A stretch of 64,000 nucleotides of DNA. Origin: Amylostereum areolatum. Its lineage: Eukaryota; Basidiomycota; Agaricomycetes; Russulales; Stereaceae. Location of the stretch: NCBI GenBank assembly GCA_012932865.1, contig SAXG01000075.1:1-64000 (forward strand), written 5' to 3'. How positions within the stretch are numbered: the stretch's first letter is position 1; each line of letters starts with the position of its first letter. The translations under genes were made by a program, and so were the position numbers. This document shows positions 1 through 64,000 of this stretch, piece by piece. Below the pieces are notes generated by a model that saw only the letters and a program-made list of their open reading frames with translations, was not told where the DNA came from and ran no database searches.

Positions 1-1203
1 CGCGGGATCAATGGGACCCACGATTGGCTTGAAACGCGGCCGAGTTTGCATTGGAGAGCCAGGTAGGACGTATGGTAAGTAGCCGTTAGCACCTGCCATT
101 GAGGTAGGTAAGAGTGAACATACCTTAAGATTCACCTGACGCTGGAATTTGCGTTGGGTTCATCTTTGCCAGTTCACGTCAACTCTCCCGTCGTCATCTT
201 CAATTTGGTCGAAATCATCTTCAGAGAGCGGCGAGAGGCCGTTTCGTCATAATCGTCGTTTTCGTCCTACAACAAAGTCCATGAATCAGCAACTCGGAAC
301 CAAATCGAATGTACACCTCAATCATGGCACACTGTGTGACCGACCGCGAGGTAACCGCCTTCGCCTTGCCTTTTGTGCCGTCCACGTAGACTTCAGGGCA
401 ACGGGCGGAAGCTCGTCCTCTTGAAGAACAAGTGAGGAGCGCGCGCTAAAGAAAGTGGAACGACGATGTCAGCCCGGGGAACGCATGCCATTGAACGCGA
501 ACGACACTCTCAGCTGTTTCACCTTCCCTCCATTCCTAACACCTTTCCCCACCCCATTTCTTTCTTTTCGCCCAAGACTCCACTACTTCCGAGTTTTCGA
601 CTCTTCGAACGGGCCATGGCGAACACCTTTCCCCCCCTTTTTTCTGCCCGAAGCAAACGAGGGAAGTGTGGAGTTGGAAGACACAAAACCAAGCCAGAAT
701 ACAACGTACCGGCAGGTACCAGGCTCGGACTCCGCAATTATCTATTTCGCACGGCCAACACGAGCCAGTGGGACAAAAAAACTGGTAAGTTGTCAGTTAC
801 TTGACGGGAAAAGCTATTGACATACAATCTACAGGATCTTGCTCTCGCTGTAATTGTGCTGCAGCGGAGCCTTCGACGCTTGGTGCGAGCGCGAGTAGCA
901 GCAGCCTTCTGCCGCTGGGAGAGCGCCGCGGCTGGCAGTCCCAGAGGCTGACGAAGTATTGCGCCGCGACGTGCAAACATTCGCGACTGGTAGCTCATGC
1001 CGTTGACGGTGGGGAACGGAAAAGAAAAAGGGGAGAAGGAAAGAGGGAAGAAGAAGAGAGCGAGGATGCTGTCAACACGCGAGGTTAGTGTTCGATTATA
1101 AGAAGTCCTGCACTATTTGCTGACATGACCGTAGGTTTCGTAATAGTGCGGACTCGGAGCGCGAGCGTTCTCACATCTGGTGGTGTCTTGGTGAGTTTTA
1201 GAC
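1..1203. other. Region without a confident gene; possible minus-strand exons near 170-430
   Basis: No complete gene is visible. Read on the minus strand, about 430-360 is open (reading ARCPEVYVDGTKGKAKA), runs on through 300, and can be joined across a 55-nt intron (donor GTGTAC, acceptor TTGTTGTAG, branch-like CTGATTC near 280) to an acidic exon that begins DENDDYDETASRRS and ends about 165. This may be the tail of an unrecognised gene, or a relic. The rest (430-1200) shows only short overlapping open frames on both strands and I see nothing supportable in it. Confidence 0.25.
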
Positions 1204-1303
1204 GGAATTGGTGAATTTGGCGGTGACTTCCTCCGCGCACAGTGAAATTGGATATAGCGCACCTTCCTCCTCCACATCACAGCCTCCAACGCACGCTGTT
1301 CTC

Positions 1304-2493
1304 ATGGCGTATCAGCTGCCCACGGCCAAGGCTTCTGTAGTGTGCAACGGATGCAACAAAAGCTTCTCGCCGCTGGGCGTACGAACCACTGGAGAAACTG
1401 CGCCGGGAGAATGCAAAGCTGCTCACACGGCGTACCAGGCGCTCTCAAGAAGCCTTTCCCCGGTCTCGTAGCACCGCCGAATCATCAAGTTGCGGAGGGC
1501 ATGTCAGCAGGAACACCAGCGTCGGGCAGATACTTTTCGGAAAGTACACACACATGCTGAACTCGGACTCGACGATCCAGCTGGCACCACTCCCGACGAT
1601 CCTCGTGCAACTCAGGACATTGACAATGTTTTTCGGCTCCTATGTCGGTCTCTGACAGGGATCAGCAACCACGGAAGAAGATGAAGCGGATGAAGAGGAG
1701 GATGTGCGCAACTTTGAGGAGCTCGGACGCATCTTGGAGCGTAATCAACCCGAATGCACCCAATCGGCGCCAGGAGAACTGCCTGAGACGAACTAGTGGC
1801 TCCGCAAGATACTTCTGGCCGCCTCTTTACACCCGAAGAACGACAAAGTGTGAAGGAAAGCTCTGGGTGCACCGACGACTCGTGCCGTTCCCGAGCGAGA
1901 GCGCTGGCACACCTCTCACTTCAGAGGCATCCCCGTCGCAGTACGACACACTGCGTTCGCATTTGGAATCGGGAACACGGGAAACATCTGGGCACCGTTC
2001 AAGTCGAAACTCGACTGGTCCATGGCTTACTGGGCAAAACACGTGGGCCAACCATCAACCGCGGTGTCTGAGCTCCTCCAGAGGACGAGGTATGCATTCA
2101 ATTGATCACGCGTCAAGTTCAATGCTCATTTCCTCTCTTTTACTTAGCTTGCCGAGAAACTGACCTCTCGTTCCGCTCGTCGGCTCAGCTCAACAAGATC
2201 ACGACGAACAACTGCCTGGTCGGCCGAAGTTCATGATGGAGGAGATCCAGGTCGGCGGCGAGAACTTTGAGGTGTACTTTCGCGATATTGTTCTCGCCAT
2301 CCGCGCGCTGTACAGCGACCCTGAATTTGCACAACACCTGATCATGGTCCCGGAGCGCCACTACCAAGATGCCGACATGACGATTCGGATGTACGATGAG
2401 ATGAACACGGGCATTGGTGGTGGAACGTGCAGGTGCGTGCATCATCTTCTAAGGTTCCCTCCTCCGACCTAACATGAATTTTCTCTTCCGCAG
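1304..2493 (+). pseudogene. 5' half of Plavaka transposase, disrupted
   Basis: The frame is interrupted several times. In the linker frame starting near 1678 there is an in-frame TAG after LPETN (about 1795) and a TGA after KNDKV (about 1852). The zinc-finger region switches frame near 1380, where CNGCNKSFSPLGV continues as HWRNCAG one base later. Near 2415 the expected WWNVQ block is read only after a one-base shift: ACGGGCATTGG is followed by TGGTGGAACGTGCAG. Introns are still recognisable: about 2090-2147 and 2433-2493 (ends TTCCGCAG before ACAAGCATCGAG). These lesions mean the full-length protein cannot be made from this copy. Confidence 0.75.
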
Positions 2494-4590
2494 ACAAGCA
2501 TCGAGGCAAACACTCCTCTCCCTGGCGCAACAATCATCCCCCTCATCATATCATCGGACAAGACGCAGCTCACGCTCTTTCGCGGGAAGACAGCATACCC
2601 GGTCTACATGACAATCGGAAACATCCCGAAGGACATCCGTCGCAAGCCCTCCCGTCGAGCGCAAGTCCTCATTGGCTACCTACCCACAGCAAAGCTGGAC
2701 CACATCTCCAACAAGGCTGCCCGACGCCGTGCAACCGGCAACGTTTTCCATGAGTGCATGCGTCGGATTCTCGCACCCATCAAGGACATCGGAGAAACCG
2801 GAATCGCCATGGTCAGCGGTGATGGTGTTTGGCGTCGCTGTCATCCCATCTATGCTATATTCGTTGGGGATTATCCGGAGCAGGTTCTTGTGACGGTGAC
2901 ACTCTATGGTGACTGTCCAAGATGTCCGATTCCGCACGCTCTTCTCGGAGAGTACGATGATGACACGGACCTCGATTTCCGTGATGCGGACGATGCATTG
3001 GACGTCTTTGAACTGGCCGATGGTGATCCCACAACCTACCACGCTGCATGTCGTGAGGCGCGCCTCCGCCCTATCTTCCATCCGTTCTGGGAAGATTTGC
3101 CCTATGTAAACATCTTTGCCTCATGCACACCCGATATCCTCCACCAGATGTATCAAGGAGTCATCAAGCATGTCATTGCATGGATTTCGGACCCGCAAGC
3201 ATTCGGGCCTGATGAAATTGATGCCCGTTGTCGTCGGATGCCACCAAACCACCATGCTCGCCTCTTCACACATGGGATCAGCTCGCTTGTCCGAGTGTCG
3301 GGTACAGAGCACAAGCACATCGCGCGCATTCTCCTCGGTCTGATTGCAGATCTTCCTCTCCCAGATGGCCGCAGTCCTGCCCGCCTCATCCGCGCTGTTC
3401 GAGGAATTCTCGACTTCCTCTACCTTGCCCAATATCCATCCCATACAGATGAAACCCTTGCGCAGATGGACGATGCTCTTCGACGCTTCCACGGCAATAA
3501 ATCGATCTTCATCGATCTCGGAATCCGGCTGGATTTCAACCTTCCGAAAGTTCATGGTGCACGGCACTACTCGCCAAGCATCGTGCTCTTCGGTACAACA
3601 GATAATGGCAACACGGAGCAATCGGAACGCCTGCACATCGACTTTGCGAAAGACGCGTACAGGGCTACCAACCGAAAAGATGAATATCCACAAATGACGG
3701 CATGGCTCGAACGTCGCGAGAAGGTCAACGCGCATGCGGCGTTCATTCAGTGGCGCTCTTCGGGGCACCCTCCTATCACTTCGGAACGGACGCCAGAGGT
3801 GCACCTTCACATGCACACCCAGATGACGAAACATCCAACACTCCCTGCCGTCTCGTTCGATCGACTCCATGAACTGTACGGCGCCGTTGACTTTTCCGAT
3901 GCACTTGCAGCATTCATTGTCAAGTGTAACTACCCAGATCTCGGTCCTGGGCCCGCGCGTCACGAAGCTGATAATACACTCATCCCGACCAGACCTATCG
4001 CCGTGTATCACAAGATTAAGCTCTGGAATCACGACGCTCTGCAACGCGAGGACGGAAAAGACGAGCAAGATGCTGTCCATGTTCGCCCTCAGCGGCGGGA
4101 CACCCGTGGACGTATCGTTCCCGGTCGGTTTGACACCGTGTTGGTTAAATCGGGAGCTGGAGGTGCTCGCGGCGTAGCAGGTGAGCTTTGCTGCTCGTCT
4201 GAGATTTCACCGCTGACCGGTCATGACCAAGGCTACCGCGTCGCACAAGTGCGCGTGGTCTTCCGACTATCTGCCAAGACGGCCGACACCGTCTACCTAC
4301 CCACACGTCCGACACCCCCACAACACCTTGCCTACATCGAGTGGTTCACGCCGTTCGCAAAGGAACCAGAAGATGACACACAGATGTACCGCGTGTCTCG
4401 TTCCGTGCACAATGGGCGACGCGATGCCGAAATCATCCCTATCGAAGACATCCAACGGAGTGTCCAGCTCTTCCCGCGTTTCGGTGCGACCGCTCCCCGT
4501 CATTGGACGAGCTATAATGTCCTTGAGGAGTGTACGAAATTCCGTGTCAGCTCATTCCTCGATCACCATACATACAGGACCGTATTTTAG
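2494..4590 (+). pseudogene. 3' part of Plavaka transposase (open, at least 660 codons)
   Basis: From the exon start at 2494 (reading TSIEANTPLPGATIIPLII) the frame stays open to the stop at 4588-4590; the first ATG is at 2608. It contains the Plavaka core: a catalytic-core-like segment around LHQMYQGVIKHVIAW, KVHGARHYSPSIVLFGTTDN and TEQSERLHIDFAKDAYRATN, followed by a beta-rich C-terminal region. Length and motif order match the C-terminal two thirds of Plavaka transposases. Because the 5' half is broken, only an N-terminally truncated product could be made; whether it is expressed is unknown. The intact 3' half suggests fairly recent decay, or selection on a truncated product. Confidence 0.8.
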
Positions 4591-4710
4591 CCCGAGAATC
4601 CGTACAATGACAATGTGTGTAACCTCTAAAAACCTCGGACTTGACTTAGACACCTTTTGACGCACTAGACCGCCTTAGAGGGCACCATCTAAACGGCACG
4701 CTAATTAGAG

Positions 4711-5169
4711 GACCTTGGCGCGGCATTTGCGGGAGAGGCTTTCCCTGATGTCACCCATCCCAATTTCACGAACGCCTCCAAGTGGCGCTGTTTCACAAGA
4801 CAAAGCGCAGTACAATCAATCCTCGCGAGGGGTGCGGCAACGCTCGGTCTGGCGGCGCTGCTAGCGGAGAAGACCGATGGAAACATCAAGTATTTCGCGG
4901 GAATTAGCGAGTTGTGCCTCGAACAGGTTCCTGATTTCGTGGCGGAAAAGCAAGGGAACGCACCATTCGTCAATCCGCTGAAAGCACTGTCAGCCTGGGC
5001 GTCGACCAGAAAATGTGTCCAAATCTTCTGCGACCAACGGAAACTGTACGATGCCATGTGTAACATGTGTGCGAAACCAGAAGAAAGGGATAGGGTTGTA
5101 CTTGGAAGTCCCTTCAGGTTGTTGGAATTAAACCGGGGCACTGGGGGTGAGGAGGAAGGCGTCGTTTAG
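4711..5169 (+). pseudogene. Orphan coding fragment, no start codon
   Basis: An open frame runs from about 4711 (DLGAAFAGEAFPDVTHPNFT) to the stop at 5167-5169, about 152 codons, with no ATG at its head. It has protein-like composition: amphipathic helices, several Trp/Cys, and KWRCFTRQSAVQSILARGAA, FAGISELCLEQVPDFVAEK and RKCVQIFCDQRKLYDAMCNM blocks. The block order vaguely recalls PEX11-like peroxisomal proteins, but I cannot confirm that. It sits directly downstream of the broken transposon and may be a captured or truncated gene piece, or a 3' exon whose upstream exons were displaced by the insertion. Confidence 0.35.
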
Positions 5170-6334
5170 CATGTGGCGCCTATCGTATAATTTGTTTTCG
5201 TTAGAAGCAACGGCAGGATTTACACAATGAGAATCGAGGCATGGAGATCTGAAGACATCATTAGACGCCTCCTGACCCGGCTTACCGAGGCGATGGTGAG
5301 GATCGATCGTACATTCAGTTTTATACATCGCGCACCGTGATTGCCTAGGCAATTGTCAGTGGCACGTCGTGAGCGCCTCCGCCTCCATTTTCAGTTTAAG
5401 GGTTTTGTCCTATGACACCGATCCATCTTCCTACGCCTTGACGTTATCTGATCAGCCCGTCAGTGCGTCTACCACAAACCACCAGCCCCAAAAAAATTGG
5501 TGGAGTACTTACGGCCTCATCACCCGCGGTATGTATTTCGAGGCGGCCAGAATGCGGCCACGATAGGACCCGTCCGCCGCAGGTAATTCAGTTGCGGGCT
5601 GTCGTGTTGTAGGAGCTTATATATATGAATGGCCGTCGCGGTGGCACAGGAAGAAGGCCGGACTAACGTCTGGATCTGAGGATCTGCGGCCGCGCATTCG
5701 AAAAAAAGGAAATGAAACGCACAGGCGCAAACATCAGAACCCCTGGCCAGTCCATATCTTCCGAGTTCTATCATTCGACGTCGAGCTTGTTCCTAGTTTT
5801 GTTCGCAAGCCCAAAGAAGGGAAGACCCCACGTTCTCGGCGCGTTTGAAGCTCGGTCGGAGAAGAAGCGTCACAATATGAGCCCGATGCGCAAAGATCGG
5901 GAAGGGACACTGGCACTGAGAAGATCCCTGATCCTCGGGGAGATTTTCGGTTCTTCATTCTATTTGTGACTTAGTCGGTTTAGTGATTGACGGCGATCGG
6001 TCGCGTTCCCATAGAGGAGCTGTCTTGATGCGGGCTGTTGGGACTTCGCGGACCATGGTGGTTGGAGAAGACAAGAGACGCGCGTTGGGCGCCGCGCGCG
6101 CGTCAAGTCGGATTCCTGGCCCTCGCTTTCGTACCTGCGTGTGACACTCAAGTGGCACCGGTACAAATACAACTTAATACTGTACCATAGTGACAGACGC
6201 AAAAAAGAAGATATATGATAAGACACTCGTCGACTAGAACGCGAGGAACAGAGTGATGACACAACCCGCAGAAGCGTAACCACAAGCAGAAGATTTGAAT
6301 GAACATGAACGGACGAGATAGCGTACACTAGATC
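5170..6334. other. Intergenic, no supportable gene
   Basis: Only short unrelated open frames on both strands. No conserved motif, RNA gene or repeat array was seen. AT content is a little higher than in flanking coding DNA. Confidence 0.4.
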
Positions 6335-6783
6335 ATGCCATCTCGCCAACGCGATCCAGATCCCGAACCCTTGTGGGCTCCCAGAGGCTCCCAGGGGCTC
6401 CCCCTCGTTGTTGACTATGACGACCGCACGACGACCCAGGCTCTGTACCACACGGGCCCACATTCCCCGCATCTGCACCCCCACAGCGAGTTGTTCCTAG
6501 TCTCCCTCTACTCGCGATGACAGATCCGTCGACCCACCTCCCTCCACCCTGCCATCCCCACCATCCAGTAGTCCCAACTCCACGCTACCTCCGCCACCCG
6601 CCACCCCCCCTCCGCCAAAACAGCGCCATATTCCGCCGCACGATCATCGCCGTCACCCCGGGATGGCCATCGTAGAACTTCCCAAACACGGAGCGGCGCG
6701 GACGCGTGCTTTCGGGTATGTCTTGTTCCCCCGATGTGGTTTTAGCAGGGCACGAGGAAGACATCGACGAGAGAGGAAGTGAC
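6335..6783 (+). other. Possible small proline-rich coding remnant
   Basis: An ATG at 6335 opens a short frame (61 codons) that stops at 6520. From about 6516 a different frame is open to a TGA at 6783 and encodes a Pro-rich stretch (PPPPATPPPPKQRH) followed by GMAIVELPKHGAARTRAFG. A short imperfect GGCTCCCAG/GGGGCTCCC repeat lies near 6375-6402. No family recognised. It is adjacent to and convergent with the DUF6535 pseudogene. It could be the last exons of a small gene or chance open sequence. Confidence 0.2.
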
Positions 6784-6807
6784 GGAAGGCTTGACGGTGA
6801 CCCTTGC

Positions 6808-9226
6808 TTAACTAAGTCCGTCGAACGCGCTAATCTCGACGGGCTCTTCGGTGATGACCAGCGGCTCGAGTATACTTAGGGGGAGGAGCATTGGTGTCCT
6901 GGCCATGAGAAGGTGATGATTCTGAGGAAGGAGACGATGGATCGATGGCGTCGGGATGCTCGAGCTCGTGGCTGGGTGAGTCACGAATATTTGCCTTCGC
7001 TGTCGAGTTGGTAGACGATGATGCGAGGACGTGAGAAGAAGTCTGATGAACTTGCTCTTCCAGAGGAGTCTCTCCAGCGGTGGCGACCTGCGGCTTGAGC
7101 CTAGGAGACGATGTGGTCGGGTACTGTCCATGGGAAGAGCTCAAAGAGGCGGAAGATGCGAACGCGCCGTCGGGGATGCATGACTCATGGCTGGACGAGT
7201 CGCGGACATCAGCCTTACCCGTTGGTTTCATGGACGTTATGGGAGATGGTGGGAAAGGAAGGACAGGAGAGACACGATGATGAAGGTTATCGTCCGCAGG
7301 ATTCTCGCCAGTGGCCCCCTCGTCCTCGCCAGGGAACTCGACCTCGGGAAGATCACTGCATCGCGTCGACAATCCCCCGCTTCTCCGCGTCGTACTTCGA
7401 ACGTTCCACCAGATCAGGCGGCGCCGACGCGACCGCGAACATGTCCTCCTCCTCCGCCTTTTGACTCGGAAAGAGCACCAGCTGCGTTTGCACGAACGTC
7501 TTGAGGTCGTCGATGTCCCTGAAGCTCGGGTCGTCCGCCGCATCCGCAACGAGCTCATCTGCGATGATCTGCAACGGGCTGTCCTTGGGGATATGCACGT
7601 TCTTCCCGTACCCGACGATGCTCGTCACGAAGGGCTGGGATGACGACGTTGAGCCGATTGCGAACGCGAAAGAGCTCGCGCACGGCATCGTGGGTCGCGG
7701 GAGAGAATGCCGCCGACGACTCCGCTATACTCGTCTCGACCGTCTTCAGATGTCCGTGGTAGCAACGGAGGAGGAGCCCGAGGCCGAAGAGGTGCGCCGT
7801 GCAATTCCACGCAGCGGTCCGCATGCCCGTGGCGTTTTCGCCAAGCGGCCAAACTCCCATATCAGCACCACGTCCTCGAGCGCGGGGTAGAGCCAACGCT
7901 CGACGATCCCCGTTCAGAAGGGGTCCAATGGCTGCGAGCTCCCCGCGAGCCTAGTGAGGAGTAGCAGGACGCGCAAGCACGACTCGGCCCGCGCCATTTG
8001 CCAGGGAGGGATGGGGCCGGACTTGACCCTCCCTGCGCACACCCGCAACACCCGTGGAGCTTCGTGCCCGACCATCGCCCCGTCGAACAGCAGCGTCTGC
8101 ACCACGGCAGTGGCCTCCTCGACCCAGCCCCTTCTTCTGCACAGGTCGCACCACGTCCGGAAGGGCGCCGAAGAGCGCCTCGAGGTTCGCGGACGTGAGG
8201 TCGTGGTCGTTCGGCCAGGCGTCCATCGTCCATCGTCCATTGGATAATATCCTTGTCCATTTTGAGCCCACTCGCGGGATTGTTCTGTAACAGAGCTTCT
8301 TCCGTCATAGCCCCGACACCGCCGGACTTGTATCCTAGCGTGGGATGAAGGTGAGGAGTCCATATGCGAGACTGGCGAGGATGGCCACAGCCAGGTTGAC
8401 GTAGGCCACGACATTGTGGACCGTAAATGCGGATATGACAAGGCCGACAATGAAGAGAAGGACGGCGAAATGAAGGAGGAGCCTGAGGGGCATGCAGCCC
8501 ACCAGAACGTCTGCGCCAAATATGTCCACACCACGGGAGAAATACGTCCGAACGCGGGCGCGTTGGTTGAGAGAGGCATGTCGCTCGGTGCTCTGGAGGT
8601 AAGAGCGCGACCGTGGTTAGACGAGCGTGGCGGCCAGAGCGCAGGTGAGGGAGAAGAGGAGGCAGTTGATCCAGAGGCAGTTGATTCAGAGGAAAACGGC
8701 GACGGATGTGGATGCTCCGATGGGTACGGTGGCGCCTACGTTGGCCGCGGATGTGTTTCCGAGGACGGCCACGACTCGTACGAGGATCGGAGGTCAGCGG
8801 AGACTTGCGTGTTGTCAAGCTGAAGTCTCGACGATAAACGTCGTCACAACAGCAGAGAAAAGACCAGCCTGTCGTGATGTCAGTCTCAACACGTCTATGA
8901 GAAGAAGGCAGAGAGGAAACCGTACGAAGATGAGGATACCGTCCATATCTCCCTTCCATCTTTCCACGAGATCCCTGTCGAGCTTGCTCGAGATACGATG
9001 ACCATATGTTCGCTGCACGCGTCAACTGAGATTCATCTGTGCGGTTCACAGGACAGAAGTCAGACAAGTCGATAGGTAAAGCAAGAAACGACGGACCGCT
9101 GGGGTTTTGCTTGAGGGGAAGCTTGAGATTCTTCACCCAGTCTCGGTCAACACGAAGGGGCCGTCGGATGCTACGCTTCCATCAAAAAGCGGCACGTATT
9201 CTTGATGCTGGAAGATGGCGGACTAT
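6808..9226 (-). pseudogene. DUF6535-domain membrane protein pseudogene
   Basis: A degraded paralogue of the intact DUF6535 gene at 32351-29428. Recognisable blocks in order: LTRAANIWSSYLEQA (about 9010), GDMDGILIFVRF-type exon end and AGLFSAVVTTFIVET (about 8830-8970), ALLFIVGL-like membrane segment FAVLLFIVGLVISAF (about 8420-8470), AVRELFRVRNRLNVV (about 7650-7690), HIPKDSPLQIIADELV (about 7550-7600), and the tail LVITEEPVEISAFDG ending at 6808. The aligned start codon is ATA instead of ATG (9226-9224), an early TGA replaces CGA about 15 codons later, and the frame changes repeatedly. It ends well before the C-terminus of the intact copy. Confidence 0.85.
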
Positions 9227-9536
9227 GGTGATGAGAGACAACAACGAGCCATATTTACGGAGGGTAGGAAGATAAGTATGTCAGAGTCGAGTCGGAAGCA
9301 CACACCCGCCGACTTTTTGCTTTTCCACGCTTCCATCTACCCGCCACTGTCGGGACTCGCGACTCGACAAAGGTCCGTCAAGCAGAAGAGAGATCAAGAT
9401 GTATAGGTGTGCCGGGCTTATCAAATTAAGAAACGACCATATAATATATGATTATATCATAGGTTCAAAATCGAGACGCTCATGCGCTCATGAGTCTGAA
9501 GTCGTAGTCTATCGTGGAATCGAGCAACAAAAGAAG
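9227..9536. other. Intergenic between DUF6535 pseudogene and tRNA
   Basis: No gene seen. The part next to the pseudogene would have been its promoter. It contains AT-rich sequence near 9420-9465. Confidence 0.4.
9529..9532 (-). terminator. Pol III oligo-T terminator of tRNA-Arg
   Basis: On the minus strand a TTTT run follows the tRNA 3' end by four bases, as expected for RNA polymerase III termination. Confidence 0.7.
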
Positions 9537-9620
9537 AGCCCCCGGTGGGACTCGAACCCACAGCCTCCAGATCACGTCAAGCGTAGAAGTCTGACGTCAT
9601 AACCATTAGACAACGAGGGC
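9537..9620 (-). tRNA. tRNA-Arg (anticodon UCU) with an 11-nt intron
   Basis: The minus strand folds as a tRNA. The acceptor stem pairs GCCCTCG with CGGGGGC (one G-U pair). The D-arm has GTC/GAC stems around TAATGGTTAT, and the T-arm is GTGGG-TTCGAGT-CCCAC. The anticodon stem TCAGA/TCTGG encloses CT-TCT-A, giving anticodon UCU (Arg). Between A37 and A38 lies CGCTTGACGTG, an 11-nt intron at the canonical position. The mature length is 73 nt including the discriminator U. The internal B box GGTTCGAGTCC is present. Reads codon AGA (and AGG by wobble). Confidence 0.93.
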
Positions 9621-9935
9621 TTCCTGCGAGGTATTTTTGAGAACACCATCATACGCAGGGCTGTTATCCCCGCCATCCTTGGCGCGTTGTTTCGGGGCAT
9701 TGACATTCGTTATTGATCGTTCATTATATATATGTGATATACTACAGTGCGGGAGGTCAAGATATTGTGCTAAAAGAGGGAGAGAGATGGAGAGATTTGA
9801 TCCAGATAAATAAGATGTGAGCGCGGTCATAAACACAGGGCAAGCAACAAAGCAAGTCGCAGAGCATCCCAAACACCAGCGAGCCAAAATAGATCCGAGC
9901 GCGAGACGAGGAGCGGAAGCAGAAACCAGCAGAGG
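9621..9935. other. Intergenic, 3' flank of the Uds1-domain gene
   Basis: AT-rich sequence (poly-A-signal-like stretches near 9725-9740) consistent with the 3' UTR of the minus-strand gene that ends at 9936 and the 5' flank of the tRNA. No gene seen. Confidence 0.4.
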
Positions 9936-12816
9936 TCATTTCTTCCCCATTGCGCGCAGCTGCTGCCGCAGCATTCCGTTCTCCGTCTGCACGTTGTTGA
10001 GCTCCTCCAACAGCGCGATGCGCTGCCCCTCCTGAGTCTCCCCAGCCCCGCGTATCTCCTCGCGCTCCCGCGTCGCCACCGCGAGCTCCTCCCCGAGCGC
10101 CAGCACCCGCCCTGACAGCGACGCGTTGGCCTCGGTCAGCTCGCGGAGCGTTTCTGCCTGCTCCGCCGCGGACATCTCCAGCTCCTGCTTCTCCGTAAGC
10201 ACGCGCTCCAGCACCTCGTCCTGCTGGCGAACATCCTGTTGCCTGCGATGGCCGTTAGTAACATGCTACCTAGGCGAAGGACGTCACGCTTACAAGGTGG
10301 CGAGCTGAACCTTGAGATCGGCGTCCCGCTTCTCGAGCGCCTCCACCTGCCTCTGGTACGTCTGCAGCGCGCCGTTGCTGTCCCCGGCAAGTTTCTGCGC
10401 GCGCTCCGCGTTTTTCTTGAGCAAGTCGTGCGCCTGCGCGAACCGGATGAGACGTTCGATCAACGCCCGGTCGTCCTGGATGAGCGCCTGCACCCGCGTC
10501 GCGAACGCCTCGACGCTGAACAGGCGCTCCTTGGTGGTCCCGTCGGGGGAGGCCGCCGGGGACGCGGATGGTACTTTCGGTGAATAAAGGCCCTTGAGCG
10601 AGCGAACGTCCATCTCGCTGATGCTTGGGCTGGCTGGACCGCGAGTGACGCCAGGCGAGCCGGTGCGGAAGGGACGTGTGGCACCGCTGAACTTGGTGGC
10701 GCGGGACTCGGGTGAGGGCAGACTGGCCCATAGCGGTTGCAGGAGGGAGATGATCCTCTCGGCATCCGTGGCGAATACCAACGGCGTGGACGGGTTCTTT
10801 TCCGACGGCGCAAGGGACCCGTCCTAAGGAGGCCGGATAAGCTAGACTGACGAGGTGGCAGCACGGTACAGCATACCTCGATCTTCGACTCTAGCGCGTT
10901 GAGCTCCGCACGGGCAGCGTCCAGTTGAGATATCAGAGACTCGGACTTCTCCACCTCGAGGGCAAGCTTGGCTTCCAGGGCTTTCTTCTCCTCTGCAGCG
11001 CCTGCCGATCCTGTTGAGGAAGCGAGCGCCTTGTCCAGCGCGTCCGCGTAAGTCGCCAGGCTATTCTCCCTGGAGAAAAGCGGGACAGAGTGCCTCTGGA
11101 CGAGTTCCCGAAGTTGCTCGCGCGCGACGTCGACTTCGTCCCTGGCCCGTTCCATGATCTCTTCGCGGTCCATGTCCATGTTCGCCCGCTCGACGGTCCA
11201 CGCGTTCTTCTCCTCTTCCCACTGCGCCCGCTCCTCCTCGAAAGCGCTTTTCTCCTTGGCGCGTGCGCGCCGCTCTTCTGCCAGCTCCTGCTGGAGTTGG
11301 TCCGAGTCGCCCTTGCCGACAGCCGCGATCCCGAGCTCCTGCTCCCAGCGTTCCCGCTCCTGCTCCCAGGACTCCCGCTCCCGCTCCAGCTCGCCCTTCT
11401 CGGCCTCCAGCGTCTTCACCCGCGCCTCGAGCTCGTCCATGTCCGCGTCCAGCCGCTCCTTCTCCTCCTCGTACGCCGCTCGATCTTGCTCCCAGCGCTC
11501 CTTGTCCTCGTCCGCCATCGCGAGCTCCTGCTCCCACCGCGTCTTCTCCGCCTCCCACCGCTCCGCCTCCGCCCTCGACGTGTCCAGCTCCGCCCTGAGC
11601 CCCTCCAGCTCCCGGTCCTTGCCCGCCAGACGCTCCTCCAGCTCCGCGACCTCCTTCTGCGACATCGGCGCCCGCGCCCGCTTCGGCACGAGCGCGCCCT
11701 CGTGGCCCGCGAACAGGTGCGGCCCGTCGAACCGGCGCGAGGGCGCGTTCGTGCTCATGCTCGTCACGCTCGACGTCGGGCTGAGCATCCCCCCGCTCGG
11801 CGTGCTCCACCCCGTGCCCGTGCCCGCGTCCGTCTCGGTCGTGCTCCCGCTCCCGACCGACCCCGCGGTCTTGCGCTCGAGTTCCTTGACCGCGATGCCC
11901 AGCACGCCCGCCTGGTGCTCGACGATCCGCCGCCCGATGTCGTTCGCGCGCTCCTTCAGCCGCCAGAGCTCGCGCTGGGCCGCGTCCACGCGCCGGTTCG
12001 CGGCCTCCACGGCCTCGGACGAGCGCTTGGCGACGCGGGAGGAGGCCGGGGAGGGCGACGAGTTGAGCTTTTCGAGGTGGAGCGCGGCGTCGCGCATTTT
12101 GAGTTCGCGGGTGTGGGTGCGCTCGGCCGCTGTGAGGCGGGAGAGGAGAAGGGTGTGTTCCTGGTGATCAAGGTGGACGTCAGGAAACAAAGCGAGAGGA
12201 GATTTCGAGGAACCCGATGAGGCGAAAGTGTGCGGCCACGGAGACGTCGTCCGCGGCGGAAACGGAAATGACCATCTACCACGTATCATCGCAGAAGCGG
12301 AAAGAAACGCACCTTCTTTAGATCCTCGAGCTCCTCCGAGTTGAGGATCGCATATCCGCGACTGTCCACAACGGCCTCGCTCGAGAGCAAGCTCATGAGG
12401 AGCTCGTCCCTGGTGCTCGCGAACCCACTGGCAGATCCCCTCTTCGACGACGACGCCAAATCCCCGTTCATTTTCCTGGGGGACGAGGGGCCCGCCACAG
12501 GCGACGAGAGCGTCTCCGACGCCGGCCTCGACACCGAGCCCCCGTTCGCGTGCCCGTTCGTGTGTGACGGAGGCGGCTTGCGATCTTTACGTATGAACAG
12601 CCCCGGGGTCGGCGGCTGGCTCGCGCTGTCCTTCGAGGCGGTCGAGTACTCCGAGTTGGCGGAGTAGGGCTTCGTGGGGCTCGGCGAGCGGCTGCCCGAC
12701 CCCGATCCGAAGGAAAAGTTGAGCGGGGGGATGGAGGAGAGGGGAGTTGTAGGTGGGAGTTGGGGCGGGGACGAGGACGACGAGGGTCCGCCGAGAAACC
12801 GTCGGACGCCGTTCAT
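9936..12816 (-). CDS. Uds1-domain coiled-coil protein (up-regulated during septation family)
   Basis: Four exons give an 874-residue protein: 12816-12313, 12160-10877, 10823-10294 and 10242-9936. Residues 1-130 are Ser/Pro-rich and probably disordered. The Uds1 domain follows (about 135-200), beginning RDELLMSLLSSEAVVDS and crossing intron 1 as LEDLKK-EHTLLLSRL, which supports that splice. Long heptad-rich coiled coils follow (about 310-560, Glu/Arg/Trp-rich RWEQE repeats) and again at the C-terminus (about 690-874). Introns are 152, 53 and 51 nt. In fission yeast the family is linked to septation; fungal homologues are probably cytoskeletal or septum-associated scaffolds. The start at 12816 is chosen because MNGVRRFLGG follows a CT-rich leader; the frame stays open upstream. 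The high GC content leaves the opposite strand open too. Confidence 0.85.
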
Positions 12817-13194
12817 GGTGATCTCTGTGTCACTGTCGAGGACAGGGGAGTGGATAATGAGCGCACGTTGTGGTCGCTGTCGTGGTCGTTGTCGGCGATG
12901 GTGGGAAGATGCAAGCGCGCTTGCACGGCGCTGATTGGTTCGGGCGCTTGTGCATACGCAGGCTCCGTAAGGGACTCCCGTTGTTACCAACTCGTGCAGA
13001 GTTGGGAGCCTTCTTATTCAGTTCGGTGTGTATGTGAATAATAATGAACAACTATGGATAGAGTATGAAAGATGATGTATATGTAGATCCCCTCCGGAAT
13101 GGCTGCACGACGACGGGGTACCAGGACTCAGAGTACAGTATCCCTACATCCATCTGCTTGAAATCGACGATTTGGGCGGATGATGCATGTAATT
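12817..13194. promoter_or_regulatory. Promoter/5' UTR of the Uds1 gene and 3' flank of the F-box-like gene
   Basis: About 380 bp between two minus-strand genes. The part next to 12816 is rich in CGACCACGACAG-type pyrimidine/purine repeats on the minus strand, as in many fungal 5' UTRs. No gene seen. Confidence 0.4.
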
Positions 13195-14414
13195 TTATGT
13201 GGGTGCCTGTCTTAGTGCTAGACGTGTACGATTTGCAGTCAGTTCAACGGCGTCGCAATGATGACGGGAACGCGCACCTGACTTGCGGTCGCGTACGACA
13301 GAGTGGAACTTCACCAATGAGACATGATCCTCGATTAGGGCTTCCATGGGCATGCCAAATGGCACGAGTGGGCCTTGAACAGTACTCGCGTGGTACGTGT
13401 GCGCGCCCAAAGGCGCCAAGACTTCGAGCTTAACCAGACGGTGGAGCTCGCGCGCAAGGGTGTCGTATACGTGCGACCAAAGCCGTCCGCGGGGATTTGC
13501 GATCGAGCAGTAGGCGAGCCCGAGGGAGGTGAGCGTGTCCCGATGTCGAAGCACGAACGCCTCCGCACCGGACTCCGTGCAAAAGTGGATCCTACCGATG
13601 CTCAAGTTCTTCAAGTTCGGCAAGGTCAACTCGTCGAGGTTGAGTGGGGGGTGGCGTCCCACGTGTAGGTTGCTGTGGATCGTCAAGGACCGAAGGGTGG
13701 ATGCCGAGGGTCGGATGATGGCCAAGACATCCTTACACCAGAATTCTCCGACTGGGAGGTGGGCGTAAAATCGGGTTTCGTCCGCGAGGGTGGTGAACGA
13801 GAGCGAGGTCAGACGGGAGACAAGGGTTTTGAAAACGTCGGCTCGGTACATGTGGTCGTGCCGCGCGATGAGACCTGTGATTTTAAGTGACCGGGGGAGA
13901 TTCGAGGCCTCAAAAGACGAATTTGCCATGGAGGACAGGATCATCAATTGGACGAGGAGGTCGGGCGAGGGAATTTCGTGGGTGATATGGTATCTTTCGA
14001 CGTATTCGGGGCGGAAGTGAAGAACAACATCGCGAAGAGACGGGAGTTCTCCTAGGAGAAGGAATGCAGATCCAAGGACTTTCCTGACCTTAGCGTGGTC
14101 ACTCGCTGAGTAGGGCAGGTGAAATTTCGGTTCAACAAGGCGACAACAAGGAAGAGGAAGAAGTACGCACTCCATTCAGTACTGTGCTGATAGATCACTT
14201 TTTTCACGTAGGCCGCGACATTGGGAGACTTCATGAGGTTGTAAAGGTTTCTGCCACTTGTTAGCGTGTTGGTCGCGAGGAGGGTCGCGAACGCCCGAGG
14301 AGATGCCAAACGGCATAGAGCCCTGCTTGTTCCCCGGAACTTGACAAGGTCGGCGGCGGAAAAATCGTGGATGATCTGGTCCCATGTTTCTGCGGGAAGA
14401 AGAGGAAAGGACAT
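13195..14414 (-). CDS. F-box-like protein with C-terminal leucine-rich region
   Basis: Two exons, 14414-14171 and 14105-13195 (65-nt intron, donor GTGCGT, acceptor CTACTCAG), 384 residues. The N-terminus MSFPLLPAETWDQIIHDF is an F-box-like motif (Leu-Pro-x-Glu) followed by LVKFRGTSRALCRLASPRAF. The rest is Leu-rich with irregular LRR-like spacing (LTLPNLKNLSIG, TLTSLG). Such proteins usually recruit substrates to SCF ubiquitin ligases; the substrate is unknown. It is divergent from MDM34 across 341 bp. It is not closely related to the F-box-NADAR genes further right. Confidence 0.75.
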
Positions 14415-14755
14415 GTCGTCGAGGATGTGCAGAGACTAACGTCGGGTTCGACCTTCGCAACGTGGCCCGTCGGCAGCCTCGACAGAGAAAAGAGGCTCAG
14501 CGATGTGTTCAACTTGAAATTGAATCGGCCGGAAGGCCGCGCAGGACTCGTTCCCGCGGTCACGCGGGTTTTTCCGTCCCCTCCTCCGGTCTCCGTTCAT
14601 CTCGTTCTTGTCTTCGGCGTCGGCGGCGACGACGACGACGACTATTTCTTCCAACCCACCACGACATGATCTTCTCTGCACCGTCTTCCCTCTCGTAATA
14701 CGGCCTCGCTGAGTTCGTTTCGCCTTCAGAAAGTCTGTGAACAGCCCGCACAACC
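14415..14755. promoter_or_regulatory. Shared divergent promoter (F-box-like gene / MDM34)
   Basis: The 341 bp lie between two start codons pointing outward, so both promoters must lie here or overlap into it. A GACGACGAC trinucleotide run occurs at 14627-14642. No TATA box is obvious. Confidence 0.5.
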
Positions 14756-17143
14756 ATGTCATTTTCCTTCCAATGGCCCCGCTTCTCCGAGCAGTTCCAT
14801 GCCGACGCCATCGAGATGCTCAACGCGGCGCTCAACAAGGGCACCAAACCCCCCATCATCGCGGACAAAATCGAAGTCGTCGAGCTCGAGATGGGGACGC
14901 AGGTACGCACGGGTCGTTTATGACATCAACGCCCTCTGACCTGAGCCCTGCTACAGCCCCCCGACCTCGAAATTCGCGACATCGGAGACCTCACCATGGA
15001 CCAATTTAGAGGAATATTTCGACTGACGTACGCTGGCGACGCGCATCTTGTGCTTCGTACCAAAGTTCAGGTCAGTGTCCCCGAGTTCTTGCTATTCGGC
15101 GTCTCTGGTGTCAGGAGAAAGGAGGCTCCCGTTCTTTTGGGGGTATCGTTCGTTGAGCGGACGATGGGCCGTAGGGATATAGCCTCTGTCTCTGGGACGA
15201 ATCTACCATCTTTTTGTCCACGTCTCAACCCGTCGTACTGACCTTATGAACAGGCCAACCCGCTCAACCACAAACAGCCCGATATCCACCTCATGACCGG
15301 CTCCCGAGGAATGCTCGCGGCCAAGAAAGCTCTCGTCGTGCCAATGCTCCTTCGGCTATCCCATTTCCGTCTGTCGTCCTACGTCGTCCTCGTCGTCTCC
15401 AAGCAAAAAGGCATCACCCTCGTCTTCAAAACCGATCCCCTCCAAAACGTCGACATCAACAGCACCTTCGACTCCATCGCCGTCATCCAGTCCTTTATAC
15501 AGCGCGAGATCGAGGGCCAGCTCCGTCAAATGTTTAGGGAGGATCTTCCGGGCATCATCCATCGTCTGAGCCAGCAATGGGTCAAGGCCAAGGTCGAGGC
15601 GCCCTACCTCAATCAACCCCGTCCGCCGCCACCGCCACCCTCTCCCCGCGCCCGAGATCCCATGTCCATGTCCGCTCCCGACCTCACCACCCTTCCTCGC
15701 TATCAGCTACCCCCAGGAATGCACCAGTCCTTCACCCCTGGCATGCCCTTCCCGTATCCCCGTCCACGCGTCTCTTCCACCCCATCTAACGCCGGAACGA
15801 CCCGCTCACGTCGCACCTCGTCCTCTCTTCGACATGAAACTCCCGCGCCCGCGCCCGAGCCGCCAGAGACCTCCTTCCCAGACATCGAAAATTTCGACCC
15901 GACCTACGGCCTTCGTCCAGAAGGCCTCCCTACCAAATCCGTCTTCGGCTCGTTTGGACGGCTGTTTTCCAGCCCTGCGAGGGGCCTGGCGGACCTTGCG
16001 GAGGAATCGGGGGAGGAAGAGGACGACGGAGGGTTCAGCGAGGGCACGACGTATGATGCGGTGGACTGGGAGGACACCATTCCGGATTATGCGTCGATGT
16101 CATCGGCTGCCGGCGAGGGACCCGACGACCTCGAGTACGAGACCATCCCGGCCGTGGGCGGCGGAACGATCACACGACCCCGAGTGTTCCACTCCCTCTC
16201 ACAAATCCACCCTCCGACGGGCGTCGCGCTGAGCCCTTCTCGTGCACCATCAGAGGCGTCCACCTCCCGTCTCACCATCTCCACCGCCCTCCGTCGCCCC
16301 AGCTCCCTCTACAATCCCTATTTCCCGCCCATGGGAATGTCACCCACCTACATGACGCCCTCCTCCGCGTTCTCCCCCTTCGCCCTCGACGCGCGCCTAC
16401 GTACCGAAGCTACGCCCCCAACGCCTCCCCTCTACCGCTCGCCTCCACGTCGCACCGTCTCACCCACACCCTCCACCCACACGCACCCTTCCCACTCCAG
16501 CTCCCACACGCACTCCCTGCCCACCCCACCATCAAGCGATTCCCCCGCCTCCCCCGTGCGCCACGCCTCAACCTCCTACAACAGCCGGCTCGACACGGCG
16601 TTCGCGCCCTGGCCGGCGTCGCCGACGCTGGACCCGACCCCGGACGACCCGAAAATCGTCCTGCGGCCGACGCTCAACAGCTCCATCTCGCAGCTGTCCT
16701 CGCTCTCGCACTCGAACCACACCCTCTCGCCGTACACGCGCGTGCCGGAGCACTTCGCCGTCCGCAGCGGCACCGGGGGCGGCGCGGGCGCGCGGGGCGC
16801 GCGCGATGCGAAGCCGACGGAGGTCCGCGCGGTCCATGCCAAACGGCGGCGGCTTCATGTGCTCGGGAAGGGCAAAGGCAAAGGCAAAGGCAAGGACAAG
16901 GCTGCCCCGATCCACGACGACGAGGCATTACGGCGCACGGGCTCGACGTCGCCTATACCGCCGAGCGAGTTCGACGCGGAGGACATGGACCGGTATTTCC
17001 GCGCGCGCGACGAGTCACAGTCGGAGTACGAGCACTCCCCGCTGCGCCATCCGCATCTGCTGCCGCATGCGCGTCCGCCAGATACGTATGGCGTGCCGTC
17101 GCCGCCGCCGATACGGAGGAGGCAGTCGTATCGGGATATGTGA
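14756..17143 (+). CDS. MDM34: Mitochondrial distribution and morphology protein 34 (ERMES subunit)
   Basis: Three exons (14756-14902, 14957-15070, 15254-17143) encode 716 residues. The first about 200 residues are the SMP lipid-transfer domain, nearly textbook: [106 protein letters not shown] and [15 protein letters not shown]. Mdm34 sits at ER-mitochondria contacts with Mmm1, Mdm10 and Mdm12 and carries phospholipids. The remaining about 500 residues are Pro/Ser-rich and low complexity, with an acidic patch ([11 protein letters not shown]) and a Gly-Lys repeat ([11 protein letters not shown], about residue 625). This tail is much longer than in yeast, as is common in basidiomycetes. Intron lengths are 54 and 183 nt. 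Confidence 0.95.
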
Positions 17144-17857
17144 TTGTGTGGGGAGGGCGGTGTGGATGTCGAGGGGTGGGATCATGGACCTGTGCGATGG
17201 GTGGGTGGGGGCAGTACTAGTACTTTATGGCATGTATGTATTCGCGGGTCTCGCGCGCGTTTTTCCTTCCTTTGTTTCTATCACGGTGGTCGGTTCGTGT
17301 TGTGGCACCTTACTCGTACACATCTCAGGCTTATACATACTTAGATCGCTTGAATCCGCGCGACGGGGGAGATGGGCCCAGTGTAGCTTGCTCGACGTAA
17401 GGAGGGGTACGGCGGGACTTGGGTGGGCATCGAGGATCCCTCCGGCTGTGAAGACGTCAAATGAAGACATTGGTACATGTATGTTAGCGTGGTCAAATCC
17501 TTGCGGGCGGGTGCATGAGAATGATATGTGCCCGGCTCTGCCTCAGGTCAACCTTGATCTCACTTGGGTCTGACTAGCTCACATAGTGGAATTCAGTCGA
17601 CGCGCGTATATTCATCCAAACTGCAGCCTAGTACGACATATCGAAGGGAGCGATATCCTCGAGTGCTCTTACCAGATCCCACTAAGCGATCCGAGTCCAA
17701 ACAAAAAGAGGCCCCGCGGAAGAGAAGAAATAAAAGAGGCCGAAACACGCAACGACCAGCGAAGCGCGTCCGGCCCTCCTTCAACCATACCGTCGTCGTG
17801 ACGTCATGAGAGTTGTCGTACAGATTTGGTACAGATCATCAAGATGCGGGATGCGCC
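17144..17857. other. 3' flank of MDM34 and of the small secreted-protein gene
   Basis: About 700 bp between convergent gene ends. It holds the presumed 3' UTRs; no additional gene or repeat is evident. Confidence 0.4.
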
Positions 17858-18341
17858 TCAGTCGAGGTTGTTGCTCTTGAGCATGGCCATGACGTTGAGA
17901 AGGCCGCCGACGGTAAGGTCGCCCGAAACCTGGCGGCTAGAAACGGGACCCATCAGCACGACATAAACGGTACACAAAATCGAGGAAACGAACCCAAGGA
18001 CGTTGCTCGTGGCCGCGCTCGCCGCGCCAGACGCGAGGCCCCCGGCAACGGCAGCGCCGGCAGCCTTGACGGCGGGCGGGAAACGCGCCTCGACGGATTC
18101 GCGGTTCAGGATATCGCCCGTGATCGCGTTGGCAGCGCCAGAGACGACGCCGCCTGCGACGGCAGCACCTGCGGCCTTAACGGCGGGCGGGAAGCGAGCG
18201 TCGATCCTGCGTGACGTCAGAACGAAAATCTAGGATTGGAAGGGTCGATGGTACGTACTTTTGGACGGGGGCGGCAAGGGAAGGAGCGATCTGGGAAGCA
18301 ACGAAGGCGACGGCGAGAACGTTGGCGGTGGACGCGAGCAT
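17858..18341 (-). CDS. Small secreted Ala/Gly-rich protein with two tandem repeats
   Basis: Three exons, 18341-18259, 18206-17994 and 17936-17858, give 124 residues. The N-terminus MLASTANVLAVAFVASQIAP is a plausible signal peptide. It is followed by two copies of a unit of about 35 residues: each begins with ARFPPAVKAAGAAVAGG and continues as VVSGAANAITGDILN or LASGAASAATSNVLG. The small-residue spacing (G/A every third or fourth position) resembles glycine-zipper membrane helices. The C-terminus is RQVSGDLTVGGLLNVMAML. Intron 2 (17993-17937, 57 nt) is a multiple of three and stop-free, so retention would add 19 hydrophobic residues. No family recognised; the function is unknown. The start is favoured by an adenine-rich context and the signal-like sequence. 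Confidence 0.7.
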
Positions 18342-19647
18342 GATGGTGGTGGTAATGTACTGAAAGACGAGAGGGAACGTGTGGGACGTAAAGAGAAGAC
18401 GGGGGACGTGAGGATTAGAGGTTGGACGTGAAATGAAAGAAGGATTGAACGAAGGTTGAAGAACGCGAGGTTACCAGCACCTGCAGAAGGACGAAAGAGA
18501 TTAAGTGGCGAAGATTGAAGTTTCGGGGCGTCCACAGACGGGTTTTTATAGGCGAAGGTAGGCACGCGGCGGTGTTGATAAATTTGGGGGTCGGAGAGGA
18601 CATCATAGGATCAACTTGCGAGCTCCAAGGGTTTGCTCACCGGTCCTGACGCCAAAGAAAGCACCATGCTGGGCCACGCAATTCGAGACACGATGAGTGA
18701 TGCCGTGCTGCGGTAGGGTAAGCTGCCTGTGCGAATCACACCGAACGTACTCGCAGGTGATCCATTCCAGGTAGGCTCACGATAAAGCACGGCGAACCGG
18801 CCAGATGGGAAAAGCTCGGCGCTGTCTAGACTCAAGTCATATTAGCCATGGTCGTCCACGTTGACGATCAGGTGGAGAGCCCTGTCGAATACAATGAGTT
18901 TCAACCGTCGTGTATGCTGAATAGCATGTTTCTTATTCACTAACCGTAAGGCCCCGCAAGTAGGATGAGCAAGACAAGCCGGCGGTCGACGGTGTTCCCG
19001 AACGACCAGCCGCTAGCAGTAATTCCAACGTGATGATACACCACAACATGCCCCACCCAGCTCCACGAACTCAATACTGTGCTCCACCCGATGGTCAGGT
19101 TGTACCGAAACGACCCACCGTCAATATTGTCGCATCAGGAGTTCAAGTTCGCGAAACGCGCTGGCATTGGCACATCAGTCTAGTAGAACAGCCCAGGGCT
19201 GATTACACGAAGATCTTCATGGCGCTTGAGGAGCATCTCCAGGGTGGTTCGGTGGTAGAAAAAAAATGGGGGACAGAAGGATCGTCAGATGAGAACAGGT
19301 TGAGGAAGAGCTGAGCGCTGAGTCGGAGGCGCCGAACAGACTGAGATCCTCGGCGAGGTGCCGTCCCGGCAAATTCCGAGCTCATGCAACTCGTCGAACT
19401 ATCTCGACTCTCGAGCTTGGCCTTGATTTGATGGAACAGATCCTCGAAAATCAGACATTCTGCAGGCGAATTTTCTCTGAAAGACAATCGCATGTATCGT
19501 ATGTACTGAAGAAAGGGATGTTGCTGCTATAATGGCGAGTTGAGATGAGGTTGAGAGATTTCGGTACGAGCATCGGCGTTATCGGCCGCAGATTTTTTTA
19601 GGCAGTGAGCATCCGCACAAGTCACCAACTGTATCACCTCTTCAACA
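18342..19647. other. Long intergenic region with no confident gene
   Basis: Contains the promoter of the secreted-protein gene (18342-18600, pyrimidine-rich on the minus strand) and of the MTD1-like gene (19500-19647). Between them are short open pieces, for example + strand 18848-18943 (MVVHVDDQVESPVEYNEFQP) and 19030-19314 (with WHWHISLVEQPRADYTKIFM). They look protein-like but do not join into a convincing gene. Possibly a decayed gene. Confidence 0.35.
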
Positions 19648-21188
19648 ATGTCCACCGACATCCTCCCCCCTCCCAAGGGCCTCCTCATCAAAGCCGACAC
19701 AATCGCCTCAAAATTCCACCAAGAAGTAAAGGACGCTCTCGCCGCTCGCCCGCGTCCCCCCAAACTCGTCGGCATCCTCTCAACATCGTCCGCGCCCAGC
19801 CGGAGCTACGCCGAGTTTACGCGCAAGCAATGCGAGGCGCTCGGGGTGCATTTTGTGTTGAAGGAGGTCGGGGCAGCGCTGGGGAGTGATCAGGGCGAAG
19901 GCGAAGGTGCTGAGGAGGCGATCATCGAGGCGAACGGGGACGAGAGCGTGGACGGGATCATGGTGGGCTCCTTTTGCTCGTTCTCGTAGCCTCGGTATCC
20001 GACCCAAGGCGCGCTGGTTATAAGGTGTATTACCCCATATTTGGCGCACAGCAGGTATGTTTCCTACCTTTCTTTCTGCTCACAAACGAGAGACTGAGGA
20101 GGAGCGAAGGATCACTACCTGCAGCAGGTCAGCCATCCGTACGCGTTTTCTAGCCTTTTTCTAAGGGGATATACGCGCAGATCGTCTCCCCGTTCAAAGA
20201 TGTGGAAGGTCTCAACTTCAAATTCCACTACAACCTCTACCACAAGTACGACCCTCTCCTTCCCCCTTCCACTTTTCAGCTCTCTCACGCGAACCCGAAA
20301 GCATCCGCTACCTAGATCCCAAAACACTCTCATCTGCCCCCTCCGTCAATGTCCCCACCCCAACGTCCGGTGCCGATGTCCCGCCACCCGGGACGGTCAA
20401 GTCGATCCTGCCTTGTACCCCCCTTGGCGTCGTCAAAACCCTCGAAAACATCGGGGTGTACAACACGATTTTGCCCTACGGAGACCGCGCGTACGGGAAA
20501 ACGGTCACGGTGATCAATCGGTACATATGTTCTGTCCTTCCTGGCGAGATAATACTGCTGCTGACGGGCACACCGGCGGGGATAACCCAGATCCGAAGTC
20601 GTGGGGCGTCCGCTCGCAGCTCTCCTAGCGAACGACGGTGCGCGCGTGTTCTCCGTCGACATCGACTCGATCCAGGTCTGCTCCCTCCCCTCGCGCATCT
20701 CTCTCAACTAATCGTATCGATTCCACCAATAGGAGTATACCAAACGTCCCCCATCCTCCACCACCACCTCCAGGACCTATCATCCGCACCACACCGTCCA
20801 CCCAACCCCCCTCTCGCTCACCGCCTGCCTTGCCGCCTCCGACGTCGTCGTGTCGGCAGTTCCCAGCCCGAGCTACAAGGTGCCCACCGCCGATCTGAAG
20901 GACGGCTGCGTGTGCGTGAACGTCGCGGCGGACAAGAACTTCGAGACGAACGTGCGCGAGAAGGTGCGCTTCCACCTCGCGCTTCTTGCACCGTGCTAAC
21001 GCGACCCGACGACGGACAGGCTTCGCTGTACGTTCCCGCTGTGGGCAAGGTGACGATCCTGATGCTCCTACGCAACCTGTACGTCTCTTGCGCCACCTTG
21101 TCCCCGACACCCCTCCTCATCTTGTACGTCCAGGCTTCGACTCCAGCAATATCAAGACCTTGTCTCGGCACCTTCGCCTTCCTCATGA
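19648..21188 (+). CDS. NAD-dependent 5,10-methylenetetrahydrofolate dehydrogenase (Mtd1-like)
   Basis: Nine exons: 19648-19962, 20025-20054, 20110-20127, 20181-20245, 20302-20520, 20591-20675, 20733-20963, 21020-21078 and 21134-21188, 358 residues. Motifs match the monofunctional fungal enzyme: LLIKADTIASKFHQEV, GIM-VYYPIFGAQQ-DHYLQQ, CTPLGVVKTLENIGVY, GKTVTVINRSEVVGRPLAAL (Rossmann region, spanning intron 5), VVVSAVPSPSYKVPTADL and VGKVTILMLLRNL. It oxidises methylene-THF to methenyl-THF in cytosolic one-carbon metabolism feeding purine synthesis. It is slightly longer than yeast Mtd1 (320). Insertions are a low-complexity stretch near residue 85 and PSVNVPTPTSGADVPPPG near residue 155. Exon 3 is a micro-exon of only 18 nt. 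All introns are GT-AG and phase-consistent. Confidence 0.92.
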
Positions 21189-21730
21189 CGTCAAATAGGC
21201 CTCCTGTATACAATATGATGTCGATTAAAAGCGCGCAAATCGAGCGCATAGAGCAGGCTAGAGATGCAGACCGCCTAAAAGACAACGTGTACTATTTTAT
21301 TCTTATCTGTTGGCGTGGCATTCGTTGTAGATGTATAGACGTAACACTTGACCCGAACTTTATGGTGGAACTTGAGTGGAACCATGGCCCGGGACTGCCT
21401 TCTGTCCTACGGTCCACACCACCTCATCACCACAGCGCCGTGCACACAAGGTATCGTAATAGGATTACATCTGATCTACACATACGACTGAGTACTACAA
21501 CATGCTCAATCGAATGGCCGTCGTGTACTACTTCAATAGCGTGAAAAGCCGTCCAACTCCACCAAATGGGAGTCGTTGTCATTTACATGATCACCCTCGC
21601 TCCACCGTAATCCGCCAGCTCCCACTGATGGTCTTTCCCAAGCGATACGATGCACATTCTGCTCCGCGGGATGTCCAACCCGCGTGACGCAGCCTCCACA
21701 AGCTACGGCGGTCGTCAACGAACCGAACTG
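21189..21730. other. Convergent intergenic region (MTD1-like / permease)
   Basis: The 3' flanks of two genes that end towards each other. No gene seen. Confidence 0.4.
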
Positions 21731-24450
21731 TTACTTATCACGAGAAAAGGGAACAACGTACTGCGGGGCTAAACTCTCCCTGCACAAAAGACAAGCTGGA
21801 ATCGAGTCATTCTCAGAGAAGCGGTGCAAAGGACGGGGAGAAGGGACGCACTCGATGGTGATCGTTGGGAAGGCCTCGTCCAGCAACCGCGTATTCGGAT
21901 GCAGCTCGCTCGGGATGTGCTCCACGATTGGATACGCGTGCACGAACACGATCGTGCACGCATCAGATGAGTTCGCGCGCACCGAGAGTATGGCCTCAAG
22001 CATCGTGTGGATCTGCGAGCCCTTTCTGTCAGCCATCCATCCAGTAGACCGACGCGTACAACGAACATTATCATTTTTGATCCACACGCAAACTTTCGAG
22101 TTTCGACTGCGCTTGTACCAACGCACGAGTCGGGTCGACTGTCCGCGCGCGCCGAACGGACTCGCGGCGTGGAGCCGGAGGGCGAGACGAAGGAGGCTGG
22201 ACTGGGTGGTGACGAGGAGAAGTATCGCTAAGATGATGAGGAAGGCCGCAGCAAAGAGGGCTAATGCAGTTGGGCTGGAGGCGGCATCAGTCCTGGGGTG
22301 GTGAAGGAAGAACGACTGAGAGAAAAGACGTACTCGAGAGCAATGTTGCCTGCCCAGGTGGTGATAACCACCACGAACGCGCCGACAACGACCAACATCC
22401 CAGCCCGCGGCTCTGCCGCCAAGTACGGGCGGTTGAGCTTCAAAAGTAAATTTGACAACACATACTGTTGTAGATGGTTAGACGTGTGCGAACGGACGAG
22501 AGGGAGGTTGAACACACTAAGAAGAGCACAAAAAGGAAAGTGACGGAAAACATGGATGACACGGTCGAAAGCTCCATCCCCGAAGCCAGATATAACAGCA
22601 ACGAGAGCCCGAGCGAGGTGAGCGTTGCGACGTACGCACTCTTTGTCACCGGAAGCTGGAGAAGGAAGAACTGTGGCAAGACGCGGTCCCTGGAAAGACA
22701 GCTCACTTCAGTCCAACGACGTACAAGGTGAATCCACTGTGGAAATCAAACCTTGCTAGCCGATCGAGCAGCTGCGTCGACGTGACCACGCCAGTAAGCA
22801 CCCCGCCCAAGAGAACCCCAACTGCGTCGACGACGATCCACACACGCAGCCAACGTCCCGCGGCCTCCTCCGCAAGCACCGAGAGCACGTTGTCCCCCTG
22901 CGTGATTGTCTGCGAGGGCAAGACGGCGTACACAAACAAACAGAGCGTGCCGTTCATGAGGGTGGCGATAGTGATGAGGTTGCGTAGCACGGCAGAGTAA
23001 GTTCGTGGGCGGACGTTCTCGATGTACGAAGGAGTACACTCGAAGCCTGCAGAGATATCCGATCAGAGTTGAGCGCCTTGAAGGTAAGAATAAAGGAGAG
23101 AACGCGCACCCGTGACACCAAGAAACGCGATGCATATCCCGTAGAAGAACGCGCGAACCGTGTCGAGGGCATTGTCCGGCCTCATTTCCCAATTTGCACG
23201 AAGAATCGACGAGCCAGGGTCCGTACGACCCCAATGAATTGCTGACGCCATCCCGAGGGCACACATCGTGAAGAGCTACTTCGCATCCCCAAGATAAGCA
23301 TCGAAAGCCGCTGGCACACAGGGCAGCATGCTTACATGGAAGGTGAAAACCGTTGCCGAGAGCACAGCGCTCTCTCGCAAACCCGCTAGGGCCAGAAATG
23401 CAAATCCAACCAGGAGAATGATCGTGATGACGGCGGGAGAAAGAGCGAGATGAGTGAACTCGCCACTGAGGTAGGTGCTGGCAGTCGCAGCAGATACCGT
23501 GGAAGTCAGCATGGCATCAAGCAACGTCGCGGTCGCTCCAATGACGGCCATTGTCTTGCCAGCGAATTGTAGAAGGTAGACGTAGTTTCTGATTCCGAAT
23601 GAGATGTTTCGTAACAGAGCAAAGTGACAGATCACATACGCGCCGTTGAGCCGTGCAGCAGACGCTAATTCGAGCATCAAGGGCCTCCAAAAAGATAGGA
23701 GAAGAGAGGCGACGATGAGACATATAGGCGCATATATCCCTGGAATTCTGGTCAATGGATGAAAGGGGGACTACAACGAGCCGCCTTACCTGCCACAGCG
23801 GACACAAGAGGGAACGTATAGAACACGCTCCCGACGAGGCCGTTTCCTGCGACAGATGATGCGAGAAGTTGGTTAAGGTAATGACGGGGAGCTTTGAGCG
23901 TTTCTGCCGCTGCATCGAGCTGGGAAGGAGTGATATCCAAGTAACGCGTGGATCCCCATCCCTGAAAACCACATGAGGGGTTGAGGGTGGATATATGCGC
24001 ATGAGGACGCACGGAAAACTCCCAGTCGTTGTTGAGGTCAGGGTTACGGAGGTGGGCATGCCCAATTTTCAATCCATCCGGGTCTGTGCCGTGTCGCTGC
24101 CGTCGGATGATCTAACGCGCTGTCAAGAACTAGCTAGTAGATGAGCTAAAGCCCAACGCACCGTCTGGAATTCACTCTGAGCGAAAGACGGCGGTTTGAG
24201 CGACTTCGCGTCGGTCGTGTCTGTACAACGCATCCATACTCAGCATCGCGCCCGCCGATAGAACGAGTTGGAGCGCACCAAGGTCAGACAATGGCTGATC
24301 CACTCCTTCATCTATATATTCGTGAATCGCATCCATTTCCCCCAAGGGTGGTCCTGCGCGTCGCGCAGTTGTTTGGCTTGATGTGGGCGAGTTTGGGGGG
24401 CTTGTCGAAGACCATTTCGACGTCTTCCCAGGGGCTTTTACGACGGGCAT
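21731..24450 (-). CDS. Amino acid permease (APC superfamily), with an apparent frame break in the first exon
   Basis: Exons: 24450-24162 (start could also be 24336), 24111-23790, 23739-23640, 23588-23336, 23275-23110, 23046-22752, 22689-22518, 22464-22334, 22274-22067 and 22012-21731. Conserved blocks of the fungal AA_permease_2 group are present: MDAIHEYIDEGVDQPLSDLG, GWGSTRYLDITPSQ, LASSVAGNGLVGSVFYTFP, RLNGANYVYLLQFAGKT, ECTPSYIENVRPRTYSAVLR, many hydrophobic helices, and the C-terminal cytoplasmic tail (VCVWIKNDN-IHTMLEAILSV, DEAFPTITIE). Likely imports amino acids at the plasma membrane. Exon 1 as read hits TGA at 24174-24172 after AVFRSE. The expected FQT codons, in phase with exon 2, begin four bases later, so a 4-base surplus (TGAA) breaks the frame. 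From exon 2 onward everything is in phase. Confidence 0.8.
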
Positions 24451-24980
24451 GAACAAAGAATTTCCGATGCGATATGATGGATGGGTTAGAAACAAAGCAA
24501 GGTGCCACTTATTGGCCACTAACTGAGGCGGGGGAAACGTCGACGTCGAGAGGCGTCGAGAGTCGAGGCCTCGAGACCCAGACGCGATTCCAAATCGGGC
24601 ACTGGCCGCGGCTACACGTGACCATGTCTGGGACAAATTTGGGCCTCCCGGGCCGGCCCTACTACACTCGGCAAAGTTCGACTCGAGGCAAGTTCGAGCA
24701 CACTCCTTCATCCTCTCGACGCTCGTTCACCATCTGCTTACGACGAAGACCCTGCGAATACGAGTCAGAGGTAAGTGCATACATGCACTGTTGCCACGAG
24801 GAATGTTCTCATTCGGAAGGACCACGCTTGCATGTCAGGAAGTTTTCCCCAGGACTCTTCGCGAAGTTGCCGAAGCTTGAAGCTTGAAGCTTGAAGGTGC
24901 GTCGCTTTCCATACCATCTAGGCCATTCTTTATAACGGAAAATCACACTTGCTAAATCCCATAAGACGCAACACCGTGAA
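24451..24980. other. Divergent intergenic region (permease / F-box gene)
   Basis: Presumed promoters of both flanking genes. A short tandem repeat of GAAGCTT (three copies) lies at about 24872-24895. No gene seen. Confidence 0.45.
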
Positions 24981-26759
24981 ATGGAAGAAATCGACTTGCC
25001 TCGTTCACCGTTTGTAGACGGCAGCAACACGATTCACCACTTGGACTCGGAGGAACGGTGAGTCCCCTATATACCGGCTTCTTCCTCCTCTACTAATCTC
25101 CGACTCGTGAATGTCTTGTCTTCTGACCCGGACGAATATGTGCGTAGTCCACGGAATCGCTCCCCCGTTCACGAACAAGGACACTCCGCTGCACCATGCC
25201 ACATCGACCGCGTACCCTGCGAGATCATCTCCCAGGTATTCTCGCTCTTGGCAGACGACGATTATCCGCGCTTTAACATGTCCCCTCATGGAAAGCGCTA
25301 CATTTTGGGCTGGATCAATGTCACTCACGTCTGTCCGCGCTGGCGATCCATAGCCCTTAACATGGCCTCCTTCTGGGCGCGCGACGTCTGCAACGTCCCG
25401 GAAGCGCGGGACGTCGTAGTACGACGCGCACGAAACTTCCCTTTGAAGCTTCAAATGGGGCATCATTTTTACCCAGGCGAGCTATATGCATCCATGCACC
25501 GGTTCATCGTCGAACACATCCCTAACGCCAGGGACATCGATGTCATGTTGCGCGAGGGGTACTTGAAGCGGCTGCTCGATGGTCTCGTCGATGCGGGCGA
25601 CCTTTCCAAACTTGAAGCACTGTCTGTCAAGCGACCGGCGGACGGGCGTTTTGAGCGATGCTTGCACTCGGCCATTGTCGCACCGCGCCTACGTACATGC
25701 GTCCTTGGGGATTGCTTTGTTCCATTGAACGCACTCCACCTTACGCATTTGGACCTTTCCCGCAACATCGATGCGTATGAACAGTCTCGTATGGGAGTAA
25801 GCGTCCAACGCGTCCTCCATACACTCCGCACTACGCCGCGCCTACAGCGTCTTCGTATTTCCGATTACTTCTCTTATTCGGAAGGGGTTGAAGGGCAGGT
25901 GGTCAACCTCCAGGAGCTTCAGGAACTCTCCATTTTTAGCCACCCATCGCACTGCATCACCTTCCTCAAGAACATCTCCTTCCCACCCTCCCTCCGTCTT
26001 CGCGTCGGGTTTTACATCGCTCCCAGATATATGACGAACAAATCAGTACAAGCGTCAATCCTCCCCTACTTCCGTGATCTTTTCTCCCTCCTTTCCCCCT
26101 TGCTAGATCTTTCATCCCCGTCACACTCTCATGTCCCGACCGCGCTCTCCGTGGCTATGACCCCTACCTGGAACTTTCATGTCAACGTTCTCGCACCTTC
26201 GACCTCACCACGGCAGCCTTCGTTCATCCCGTTTTTCACAGATTACCGGAGCCTGTTCGACGCCAACCACCACTCCGCTCTCCATCTCGCCGTCATCAAC
26301 TGGATTCCACCCGGTGATGCCGTTCTCGAGATCTGCACCCTTCTCAGCGAGGACTTTGGCACGGCGGGGACCGTCAAGAAACTGGAAATGTCGTATCAAG
26401 CGCACGGAGAAGAACACTGGAAGAGGATGACTGCCCTTTGGCCGGACGTCGAGGAGTTTTACATGTCAGGGTATTGCTGCGACCAGGAGGGCGTTTCGGA
26501 GGCGCTCAAGCCGCAGATTGCGAACGGGATGGCGGATATGCGGTGGAAGCGCCTACGGTTGTGGCGGCTGGCGCCGCAGATATGCCAGAATGGAAACGAC
26601 GCAGAGGGGAATGTCGACGCGGTCGCGACGGCACTGGAGATGCGCGCGGAGCACGGCATGAAGCTGCACGAGTTCGAAACATCGCACGAGAACATGAAGA
26701 ATATCCGGACGCGCCTCGAATGCGCGGCAACCACTGTTAACTTTGTTGAATCCCACTAG
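24981..26759 (+). CDS. F-box protein with LRR-like C-terminal region
   Basis: Two exons, 24981-25057 and 25148-26759 (90-nt intron with CTAAT branch-like sequence), 562 residues. The F-box region reads HIDRVPCEIISQVFSLLADD, then GWINVTHVCPRWRSIALNMASFWARDV, the typical Agaricomycete F-box-like pattern ending in a Trp. The remainder is Leu-rich with LRR-like periodicity (LRTCVLGDCFVPLNALHLTHLDLS). Probably a substrate receptor of an SCF ubiquitin ligase; the target is unknown. It is convergent with a related F-box gene at 28770-26938. No NADAR domain is attached, unlike the genes at 36-58 kb. Confidence 0.8.
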
Positions 26760-26937
26760 GCTCCTGCCACGGGCACGGTACTTATGTATATGAGATCTTG
26801 AGAGAGTCAGGGTCTCTAGTCGCTATACATATACCGTGGCCTAGAGTGTGTATGGTTCAAATAGGAGCTGTTGTTATCGAATTGCCGCCCATGCGGTTAT
26901 ACTACTTGCGTACTATGTACCAGCACGATACGTGCGC

Positions 26938-28770
26938 CTATAATGCGCCATATAGTAACATACGTCTCTCACGGCTGTATCCAAATTGCGAAAGCACAAC
27001 CTCAGTCAAGGTTGGACGATCGCATCCAGACTGCCACTGATCAATCAACACTCCCCACAGGTACACCTCGCATCCTTCTGGAAGACACGGACGCAGGTTC
27101 TCCGCCGCTATCCACCTGTCCGCTCGCAATATCATAGCCCTGACCTCTTCAACAGACTTTGCTGTATCCCGAATATCCAGCTCCACCTTACGCATGATCT
27201 GTCCCATGACGGTGCGATGCATCAAGGAAGACGCCAACGCCCCTTCGGGGGAGAATGGATCCCGTTCGCTGCTGTCCACCTTCAGTCGTAAGGTTCGTAA
27301 TTTGGGGAGGACGAGCGGGGACTGGGGGTAGGACATGCCGATGACCGCGTGCGGTGGGGAACAAAATGCCCCCATAAAAACGGGATCATCGCAGGCAGCT
27401 TGTTGTAATGCGAGGGTGTGCACGGACTTGAGCGTACACAAGGCAGACACCCACTCCTCTTGCTCCTGGGAAAATAGTCGGCCTTCAGATGAAACCTCGA
27501 CGGATCGAAGTGATAATGCTTCGAGGCCGGACAAATCAATCCTCGCTCGGAGAACATTGAGTATCTCCAGCGAACAGCATCTCGAAGGGACCTGTGACCA
27601 GCCTACTGACTCCGCGTCGATGGCAAGTTCGACCGTGGAGTACGAGCGTGGGGTGTAATCATGAAACATGCCTTGCTCGGGCGCATTGAAACAAAGATCC
27701 GAGGCAAGTCTGAATGCAAGGAATTCTTCGTTTTCGACGATGGAAAGCGACCGAAGGCAGTCTGCCTTGGAGATGTGCGCGCTCAGGGCTTCGGTGAAGG
27801 TCCGCATATCAGGAACGTGTGCATCGACTGTGACACAAGCCCAACGCTTCAGAGTGATCGAGATCGACGCGGTCGAGGGCATATTGATTCGCTGGAACAA
27901 CGAGAGGCAAGGTGCGAGATCATCGTCGCAAAGCATGAGCTCGTCGAGGTACGGGAGGTCGATAATAACTGTATCTTTCGACTGCGAGCCTGGAAAACCT
28001 GGTACCATCGAGGTGCGGAGGGACTTGAGATACGGGTTCTGGGAAAGGAAATCGAGGAACTGGGAGGCTTTGGGGATGGCTTGGAGAGGCATATAGGGGT
28101 GACGCTCGATATAGACCTCGGTCAATGAGGCAGTGTTCCATGGAATGAATACACCGTCGAGATGAAGGTCTTGTAGCTTCGGAGCACTGGGAGGCGGGAT
28201 ACTGCCATCTAATATTTGGACGAATTGAGGAACTCCTTCCTCTGCTTCGCAGTCTAGTAGGTCAAAGGCGAGTGTTTTGAGGAAGGGGAATTCGTGTTTG
28301 GATAACGCCGAGGCCCATGCATTGATGTACGTCTTCTCGCTTAAAACGACCACAAGGTGTTGAGCACGCCCCAGGTGACGGAGCCAGAACTGGTGCAGAG
28401 CGTCCCGATCTTGCAAATCGTGGTAATCGTAGACTGCAATCTCGAGTGGGGCCTCCTTGCACCGGGGAAGAATGACCTCGGCTGCGGCGAACGAATACCA
28501 AAGTATACTACACATTTTTGTGGCCCAAAGAAGCGGCATACCGAGTGCGATCGCGCGCCATAAACGGCAGATGTGAGTGAGTTTGATCCACCCGAGCTGT
28601 TCTCGTGATTGCGGAGACAGCTTGAGAACAGGTAAAGCGTCCACGACGGTAAGTATGATGTCTGCAACCGTTTCAACTGGAAGGCGGAAGATCGGTGGGC
28701 GGTTCGAAGAGAGCGGCGCGCCGACGGAGTCACCCCGAGTGAGAGCCTGAGGCACGTCCAAGTTGTGCAT
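26938..28770 (-). CDS. F-box protein with LRR-like C-terminal region
   Basis: A single open exon of 610 codons. The F-box region is IFRLPVETVADIILTVVDAL, then QLGWIKLTHICRLWRAIALG followed by MPLLWATKMC. The rest is LRR-like, with KLQDLHLDGVFIPWNTASLT and LPKLRTLRLKVDSS. It is related in layout to the convergent gene ending at 26759; the gene ends are only about 180 bp apart. Probably an SCF substrate receptor of unknown target. An upstream exon cannot be excluded because several short open pieces lie between 28771 and 29242. Confidence 0.8.
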   Translation of the reverse strand: MHNLDVPQALTRGDSVGAPLSSNRPPIFRLPVETVADIILTVVDALPVLKLSPQSREQLGWIKLTHICRLWRAIALGMPLLWATKMCSILWYSFAAAEVILPRCKEAPLEIAVYDYHDLQDRDALHQFWLRHLGRAQHLVVVLSEKTYINAWASALSKHEFPFLKTLAFDLLDCEAEEGVPQFVQILDGSIPPPSAPKLQDLHLDGVFIPWNTASLTEVYIERHPYMPLQAIPKASQFLDFLSQNPYLKSLRTSMVPGFPGSQSKDTVIIDLPYLDELMLCDDDLAPCLSLFQRINMPSTASISITLKRWACVTVDAHVPDMRTFTEALSAHISKADCLRSLSIVENEEFLAFRLASDLCFNAPEQGMFHDYTPRSYSTVELAIDAESVGWSQVPSRCCSLEILNVLRARIDLSGLEALSLRSVEVSSEGRLFSQEQEEWVSALCTLKSVHTLALQQAACDDPVFMGAFCSPPHAVIGMSYPQSPLVLPKLRTLRLKVDSSERDPFSPEGALASSLMHRTVMGQIMRKVELDIRDTAKSVEEVRAMILRADRWIAAENLRPCLPEGCEVYLWGVLIDQWQSGCDRPTLTEVVLSQFGYSRERRMLLYGAL

Positions 28771-29427
28771 GGAGACACCGACAGAACTGTGTAACGTAGG
28801 TGGATGAGATTACTGGCGAGGACGAGCAAGATACGAGCGCACCTTGTGAGTCTAGGAGCAGTAGGACGGCACGCCAGATCACTGGACTTCGCTGATGTCG
28901 ACGACGAAGCCATAGTCGGAACTTGCCAGTAGCGTAGCCTTGCGTGCGCGTAAATCACGTTGAGCGTGTTCATCTCCTGGCTTAAATACCCGCGGCGACA
29001 TCGTTGACATAGACGGTGACCTCGAGGAAAGAGCCTTGTCTTCCAGAACAAAGCCAGAAAACTTCCCCCCAGTTCGTCCTTTCGAGCGTTCTGCTTTGTT
29101 TCTTTGTTTCACGCAAACACGCGTCGTCATCTGTGTAAAAGCTGTACTGTGACCATAATGCGCCCTTGAACAATTCAAGAAGCGCTTTCGGGACCATGCC
29201 GTGAAAGAAGAGCCTGAGGTTCTCGCGGACAATTCGCGACATGGAGGCTGGAGTGCGTGAGTGGAGTCAACCCTATGACTAACTTGTCAGGCAAGTCGGA
29301 CCCAACCACCGCGCAGTCCCAGGCCTCGATTACCCACGACGAAAGAGGGACATCGCTTATCCTAAACAAAGTACGTAGAGTAAACGTCCATCGTCCAACA
29401 AGATTCAAGGCAGACAGACCAAAACCG
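28771..29427. other. Intergenic with a short minus-strand open frame
   Basis: On the minus strand 29242-28982 encodes 86 codons (starts with MSRIVRENLRLFFHGMVPKA, hydrophobic and Tyr/Phe-rich). It could be a small gene or an upstream exon of the F-box gene, but nothing recognisable supports either. Otherwise promoter sequence. Confidence 0.25.
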
Positions 29428-32351
29428 CTACACCATCTCGTCACCCCCATCAGCGTACGGCCCGGTTACAGCTTTCTCTCCATCCTCGCCCTTCTCATCC
29501 TCCTTCCGCCGGCCAATGCCAGACTTCGAACGCCCACCCGCGAAGGAGGACTCGGGACGCACACTCTTCGCCAGACGAGCCCAGTGCACCCGTGCCCGAG
29601 AATCCTCCACGACGCTCTCCCGCCCTTCCCCGTCCTCCTGGCCAGACGTCGTCGGCTCGCCCTGGCCTTCCTCCTCGGCCTTCCTCCCTCCTTCCTCTCG
29701 ATCATCTTCCTCTCCCCGCCCCGTCACCTCCACCCGCCGAAATATCGCCAGATTCTTCTGCACGATCCTGGTCACGGCCTCCGGGGTGTCGTTGAAGAAG
29801 TCCCAGAACCCAGCGCGACGCAGTTCGGGGCGATGGGCGGCGGCGACGGCGGGATAGCCGGCAGCGTGCGGTGGTTCGTACGGCGTGGGTGGCAAGACGG
29901 GTGTATTCGTTTCTGAGGGCGGTGGGAGACTCGACGGCACCGAAGGACCCACGGCTCTCGAGCGCCCGGAGTATCCCCACTCCCAAGACAACATCGACAG
30001 GTTCGAGTCCGTCGTCCAGGTGCTTTCCTTCCTGATAGGTGCCCGCCTCCGCTCGTCGTACGCGCTCAGGTCGGAGGGGTCGTCCGTGATGAGAACTGGA
30101 GCAACGAGGGAAGCGAGGCTTGACTCGGATCCGTGGAGAGACGTTTCGTAGCCAACGGGCGAGGCGTGAATGCTGGAATGAGCGGGATCCGGGTTGAGCT
30201 GTGCGATAGGTGGTTCTTGCTCCGCCGAGTCTGTGGATGGCGTTGGCGACGGCCGAAAGGGTAGGTCTTGAACGTCCTCAAAGTCATGGGACCCGCTAGC
30301 CATAGGTTGAACAGAAGGTTCGTCCGCCGGAAGGTAAAGCATGCCGCGCAGGGCGTTCACGATGGGTCCTTCCTCGTCGTACTTCGAAGGTTCCTCCCAG
30401 TTGAGCGGGGTGGATGCCGCCTCGAACGTATCCTCCTCCTCCGCCACGCGATCCGGAAACAGGCCCGCCTCGCGCACGGCCATCATCCCGGCCGTAAGGT
30501 GGAAGAGATGGTACGCGTCCTTGACCTGGACCAGCTGCTGCTGCACGAACGACCGGAGGTCGTCGACGTCCGCAAAGCCGGGGTCGTCGACCTCGTCCGA
30601 GGCGAGCTGGTCGGCGAGGATCCGAAGCGGGCTGTCCGGCGGGATGTACATGTGCTTCCCGTTGCGGACGACGGTGGTGACGTAGGGCTGGATGATGACG
30701 TTGAGCCTGTTGCGGATGCGGAAGAGCTCGCGCACGTCCACGCGGATGGCCTGCGAAAACACCGTCGTCGACTCCCCGACGTCGGCCTCGATCTTCTTCA
30801 GGCAGTCGCGGTAGTGGCGGAGGACGAGGCCGAGCAGGAGGATCAGGCAGTGCGAAGCGACCCTGCGCACGCCGAGGTTGCCCACGTTGTCGGACTGCGC
30901 CACCATGGCCACGTCTTCGAAGGCGGGGTACAGGCAGCGCTCCGCGACCTCGGTCCTGAACGTGAGTGGGGGCTGCTCGCTCCCGACAAGCTTGGCGAGC
31001 AGCAGCAGGGCGCGCATGCACGAGTCGGCGCGCGTCGCCTGCCATGGGAGGAGAGGGTCGAACTTGATCCTGCCTGTGCACGTTCGGAGCAGGCGCGGGA
31101 TCTCGTGTCCGACTTTGGAGCCTTCGAACAGGAGCGCCTGCACGACCGCCACGGCTTCGTCGATCAGGCCCTTCTGCCGCACGGGTTGGACCACGTCCGG
31201 GAGCGCGCCGAACAGCGCCTCGAGATTTGAGTCGGTGAGGTCGTGGTCGTCCGTCCAGGTGTCCATCGTCCATTGGATGATATCCTTGTCCATCTCGAGC
31301 CCGCTCGCGGTGTCGTTATTGGAGAGTAGATCGTCGACCGGTAACCGTTTTACTGGCCCTGTGAAACTCGACCTGGCGCTTAGCGTCGAGCGGATGGTAT
31401 TGATGGTGCGTTGGATCATGTTAGACAGCGGTGTCTTGTACGGGCACGCGTACACGAACACGGGCATCAAGGTGAGAAACCCGTACGCGAGGCCAACGAG
31501 AATGGCCACGGCCAGGTTGACGTACGCGACTACGTTGTTGACCGTGAAGGCGAAAAGGACGAGGCCGACGATGAAGAGGAGGACGGAAAAGTGGAGGAGG
31601 AGAGGGATGCAGCCCACGAGAAGTTCCGCGCCAAATCGTTCTACGCCCTTTGCAAAATATGCGCGGAACCGGGCTCGTTGGGTGAGGGATGCGCGCCGCT
31701 CGGTGCTCTGGAGGTACTCGCGGGACCATTGTTGAACGAGCGTGGCGACGAGGGCACAGCTCAGGGAGAAAACGAGGCTAATGAACCACAGGCAGTTGAT
31801 CCAGAGAGATATTGTGATGCCAGGAGGGCTGTCGATAGATACCGTGGACGCCACCGTGGCTGCGGCGGAGTTTTCGAGCGCAGCGACGACGCGTATGAGG
31901 AGGTCCGCGGCGGCTTGCGTGTTATCGGGTTGGAGGAGCTTGTACGTCTCGACAATGAAAGCGGTGACGACGGCTGAGAACAGACCCGACTTTTCATGGG
32001 GTCAAACTCGCATTTTGATGGGGAAAAGGAAGAAGACGCACAAAAATGAGAATCCCGTCCATGTCTCCCTTCCACCTTTCGACGAGATCGTTGTCGAGCT
32101 TGTTGGCATGGCTCAAGTACGACGACCATATGTTCGCCGCGCGCGTGGACTGGGGCTCATCTGGGGGAACGAGGACCGTTGAAATCGGCACAGTGGACGG
32201 AGAGAATGGCGAGCGACGCACCGATGGGGTTTTGTTTGATGGGAAACTTGAGGTTCTTCATCCAGGCTCGGTCGACGCGAAGCGGTTGTTGAGAGATGCG
32301 CTGCCATCGAAGGGCGGCACGTATGCCTGCCGCTGGCAGACGGCGGACCAT
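29428..32351 (-). CDS. DUF6535-domain multi-pass membrane protein
   Basis: Three exons, 32351-32222, 32160-32042 and 31989-29428, 936 residues. The DUF6535 signature is clear: STRAANIWSSYL, VERWKGDMDGILIF (end of exon 2), SGLFSAVVTAFIVETYK, then ISLWINCLWFISLVFSLS. Further membrane segments follow at about residues 206-262 (LLVGCIPLLLHFSVLLFIVG and NVVAYVNLAVAILVGLAYGF). The long C-terminal part (about 270-936) is helical and then low-complexity, ending in Glu/Arg-rich sequence. The family is widespread in Agaricomycetes with no known function. Splices are supported by reading KQNPI-DEPQSTRAANIW across intron 1, matching the pseudogene copy. ATG 32351 sits in a GCCATGG context. Confidence 0.8.
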
Positions 32352-34139
32352 GGCGGTGGAGGATGACAACGACGGTGAGCGCGCATTCGAATTGTCGGGA
32401 TGATCGACTTGAAGGCGCGTTTGATGCCCGCCCCCTGTGCCGCCGCAGCCCTCGTGATGGGAACAACTTTCTAAATACGGGCTCGGTCATCGTTCTCGTC
32501 TTGGTCGGAAGCATAATCTACGATGATACACCACCAAGTAAGTACCGGCACCACTACTGCTGTGGCTGCACCTTGCAGCTGCCCAGGTATCTACTTGCAT
32601 CAATTCGGGTCTATATTCGACTCATTTCTCAACCGGGCCATCGATTTATGTATACGTCGAGGCTAGAGTCGCTCCTTCACAAAGTCCCAGTCCATCGAAC
32701 TTAAACGTTGAGTACATGGTAATGGTGGACGCAGTGGAGACAGCGGTAGAGATCCAGGAAAGCTACCGCGGTCTCGAAGTAAAGTTGAGCGGGAAACACC
32801 CCAACCCGCGCACGTAAGAATGGGGCAAGCGTTAACAGCATTTCGGAACGACCCAACCGCGTCGAGCGACCACAAGAGCACGAAAAAGCCTATGAAGAAA
32901 ATAAAGACGGCCGCGTATGTGCATGTGAAGAGAGGGATCCGGGTGCGAGCACCTCTGCCACATGGCAGCGTTTGAGATCAACGGGTTCCCTTTAGCGACT
33001 GTCGGTTCTGGGTTGAACGTAGAAGCGGGAACACACCTGTGTGATCGTGGCGGCGATCCTCAAGCAGAGGCTGAAGAGCCAGGTTACTTACGGTGAGAAT
33101 AGTGATGAAGTTGTGGGTGTGAAAAAATTGAACGGGAGTTGGTGGATCGGAGAGCCGAAGGTGGCGAGCGCAACGAGCGCATAAGTTGTCGTGTCGTACG
33201 GACCAACTCGAAGGCCTTCCCTAGTTCTTTTCAGTGGACGCGGAGACTGTGGCACCAAACAGACCGGTCTACACACCCTCGAATTAGTAAAGCATCAGGG
33301 AACGAGATGGGGGGAACGCACAAGGGTAAGCTTAAGAATGACATCTTCACTCCCTTTCCGGATTTTCGACCAGGGTTCTGTTGTCCCCGTCCGTTCTGGA
33401 GAGTTAACAGTCAAAAATAATCTTACTTTCAGTCAGTCACCTTCTTCCTGGAATCCTGGACGGAAAAGGTCGAACCTGATTTTCGGCCGCTGTGCACCAT
33501 CTCGGCCGCCGTGGTTTGGGGGTTGCCGTCGGTTGCGACACGTCTTCTTTTGCAGCGTTCAAAAGCTTTGAGCGGACAGGGAGGGCAGGCTCCTGGGAAG
33601 GGCGCAGGATTGGACAGTCTGAGGAGGAACAAGGCTGTGGTGACGTCTCGAGCGAGAAAGTCGACCTTGCAGCCATAGTAACAGACCTACCTAACATAAT
33701 GAGACGCTTGGCTGTTTAGTACGTTCAGTACCAGTAACAGAGAATTCTAATCCTGGACCAAATTTCATAAAGGCTCCGATACATGCACGATGGTATTAGT
33801 CCGAGTCCTCAATATGTTCAACACGCGCGTGGTGCCGCGTGCGTGATGCTGCAAATCAATGTATATCGTCAGCGAGTGTGGCGGCTAGGAGAGATCGCAA
33901 TACAATGCACGTATTTTACCTTTCGTGATGACCTGAAGTTTTGTTGTGGCACAGCAACGACAGGGGACGAGCAAAGTCGAGGACTAATACTGGTCGAGGA
34001 GGCTGGAAGCACCGGCACTGCCACTTATAGTACCACTCTCCCACGCCTTGTTCTTATCCCGAACTTGTCTCTGCTCACCGCGCCCGCCATCCCCCACGCT
34101 CCCGCCCACCATCCACCTCGATCGCAGCCGTCATCCACC
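32352..34139. other. Intergenic with remnants of a possible membrane-protein gene
   Basis: On the minus strand, about 32940-32840 reads as a hydrophobic exon (IPLFTCTYAAVFIFFIGFFV followed by LLWSLDAVGSFRNAVNA). About 33250-33100 reads TTTYALVALATFGSPIHQLP. These look like transmembrane pieces of a small (MARVEL-like?) protein, but I cannot join them into a clean model. The remainder, up to 34139, is the promoter region of the phosphatase-inhibitor gene. Confidence 0.3.
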
Positions 34140-35340
34140 ATGTCCGAAGCACCTGAACCTACGATGGCGCCGACGAGCTCTACCCACCCCGGACTGCCCA
34201 GCCGCGCGCCATCCACGTCCGTCAAACCCAAGGGCATTCTCAAGAACGCACCCACCCCAGCGCCCACACTCCCAGCGTCTCCTGCACCTGGAACTCCCGG
34301 TCAACAGTATGTCTAAGCCTCGGTACGTTATTCGAGGACTGACTAATGTAGTGTGCCGCATAGCTTGCAATGGGACGAGGAGAACCTGGCGCTGACGGAG
34401 CTGCAGAAGGACAGCCAGATGAAGATCACGGAGCCGAAGACGCCCTACGTCCGCTACAACGCCGAGCTTGATGAGATCGAGGGCGGTACGCGATATCCTC
34501 ATCATCTCTTAACACGTCTCCTGACCCCGCCAACAGACATCCCCGCGTTCTCGCTCGCCTCCGATCACCCCCTCGCCGCCTCCCCCGTCGCCTCTCCCAC
34601 AGAGCCCTCCTTCGACAACACCTCGCCCCCACAATCCGGTCCATCCTCGCGCAGACCAAGCGTTTCCAGCAATGCACGCTCGAGCAGCAGGAGCTCCAGT
34701 CGGAGCACATCCTTCACCCTCCCGAGCGATGCCAAGGGCGATTTCATCGTCGTCGGCGCGAGGGAGGGCGGAGAAGTCGAGGAAGACGAGGAGATGGATC
34801 CCGAGAGTGAGTTCATCCTTTCATCTGCACCGCTCTTCCCATTCACCTCTGCACCCGCTGCTCTTCAACGCCGCCCTTTGCACTGTCCCCTCTGGGGTCA
34901 CCGCGCATTCTGACGCTGCTCTCACCATATTCTAGCTGCCGCGAAACATGCCGCGTTTGTCCGCGCGCGTGGGAGACACTACTCCAACGAAGCAGAAGCC
35001 ATGAAGGTGCGTCACCTCCACCTCTCCACCTCCCGAACCCACCACCGCACGACGATCGCCCCATCTCATCATCGATATCGACGCCTTTTCCGCTATATCT
35101 CCCCCCATCTCCCTGCGCCCGTCTTCCACCGTCCTCGTGGTTCGGTTCCTATCGCTAACGTGCCTTTTGACATCCTCGCAGCGAGCACAGGCACTCCTAG
35201 ACGAAGAGGATGACGACGAGGAAGACACGGGCGATGCCATGGACGAGGACGATCAGCCCAACGGACGCGGGCGCGGCGGAGTCCCGCCCGTCCCGCCGAT
35301 CCCGAGTCATCCAAAGGTGAACGGGGTGGTGAAAGGCTGA
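34140..35340 (+). CDS. Protein phosphatase inhibitor 2 family (IPP-2 / Glc8-like)
   Basis: Five exons (34140-34306, 34364-34485, 34537-34806, 34936-35006, 35182-35340), 262 residues. Diagnostic motifs are in the expected order: KPKGILKN (PP1-docking), [38 protein letters not shown], a Ser-rich linker, then [17 protein letters not shown], the fungal form of the HYNE-containing helix that covers the PP1 active site. The C-terminus is acidic ([20 protein letters not shown]). These proteins bind and regulate PP1 (Glc7), both inhibiting and chaperoning it. The TP in EPKTPY is a possible proline-directed phosphosite, by analogy with the family. Introns are 57, 51, 129 and 175 nt; phases agree throughout. 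Confidence 0.93.
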
Positions 35341-35938
35341 AGTTATTTGACCGTCGCCGCGTGAAGAAGGGGAAGATCGTCAGGCAGTGCGCCGCTGGAC
35401 GATCGAGGAGGACAACGCAGATTGGTATACCGGTTGTATTCGCGTGTACAAGTGTTCCTTGCTGTTTTGTATTTGTGAGTGTTGTGTGTTCGTGGAGATT
35501 CATATGCTTTCGGCCCACTTCTCATCGACTTCGGGGTATCTCTGAGGATGCATCGCTTGGTTCGAAACCTTGGGCGAACACAGGAGACTTGAGTGTGTCC
35601 AGCGTCCGCTCGGTGTCAGAGTTAAGGGCACGTGATCAGCGTTCGGAACAACATCAACGTTAACTCAGCAACTGGCTACTTGCGTACTACTATCATCTGT
35701 CCATCCATCATTTGTACACAACCTCAACGATATTTTCCTCCAGTGGCGACGCTCTCTGTCAAGATCTTACTATCCACGGGTCATTCCAGTCGTCCCCAGG
35801 ACCTTGTCGAGACTCAAGTACTCAAGCTCAAGTTCAAGTCTCGGAACGCATATCGCAATCGATCACTAGCACGCCGCTGGACCGCGACCTGACACGCCGA
35901 CTCTTCGTCGCCTGTGACGCCGCCCGAGAGATCCAGAC
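35341..35938. other. Intergenic, promoter of F-box-NADAR copy A
   Basis: 3' flank of the phosphatase-inhibitor gene and presumed promoter of copy A. No gene seen. Confidence 0.4.
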
Positions 35939-38398
35939 ATGGAATCGTTAGACTTGAAGATAAGTCACGGCGATGAAGCTGTGGAAGGCACTTCGTGAGT
36001 CTCATTCCCCTGATCTGCGTATAGTGTGCCGAGACAGCGTGGCTCATCCCCTGTATTAGACGGAAGACGACGTGGTTCGATCTTGCACAGGAGCACCTTT
36101 CGGAGACGGATGGCATCTTACAAGGAGGAATAGCATCTGTTACGAAACACAAACTCAGCGATGGTCTCGATCTGGAGTTGCAGCGGCTCGCCCAGTTAAC
36201 CGTCGCCGTGTTGACGCGACGCAACCGCAGTGCTCCGATATCCTTTATTCCCGGAGAGATCCTGGTTCGCATCTTCACGTTAGCCTCGTCATCCCCCCCC
36301 GAGAAAATAGGCCTTCCAAGAACCTCTATTTTCCCTTGGATTATCGCCAGTCACGTATGCCAACGATGGCGTTATATCGTCCTCGGTTATGCGACTGTGT
36401 GGGCGGAGCACGTTATGTCCTTTTCTAAAGAATCCGTCTCGCAGACGATTCTTCACCGCGCAGGAACGGCACCCCTTTCCCTTCGCTCTCCTACGCGTAT
36501 GCCAGCTAGTTTTGATATCGTTATTCAACACCTCCACCGGGCGAAGAGAATCTACGTTTATCTCAGTACAAGGGACCGTGTCGACGCTTTCTTCAACGCC
36601 CTATGTCAGGAAGCATCCCCGGAGTTAGAGGAACTGGCCATCGAATATAGCCCTCCCGGCGACGGCAACAGTCTACCAAAGTTTTTCTGCAGTATGGAAA
36701 GGCCCTTCATAGCTCCGCGATTACGAGCGTGCATGTTCAAGGATTGCTATGCTCCCTGCAAAACACCGTCGTCGATAGAAGAGCTCGAACTGGAGAACCG
36801 TCACGCCGACGCATCATTTCTCCCCCCCATAACGCACTTCTCCGAAATTATGCGCTTCTCGGCGCGCTTACGACGCCTATATATATCATCCTGGATGCCA
36901 TCCGTCCAAGCAGAGGGCCAGGGTATCGCGGATCTACCCCTGCTCGAAGAAATACGCATCTATGACCGGAGCATGCATCATATCTCAACCCTGCTCTCCC
37001 TCCTACGTTTTCCTCCAACTTGCCGTGTAAGATGCCGATTTGACTTTCAGGCCCGCTTCGACGGGCGAACAGCTGCAGACAACAATCGGGGGACGCTTTC
37101 CGAATACCAGCTCGCTTTACAAACAATCAGGACCCTGTTATCGTGTACAGCAGCTCACGCGGGAGCTCGTCTCCGGCCAAAGTGGCTCGTCTTGTCGGCC
37201 AGCGATCGCGTACTATCAGTCAACATGGGCGCCGATCCGACCATCTCGTGGCCACCTGAACATCGCGCTTTCTACAGCCTGGAATTCCCATGCACTCCCA
37301 CAGACACAGAGCTAGTGGAACTCTGTAGCTTTCTCTGTGATTCGTTCCAGCTGGAAGAAATCAGCTCCTTGGATTTGTGGCTGGAGAGAGAGTGCAACGA
37401 TGCGGTTTGGCGGCAGATCTTCTCCGTTTTTCCTCGTTGTTGTTCCGTCCATCTCTCTAACAGGCGATGCAATTACCGAAGGGCAATCAGGATGCTTCAG
37501 GCACACACCATGTCCTCACAAGATGGCATTGACGCACAGATGGTGCATTCGTCACCCCCGTTTTGGCCCATCCTTCAATCATTGCATCTCTTCCAAATCG
37601 ACTTTGCTGTCCCCCAAGCAGATAACGGCGAAACTGGTGCCTCTTCCGCCGCGCTTGTGTGTCAGGTGTTGTCGTCGCGAGCCGCTAGCGGATATCGTTT
37701 GCAGACATTGGAGGTCGACAAGATTGTTCCAGATCTCACAGGGGAGTTTTTGAAGGGTGATAATGATAAAAGAGTTGCGCCTGTGGACGCATACCTCGCG
37801 CGTATCATGACGCTCGTGGACGAGCTCCGATGGCAATCGGACCCAGATGAAATCAAGTCCGCCGTGTCGTCTCTGGCCTCTCCTTTGGAAGTACCCCTCT
37901 TTTTCGGAAAGAGAGAAATGATCACAGGAACCTTTGATCTCTCGTCACAAGACGCGGTGTCGTACGATGGGAAGGTCTACCCCACGGCGAGCCATCTCTT
38001 CGAGGCGATGAGGTTCCTCCCGCACAGGCCGGACATCGCAGAATCAATACGGATGTGTGACTCTAGGTCTACTCACGACGCGGAGAACATTAGCTTCCGC
38101 AATGACGATCATGTGAGGGTTGATTGGAAGCAGGTTCTAATCGAAAAGGTGGGTACGCCTGTGCCACTGGCTTGATCCATATTCTTGATTGACCAGAAAA
38201 ACATATAAGATGGACGAGGTCAATTACCTCAAGTTCACTCAAAATGAGCACGCACAACGCACGCTCCTCATGACAGGCCATATGAAGCTTGTATACTATT
38301 ACTGGAAGGGTTATAGCTCGAGAAACGGTGGTGCAGAGGCTGGGGACCAACTCGGACGTTCGTTGATGCGTGTGCGCGACAAATTGCGGGGGGAATGA
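35939..38398 (+). CDS. F-box / LRR-like / NADAR-like fusion protein, copy A
   Basis: Three exons, 35939-35994, 36060-38148 and 38210-38398, 777 residues. The N-terminal leader WFDLAQEHLSETDGIL is shared with copies B-D. F-box at about 76-130: APISFIPGEILVRIFTLAS, then WIIASHVCQRWRYIVLG and WAEHV. Residues 140-640 are Leu-rich with LRR-like spacing. The NADAR-like domain spans about 650-775: YDGKVYPTASHLFEAMRFLP, HRPDIAESIR, DWKQVLIEK-MDEVNYLKFTQNE (splice), LLMTGHMKLV, LGRSLMRVRDKLR. The family motif Glu-His has Ser663-His664 here, with Glu at the motif Gln position. The usual Asp...Trp-Gly loop near the end is not recognisable. Inferred role: SCF receptor with an ADP-ribose-type pocket. Start chosen by homology with copies B and C. 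Confidence 0.85.
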
Positions 38399-39448
38399 GT
38401 CCAGAGTCGGGTAGTGTATATATCGGAGGCGACCAAGCTGTGTACTATATGTCTTGCTATGCAAAATTATGACGGCGGGGAGGAGGCCGCATGTACATTG
38501 GAAGTAAGATAAGCGGTCCAGACTGCAGATACTACTGAGATACTTCGATAATGCTGAGGCTGAGTTAGATTGAACGTTGGCGGCGGTTGTGTCTTCGGCA
38601 CGCGCCGGCGCCGGGGAGATCTATCCGCTCAAAATGGCACCGTCCCGGTCGAGACCTCATTCTTTCACTCTTGCCGTTTCCTTGCTCGACCGTCCAAACC
38701 CTCCATACTTCCTCTACCATGGACGACTCAGCACGATCATAGGTTCAGCGGGGAATAACCGTCTTCATCGGGTCAACAGACTGAAATCCCTTCTCAAGAT
38801 AATCTCAACGGTGACCTGGAGCTCCGAGGGACTTGCGGGTTTGGTCGCTTTCGAAATTCCCGTCTTGTATGTTCTCGCGCAATGAGAAGCAGACGCAGGA
38901 ATACGTGGCGGAGGATGTGCACGCTGAGATAATGTGGCCTGGTGACGTCACATCGAGGCTTCGTACGGCGCAGGCCAGCTAGAGGTGCGTTGTCATTCCA
39001 CGCGAAGCGTCCTTCATCTAAGCCATCTCCTTCTTACAGCCCTCGGTCAGTATTTTTTGTCAACAGACAGCATCATTTTCGAGCCTGGAGACACCTTACT
39101 CTTCTCTCTCGACCGCCACCTTTCTATTACGACTCCACCTATTCACACGCCCTCTAGCAACCCCTTGTATTCCGTATACCGTCGCAATTGATGCCGCCTT
39201 GACAGCATCAAGCACGGACTCACTATAATGCATCCAACAAAAGAGGCGGGAGTTGATCGTTCTTCCCAACTAGCCCTTGTCGTTGACTGGGGATGTCATT
39301 GTCTCAGCTTGGTAGGAGGACTCACCCCTACTCACCCTCTACCAGCGGAACAAAAGCATTGATCGCATGGCTGTAGGGAAACTTCAACACCGTCGCCATA
39401 TAAACCGCCTTTCCATACCGTTTTCTTCTACTAACGCAACTCCCAATC
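38399..39448. other. Intergenic, no supportable gene
   Basis: Only short open pieces. The last 200 bp are the presumed promoter of the gene starting at 39449. Confidence 0.4.
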
Positions 39449-40508
39449 ATGCCCAGCGATCTCGCCGACTTCTTCGTGGCCATTGGTCAATACATGTCGC
39501 TCCGCGCCACAAGCGCGTATATGACGAAGGCCACCACTTTACAAGAGGATTCCAACACCTTCATCGCCGAGTTTGGGGAGGAATTCACCGCCCTCGAGCG
39601 ACAAGCGGTGCTATCGGCCCTCTCTGAGTGAGTCCTCCATTTGCGCACGAGATGTGGCGCTCACAGTATCCTTCACGCAGGACCGACCATGCAAGGCGGA
39701 TTGCACAAAAATGGAAGCCGAGACGACGCGATGCGTGCCGGTACGCGCGGCGGGCAAAGACGGCCCACGCTATGATAAGAGTGAGTTGCCCGCTCCACGT
39801 CTCCTCTTAGGCTTTGTTGACGGGTGATGCAGACGTTTTCAGAGCGCGTCCAGGCAGGCAGGCTCTACCGATCATGGCCTGGTCAATCCGCCGATGGCCG
39901 CGTCGACTCTTTCGAAAGCGATGGAAGCGCTACCGAAGGTACGTCTCTCCGGTGGCTGATCGAAGTTATTGCGAGGGCTGATCTGTGTTTCGCTTTCCCT
40001 AGAGAGTTTGCCTGTCACTGGTGAGGAGGGCGTTGTACCTTCGCAGCACCCCACGATGGCAAGCCCAGACTGCTATCAAGCTCAACATTTCTCCTCGCCT
40101 GCTTCGCCGTATTCCCCGAAGCACTCGTCTCATAAATCCCGACGGCGTACCTCGTCGTCTCATTCCACAATACCGAACCCGCAAAACGCTCTCGTGGTCT
40201 TCAGCCCGCAAGCCACTCAAGTGTCTCTCCGTCCAACGCGCCCGCAGAAGACCGCTTTCGACGACTATGGTCCGCCCCGTCCTCCGTGTCCTCCTCCTCC
40301 TCTTCTGACGCTCCAGACAGTCACAGAGACGCGTGGGCGCTACCTTCCCCACCCTCCGGCTGGTTTCTACCTCGGAAACATACCGCACACCAGCAGCCCG
40401 GTATGGAATCCGACGATGGAGTCGTATATACCTCTTTCCCTCGCCGACCCGAATGCGCCGATGCATTGGGTGCGGTCTGACGGTGTCAGCACGGTCTTCT
40501 ATGCCTAA
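39449..40508 (+). CDS. Unrecognised protein with a basic helix and Pro/Ser-rich tail
   Basis: Four exons (39449-39627, 39681-39780, 39833-39938, 40003-40508), 296 residues; all introns are GT-AG of 52-64 nt and phases agree. The N-terminal 60 residues are helical (MPSDLADFFVAIGQYMSLRA, FIAEFGEEFTALERQAVLSAL). They are followed by a strongly basic stretch, TDHARRIAQKWKPRRRDACR then YARRAKT, which could bind nucleic acid or be a nuclear signal. The rest is disordered, with SHKSRRRTSSSHS and PPRPPCPPPPLL. I do not recognise a family; the basic segment lacks the WF-N-R of a homeodomain. It lies between F-box-NADAR copies A and B. Confidence 0.6.
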
Positions 40509-41014
40509 CGTTTACGATTACACGGCGATACCTGTACGAATGCCCGTGCTTCTCTGCATCGTATGAAGCAATATTATACTGGGGCACACATTACGTCCTT
40601 CATGTGATTAGAATATCGCTCTGAAGTTATTGCAGATGCTACTTCAGAGAGTGCAAAAGAAATACGATCGGAGGTCCCTCTCAAGTTCCCAAACGTACTC
40701 AATCATCGATCATCCGGTGAGGATGTTGGTTTCACGAGCACGAAGCTATACATGATTACCACGCCTATACCACTACCTCTGATAATCCTGCGGGATATAA
40801 TATGCAATGTAAGGATACTAGTTCCAATAAAAATAACGAAGTTCCAGCTTGTACGTCGTTCACCTCAGCGTCAGCGCTCCGCCGAGAAATCGCCGGCAAG
40901 CTCCGAGTCCGGGCTCGTGCGCGTCGGCCTCCGTCTGAGTCCTGATAAGCCTGAACCTCTTGACTACATCTTCAAGCTTCGTAGTCCAATCCTCGGCCAT
41001 CCAGCATTTTTCCT
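40509..41014. other. Intergenic, promoter of F-box-NADAR copy B
   Basis: About 500 bp, AT-rich around 40560-40840. No gene seen. Confidence 0.4.
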
Positions 41015-43462
41015 ATGGACCCTGACGTGTCGAATGAGGCGAAAGATGGCTCCCCGAAACCGCTGGGCGAAGACAAGACGTGCGTGCGACCTTCCTAACG
41101 TAACTTGCTGAGGATTCACGCAGACTGTGCAGCCGGATATCGTGGTTCAATGTTGCTCAAGAACGCCTTGCACAGACAGACAGAATCATACACAATGGGA
41201 TTGCATCGGCGAAGAAATTCTCCCTGGCCAAAGATCTCGACGAAGAGTTGAAGCAGCTCGCGCAGATGTTAAAGCAGATGGCGCAGATGGCGCCCATCGT
41301 CCTCGCCCAACGAAACGCTTGCGTCCCGATAGCATTCCTTCCCGCCGAGGTCCTCGTCCACATATTGACGTTATCCGCGCTGAAACCTGAAAAGGATAAG
41401 CAGTTTGCGAGGACGAAAGCCCGCGGGTGGATCGTCGCTAGCCACGTGTGCAAACAATGGCGCGAAATCGTCCTTAGCCATACAATGGCGTGGGCGGAAC
41501 ATGTCTTCTCATTCTCCCACGAATACGTGCAAGGCGTCATTCTGAAACGTGCAGGGACCACGCCGCTCACCCTTGAGTACTCCGAGTTCCAAGAGGAGAA
41601 TGAAGCAAAACGCCGCTTCGACTTCATTCTCCAGCGCATCCACCAGATCAAAAGGCTCGATGTCTGGATCTTCAGCCACGCTCGTATCGCCACGCTGTTT
41701 CTGGCACTGTGTTCCAAGGAGCTTCCCGCGCTGGAGGAGCTGGACGTCAGCTATCACGGGCGCGGCTTCGACGTAGATCGTCCGTTCTTTCTTGGAAAAG
41801 GACCCCCCATCGTGGCGCCACAGCTGCGTAAATGCACACTCTTAAACTGTTACCATCCATGGAATATGCAATCTCTGGAAGACCTCCGATTAAGCACGAG
41901 TGCCGAGGAGGACAATAATACAGTTTTGCAGTTTCTTCCTGGCCTTGCACCACTTCTCGAGAGCCTGCATTCGTCTCCGATGCTCCGGCGTCTCCGTATC
42001 GCTTCTTATCTCTCCGCAGATTTCAAGGCAGACCGTCTCGTACAGCTCCCCCTATTGGAGGACATATATATCACGGACAAGGCGTTAGACCGCATCACGG
42101 CCATCCTTTCGCGTTTGCGGATCCCTCCTTCCTGCGCAGCTTCCTGCAGAGCGGCTTTGACTTGCGACAATCACGATCGGGAGGGCATGTCCCGAAGCGA
42201 GCCATCTGAATACGAGCACGTTTCCAGGAGCATTCAGGCGTTGGCGCTGAAAGATGCAAACAAAGTTTCTCGTCCCTTTTCTAGTCCAGACCACCTTACT
42301 TTTTCAAACGGCGGAGGTAACCTCTATATCGACCTCTGTGATCACACCCTGCCAGTGCGACATCTTTGTTGCAGCTGTTTTCTCTCTCCGACAGATTTGG
42401 TGCACCTCTTCAACCTTCTTGCGGACAAGTTTCATCTGGACCACGTCTCTTCGTTGTCCTTAGTATTGAACACAAACCGTGATGACGCGCTTTGGCAAAA
42501 TATTTTCACCATGTTTCCGAATGTTCGTTCGATTCATCTTTACAAGAGAGATGACGTTCGAAAAGGTCTTCAATTGCTTCAAGCGCGTCAGACCATGCAT
42601 AAAGGCCCATTAGCGTCGGTGGACCGTCCATTTTGGCCCCTCCTCGAGTCCTTGAGCATTCCCTCCATGAATTTCACCACCGCTCTATCGAGTAGCGGAA
42701 AACCTGCCGTCTCACTCGCCGCTCTGGTGTACGATATGCTGTCGTCGCGTGCAGCCGCGGGGTTCCGCCTGCAGACATTGAGAATCGACATGCTCGTTCC
42801 AAACCTCGGAGACGACCGACCGGAGGAAGAAATACGAAAGACAGCCCCGGTGGATGCGTTCCTGTCCCGCCTTCTCGACGTAGTGGACGAATTACAATGG
42901 CTGTCATATTCGAATGGAATCGTGTCGTCGCTTACATCTCCCGTGGAGCCCCCTCTCACCTTCGGTTCTCTCCGGCATAGCACGGGAGCGTTCGCCAGAT
43001 CCGCGCCATTTAGTGTTGTCCACGATGGAAAGTCCTACCCCACCTCTACGCATCTTCTCGAAGCAATGAAATTCCTTCCACATCGACCGGACATCTCAGA
43101 GTCCATCCGGGAAGCCCAGGATGACCGCGAGGCGGAAAGGATAAGTACGCGGGAGAATATGGAAATCAGGGAGGATTGGGAGCAAATCGCACAGGAGAAG
43201 GTAAGGATTTACCCTGAGTTTCATGCGTTGGTTATTCAACGACAAAGGACGCCAGGCGGATGAGGTTCAGTATCTCAAGTTCGTCCAGAACGAAGGCGCA
43301 CGGCGAATGCTTCTCCTTACCGGAAACATGAAGCTCATATACGAAGACCCTGACAGTTGCTGGCGGGACCGGTTGCTAAAAAAATCCATGGGTTCCGAGG
43401 AGTGGAACGGGGTGGGGGACTCGTTGATGAGAGTGCGGCGTAGGTTGCGGCGGGAAACATAG
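41015..43462 (+). CDS. F-box / LRR-like / NADAR-like fusion protein, copy B
   Basis: Three exons, 41015-41079, 41124-43200 and 43256-43462, 782 residues; introns are only 44 and 55 nt. Leader: CSRISWFNVAQERLAQTDRI, then AKKFSLAKDLDEELKQLAQM. F-box at about 85-140: VPIAFLPAEVLVHILTLSAL, GWIVASHVCKQWREIVLSH and WAEHVFSF. A Leu-rich LRR-like middle follows. NADAR-like domain at about 650-780: HDGKSYPTSTHLLEAMKFLP, HRPDISESIREA, DWEQIAQEK-ADEVQYLKFVQNE, LLLTGNMKLIYEDPDSCW, VGDSLMRVRRRLRR. Thr664 stands where the motif Glu is expected and Glu replaces the motif Gln. EDPDSCW keeps part of the usual Asp...Trp loop. It is closest to copy C. The inferred function is as for copy A. Confidence 0.87.
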
Positions 43463-44020
43463 GGCCCTTTTAGTCTACTGTAAGAAGTACCAGTGTATCC
43501 CTTTCACGTATGTATTGTAGCCAGCTCGTTCCATCCAATCACCATGACTGTGGTGAACATGACTGGAAGGACTTCTCTAGATGTGAGATCTTGAGACCCA
43601 GTGTTCAACGTTCAATTCCGATTAAATATCAGTACCAGGCAGGCTTGACAATGGGTGTGCAGTTTCTTATGCTGGACAGCGGTGTCATGGCCTGATGAGA
43701 AGATCCCGAGGTACGAGGGTTGACCCCATCGACATCTGCTTTCAGAGACTAGTATATCAACCTACGTGAGCAAGCCCTCGACTCTGCTACAGAGATGCAT
43801 ACGATCTTCGACAGCGAGAAACAAAAGATATACAGAACGAACTGTCAGTCGCACGGGGAAAAGACACGACGATGGACAGTCGGGATTAGCGTATGAGTAG
43901 TATCGTCCATATTGATATTTGTTGCTTCCGTTCCAAGACATCCACCCATCCACTCCTCCCCCGTCCCCAACTCCATCACGGAGAACGACAGACCGGTACT
44001 CTAAAGATGAACGCGACGCA
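43463..44020. other. Convergent intergenic region (copy B / ORM)
   Basis: 3' flanks of two convergent genes; no gene seen. Confidence 0.4.
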
Positions 44021-45035
44021 TCACCGGAACTGGGCCTCAGTGACGTGGATGCGGGGTGGCGGTACGCTAACGAAACCCTCGGGTGGCGTGCTTGTGCCGG
44101 AAGGAGGAAAGCTGGACGAGGTGGGCGTTGCGAGGTTGGACGGCTCCTCAGGGAGGAAGCGGAGGCGGGAACGATGAGCCTGCAAAAGAAGAGATGTCAT
44201 CAGCACCGCACCACGCAAGGTGGATAAAAAAGACGGGGCGGGGCAAGACGGGGAACGCACGATTGGCAATTTGGGGATAAGGACCCAGACGAGAGCCGAG
44301 AGGTTGACCGCGAACAACCAAGGATTATAGTTGGTGTAATGTGTGGAGAGAAGGAACCTGTGGCGGGAGGTGTGATTGAGTCCCGTAGGTCGATTGAAAG
44401 GGGGAGAGGAACGTACAAGCCGACGGGGACGGAGAAAAGCCATTTCTTCGCCGGTGTGTACTGAGCGCCACCATCGATTTGTTCCCAGAGCGTGAGGTCG
44501 TCGTACGCCCCGCCGTGAAGTTCGTTCTGGAAAGGAATACCGGTGACCCAGTGGAACATCAGATAGGACAACTGCGTAAGACGAGCGGTGTCGGAGATGA
44601 TGCCGTGGACGCGTCAGTACGGCATGGGCGGGGCGAAGAAAGGGGGGACGCACGGCGAGATAGCTCAGGTTGACCGTCGTCCAGCTGATATTCTGCGAGA
44701 TGCCGGGGATGGTGTCGATGACGACCTTGCCGGCGAGGATGAGAACGATATGAATGGCCCACGCGCCTGTCGAAATCGAGCGTTTCCGCAGCAACGACGG
44801 CAGACAGACCGCTCGTCAGCCATGTGGTCCTCGACCTCGACAAAAACGAGCGCGACGCACCTTTGCGGTTGACCCACTCTGCGTTGAAGTTGGAGTACGC
44901 GCCCTGGTCGAGGACGTCCACGTTGGAGGAGTCGACCTGCTCGACTTTGAGGATGCTGCTGCTTCGGCGTCGATTGGGGCCCGTGTGCACCGTCAGCCCC
45001 GGGTTCTTTGACTCTGCGGTGGGGACGTTGGTCAT
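44021..45035 (-). CDS. ORMDL family protein (Orm1/Orm2-like)
   Basis: Five exons, 45035-44861, 44766-44654, 44571-44417, 44357-44261 and 44179-44021, 232 residues. The ORMDL core is unmistakable: NFNAEWVNRK-GAWAIHIVLI, IPGISQNISWTTVNLSYL, YLMFHWVTGIPFQNELHG, GAYDDLTLWEQIDGGAQYTP, KKWLFSVPVGL-FLLSTHYTNY, then VWVLIPKLPI-AHRSRLRF. Orm proteins are ER membrane regulators that hold serine palmitoyltransferase in check and so set sphingolipid synthesis. The N-terminal about 55 residues carry Arg/Ser-rich sequence (RRRSSSILKV), possible phosphorylation sites by analogy with yeast. The start ATG at 45035 is chosen for length; the frame is open further upstream. It is divergent from the Virilizer-like gene across 219 bp. 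Confidence 0.95.
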
Positions 45036-45254
45036 CGCAGGAGAAGTGAAAGGGCGAATCACCCTGCGCGCCGGACGAGGAAGGAGGAACAAATCGAGAG
45101 CAGAGTCGTCAGATGAAGCACTCTTGAGCATGGCCCCGCCGGCGCCGGATCTCCCATATCCGGCACCGTCACCGGCCTTCGCCGCAACGCACACGCCAGC
45201 CCGTTTACATAATAATCCACGCTTTGCCCTCCACCACCACCGTCGCCGTCGACG

Positions 45255-48200
45255 ATGCTGCTTCACTGGGGCACTCTCGAGCCCGCGGGCCCGTCTCGTC
45301 TCGCCTCTCTTCGCTTTTCCTCCGCCGTGCGGGTCAGCGCCATTCGCGTCTTTCCCAAGGGCGCACAGCCTTTCGCGCAAGAGCCTCATGTCCTCGCGTA
45401 AGTCCCCTTTGCCAATGCTCGGTGACGGAGATCCGTGTGGTTCGCAGAAGGCGGTGGATGGTCGGCGAGTGCTGCGCGATCGGCGACGGAGGGACGCGCG
45501 GGCATGGGCATCGGTGTTGCGTTTCGGAGGTCGGTGTTGGTGCAGCTGGAGGAATCGAACAGGACCTCGTTTCCTGCGAACTCCTTCAAGGACGTTTGTG
45601 CGGGCCTCGGTGCGCAGTAATCTCGTTTTACCGAGGATGAATCCGGGTACGCCTTACCCACTGGCATGCACGCGGCCTGGGGTACACGCTCGACGCAGGG
45701 CTTAACACAATGCGCGTAGGCTTGTCACCGGCACAGATGCACCTCATATACCCTTTGCACGGTCGATGGCCTTTTATTTCCTGTTTACTTGAGGGGAACG
45801 TTGATGGCTAGGCTTTGCCCTCGGTATGCGCCGCGTTCGGCGCGCGCAAACCCGCATATATGCGCCAACGTGCTTCACCGTTCCCGTGCTCGCGATCGCT
45901 CAACGTCCATTTAGACTCCCAGCTGATCCCTGAACTCCTCAAGGGAAACCGAACCCGAATCCTTTGTCCTCGACGTCTTCTTCAATGCCCAACCCACCCC
46001 CGCCGCCGACGCCAAGGGCAAACACAAGGCGACGAACGCCCTCGTTCCAACCTCCCTCGCCTACGCGGGCGCCGCGGCCGAGTACGAGGTCGACATGAGC
46101 AGCGAGGTGCGGCACATACATCCCCTTTGCACGGCGCCGGCGCTCATTCCACCAGTGGGCGACGCGTCTCATGATCGTGCGGGGCAACTTCTCCAAGGTG
46201 TCCCTCGCGATCTACGGCGAACTCGCCATCGAAAACCCGATTCTGGCCACCACCTACACCCCGCGCCCCCTCCAGCCCATCGTCTCCACCCCGTTGTCGT
46301 CGGCCATCGACCCCGCCAACGCGCACGACCCCACCGGGCTCGCGCGCTCCCTCCTCAACCTCATCCCGGACGCGCCGCCCTTCGAGCTCGTCGTCCGCCT
46401 GATGTTCTGCCTCAAGCCCCCGGGCGAAGACTGGGACCTTCCGGGCTTTCCGTACCTCCACCCGGATCTCGACGAGCAGACCGACGACGACTTCGACCTG
46501 GAAGCCGCCGTGCGTCTGACCACGCAGCCCTTCGCGGACGACGCGGCGTACGAGGTCGTGCAGCGGTTCGCGGATCGGGTCGCGGACGCGCTCGGTCCCA
46601 AGGTGCGTTTCGGGGCACGGCTGTGGCGGGTTTCGCGCTGAGACCGGCTTTTTTTGTCAGTCTAGCGACCAGGCGTACGAGATCGCGAGCATCCTCATGC
46701 ATTCCGCCGCCCAACGTCCCGACATGGCCCGTCTTCTCATGGTGCGCGTGTCCGCGCTCGACGCGCATTCTTCCTCTGACCGACGTGTGCAGGACCGGCT
46801 CGACCTTCGCGTGATCTTCGACGCGTCCGTGCTGGACGAGGACGCGCTCGAGCAGCTCCTGGTGGCCGCTTCCAACCCCGACATCGCCCGCCACCTCACG
46901 GACCTCAAGTTTCCCGAGCTCCTGCAGTCTATGCAGCACAACGCTTCGTTCCCTCGCGGGCTTCAGCATGCAGCTCAAAGGCTTCACGAACGCCTCCAGG
47001 GGTGGACCGCTCTTGGCGACGCTCTGTGGAACACGCAAGCCCAGTTTCCCGTTGCGCGGGCATTCTTGCATACGGCCGGTGCCGACGAACCCTCGTTTGG
47101 AGTCCTGCTGCACGCGCTGGTCGCGCATTCGGACGTCGTCACGCGTTTGGCGGAAAACCCCGTCCTGGCGGATACACCTTTGGTCGCGGAGGATGAAGCT
47201 GGGAGCACATCGCAGGACGAATTTATCGCGTTTCTCCGGGCGTGGGTTGGTGTCGCGAGCGTGCTGGCGGTGTATGCTTGGGCGGATAGCGTTCCCAATG
47301 AACGTTGTCGGGAGCGGGCGCTGGGTATATTGAGTCTGTGGCAAGATGTGAAGGGCTATCGCGAGGTAACTTGGTCCACGTCCTATCCATCAACCACGCG
47401 CTGAGTCGATCTCTGTAGATTGTCAACCATCTCATGCTGTCGCGGCAGATGGTGTTCCGGTTGGAGTGCATGATGGACGACGCGGAACCCACGCGATCGG
47501 GGTTTCATGCCGAGCGCATATTGCTCGCGCTGTCCCGTGTACCCGCATCCTTCCTCTCCGGTCCTTTCTCAGGCGCCCTCCTTGCGCTCCACTCCGGCCT
47601 GTCAGTCATCGACGAAGATGAACGCCACGAGCTGCGCTCCGTCGCGGCCCTAGCTAACGAAGGTATCCCAGGCGCACTGCACGAATTAATCCAGCCTCTC
47701 GTACCCCCTCTCGGTGCGCGCCAGGTTCTCAAAACCCGCATTGCCCTCGCAGTGGTGGTCCACGAACTGCAGGAGGACGAAGACGGCGAATGGCACACGC
47801 TCAAGGCATTGTGGGCCGAGCGCGGCCACGGCCTTACCATCCATTTGGTGGACACCCTCACGGCGTATGTCGCGGATGTCCAAGCCCATTTCACCCTCGC
47901 CGTACCCCAGCGCACCACCCAGGAGCTCCTCGCCAACCTCTTCCACACCACGAAAGAGCTCCTTTCCCTCCTCCAACGGCTGGTGCCTCTCTACCCACTC
48001 CCAGGGAGACAGCTCCGCGCCCTTGTCACCACCGTGGCGGACCTCTTCGCCTGCACGGACGCCGCGGATATGCTTTTCACGCAGGAAGGCGCAGCCTCGA
48101 GCGCTGCCCAACGCGCGCGCCACGCCTGCATCGAGCTCGCGCGCCTGCTCGCCTCCCCCGAATGCGCCAGCGGCGAGGCGACGCTCCGCACGCTCCTCCG

Positions 48201-49687
48201 ACACGGTCTGCACGCGCACGGCGCGGACCCCGCGCACCACGCGCTGCAGGTGCTCAGCCTGATCGACCACCTGCTCCCGATGCCGCGCGACGCGATGGTC
48301 GACGACGCCCCGGACGCGGATTGGGTCCCCGCCGCGCTCCCGCGCGTGCTCGCGGGCCTCACGGCGTTTTACCGCCTTCTCGACCCGCAGAACAGGGTGC
48401 ACCTCCTGCGGCGCTTGGCCGACTTGGACGAGGGCGTGGTGGGCATTGGGGAGTGGCTCGTGAGGGACGAGCTCAAGCAGCTGCAGGCGGTGGTGGGTGT
48501 GTTGGGCGCGGGAGGGAGCGAGGCGTTGACGACGGTGCGGAGGTATCAGGTCGCGTGCGCGTTCCTGGTCCTGCAGGACCTGCTGAGCAGCCCGTCTACG
48601 TCGTCGATGCGGCTGGCGGAGTATGTGGGGTCGGACACCGATGCGGCAGCGGTGCTCACGGCAGCGGTGACGACGCTCCTGGCGAAGCGACTGTTTTCGA
48701 CGGTGCTGCTGGACGTGGCGGAGTACGTCCTGCCCACGGCGTCGCACGCGGGCCTTCGGTTCACGCTTGGCCTCGCATTCTTGCGAGGGATGCAGCATCG
48801 CGACGAGGCGTCCTCCGCTCTCAACATGGTCGCGCTGCTCGCCAACGCCGCCGCGGCATTCAAGGGCATCCCGGTCAAGCACATCGATCCCGGAAGGATA
48901 GGCAGCGAGCTGAGCGAAGTCCTACTCTTCCTCACCGTCTCGCGCGAGGCGATCACCGCGGACCAGGCCGAGGGCGTGCTCTCCGTGCTCGACTGGCTGC
49001 TCCAGCAGTCGCACGCGGGACTTCCGCAACTGTCCACCCTGCCCGGCATCTCCCAAGACACGCTCAACACCCTCTGCGACCGTCTTGCCGACGCCCTCCC
49101 CGCGGAGCGTGCGGACGCCCTCGAACTTCTCCGCGCGACGCTCTCCGCGCCCGCGGACGACGTGCCGCTGCTCCCGTCCGCGCTCCTGCCCACGACGCTC
49201 AAGCTCTCCCTCGGCACGCTCAACGCGCTCCTGCGCCCCGCCCTCGAGGCGCCGTCGACGCCGAAACGCAAGACGCCGCCGCACGCGCAGAACGTGCTGA
49301 GCATGGCGACGACGTCGCCGCCGACGGCGCTGCTGCGCAGCCCGGCGGTGACGGGCCTGACGAAGACGTATGTGTCGAACGATTTCAGGGTGTTGCGGCA
49401 GGGCCCCGGGGGGAGCGCGAGGGTGAACACGAGCCGGCTGCCGAGCACGCATGTGGATGTGAGTCTGCGTTTCGTCCCCGTCCTTCGATTCGTCGGTCGT
49501 GGTCTCTGTGGTCCAAGTATTGTGTGCTGATTGTATTTTCCGTGTCTGGCAGGAGTTTGAGATGGCGTCTGTTTCGCCGCAGCTGCTGACGGGTGGGCTG
49601 CCGGGGCTGCCGCCGCATCCGTTCGGCGAAGGGCATGGACATGGACATGGGTTTGCAGGGCTGGGTGCGCCATTCGGAGGTGCTTGA
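45255..49687 (+). CDS. Virilizer-like protein (VIR N-terminal domain)
   Basis: Seven exons: 45255-45397, 45944-46106, 46156-46602, 46661-46741, 46793-47365, 47419-49458 and 49553-49687, 1193 residues. The N-terminus LLHWGTLEPAGPSRLASLRF, VSAIRVFPKGAQPFAQEP, ETEPESFVLDVFFNAQPT, WATRLMIVRGNFSKVSLAIY matches the Virilizer N-terminal domain as I know it from basidiomycete proteins. The long remainder is all-helical and repeat-like (HEAT-type scaffold), ending in GHGHGHGFAGLG. Virilizer is a scaffold of the m6A mRNA methyltransferase complex; a role in RNA methylation or splicing is inferred from family only. Intron 1 is unusually long here (546 nt) but gives exact continuity (HVLA-ETEPESF). Very GC-rich coding sequence leaves other frames open by chance. 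Confidence 0.75.
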
Positions 49688-50210
49688 ACGGACGGTTGAT
49701 GTGGATCGAAGGGTTGACGGCGAATGCGTATAAGACCCTTAGGCGGAACTCGCGATCGCAAGTGAAGCCGCACGGTTGTATATATGTAATATGTTTGTTC
49801 GTAGGGGCGGAAGTACAAAGTGATCGCACGAGCTTTTATGCTTTACGAAAATGCTATTTGCGACCACTCTCAAGCCAATCCTAGCTATTGTGAGGTACGG
49901 TGACTCTATCTGCGTCTGTCTTAGAGAGGCCAACTCACCAAGAAACACTAGACAATATTAACCGTGAAAATGAAGGGACCCGGCGGCAGGCGGGGTTGTC
50001 CTTACAGGATTGTACTGTTGTTTTGGTATCGACTCGAGAGTTGTAGTTATGTTACAGTCCTGACACTTTCCGTGGTGTCATGAAATGGTAAGGTGGTACG
50101 ATACATTTGGCATGCCACTGCCAGGAGTCAGAGGCGGCGTGGTGAGTGATACATGGACAGCGAGTAGATGACGACAGCAGAGCAAACAAAACAAAGACAA
50201 TACACGCTAT
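49688..50210. other. Convergent intergenic region (Virilizer-like / kinase-like)
   Basis: 3' flanks of two convergent genes, AT-richer than the genes. No gene seen. Confidence 0.4.
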
Positions 50211-51537
50211 TTACGCGTCGGGGATAGCAGGAGTACGATGAAATATATACTGTACTGTGCGGCGCAGATGTGGCCAGACCTCACTCATGTGCCACAAGAA
50301 TGAATCGTCCTTGTAGGCGATGCGAGAGCGCAGTTTGAACGAGCTCAACGAGCTCCGAATCTTCTGAAAACGAGAGACGACTTCGTGCATCGTCGGACGC
50401 TTTTCGGGATCATTCTGGGTCATATCTGCGACGAGCTTCTTCATGAACCCGAATCCGCGACACTCCTATGCGAGCGCGTGAGAGGGCGACAGGATGGAGG
50501 GGTAGAGCTTACCCCGATGAAATCCTCTCGAACAAGGTTCCCAAGATAGTAGACATCGGTCGGGAATGGATCGCAAGGGACGCGGTCTTCGAAGGAGCCT
50601 GCGTGCTCCGGCGCGGATTTGTCTCCGCCTTTCAGCGGGAATTCGAGAGGTGGTCCATTGCCAGGCTCATACAGATGAGACAGCCCGAAGTCGACGAAGT
50701 AGTACCGTACAGGCTGTTCCGTGCGCCGACGAGACGGTGAGATTTTGCCTGTCCAGTCCCGACGCATTCTTGAATTTACAGGATGGGGAGGATGGGTATA
50801 CAATGCGGAAACATCCATCATGATATTGAACATGGTACAATCCCTGAGGTACAACGTCAGCATGAAACATGGTGATCCGTTGAGATTGACGTGCCGATGT
50901 GCAACATGATGTTCGTGCATGAATTGGATGCCCTGGAGACAGTCAACCGTAGAACAACGAGAGAGTAAGAGTATTCTTACCTCGAAGATCTGTGTGAAAA
51001 ATGCGACGGCTTCCCCTATGGTGGAAAACTGAGGGGTAAAATATGGCTGAAGATGGGGCATGATTACCCAAGCTTTGGTAGGTTTGTCGGGATGGTGAAG
51101 GACGTCTAGCACCGGCACGCAGTGGTTTCGTTGGTCAGAAGCGACGTCCTTTCCAGAGAAATATAGGCCTATTGCGAGTTCATTCGCTCTGAACTCGAGA
51201 TCAACTCTCTTGATGCTTACGAATGCCCCGTCCGACATGCGCGTCGCGTCGATAACCGTCCTGCCCTATCGTGCAATGAGTGGCAGCCCTGAAAGTGATA
51301 GCCTGGTCAACGTACTTTATTTGACCAGCCATCCTCAAAATGAACATAGTTCATGTCGGTATTTCCTGGAACCTTCCATGAGGGTACCCAGTCGGGTCGA
51401 TACCGGGGGCGGAGCATATAGCCACATTGCGCGAGCCAAGGCTGGTCTTCGACCCACTCCTTCTCAAATGAAGTAAGACCACCAGGATTTTCTCGCTGTC
51501 GACGACGAATGGCCTCAAAAAGAGACTCCGATTCCAT
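50211..51537 (-). CDS. Protein kinase-like protein K1 (GGDKSAPEH type)
   Basis: Five exons, 51537-51316, 51265-50981, 50932-50895, 50843-50513 and 50465-50211, 376 residues. Kinase landmarks: DATRMSDGAFVSIK (Lys93), an N-lobe without a clear glycine loop, HRDCTMFN (Asp183, Asn188), VDFG (Asp233), GGDKSAPEH, FPTDVYYLGNLVREDF, and KRPTMHEVVSRF near the end. This Agaricomycete group of small kinase-like proteins has no assigned substrate. HRD is obtained only if a 51-nt intron at 50894-50844 begins with GC instead of GT (CATCG|GCACGT ... CCTCAG|G). Its length and position match the GT-AG intron in K2. Without splicing, the frame stays open and inserts 17 residues in the catalytic loop. Confidence 0.78.
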
Positions 51538-52090
51538 AAGATGGCGCTAGGGATGTGGACGGGGAGTGAGATCTGGTGAGAAGGTATTAAAGGTAAGGGG
51601 AGAAGCAATATGGATGCAAAAAACCTCGAAGTCTTTTGATCATTTGGTGCTTGCCGGCCAATGCCGGCGTCCCTTGTTCTGCTCGGCGCTGAAGCTGAAG
51701 TTCTGCTTCCATTCCCTTCCTCTGATTCCCTATGCTCATCCATCTCACACGCGCATGGCATCATGACCCTGCATCGTATTGTCTGCGCATTGCTCTCCCA
51801 GCACCCAGGGCCACCCGAGGATAACGAGCATAGTCTTGGATACACCGTAAGAGTGACTTTTCTTTTGTTTGCAACCTCTTACGTGCAGTGTATGCTGGTT
51901 GGTCCTTGTTTTAGTTCGGCTGCATCCTTCAGCTTCGTATTCCGAGACGCTCTTTGGGAACAAAAACCTGGATCTCATGACAACTTGTGCGATGCTCGAT
52001 CTTCTTTCCGTGCTCATGCCATTTAATGACCCGGAGTTCTTCAGCACGATATATTGTCACACTTCACTCCACCCACCATCGCTACCTGCT
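51538..52090. other. Divergent intergenic region
   Basis: Promoters of K1 (minus) and the gene starting at 52091 (plus). No gene seen. Confidence 0.4.
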
Positions 52091-53034
52091 ATGGCCGAAA
52101 CCGCTGCTGCATCCATCGCGCTAGCCGCCGGGAAATATGGATGCAAGTTTTTCAAGTCCCGTACTACCACAGCCTTTGTGAAACGGGGCACTTCAGATAG
52201 AAGCAACATCTATCAAATGGTCATGGAGTACGGGCCCGAGTTCACCCCCAAGGAGATGGAAGAGACCTCGAGTTATCTAAATGAGTAAGCCTTTCATGAC
52301 CTTCGGTTCACTACTTGATATATTCTAAGAGCGGGCCATTAGACTGGAAGAGTGCAGACGTGACAAGTATACACGCAGTGAAGCGCAAGATTTTGCCAAA
52401 AAAGCGAAAGTCAAAATTACAGTAGGGACCATTCTACGTTCTGGCAACCAAAAGAAATACAGGCTCATTCTCCCTTCTGCATGCAGAGATTCTCGGAATT
52501 TGTCGAGGAGGAGAGAATGCGCGAGGTTACTAGGCTTGGGAGTCTTCATGTTGAAGGATACCGCTCGCACGGTAAGTTAGATACACCATCTCCGAGTCAT
52601 ATGCTCGATACCTAATTTAGTATGATCTAGAGGACCTGTATGATCCCCACCTGTTGTCGCCACCCAATTGCCACTCTCGATATTCCGAGCTCTCCGTTCC
52701 GTATGGATATACACAGAATTTAACACCTAGTTACCCACCACCACGGACCGTCTATCGTACGTTGTTTGTCCATGCTATCAACAAACGTGCCCGCTTATTA
52801 GGTAGTGATTTCTCTGTTTGTGAAAAGATCATGAACGGCCCTACGCTCAGGATCATCATCATTGTCATCATCAAGAGCACCAATCGTCGACACCCCGCCA
52901 CGCTCGGATGTATACTCCCGAACCAGTGTATGAATATGAGGACGAGCGGGAGCCCGAGTCTGAGCCAGAAGTGTATCCGTGTCGCTACCACTAGGACCAA
53001 TAGACCGTACTGTGTTGAAATGCGTATCAAATAG
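52091..53034 (+). CDS. Unrecognised helical protein, C-terminus uncertain
   Basis: Exons 52091-52284, 52343-52421, 52487-52571 and from 52631 join in phase and read MAETAAASIALAAGKYGCKF, YGPEFTPKEMEETSSYLNE, LEECRRDKYTRSEAQDFAKK, RFSEFVEEERMREVTRLGSL and EDLYDPHLLSPP. The first 120 residues look helical and charged, the rest disordered. The unspliced frame ends at 53034. Alternatively, a donor GTACGT near 52755 and an acceptor at about 52850 (ACGCTCAG) would give a shorter Ser-rich or acidic tail. I do not recognise a family. The gene separates K1 from F-box-NADAR copy C. Confidence 0.5.
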
Positions 53035-53041
53035 TGGAGAG

Positions 53042-55463
53042 TCATATGGCCTCCTGCCGTAACCTATGCCTTACTCTCATCAACGAGTCCCCCATCTCAT
53101 TCCTTTTCTCGGAACTCAAGAAACTCCTCAGATAAAATCCCCGACCAGAAGGGTTTTCGTATATGAGCTTCATGTTTCCGGTAAGGAGAAGCATCCGCCG
53201 CACGCCTTCGTGTTGAACGAACTTGAGATATTGTACCTCATCCGCCTGGCGTTCTTCGTCGTCAATCAACGCATGAAAATCATCAAAAAAATCCTAACCT
53301 TGTCTTGTGCGATTACCTCCCAATCCTCCTTGACTTCCCGCTTCTCCCGCGCACTTATCGTTTCCGCCTCACGGGCACCCTTGGCTTCCCGGATGGACTC
53401 TGATATGTCCGGTCGATGTGGAAGAAACTTCATTGCTTCGAGTAGATGAGTACAGGTGGGGTACGACTTTCCGTCGTAGACAACGCTGAGCGGCGCCGAT
53501 CTCTCGAACGCTTCCGTGCCACTCTTACGAGCACCGAAGGTGAGGGGGGGCTCCACGGGAGAGGAAAGCGACGACACAATCACGTTCGAGTCTGATCTCC
53601 ATCGAAATTCTTCCACGACGTCGAGGAGGCGGACAATGAACGCATCCACCGGCGCTGCCTTGCGAATCAGCTCCTCCGGCTGCCCATCATCTTTGAGGTC
53701 TGGAACGAGCCTATCGATTTCCAGCGTGCGCAAGCGGAACCCTGCGACGGCACGCGACGATAGCATGTCATACACCAGGGTGGCAAGCGAGGCGGCTGGT
53801 TCACCGCTACTCGATAGAGAGGTGGTAAAATCGATGCGGGGAATGTGCAAAGTCTCCAGGAAGGGCCAAGTGGGACGGTCCGTCGACGAGACTGATGAGC
53901 CAATTTGCATGGTCTGACGCGCTTGGAGCAACCGTAAGCCTTGTCGGACGTCGTCTTCTTGGTGGAGATCGATCAAACGAACATTCGGAAACACGGTGAA
54001 AAGCTGTAGCCAGAGCGCGTCGCCGTGGTCGGGAGTCGGAAGTGATAAGGAAAGCGAGCGGACGTGGTCCAGATGGAACTCATCCGCGAGAAGGCTGCAG
54101 AGTCGCGCCAAATCTGTCGTGGAGAGATAACAAGTGCAATGAAGACTCTCCAGAATGTGATCCTTGATTCTGATGTGGAGCGTATCCCCGCGCCGAGCTG
54201 GAGTGAAGAGACTAAGGTGGGTTGGGCGGGAGGAGGGATTCGAAGCTTCGTTTGCGTCTTTCGGTGCCAACGCCTGGATGATCCTGGCAATGAGCTCGTA
54301 TTCAGATGGCTCGCTTCGAGAGAGGGTGTCCCCACTGTAACAGGTCAAATCCGCTCTACAGGAGGGAGCAAGACACAGGCACGATAAAATAGCCGGGATG
54401 TGGTCCAACGTCTTGTCCGTGATATCTATCTTCTCCAATAGGGGCAGGTGGACGAGCTGGCCTTCCTGGAATTCTGCGGAGGAGAGATAGGAAGTGATAC
54501 GGAGACGCCGGAGTTCCGGAGACGAACGCAGGCTCTCGAGAAGTGGTGTAAAGTTGGGAAGAAACTGCACAGCTCGATCACTGCCCCCCGCGGGACCTGT
54601 CCGTAATTCGAGGTCTTCTAGGGATCGCATATTCCATGGCTGGAAACAGCTCACGAGCGTGCATGCACGCAGCTGTGGCGCCACGATGGCGCGTCCCGTT
54701 CCGCGGAAGAACGGAGGCTCTTTGTCGAAGGCACAACCGTATTCGACAACCAGTTCCTCCAACGCAGGGAGCTCCTTCGAACACAATGCCTGAAACAACC
54801 TGGCGATACGAGCGTGTCTGTAGATCCAGACATCGAGCCTTTTAATCTGGTCGATGTGCTGGAGAATGAAGTCGAATCGGCGTTTTTCCTCTTTGTTTTC
54901 CTGGTGATCATAGTACTGAAGGGTAAGCGGCGCGGCCCCTGCCCGTTTCAGGATGATATCTTGCACGTATTCGTGTGCGAACGAGAAGACATGTTCGGCC
55001 CACGCCGTCGCATGGCCAAGAACGATCTCGCGCCATCGTGTGCACACATGGCTGGCGACGATCCACCGACGAGCTTTGGTCCTCGCAAGCTTGTTATCGT
55101 CCCCAGGCTTTAGTGCGTAGAGCGTCAAAATGTGGACCAGGATCTCGGCGGGAAGGAACGATATCGGGACGCAAGCGTTGCGCTGGGCGAAGACGATGGG
55201 CGCCATCTGCGCGAGCTGCTTTAACTCCTCGTCGAGATCTTTGGCCAGGGAGAAGCTCTTCGCTGACATGATCCCATCGTGTATGATGCTGTCTGTCTGG
55301 GAAAGACGCTCTTGGGCGAGACCGAACCACGATATCCGGCTACAAAATCTACGTGTATAAGAATCATCAGCAAGTTGCGTTAGGACGGTCGCACGCACGT
55401 CCTATTTTCGTTTGGCGACTTCGGGGAGCCGTATTGCGTCTCATTCGACGCGGCCAGATCCAT
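53042..55463 (-). CDS. F-box / LRR-like / NADAR-like fusion protein, copy C
   Basis: Three exons, 55463-55399, 55348-53299 and 53245-53042, 772 residues; introns are 50 and 53 nt at the same places as in copies A and B. Leader: CSRISWFGLAQERLSQTDSI, AKSFSLAKDLDEELKQLAQM. F-box: VPISFLPAEILVHILTLYAL, WIVASHVCTRWREIVLGHAT, WAEHVFSF. A Leu-rich middle follows. NADAR-like domain at about 640-770: YDGKSYPTCTHLLEAMKFLP, HRPDISESIREA, DWEVIAQDK-ADEVQYLKFVQHE, LLLTGNMKLIYENPSG, MGDSLMRVRHRLRQE. Thr655 replaces the motif Glu. The Asp...Trp loop is lost entirely (GRGFYLRSF). It lies tail to head with copy D, about 420 bp apart, suggesting tandem duplication. Confidence 0.87.
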
Positions 55464-55882
55464 GGCGAAAACGTTGGATGGACGAGGATTGAATATTGAA
55501 GCTATGAAGCTGGAGAGGTTCAGGAGAACGCGCGAGTGACACGAGCCCGGAGATAGCCGGTGCCGGTAAATCCTCCGAATCGGCAGAGAGCGGCAGAGCG
55601 GTTGAGGTGAACGGCGATGTACAAACTGGAACTCCCTTATTTTCGTTGGAGACATATACAGTATGTTTTACATCCCGCAAGGCAAGAGGATCGGAAGTAT
55701 GGGTAGAGGCGTGATAAATAGTACATGAACAACAGGTCAGCGACCGTAGCCAAAGCAAACCTACAGATAACCTACAGGCTACAGGTTAAGACGCGAGGAA
55801 ATGTACAGTGTTTATATGTACCGGACTGCGGTACGTGTCTATGACACCTCGAAAGAGACAGCTCAAGGCCCATGATTCGGTA
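55464..55882. other. Intergenic between copies C and D
   Basis: Promoter of copy C and 3' flank of copy D. No gene seen. Confidence 0.4.
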
Positions 55883-58326
55883 TCAGGATTGATCCCCCTC
55901 CCGCCGTAGTTTGTCCCGCACACTCATCAATGAGCGCTCCATCTTGTTCCACTTTTCTGAACTCATCGCGTCCCTCGGCCACTTCGAACGGTCTGGATGT
56001 TCGCATACGAGCTTCATTTTTCCGGTACGCAGAAGCGTGCGCCGCGCCCCCTCGTTTTGGACGAACTTGTGATAGAGAACCTCATCCGCCTGGCATTCCT
56101 TCGTCATTGACCAGTATATAGAGCCCAGAGAGACACCCACCTTCTCTTGTGCGATTTGCGCCCAATCCTCTCTGATCGCCTGCTTCTCCCGTGCACTTAC
56201 ACTAACCGCTTCATGGACATTCTTGGTTTCCCGAATAGCCTCCGCGATGTCTGGTCGATGCGGAAGGAATTTTGCCGCCTCGAACAGATGCTGCGCTGTA
56301 GGATACGACTTCCCCTCGTATATAACTCCGAGTGCTGACAATGGCGTGAGTTTTTCCGTGACTCTGTTGCGGTGGCCGAAGGAGAACGGGAGCTCCATGG
56401 GAGATGTAAACGACGATATGGTCCTATTCGAGACCGACCGCCATCGCAGTTCATCCACGACGCTCATGAGGCGTGCAAGGAACGCCTCCACTGGGGCCAT
56501 TTTACGAATCTGCCCCTCCGACTGACCATCATCATCTTCAAGGTTTGGAATTAGCCTGTCGATTTCCAGAGTCTTCAAGCGTGACCCTACAGCCGCACGC
56601 GATGACAGCATGTCGTACACCAGCGTGGCGAGTGACGCTGTTGGATTGTCTTCGTGCGATAGAGAGGTTACGAAATCGATGCGGGGGATGCGCAGATACT
56701 CGAGGAGGGGCCAATACGGATGGTCTACTAGCGCTGAAGGGTTATTTTGCAGGGTCGGAGGCGCCCGGAGTATATGAAGTCCTTGACGAATTTCACCCTC
56801 GTGGTGGAGATGGACCGAACGAACCTCCGGGAACGCTGTGACGATCTCTCGCCAAAGCGCATCGTCGTGGTTTATTTGCAGTCCTAGGGACAGCGTACTG
56901 AATGATCTGGTTCAAATGAAATGTGTCTGCGAGCAGACCGCAGAGCCGCATCAAATCTGTATCAGAGAGGGTACATTCGATGAAACGAAGACGCTCCAAT
57001 ATGTGATCCTGGACGCTGATGGTGAGAGTATCCTGGTCAGCAGAGATAGAAAGGTGGGTTGGGCGAGAAGAGGGGGGATGATCTTCGTTTGCGATTGTCA
57101 GCGCCAACATCTTGATAACCCTGGCTACGAGCTCGTATTCAGATGGCTTGCCTGGGGGTATGGTCCTACGAAACCGCCAACCGCCATTGTCGTACGCCAA
57201 ATTCGCCCTGCACGAGGAGGGTAGACGCAAGTAAGATAGCAGGGCCGGGATGCGGTCTAACGTACTGTCTGTGATGTCCATCTTCTCCAATAAGGGAAGG
57301 TGCACGGGATGGTGCAACTCGGCATCTGCGGAGGGGATATAGGAAGAGGTACGTAGGCGCCGAAGGTTCGGGGACGAACGCAGGCTCTTGAGGAATTGTG
57401 CGAAGCTGGGGAAACCCGGCGACTTTCTACCCCTTGCGGTCCGCAATTCGAGGTCTTCTAGAGATGGCACGTTCCATGACTGGAGATAACAGTCCACGAG
57501 CGTGCATTTACGCAACTGTGGTGCCACGAATGAGGGTCCTGTCCAAAAAAAGAACAACGGATTATCCATAGATGGCGGGGCATAGTCGATGACCAGCTCC
57601 TCCAACACGGGGAGACTATTCGAGCACAGAGCCTGGAAAAGTGTGGTGGCACGCGTGGGCTGGAAGAGCAGGACATCGAGCCTAGCTATCTGGTGGATAT
57701 GCTGGAGAACGAGGTTGAACCGGCGTTCTTCGTCTTCGTTTTGCTCGCGGTCGTAGTACCGAAAGGTGAGCGGCGCCGTCCCCGCACGCTTCAAAATAAT
57801 GCTTTGCACGTATTCTTCAGAGAAAGAGAAGACGTGTTCCGCCCACGCAGTCGCGTGGTCAAGGACGATTTCGCGCCATCGCTTGCACACATGGCTGGCG
57901 ACTATCCACCGGCGAGCCTTCGTCCTGGGAAACAGACGATCGTCCTCTGGTTCCTTGAGCGAGGATAGCATCAACGTGTGGAGAAGGACCTCGACTGGAA
58001 GGTATGATATCGGGACGCAAGCGTTGCGTTGGGCGAGGACGACGGGTGCCATCTGTGTGAGCTGCTTCAACTCTTCGTCAAGATCGGCCAGGGAGAAGTT
58101 CTTCGCCGATTGAATCTCCTCGTGCATGATACTGTCTGCTTTGGAACGCTGCTCTTGGGCAAGACTGAACAACGATGCTCGGCTGCAAAGTCCGCGGGTG
58201 TATGAGAATAAGTAGTACCGAGTCGCTGCATCAATGTTACTTACGACGAAATTGTACGCACGTTCTGCTTTCGCTCAGGGAGTTTGTGGAGCTTCCCTGG
58301 GCCTCATTCGGTACGGAGAGATTTAC
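55883..58326 (-). pseudogene. F-box / LRR-like / NADAR-like fusion, copy D, disrupted
   Basis: The exon structure follows the other copies (58326-58262, 58182-56141, 56089-55883) but two lesions are visible. The position of the start ATG reads GTA (58326-58324), with no nearby in-frame ATG. Near 56900 the frame changes: FHLNQIIQ is followed out of frame, while the homologous STLSLGLQINHDDALWREI continues one base later (a surplus of one or four bases). The F-box (VPISYLPVEVLLHTLMLSSL, WIVASHVCKRWREIVLDHAT) and the NADAR-like end (YPTAQHLFEAAKFLP, HRPDIAEAIRET, ADEVLYHKFVQNE, LLRTGKMKLVCEHPD) are otherwise well preserved, so decay is recent or the break is an assembly error. Gln replaces the motif Glu. 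The intron inside the NADAR domain (51 nt) is stop-free and in frame. Confidence 0.8.
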
Positions 58327-58719
58327 GGCAAAAACGTCGGATGAGGATGACACAATTAAAGCTGAGGATGGAAGGGACACGCATGCGCAGCGCGATGAGC
58401 AAGCCCCCCCGGAGCTTGCCGCGGCCTCAGTGAGCCGCCCATTTCAACGCGCTCAACGCGAAAGCGTCGTTCTGGTGCCACTGACTGGTGGTAAGTACGT
58501 GCATACTAGTAGTATGGGCACACCGTAAGATCGAGGCACTTCCGAATGCGATAAGTACATTATCGTGAAGGATTGCCTCTAGAAACGTCTCCGCGATGCC
58601 ATGAGATCTTCATCTTCATCACGCGCATTGACATACATCGCGACCCAACGCTGTATCCCGCGACCAGAATTCTCGCGCTTTTGTCTCATACTGTGATAAA
58701 CGAGATCGAATACACGAGG
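58327..58719. other. Intergenic between copy D and K2
   Basis: Upstream region of copy D and 3' flank of K2. No gene seen. Confidence 0.4.
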
Positions 58720-60136
58720 TCAAGCAGGCGAAAGATGTGGACGAGTAGCTCCAGGAAATGATACCTCCACATCCAGTCCAGGTGAAAGTCGCCTGTGCAC
58801 AAGCCCCGCTAGTTTCCTCCCCTCATCCACCCATTTCCCAAACGTGCGACGGCGAGGCCCAAGGTCGACGCGCAAGTACAAGTACCAAGGACACAACGAA
58901 TCTTGTAAAACTCGATACTGCTCCACCACCTCGTCCATCGTAGGGCGCATCGCAGGGTCCGCGTGCGTCATGTTGGCGACGAGCGTCTTCATGAAACTAA
59001 GTTTCCAGGATTTCTACGCTTTCATGAGCTACTGGGTATGCCGAGATACGAGGAGAAGCCACCCACATCCAGGAATTCCTCGCGGACGAGATTTCCGAGG
59101 AAATACACGTCTGTCGGAAATGGGTCGCACGGCATGTTCCACTGAGCCCAGCCGTGCTCGGGCGCGGACTTGTCACCACCATACAGGGGAAGCTCGCGAG
59201 GATGTCCATCTTCAGGCTTGTATTGGCGGGAGAGACCGGAGTTAACGAAGTAATACCTAACCAGTCTTTCTGAGCGCATGAAGGGCATCGCCTCGCGTAG
59301 CCAGCTTTTGAAGGTATTTTGCTCCGCGGAATTTTCGTGGTGGGGCAACGGCGAGTCGGTCATCACGATGTTTATACGCGTGCAATCACTGGATCGAAAG
59401 GTTAGTATAAACACGAGTAGATATCGAAGAGACGCGAACCGGTGGACGACGTGGTGACGATGCATGAACTGCATACCCTGCAAGGCATTGGACAGTCAGA
59501 GAAGCGGTAGCAACGTGAGATGACGACGAACCTCAAAAATCTGTGCAAAAAACGCAACGCATTCACCGACGGTGAGGAAGTGTTGCTCCTGGAATGGCGC
59601 CAACAGGGGCATAACCATGATTGCTTCTGAGTCGATGCCGGGAGAGTGAACGATGTCCAGGATGGGTACACAATGATTCCGTGGATCCGAACGCAGGTGT
59701 TGAGAGGAGAAGTAAGCACTGATCTTGAGCTCGTCGGAGTCACTGAACAGATCAACCAAGTTCAACGACACGAGGGCGCCGTCGGATGTTCGTGTCGCGT
59801 CGAATGCATGGTCTTTCTTCCAGGAAGTATCAGCGGATGAAGGATGAGTTCAAGGAATAGAATGCCCACCGAAATGCTGCTCCCTTTACGGTTACCACCA
59901 TCGGACCTATCAACAAAACCGTCTCCCCACGTCTGCCTCTTCTCGCGCTTATGTTGAGATCTGAGCGTATATCCTGCAGCCTTAAGCCAAATTCCGCGCC
60001 GTGCCCACAGGTCTGCGGTGGGAAATCGCTGTTCGGCCGACTGCCTGGTCTCGAGGTCGAAGTGGAGCCGGTCGCTGAGGGTGGTCGGAGAGAGAGTTGT
60101 GAAACTCGCGGTGGTGCTGTGTGCTTGGCTTGACAT
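58720..60136 (-). CDS. Kinase-like protein K2, probable pseudokinase
   Basis: Five exons, 60136-59870, 59816-59532, 59477-59440, 59388-59067 and 59013-58720, 401 residues. Exon 2 (285 nt), exon 3 (38 nt) and the third intron (51 nt) have exactly the lengths seen in K1. The fold is the same (DATRTSDGALVSLN, GMQFMHRHHVVHR-DCTRIN, GGDKSAPEH, FPTDVYFLGNLVREEF, MRPTMDEVVEQY), but the VAIK lysine is Asn108 and DFG is Asn246-Ser247-Gly248. HRD and its Asn203 are kept. Loss of both the ATP-lysine and the metal-binding aspartate indicates a non-catalytic protein. The reading frame is intact, so a regulatory role or very early decay are both possible. The first exon is less certain; another frame is also open there. 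Confidence 0.72.
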
Positions 60137-61979
60137 GAGATTCGTAGAGAGGGAGTGGGTGATCTGTGGACAATCGTGCGAGACATGGTTATATTTCCCT
60201 TGGGAAAGTCCTCGGAGAGCCTAATGTTGGAGCCCTCGGGATACCCGCGGTAGAGTGTGGAACGCGCTTGGAGAGACAAGATGGGAGAGCAGAGCAGCAC
60301 TTTGCTGCTTTTATGTCACTTATGACGTGTTCCGTGTTCGGACAGAGAATCTGGCAAAGGGGACGTTAGCCAGAAGATAACTGATATCCAATGGGGGCGA
60401 CGACGAACGTACCATGTATCCCTCGGACTTTCTAAGGCCGGGCGAACTGGCTATTTCCTTCTCTCCGTATGGCTGTAAAGAGTATTGTTCGGATTCAAAA
60501 AAGCCGGCTTCGGTGCTTGAGGGCTTCAGGTAGGGTGGCCGCTGCTATGGACGATTCAGATCGAGAGGGCTTGAACTGAACGAGGTCGCCCATGGACGGG
60601 ATCCTTCAGAGGTCTGGCACCCATCCGAGAGTGAACCTGCGGCTCTGCGAGGTGGGACCGGAGGATAAAAAGTGGGAGAATACTCCTTATCGCAAAGGCG
60701 AGAGCAGTGTTGAGGCAGACGTTGGTGAAGGGCAAGACTGGCAACGCCCGAGTCGCGCGTCGCGCTTTCGCACGAAGGTCGTCCGACCGTCGTCGACAAG
60801 TCGTTGACTCGTGACAATTCTCGTCAAGACTCAAGACCACCCTTTGTCCTCTACAACGTGGAATGAAAGAGGTTACCATGCATGTTATCTCACCTGGTGC
60901 GACCTAAGCCTCTCCTTTCTTTGCTCGCCGAGTCCGTTCGTCATCGCCAGCTTTCCGGAGTTATCAACTCAAGCTATGAGTGACCACAGTGCGCAATACC
61001 AGGCAATACCACGTCGAGCCTTGTTTTCTCAATCGCATGTCATATGCGATCTTGGGTGCACATACACGTATCCCGATTCCCGACAATCTTTGGGTTATGA
61101 TCATGAACCTACTTAGTAGACGACACCCGCTGGGCATATCAACGGTATCACTTCATACCGCGAATCTCCTGGCCTAGTAGGCTGCTGGTCCACATCCGTG
61201 CGTTTCTCCTCCCTCTTTCCTGATTCATTTTCCCACTCTCACGCGGACTCCCCTTACAGTAACTCCATGCACTCCCGCCGAACTTTCTCACCGGTCTATA
61301 CCAGCGGATCAACCACGCGTAGTGCACTGTCAGTGCACATCGGGGCGCATCATCTCCCATCCTAGCGTAACCTCGAAAACACCCCCATCCCATTCATCTT
61401 GCTCCTCGACCATCCTCCTCATCTGTGTCCGACTTTTTCTGGCATTTTTCACGCTGCTGATTACGGCTGAGTCGCGTGGAAAGCGGGACGGCGTGGTGGG
61501 ATGGGCCGTCGTACAGAATGCAAGGCCAGAACCCCGAGGAAAGGGCCAAGGAGGGCGCAGAACATACGATGGACCGCGTGTCAGTGGAGGTGCCTTGCTC
61601 ACTGCTGACTGCCTCAGTCCAGGGAAAGGTAGTCCACCTTCCTTTACTGACTAATGGAATCCTTCGCATCATACTCCCACTCCTAGGAATCAGAAAGCGA
61701 GTCGGATCCGAGCTGTCTACGGATTGCACGACTCCTTTCAGGATATGTCGGACATTTTGCGGTTTGCGCCCAAAAATGCGTCTCCTTCGTTGCCTTCAAC
61801 GTCAGTATCCGGTAAGTAAGTTACGTGCGAACTGATACATTTATCTCAATCCACCTATCTGTAACATCATAGGAAGTTCGTTCGCATCTTGATGCCTACG
61901 AGGCAGAACAGCCACTGGCATACTCCCCACCATATAGCAAGATCAAGTGCTTGCATACGAGCGCATCATCCACGGTACC
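60137..61979. other. Long region without a confident gene
   Basis: Promoter of K2 at the left and of the membrane-protein gene at the right. A chain of short exons can be drawn on the + strand (61569 ATG, reading MDRVSVEVPCSLLTASVQGK, then 61688-61811 and 61873-61990). It has no recognisable motif and overlaps the start of the next gene, so I do not call it. Confidence 0.35.
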
Positions 61980-63562
61980 ATGCCCGACTGTCTTAGCCCC
62001 GAACAAGTGTCAAATGCACTCTTCGACTTGTCCGGCACAAAGACTGTTCGCATATTTCCATTACTCTTTGAAACCTTCCTCTTTGGTAAGTTTTCGCCTT
62101 CGAGAGTCGGAGTTCCGACTAACCGACATCCCTATAATTCCAGGGATCCTCACTCTCCTTGTCATCGCGTTAACCTATGTACTCAGGTAGGACCTTGACA
62201 TGGATATACGACTGATCGTGCTACTGAGCAACACCCAAAGCTCGAAGGGACTTCGCTCTCGGCCCCGCCTTCTGATGCTTATCTTAACACTAATGATGTA
62301 TGCCCTGTCCGTCGCGTTGTGGGCGATCGACGTGCATGCCACCTGGTATGACCTCAGCATCATGATTCCGTTCGACCTTGCTGGTGACGATGGTTCTGCT
62401 CCTGGGAATGATCCCAATTCCTATACCATGGTCGTGGGGAACGTTCTCGCTGCAGTCGTCGTAAGTTCATCATTTTATGCATAACGAGAGACGCAGGTAC
62501 AGCTCGTTAAGCTGCTCTCTCATCTACAGACCATCATGAGCGACTCTGTCGTGCTCTGGAGAGCTTGCGTCGTATGGGGTATGCATAAGGGCATGCGCAT
62601 CTTCTCTGTCATCCTTATTCTTGTCCAGATATGTGCGTCCATCTTTTTTTTCTGCTCCTTTCATGTCCTCCCTCGCGTTATTCTGCTTAACAAGATCATC
62701 ATGTGCAGGCTCCTGGGTGGTTTATATGATTGGGGCCGTTGTATCTGACACCGTGTTTGCGACGCCGGCATCTTTCCGACCGCTGGGCTCTCCTTCCGCA
62801 TATGCCGACCTGATTGCCTTGGCATTTTCAGTGTCACTTGCTGCCAATGTATGGGCTACAGCAATGGTTGCCTATAAAGCTTGGTTAGTTGATCAGTAAA
62901 TCTTGTCATCATAAAGACTCCTAACTGATCAACAGGAAGCACAGGCGCGACATCCGTCGCTACCTGAACAACCGTACCAGAAAATCCGCTGTAGAGGCTG
63001 TATTCCTGCTGCTTGTGGAATCTGGTATTATCTATGCAATACTTTGGGTGAGATTTATTTGTCTATATCAGCCAATTTACACTGACTCTCATCGCAGGTT
63101 TTCTATACCATATCAGAAATAGCATCTAACGAAAATTCTGTGTCCCTGGTCCTGAATTCAGACGCAGCAGAGCGTGCCGCGCTTGTTTGGGCCAATGGCA
63201 TGAATCAGATACCGGTAAGTGAACTTTGCGGTCCTCTTGGAATATCACTCACTTCACATACCTAGGGAATATACCTCACCCTCGTCATCCTCGTCGTCGC
63301 GTTTCAACAGTCACATCGCGAAAGCACGCTCTCAAACATGCGCTCAGGCGCCGAAATATCCGTCCCGTTCTCCTTCCGCATTCCACAGACGACCGTTCGC
63401 ACCGACGACACCCAGCAGCATCGTTCCATACACGTTACAATCCCAGACGCGCAGATCACATCCCGTCCGGAGATCGTCGTCGTATCGAGGGAGAGTGCGA
63501 ATTCACTTTCGGATGAAGGCGACGTGCATGCAGGCATCGAGCCCGGTGAAAAGAGCGGATGA
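61980..63562 (+). CDS. Multi-pass (about seven-helix) membrane protein of unknown function
   Basis: Eight exons: 61980-62085, 62144-62186, 62241-62460, 62530-62632, 62709-62883, 62936-63047, 63098-63214 and 63266-63562, 390 residues, all phases consistent. Hydrophobic helices: ILTLLVIALTYVL, LLMLILTLMMYALSVALW, VVGNVLAAVV, MRIFSVILILVQI, WVVYMIGAVVSD, LIALAFSVSLAANVWATAMV, AVFLLLVESGIIYAILWVFY and GIYLTLVILVVAF. Short loops include SDSVVLWRACVVW and KHRRDIRRYL, typical of a large Agaricomycete family of uncharacterised integral membrane proteins. The C-terminal about 90 residues are soluble and Ser/Thr-rich. Probably plasma-membrane or endomembrane; ligand and role unknown. The second-exon acceptor choice (62241 versus 62229) is uncertain. 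Confidence 0.75.
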
Positions 63563-64000
63563 TTATGTGCGTCGGTTCCGGTGTAACCCCCAACTTGTTT
63601 CTACGTGACGATATCTGTACAATGGGCGCATTCCACACCCCGTTATGCGTATATATTCGTGGAGTCTTATACTACATCGACTGGCACTGGTGTAGCACTC
63701 ATCCGGGCTCTTGAGTGCCAGTGGACGACCGCGACTGCCACATGAATATCCAAGTTCCACAACGGCGTTCGTATCTTTCCAGCGATGGCCAAATACGTTC
63801 CTCGTCCTTTCCCCCACATCAAATGACTTACGATATTCCCTTCTACATACTACGACCCACGCCGCCGTCTCACCGAAGTCTCACCCATTCGATGTCCGAC
63901 TCGCCCCTCATCTTTGTCCCCGTCAATTCCTAGGCATCTGAATTCTCATTTCCTCCCACCCCCTCTCGTCGCTGACCCATAGTACAACCCCACACTCGGC
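63563..64000. other. 3' flank to window end
   Basis: Presumed 3' UTR and intergenic sequence. No gene seen. Confidence 0.4.

Follow-up and report, generated by a model that had tools for sequence, protein, structure and literature searches.

Gene content and organization of the locus

The window, i.e., the whole 64,000-nucleotide stretch of Amylostereum areolatum DNA analyzed here, corresponds to contig C156 in an assembly totaling 57.1 Mb over 182 contigs. It harbors three intact genes (A to C) and a decayed copy, D (Table 1), which have in common a conserved leader, an F-box-like region, a leucine-rich repeat (LRR) middle region, and a C-terminal NADAR domain.

Table 1. Coordinates of features at the locus (positions within the window unless a contig is named)
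Feature	Position	Strand	Details
Gene A, F-box/LRR/NADAR, 777 aa	35939-38398	+	exons 35939-35994, 36060-38148, 38210-38398
NADAR region of A	37930-38389	+	residues 643-775; intron 38149-38209 splits domain
Gene B, F-box/LRR/NADAR, 782 aa	41015-43462	+	exons 41015-41079, 41124-43200, 43256-43462
NADAR region of B	43000-43450	+	residues 648-779; intron 43201-43255 splits domain
Gene C, F-box/LRR/NADAR, 772 aa	55463-53042	-	exons 55463-55399, 55348-53299, 53245-53042
Copy D, decayed F-box/LRR/NADAR gene	~58326-55883	-	no ATG at the B/C start site; frame break near 56905
NADAR part of D		-	intron 56140-56090 (51 nt) splits domain
F-box/LRR-family gene without NADAR	25062-26759	+	F-box-like, 24.5 bits
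F-box/LRR-family gene without NADAR	26938-28809	-	no Pfam match; resembles B exon 2, residues 74-360
857-aa ORF	29428-32001	-	strong DUF6535 match, 146 bits
703-aa ORF between B and C	47419-49530	+	no Pfam match
Two ORFs	L009 7972-9899, C175 haplotype		just past end of similarity to window

In the splice models, each of A, B, and C is intact and consists of a short exon 1, a long exon 2, and a third, last exon of 62 to 68 codons, with GT...AG introns and a single open frame after splicing; the intron which splits the NADAR domain measures 61, 55, and 53 nt in A, B, and C, respectively. The long exon is open from stop to stop over 716 (A), 719 (B), and 711 (C) aa and holds the leader, the F-box region, the LRR, and the first half of the NADAR domain. 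Because this exon alone spans the leader into the NADAR domain, the fusion is independent of splicing guesses, and the claim of the first-pass annotation that the F-box region, LRR, and NADAR domain reside in one polypeptide is upheld. In copy D, the site of the B and C start codon reads GTA in both haplotypes (see below), and the frame is broken in each haplotype at a different site; D is a decayed rather than a working gene. The "family of four" that had been described is thus accurate as to the number of copies, their common architecture, their local expansion with divergence, and the outer coordinates of the cluster (35939 and 58326, both exact), but in this haplotype one member is decayed and the other three are intact.

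The stretch recurs on a second contig, C175, at approximately 97.5% identity, and further loci of the assembly are also paired, on which basis the assembly is interpreted as containing two haplotypes. All four copies are present in both. As the cluster recurs in both haplotypes and the tail of A matches Escherichia coli YbiA, the fusion is not attributable to chance; contamination or chimerism is likewise disfavored, given the presence of the cluster in both haplotypes at this level of identity. The reading frames of A and C are uninterrupted in either haplotype, while the C175 copy of B carries a frame break in exon 2, for which an assembly error is possible, since the two copies of B are otherwise only 14 substitutions apart. 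The two ORFs on C175 which lie just past the end of similarity to the window are presumed to resemble a tyrosine recombinase and a reverse transcriptase/RNase H.

Domain assignment

The NADAR assignment of the first-pass annotation withstood a profile search with PF08719 (cut-off, 35.1 bits), in which the spliced models of A and B scored 59.9 and 63.1 bits and the 3' open frame of D, with its 51-nt intron read through, scored 57.7 bits; C, scored without its last exon, reached 16.3 bits. The tail of A also matches E. coli YbiA (PDB 2b3w) by sequence (E value of 6.3e-8). A structure model of the tail had low confidence (mean pLDDT of 50.2) and was too poor to be informative on the fold; its two top structural matches were 2b3w and 8bau, at E values of 0.09 and 0.35. 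For the F-box-like profile PF12937 (cut-off, 24.3 bits), D (28.1 bits) and B (24.6 bits) score above the cut-off, C (23.6 bits) just below it, and A (16.6 bits) below it. No Pfam LRR family matched A to D at E values up to 1, and the LRR solenoid of the middle region is predicted from modeled structure, the F-box/LRR portion of which resembles FBXL2, FBXL17, SKP2, and plant D3/MAX2. A Skp1 gene is present in the genome.

Genomic distribution and origin of the NADAR tail

A genome-wide search with PF08719, in which all 21 candidates were scored, returned 21 matches, i.e., 8 in the cluster (C156 and C175), 10 on C95 and C151, 2 on C2, and 1 on C113. With B exon 2 as the query, at least 66 matches were returned (64 of 253 candidates scored), those listed comprising 11 cluster copies, 1 on C2, and 54 other F-box/LRR sequences, while PF12937 returned at least 143 (150 of 469 candidates scored), indicative of a large F-box family. 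A mushroom study reports 210 F-box genes, 80 of them developmentally expressed (PMC7567395). Among the matches listed, none of the 54 other F-box/LRR sequences extends beyond residue 557 of the exon 2 query, and the alignment to B of the ORFs of 11 paralogues ends by residue 613. No F-box was found near the NADAR domains of C2, C95, and C113 among the PF12937 matches listed (150 of 469 candidates scored); among the genome matches listed, NADAR is joined to the F-box family only in this cluster. Matches outside the scored set could hide more fusions, any NADAR domain of which would be expected in the PF08719 search. Because the other F-box/LRR matches end before the tail, the NADAR tail was, as judged from these alignments, added to a single branch of this large F-box/LRR family.

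In a phylogeny built from 10 NADAR domains, in which that of C113 forms a very long branch, the four tails cluster together (support of 87/89) and, with moderate support (85/94), group with the NADAR of C2; the grouping of B and C (96/95) is the only one to reach the star of the tree tool. The C2 gene furthermore carries a phase-0 intron at the position of the tail intron (DWDQVALSI/MDEAMYHKF in C2 versus DWKQVLIEK/MDEVNYLKF in A, the slash marking the intron), a position across which three C95 genes are uninterrupted. In light of this grouping and the common intron position, we infer that a C2-like NADAR was captured by an F-box/LRR gene, followed by duplication. The remaining NADAR genes include a trio of short genes on C95 (2123167-2129917), with its pair on C151 (L013, L014, L026), and a proline-rich 726-aa ORF on C113 (91569-91964; L011 2336-4513) which bears a very divergent NADAR domain at its end.

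Active site of the NADAR tails

Active-site residues described in PMC11543638 were mapped onto the tails by MAFFT alignment. The E43 position reads S/T/T/Q in A/B/C/D and M in C2, the K50 position R/K/K/K and K, and the E125 position Y/Y/Y/C and F; these three assignments are firm because the stretches from E43 to K50 and from LL-x-TG to E125 are ungapped. W89 is a Trp in all five, while the R79 position reads F/T/A/A in A/B/C/D and K in C2, the residue that follows being Arg in all five. The D130 (K/D/G/S; D in C2) and W133 (S/L/L/P; W in C2) positions fall in a gapped loop, and their placement is not firm: when residues are counted from LL-x-TG without gaps, the W133 site of D holds a Trp and in B a Trp precedes that site by one residue, for which reason a loss of W133 in all four tails is not claimed. 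The WG-x-G motif is missing from all four tails and retained in C2, and the G-x-N motif keeps its Asn in B, C, and D.

Both catalytic acids, E43 and E125, are accordingly lost in A to D and C2. Among the C95 genes, which were spliced by eye such that residues beside their introns are less certain, N2 and N3 retain both acids, and N1 retains E43 with F at E125. One scan of bacterial and archaeal genomes yielded one NADAR relative, and one scan of viral contigs yielded three, all on ORFs of 164 to 192 aa, which are too short for an F-box/LRR part; all four retain E43. Because two of the viral relatives read L at E125, loss of this residue alone is not unique to the tails and C2.

The published NADAR subfamily rule places Glu, Asp, or His at the site of E125 (PMC11543638; PMC11125620). 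Replacement of D171, the E125 counterpart, by Ala or Asn is reported to deprive the enzyme of efficient activity, and a Gln in place of the E43 equivalent to leave it inactive (PMC11543638). In the E. coli C7 NADAR, the same source describes a minor in vitro effect of Ala at the E43 equivalent and continued in vitro activity of a Lys-to-Arg variant at the K50 equivalent; K50 and W89 are given as phosphate contacts (PMC11543638). The roles of eukaryotic NADARs are described as still unclear (PMC11125620).

Selection and haplotype divergence

Between B and C, dN/dS is 0.20 for the F-box, 0.47 for the LRR, and 0.34 for the NADAR domain. The A-versus-B NADAR value of 0.17 comes with a dS of 2.4, near saturation, whole-gene and LRR dS being saturated; for A versus C, the LRR value is 0.37, with NADAR dS saturated. 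The two haplotype copies of A differ by 62 changes (47.5 nonsynonymous and 14.5 synonymous; dN/dS of 1.04, or 1.10 in the LRR), concentrated in LRR codons 151 to 250 and 351 to 450. Their last 167 codons hold two nonsynonymous changes and one synonymous change (0.58), and the 137 NADAR codons hold one nonsynonymous and no synonymous change. Between the haplotype copies of C, dN/dS is 0.28 overall and 0.61 in the NADAR domain, the latter on three changes. Among nine further, hand-picked haplotype pairs of F-box genes, two are identical, one lacks synonymous changes, and six give values of 0.11 to 0.96; those of 0.66, 0.96, and 0.11 are based on just 3, 4, and 4 changes, respectively. We read the F-box and tail as apparently constrained and the LRR of A as changing fast; an excess of dN/dS over 1 is unproven, and relaxed constraint would look alike.

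Proposed function

It is proposed, with a modest degree of confidence, that A, B, and C represent SCF substrate adaptors whose pseudo-NADAR tail binds rather than hydrolyzes its ligand. This proposal draws on four features legible in the sequence, namely, the fusion, the loss of the catalytic acids, the constraint on the tail, and the clustering of A haplotype differences in the LRR. The N-terminal F-box would dock on Skp1, and the LRR, whose solenoid is predicted from a model, would select the target. The C-terminal NADAR, apparently derived from a C2-like NADAR gene and devoid of its catalytic acids, would add a further binding module, with a partner protein as its most likely ligand.

Sensing of ADP-ribose without cleavage is a possible function of the tail as judged from its residues. 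A model in which the tail is a reader that binds ADP-ribosylated nucleic acid or protein uncleaved, thereby recruiting the SCF ligase to the marked molecule, would be in keeping with the retained phosphate contacts (K50, as R in A, and W89), the constraint on the domain, and a PARP-type match in the genome (29.4 bits; cut-off, 26.7). We nevertheless regard it as unlikely, as neither ribose contact, E43 or E125, is retained, R79 is replaced (Arg being the next residue), the placement of W133 is unsafe, and no DarT was found in the genome by six-frame search.

The cluster may instead represent a conflict module, in which the F-box proteins, as antidotes or incompatibility factors, would bring about the degradation of a protein that is either linked or invading, the dead NADAR acting as bait or decoy. 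The frame breaks of B and D, which differ between haplotypes, and the clustered LRR differences of A are consistent with such a role, and there is an analogy to Caenorhabditis tropicalis, in which rapidly evolving F-box antidotes are described as degrading toxins via SCF (PMC12680543), with NADAR-gene duplicates and an F-box expansion reported for two mapped Medea intervals (PMC7853720). The nematode parallel is, however, only an analogy, the Medea-interval genes being named as candidates by position (PMC7853720), and no toxin-like partner was found among 10 neighboring ORFs, one of which has a Pfam match (DUF6535); this role is accordingly considered doubtful. In a further conjecture, to which we assign a low likelihood, a dead ADP-ribose-processing enzyme may have been turned into a bait or reader within a fungal ubiquitin ligase serving self/non-self recognition or anti-parasite defense, whereby the tail would capture an ADP-ribose-related ligand or attacker protein and the varying LRR would fix the destruction target. 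A DarT-linked antitoxin was rejected, as a six-frame search of the genome without splicing gave no match to DarT (PF14487).

The first-pass annotation had envisaged a ligase which senses or erases ADP-ribosyl marks and ubiquitinates a partner; in the erasing version, the tail would still hydrolyze ADP-ribosyl-guanine or another N-glycoside. The near-intact K50, the conserved W89, the Trp at or near the W133 site in D and B, and the in vitro tolerance of the C7 enzyme to Ala at E43 and Arg at K50 (PMC11543638) would accommodate this idea. Removal of such marks is not supported by the readings at E43 and E125: all four copies carry Tyr or Cys at the latter position, Ala or Asn at its counterpart D171 being reported to cost efficiency, D carries at E43 the Gln described as inactivating (PMC11543638), and WG-x-G is missing from all four; a working hydrolase therefore appears unlikely, and the combined erasing ligase quite improbable. 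The reappraisal of W133 leaves this assessment the same, because the losses of E43 and E125 stand. That the tail is a passive relic, as the lost catalytic acids and the decay of D might suggest, is scarcely credible in view of the low NADAR dN/dS (B versus C and, near saturation, A versus B) and the single change in the NADAR codons of the A haplotypes.

Significance and comparison with known systems

No description of an F-box/LRR/NADAR fusion was found in the literature searched, which covered few subscription papers, in agreement with the first-pass annotation, which was not aware of any such system; the available text of a viral NADAR survey (PMC9503650) does not mention the F-box. The fusion is real and, as far as this literature extends, a combination of domains without earlier description; its products are most likely SCF adaptors whose pseudo-NADAR tail serves for binding. 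One chain joins a likely ubiquitin-ligase adaptor to an ADP-ribose-processing fold which stays constrained despite the loss of its catalytic acids. It enables a direct test of whether NADAR domains can serve as binding modules and offers a handle on the targets recognized by large fungal F-box families.

The DarT1-NADAR toxin-antitoxin systems involve the same domain superfamily, whereas here no DarT was found and the catalytic acids are lost. The KSS F-box antidotes of C. tropicalis are also rapidly evolving F-box proteins (PMC12680543), although no toxin is known at the A-to-D cluster. Within the same genome, the C2 NADAR gene groups with the tails, has the same intron position, and also lacks E43 and E125; it differs in its long low-complexity N terminus, in the absence of a nearby F-box among the matches listed (150 of 469 candidates scored), and in retaining D130, W133, and WG-x-G. 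Members of the YbiA branch of the NADAR superfamily (E. coli YbiA [2b3w] and the Phytophthora nicotianae NADAR [8bau]) share the sequence profile and motif order of the cluster tails, which differ in being without E43 and E125 equivalents and in being fused to an F-box/LRR protein. The FBXL-type SCF adaptors (FBXL2, FBXL17, SKP2, and plant D3/MAX2), like A to C, present an F-box-like N terminus followed by a predicted LRR solenoid, to which the cluster genes add a C-terminal NADAR domain.
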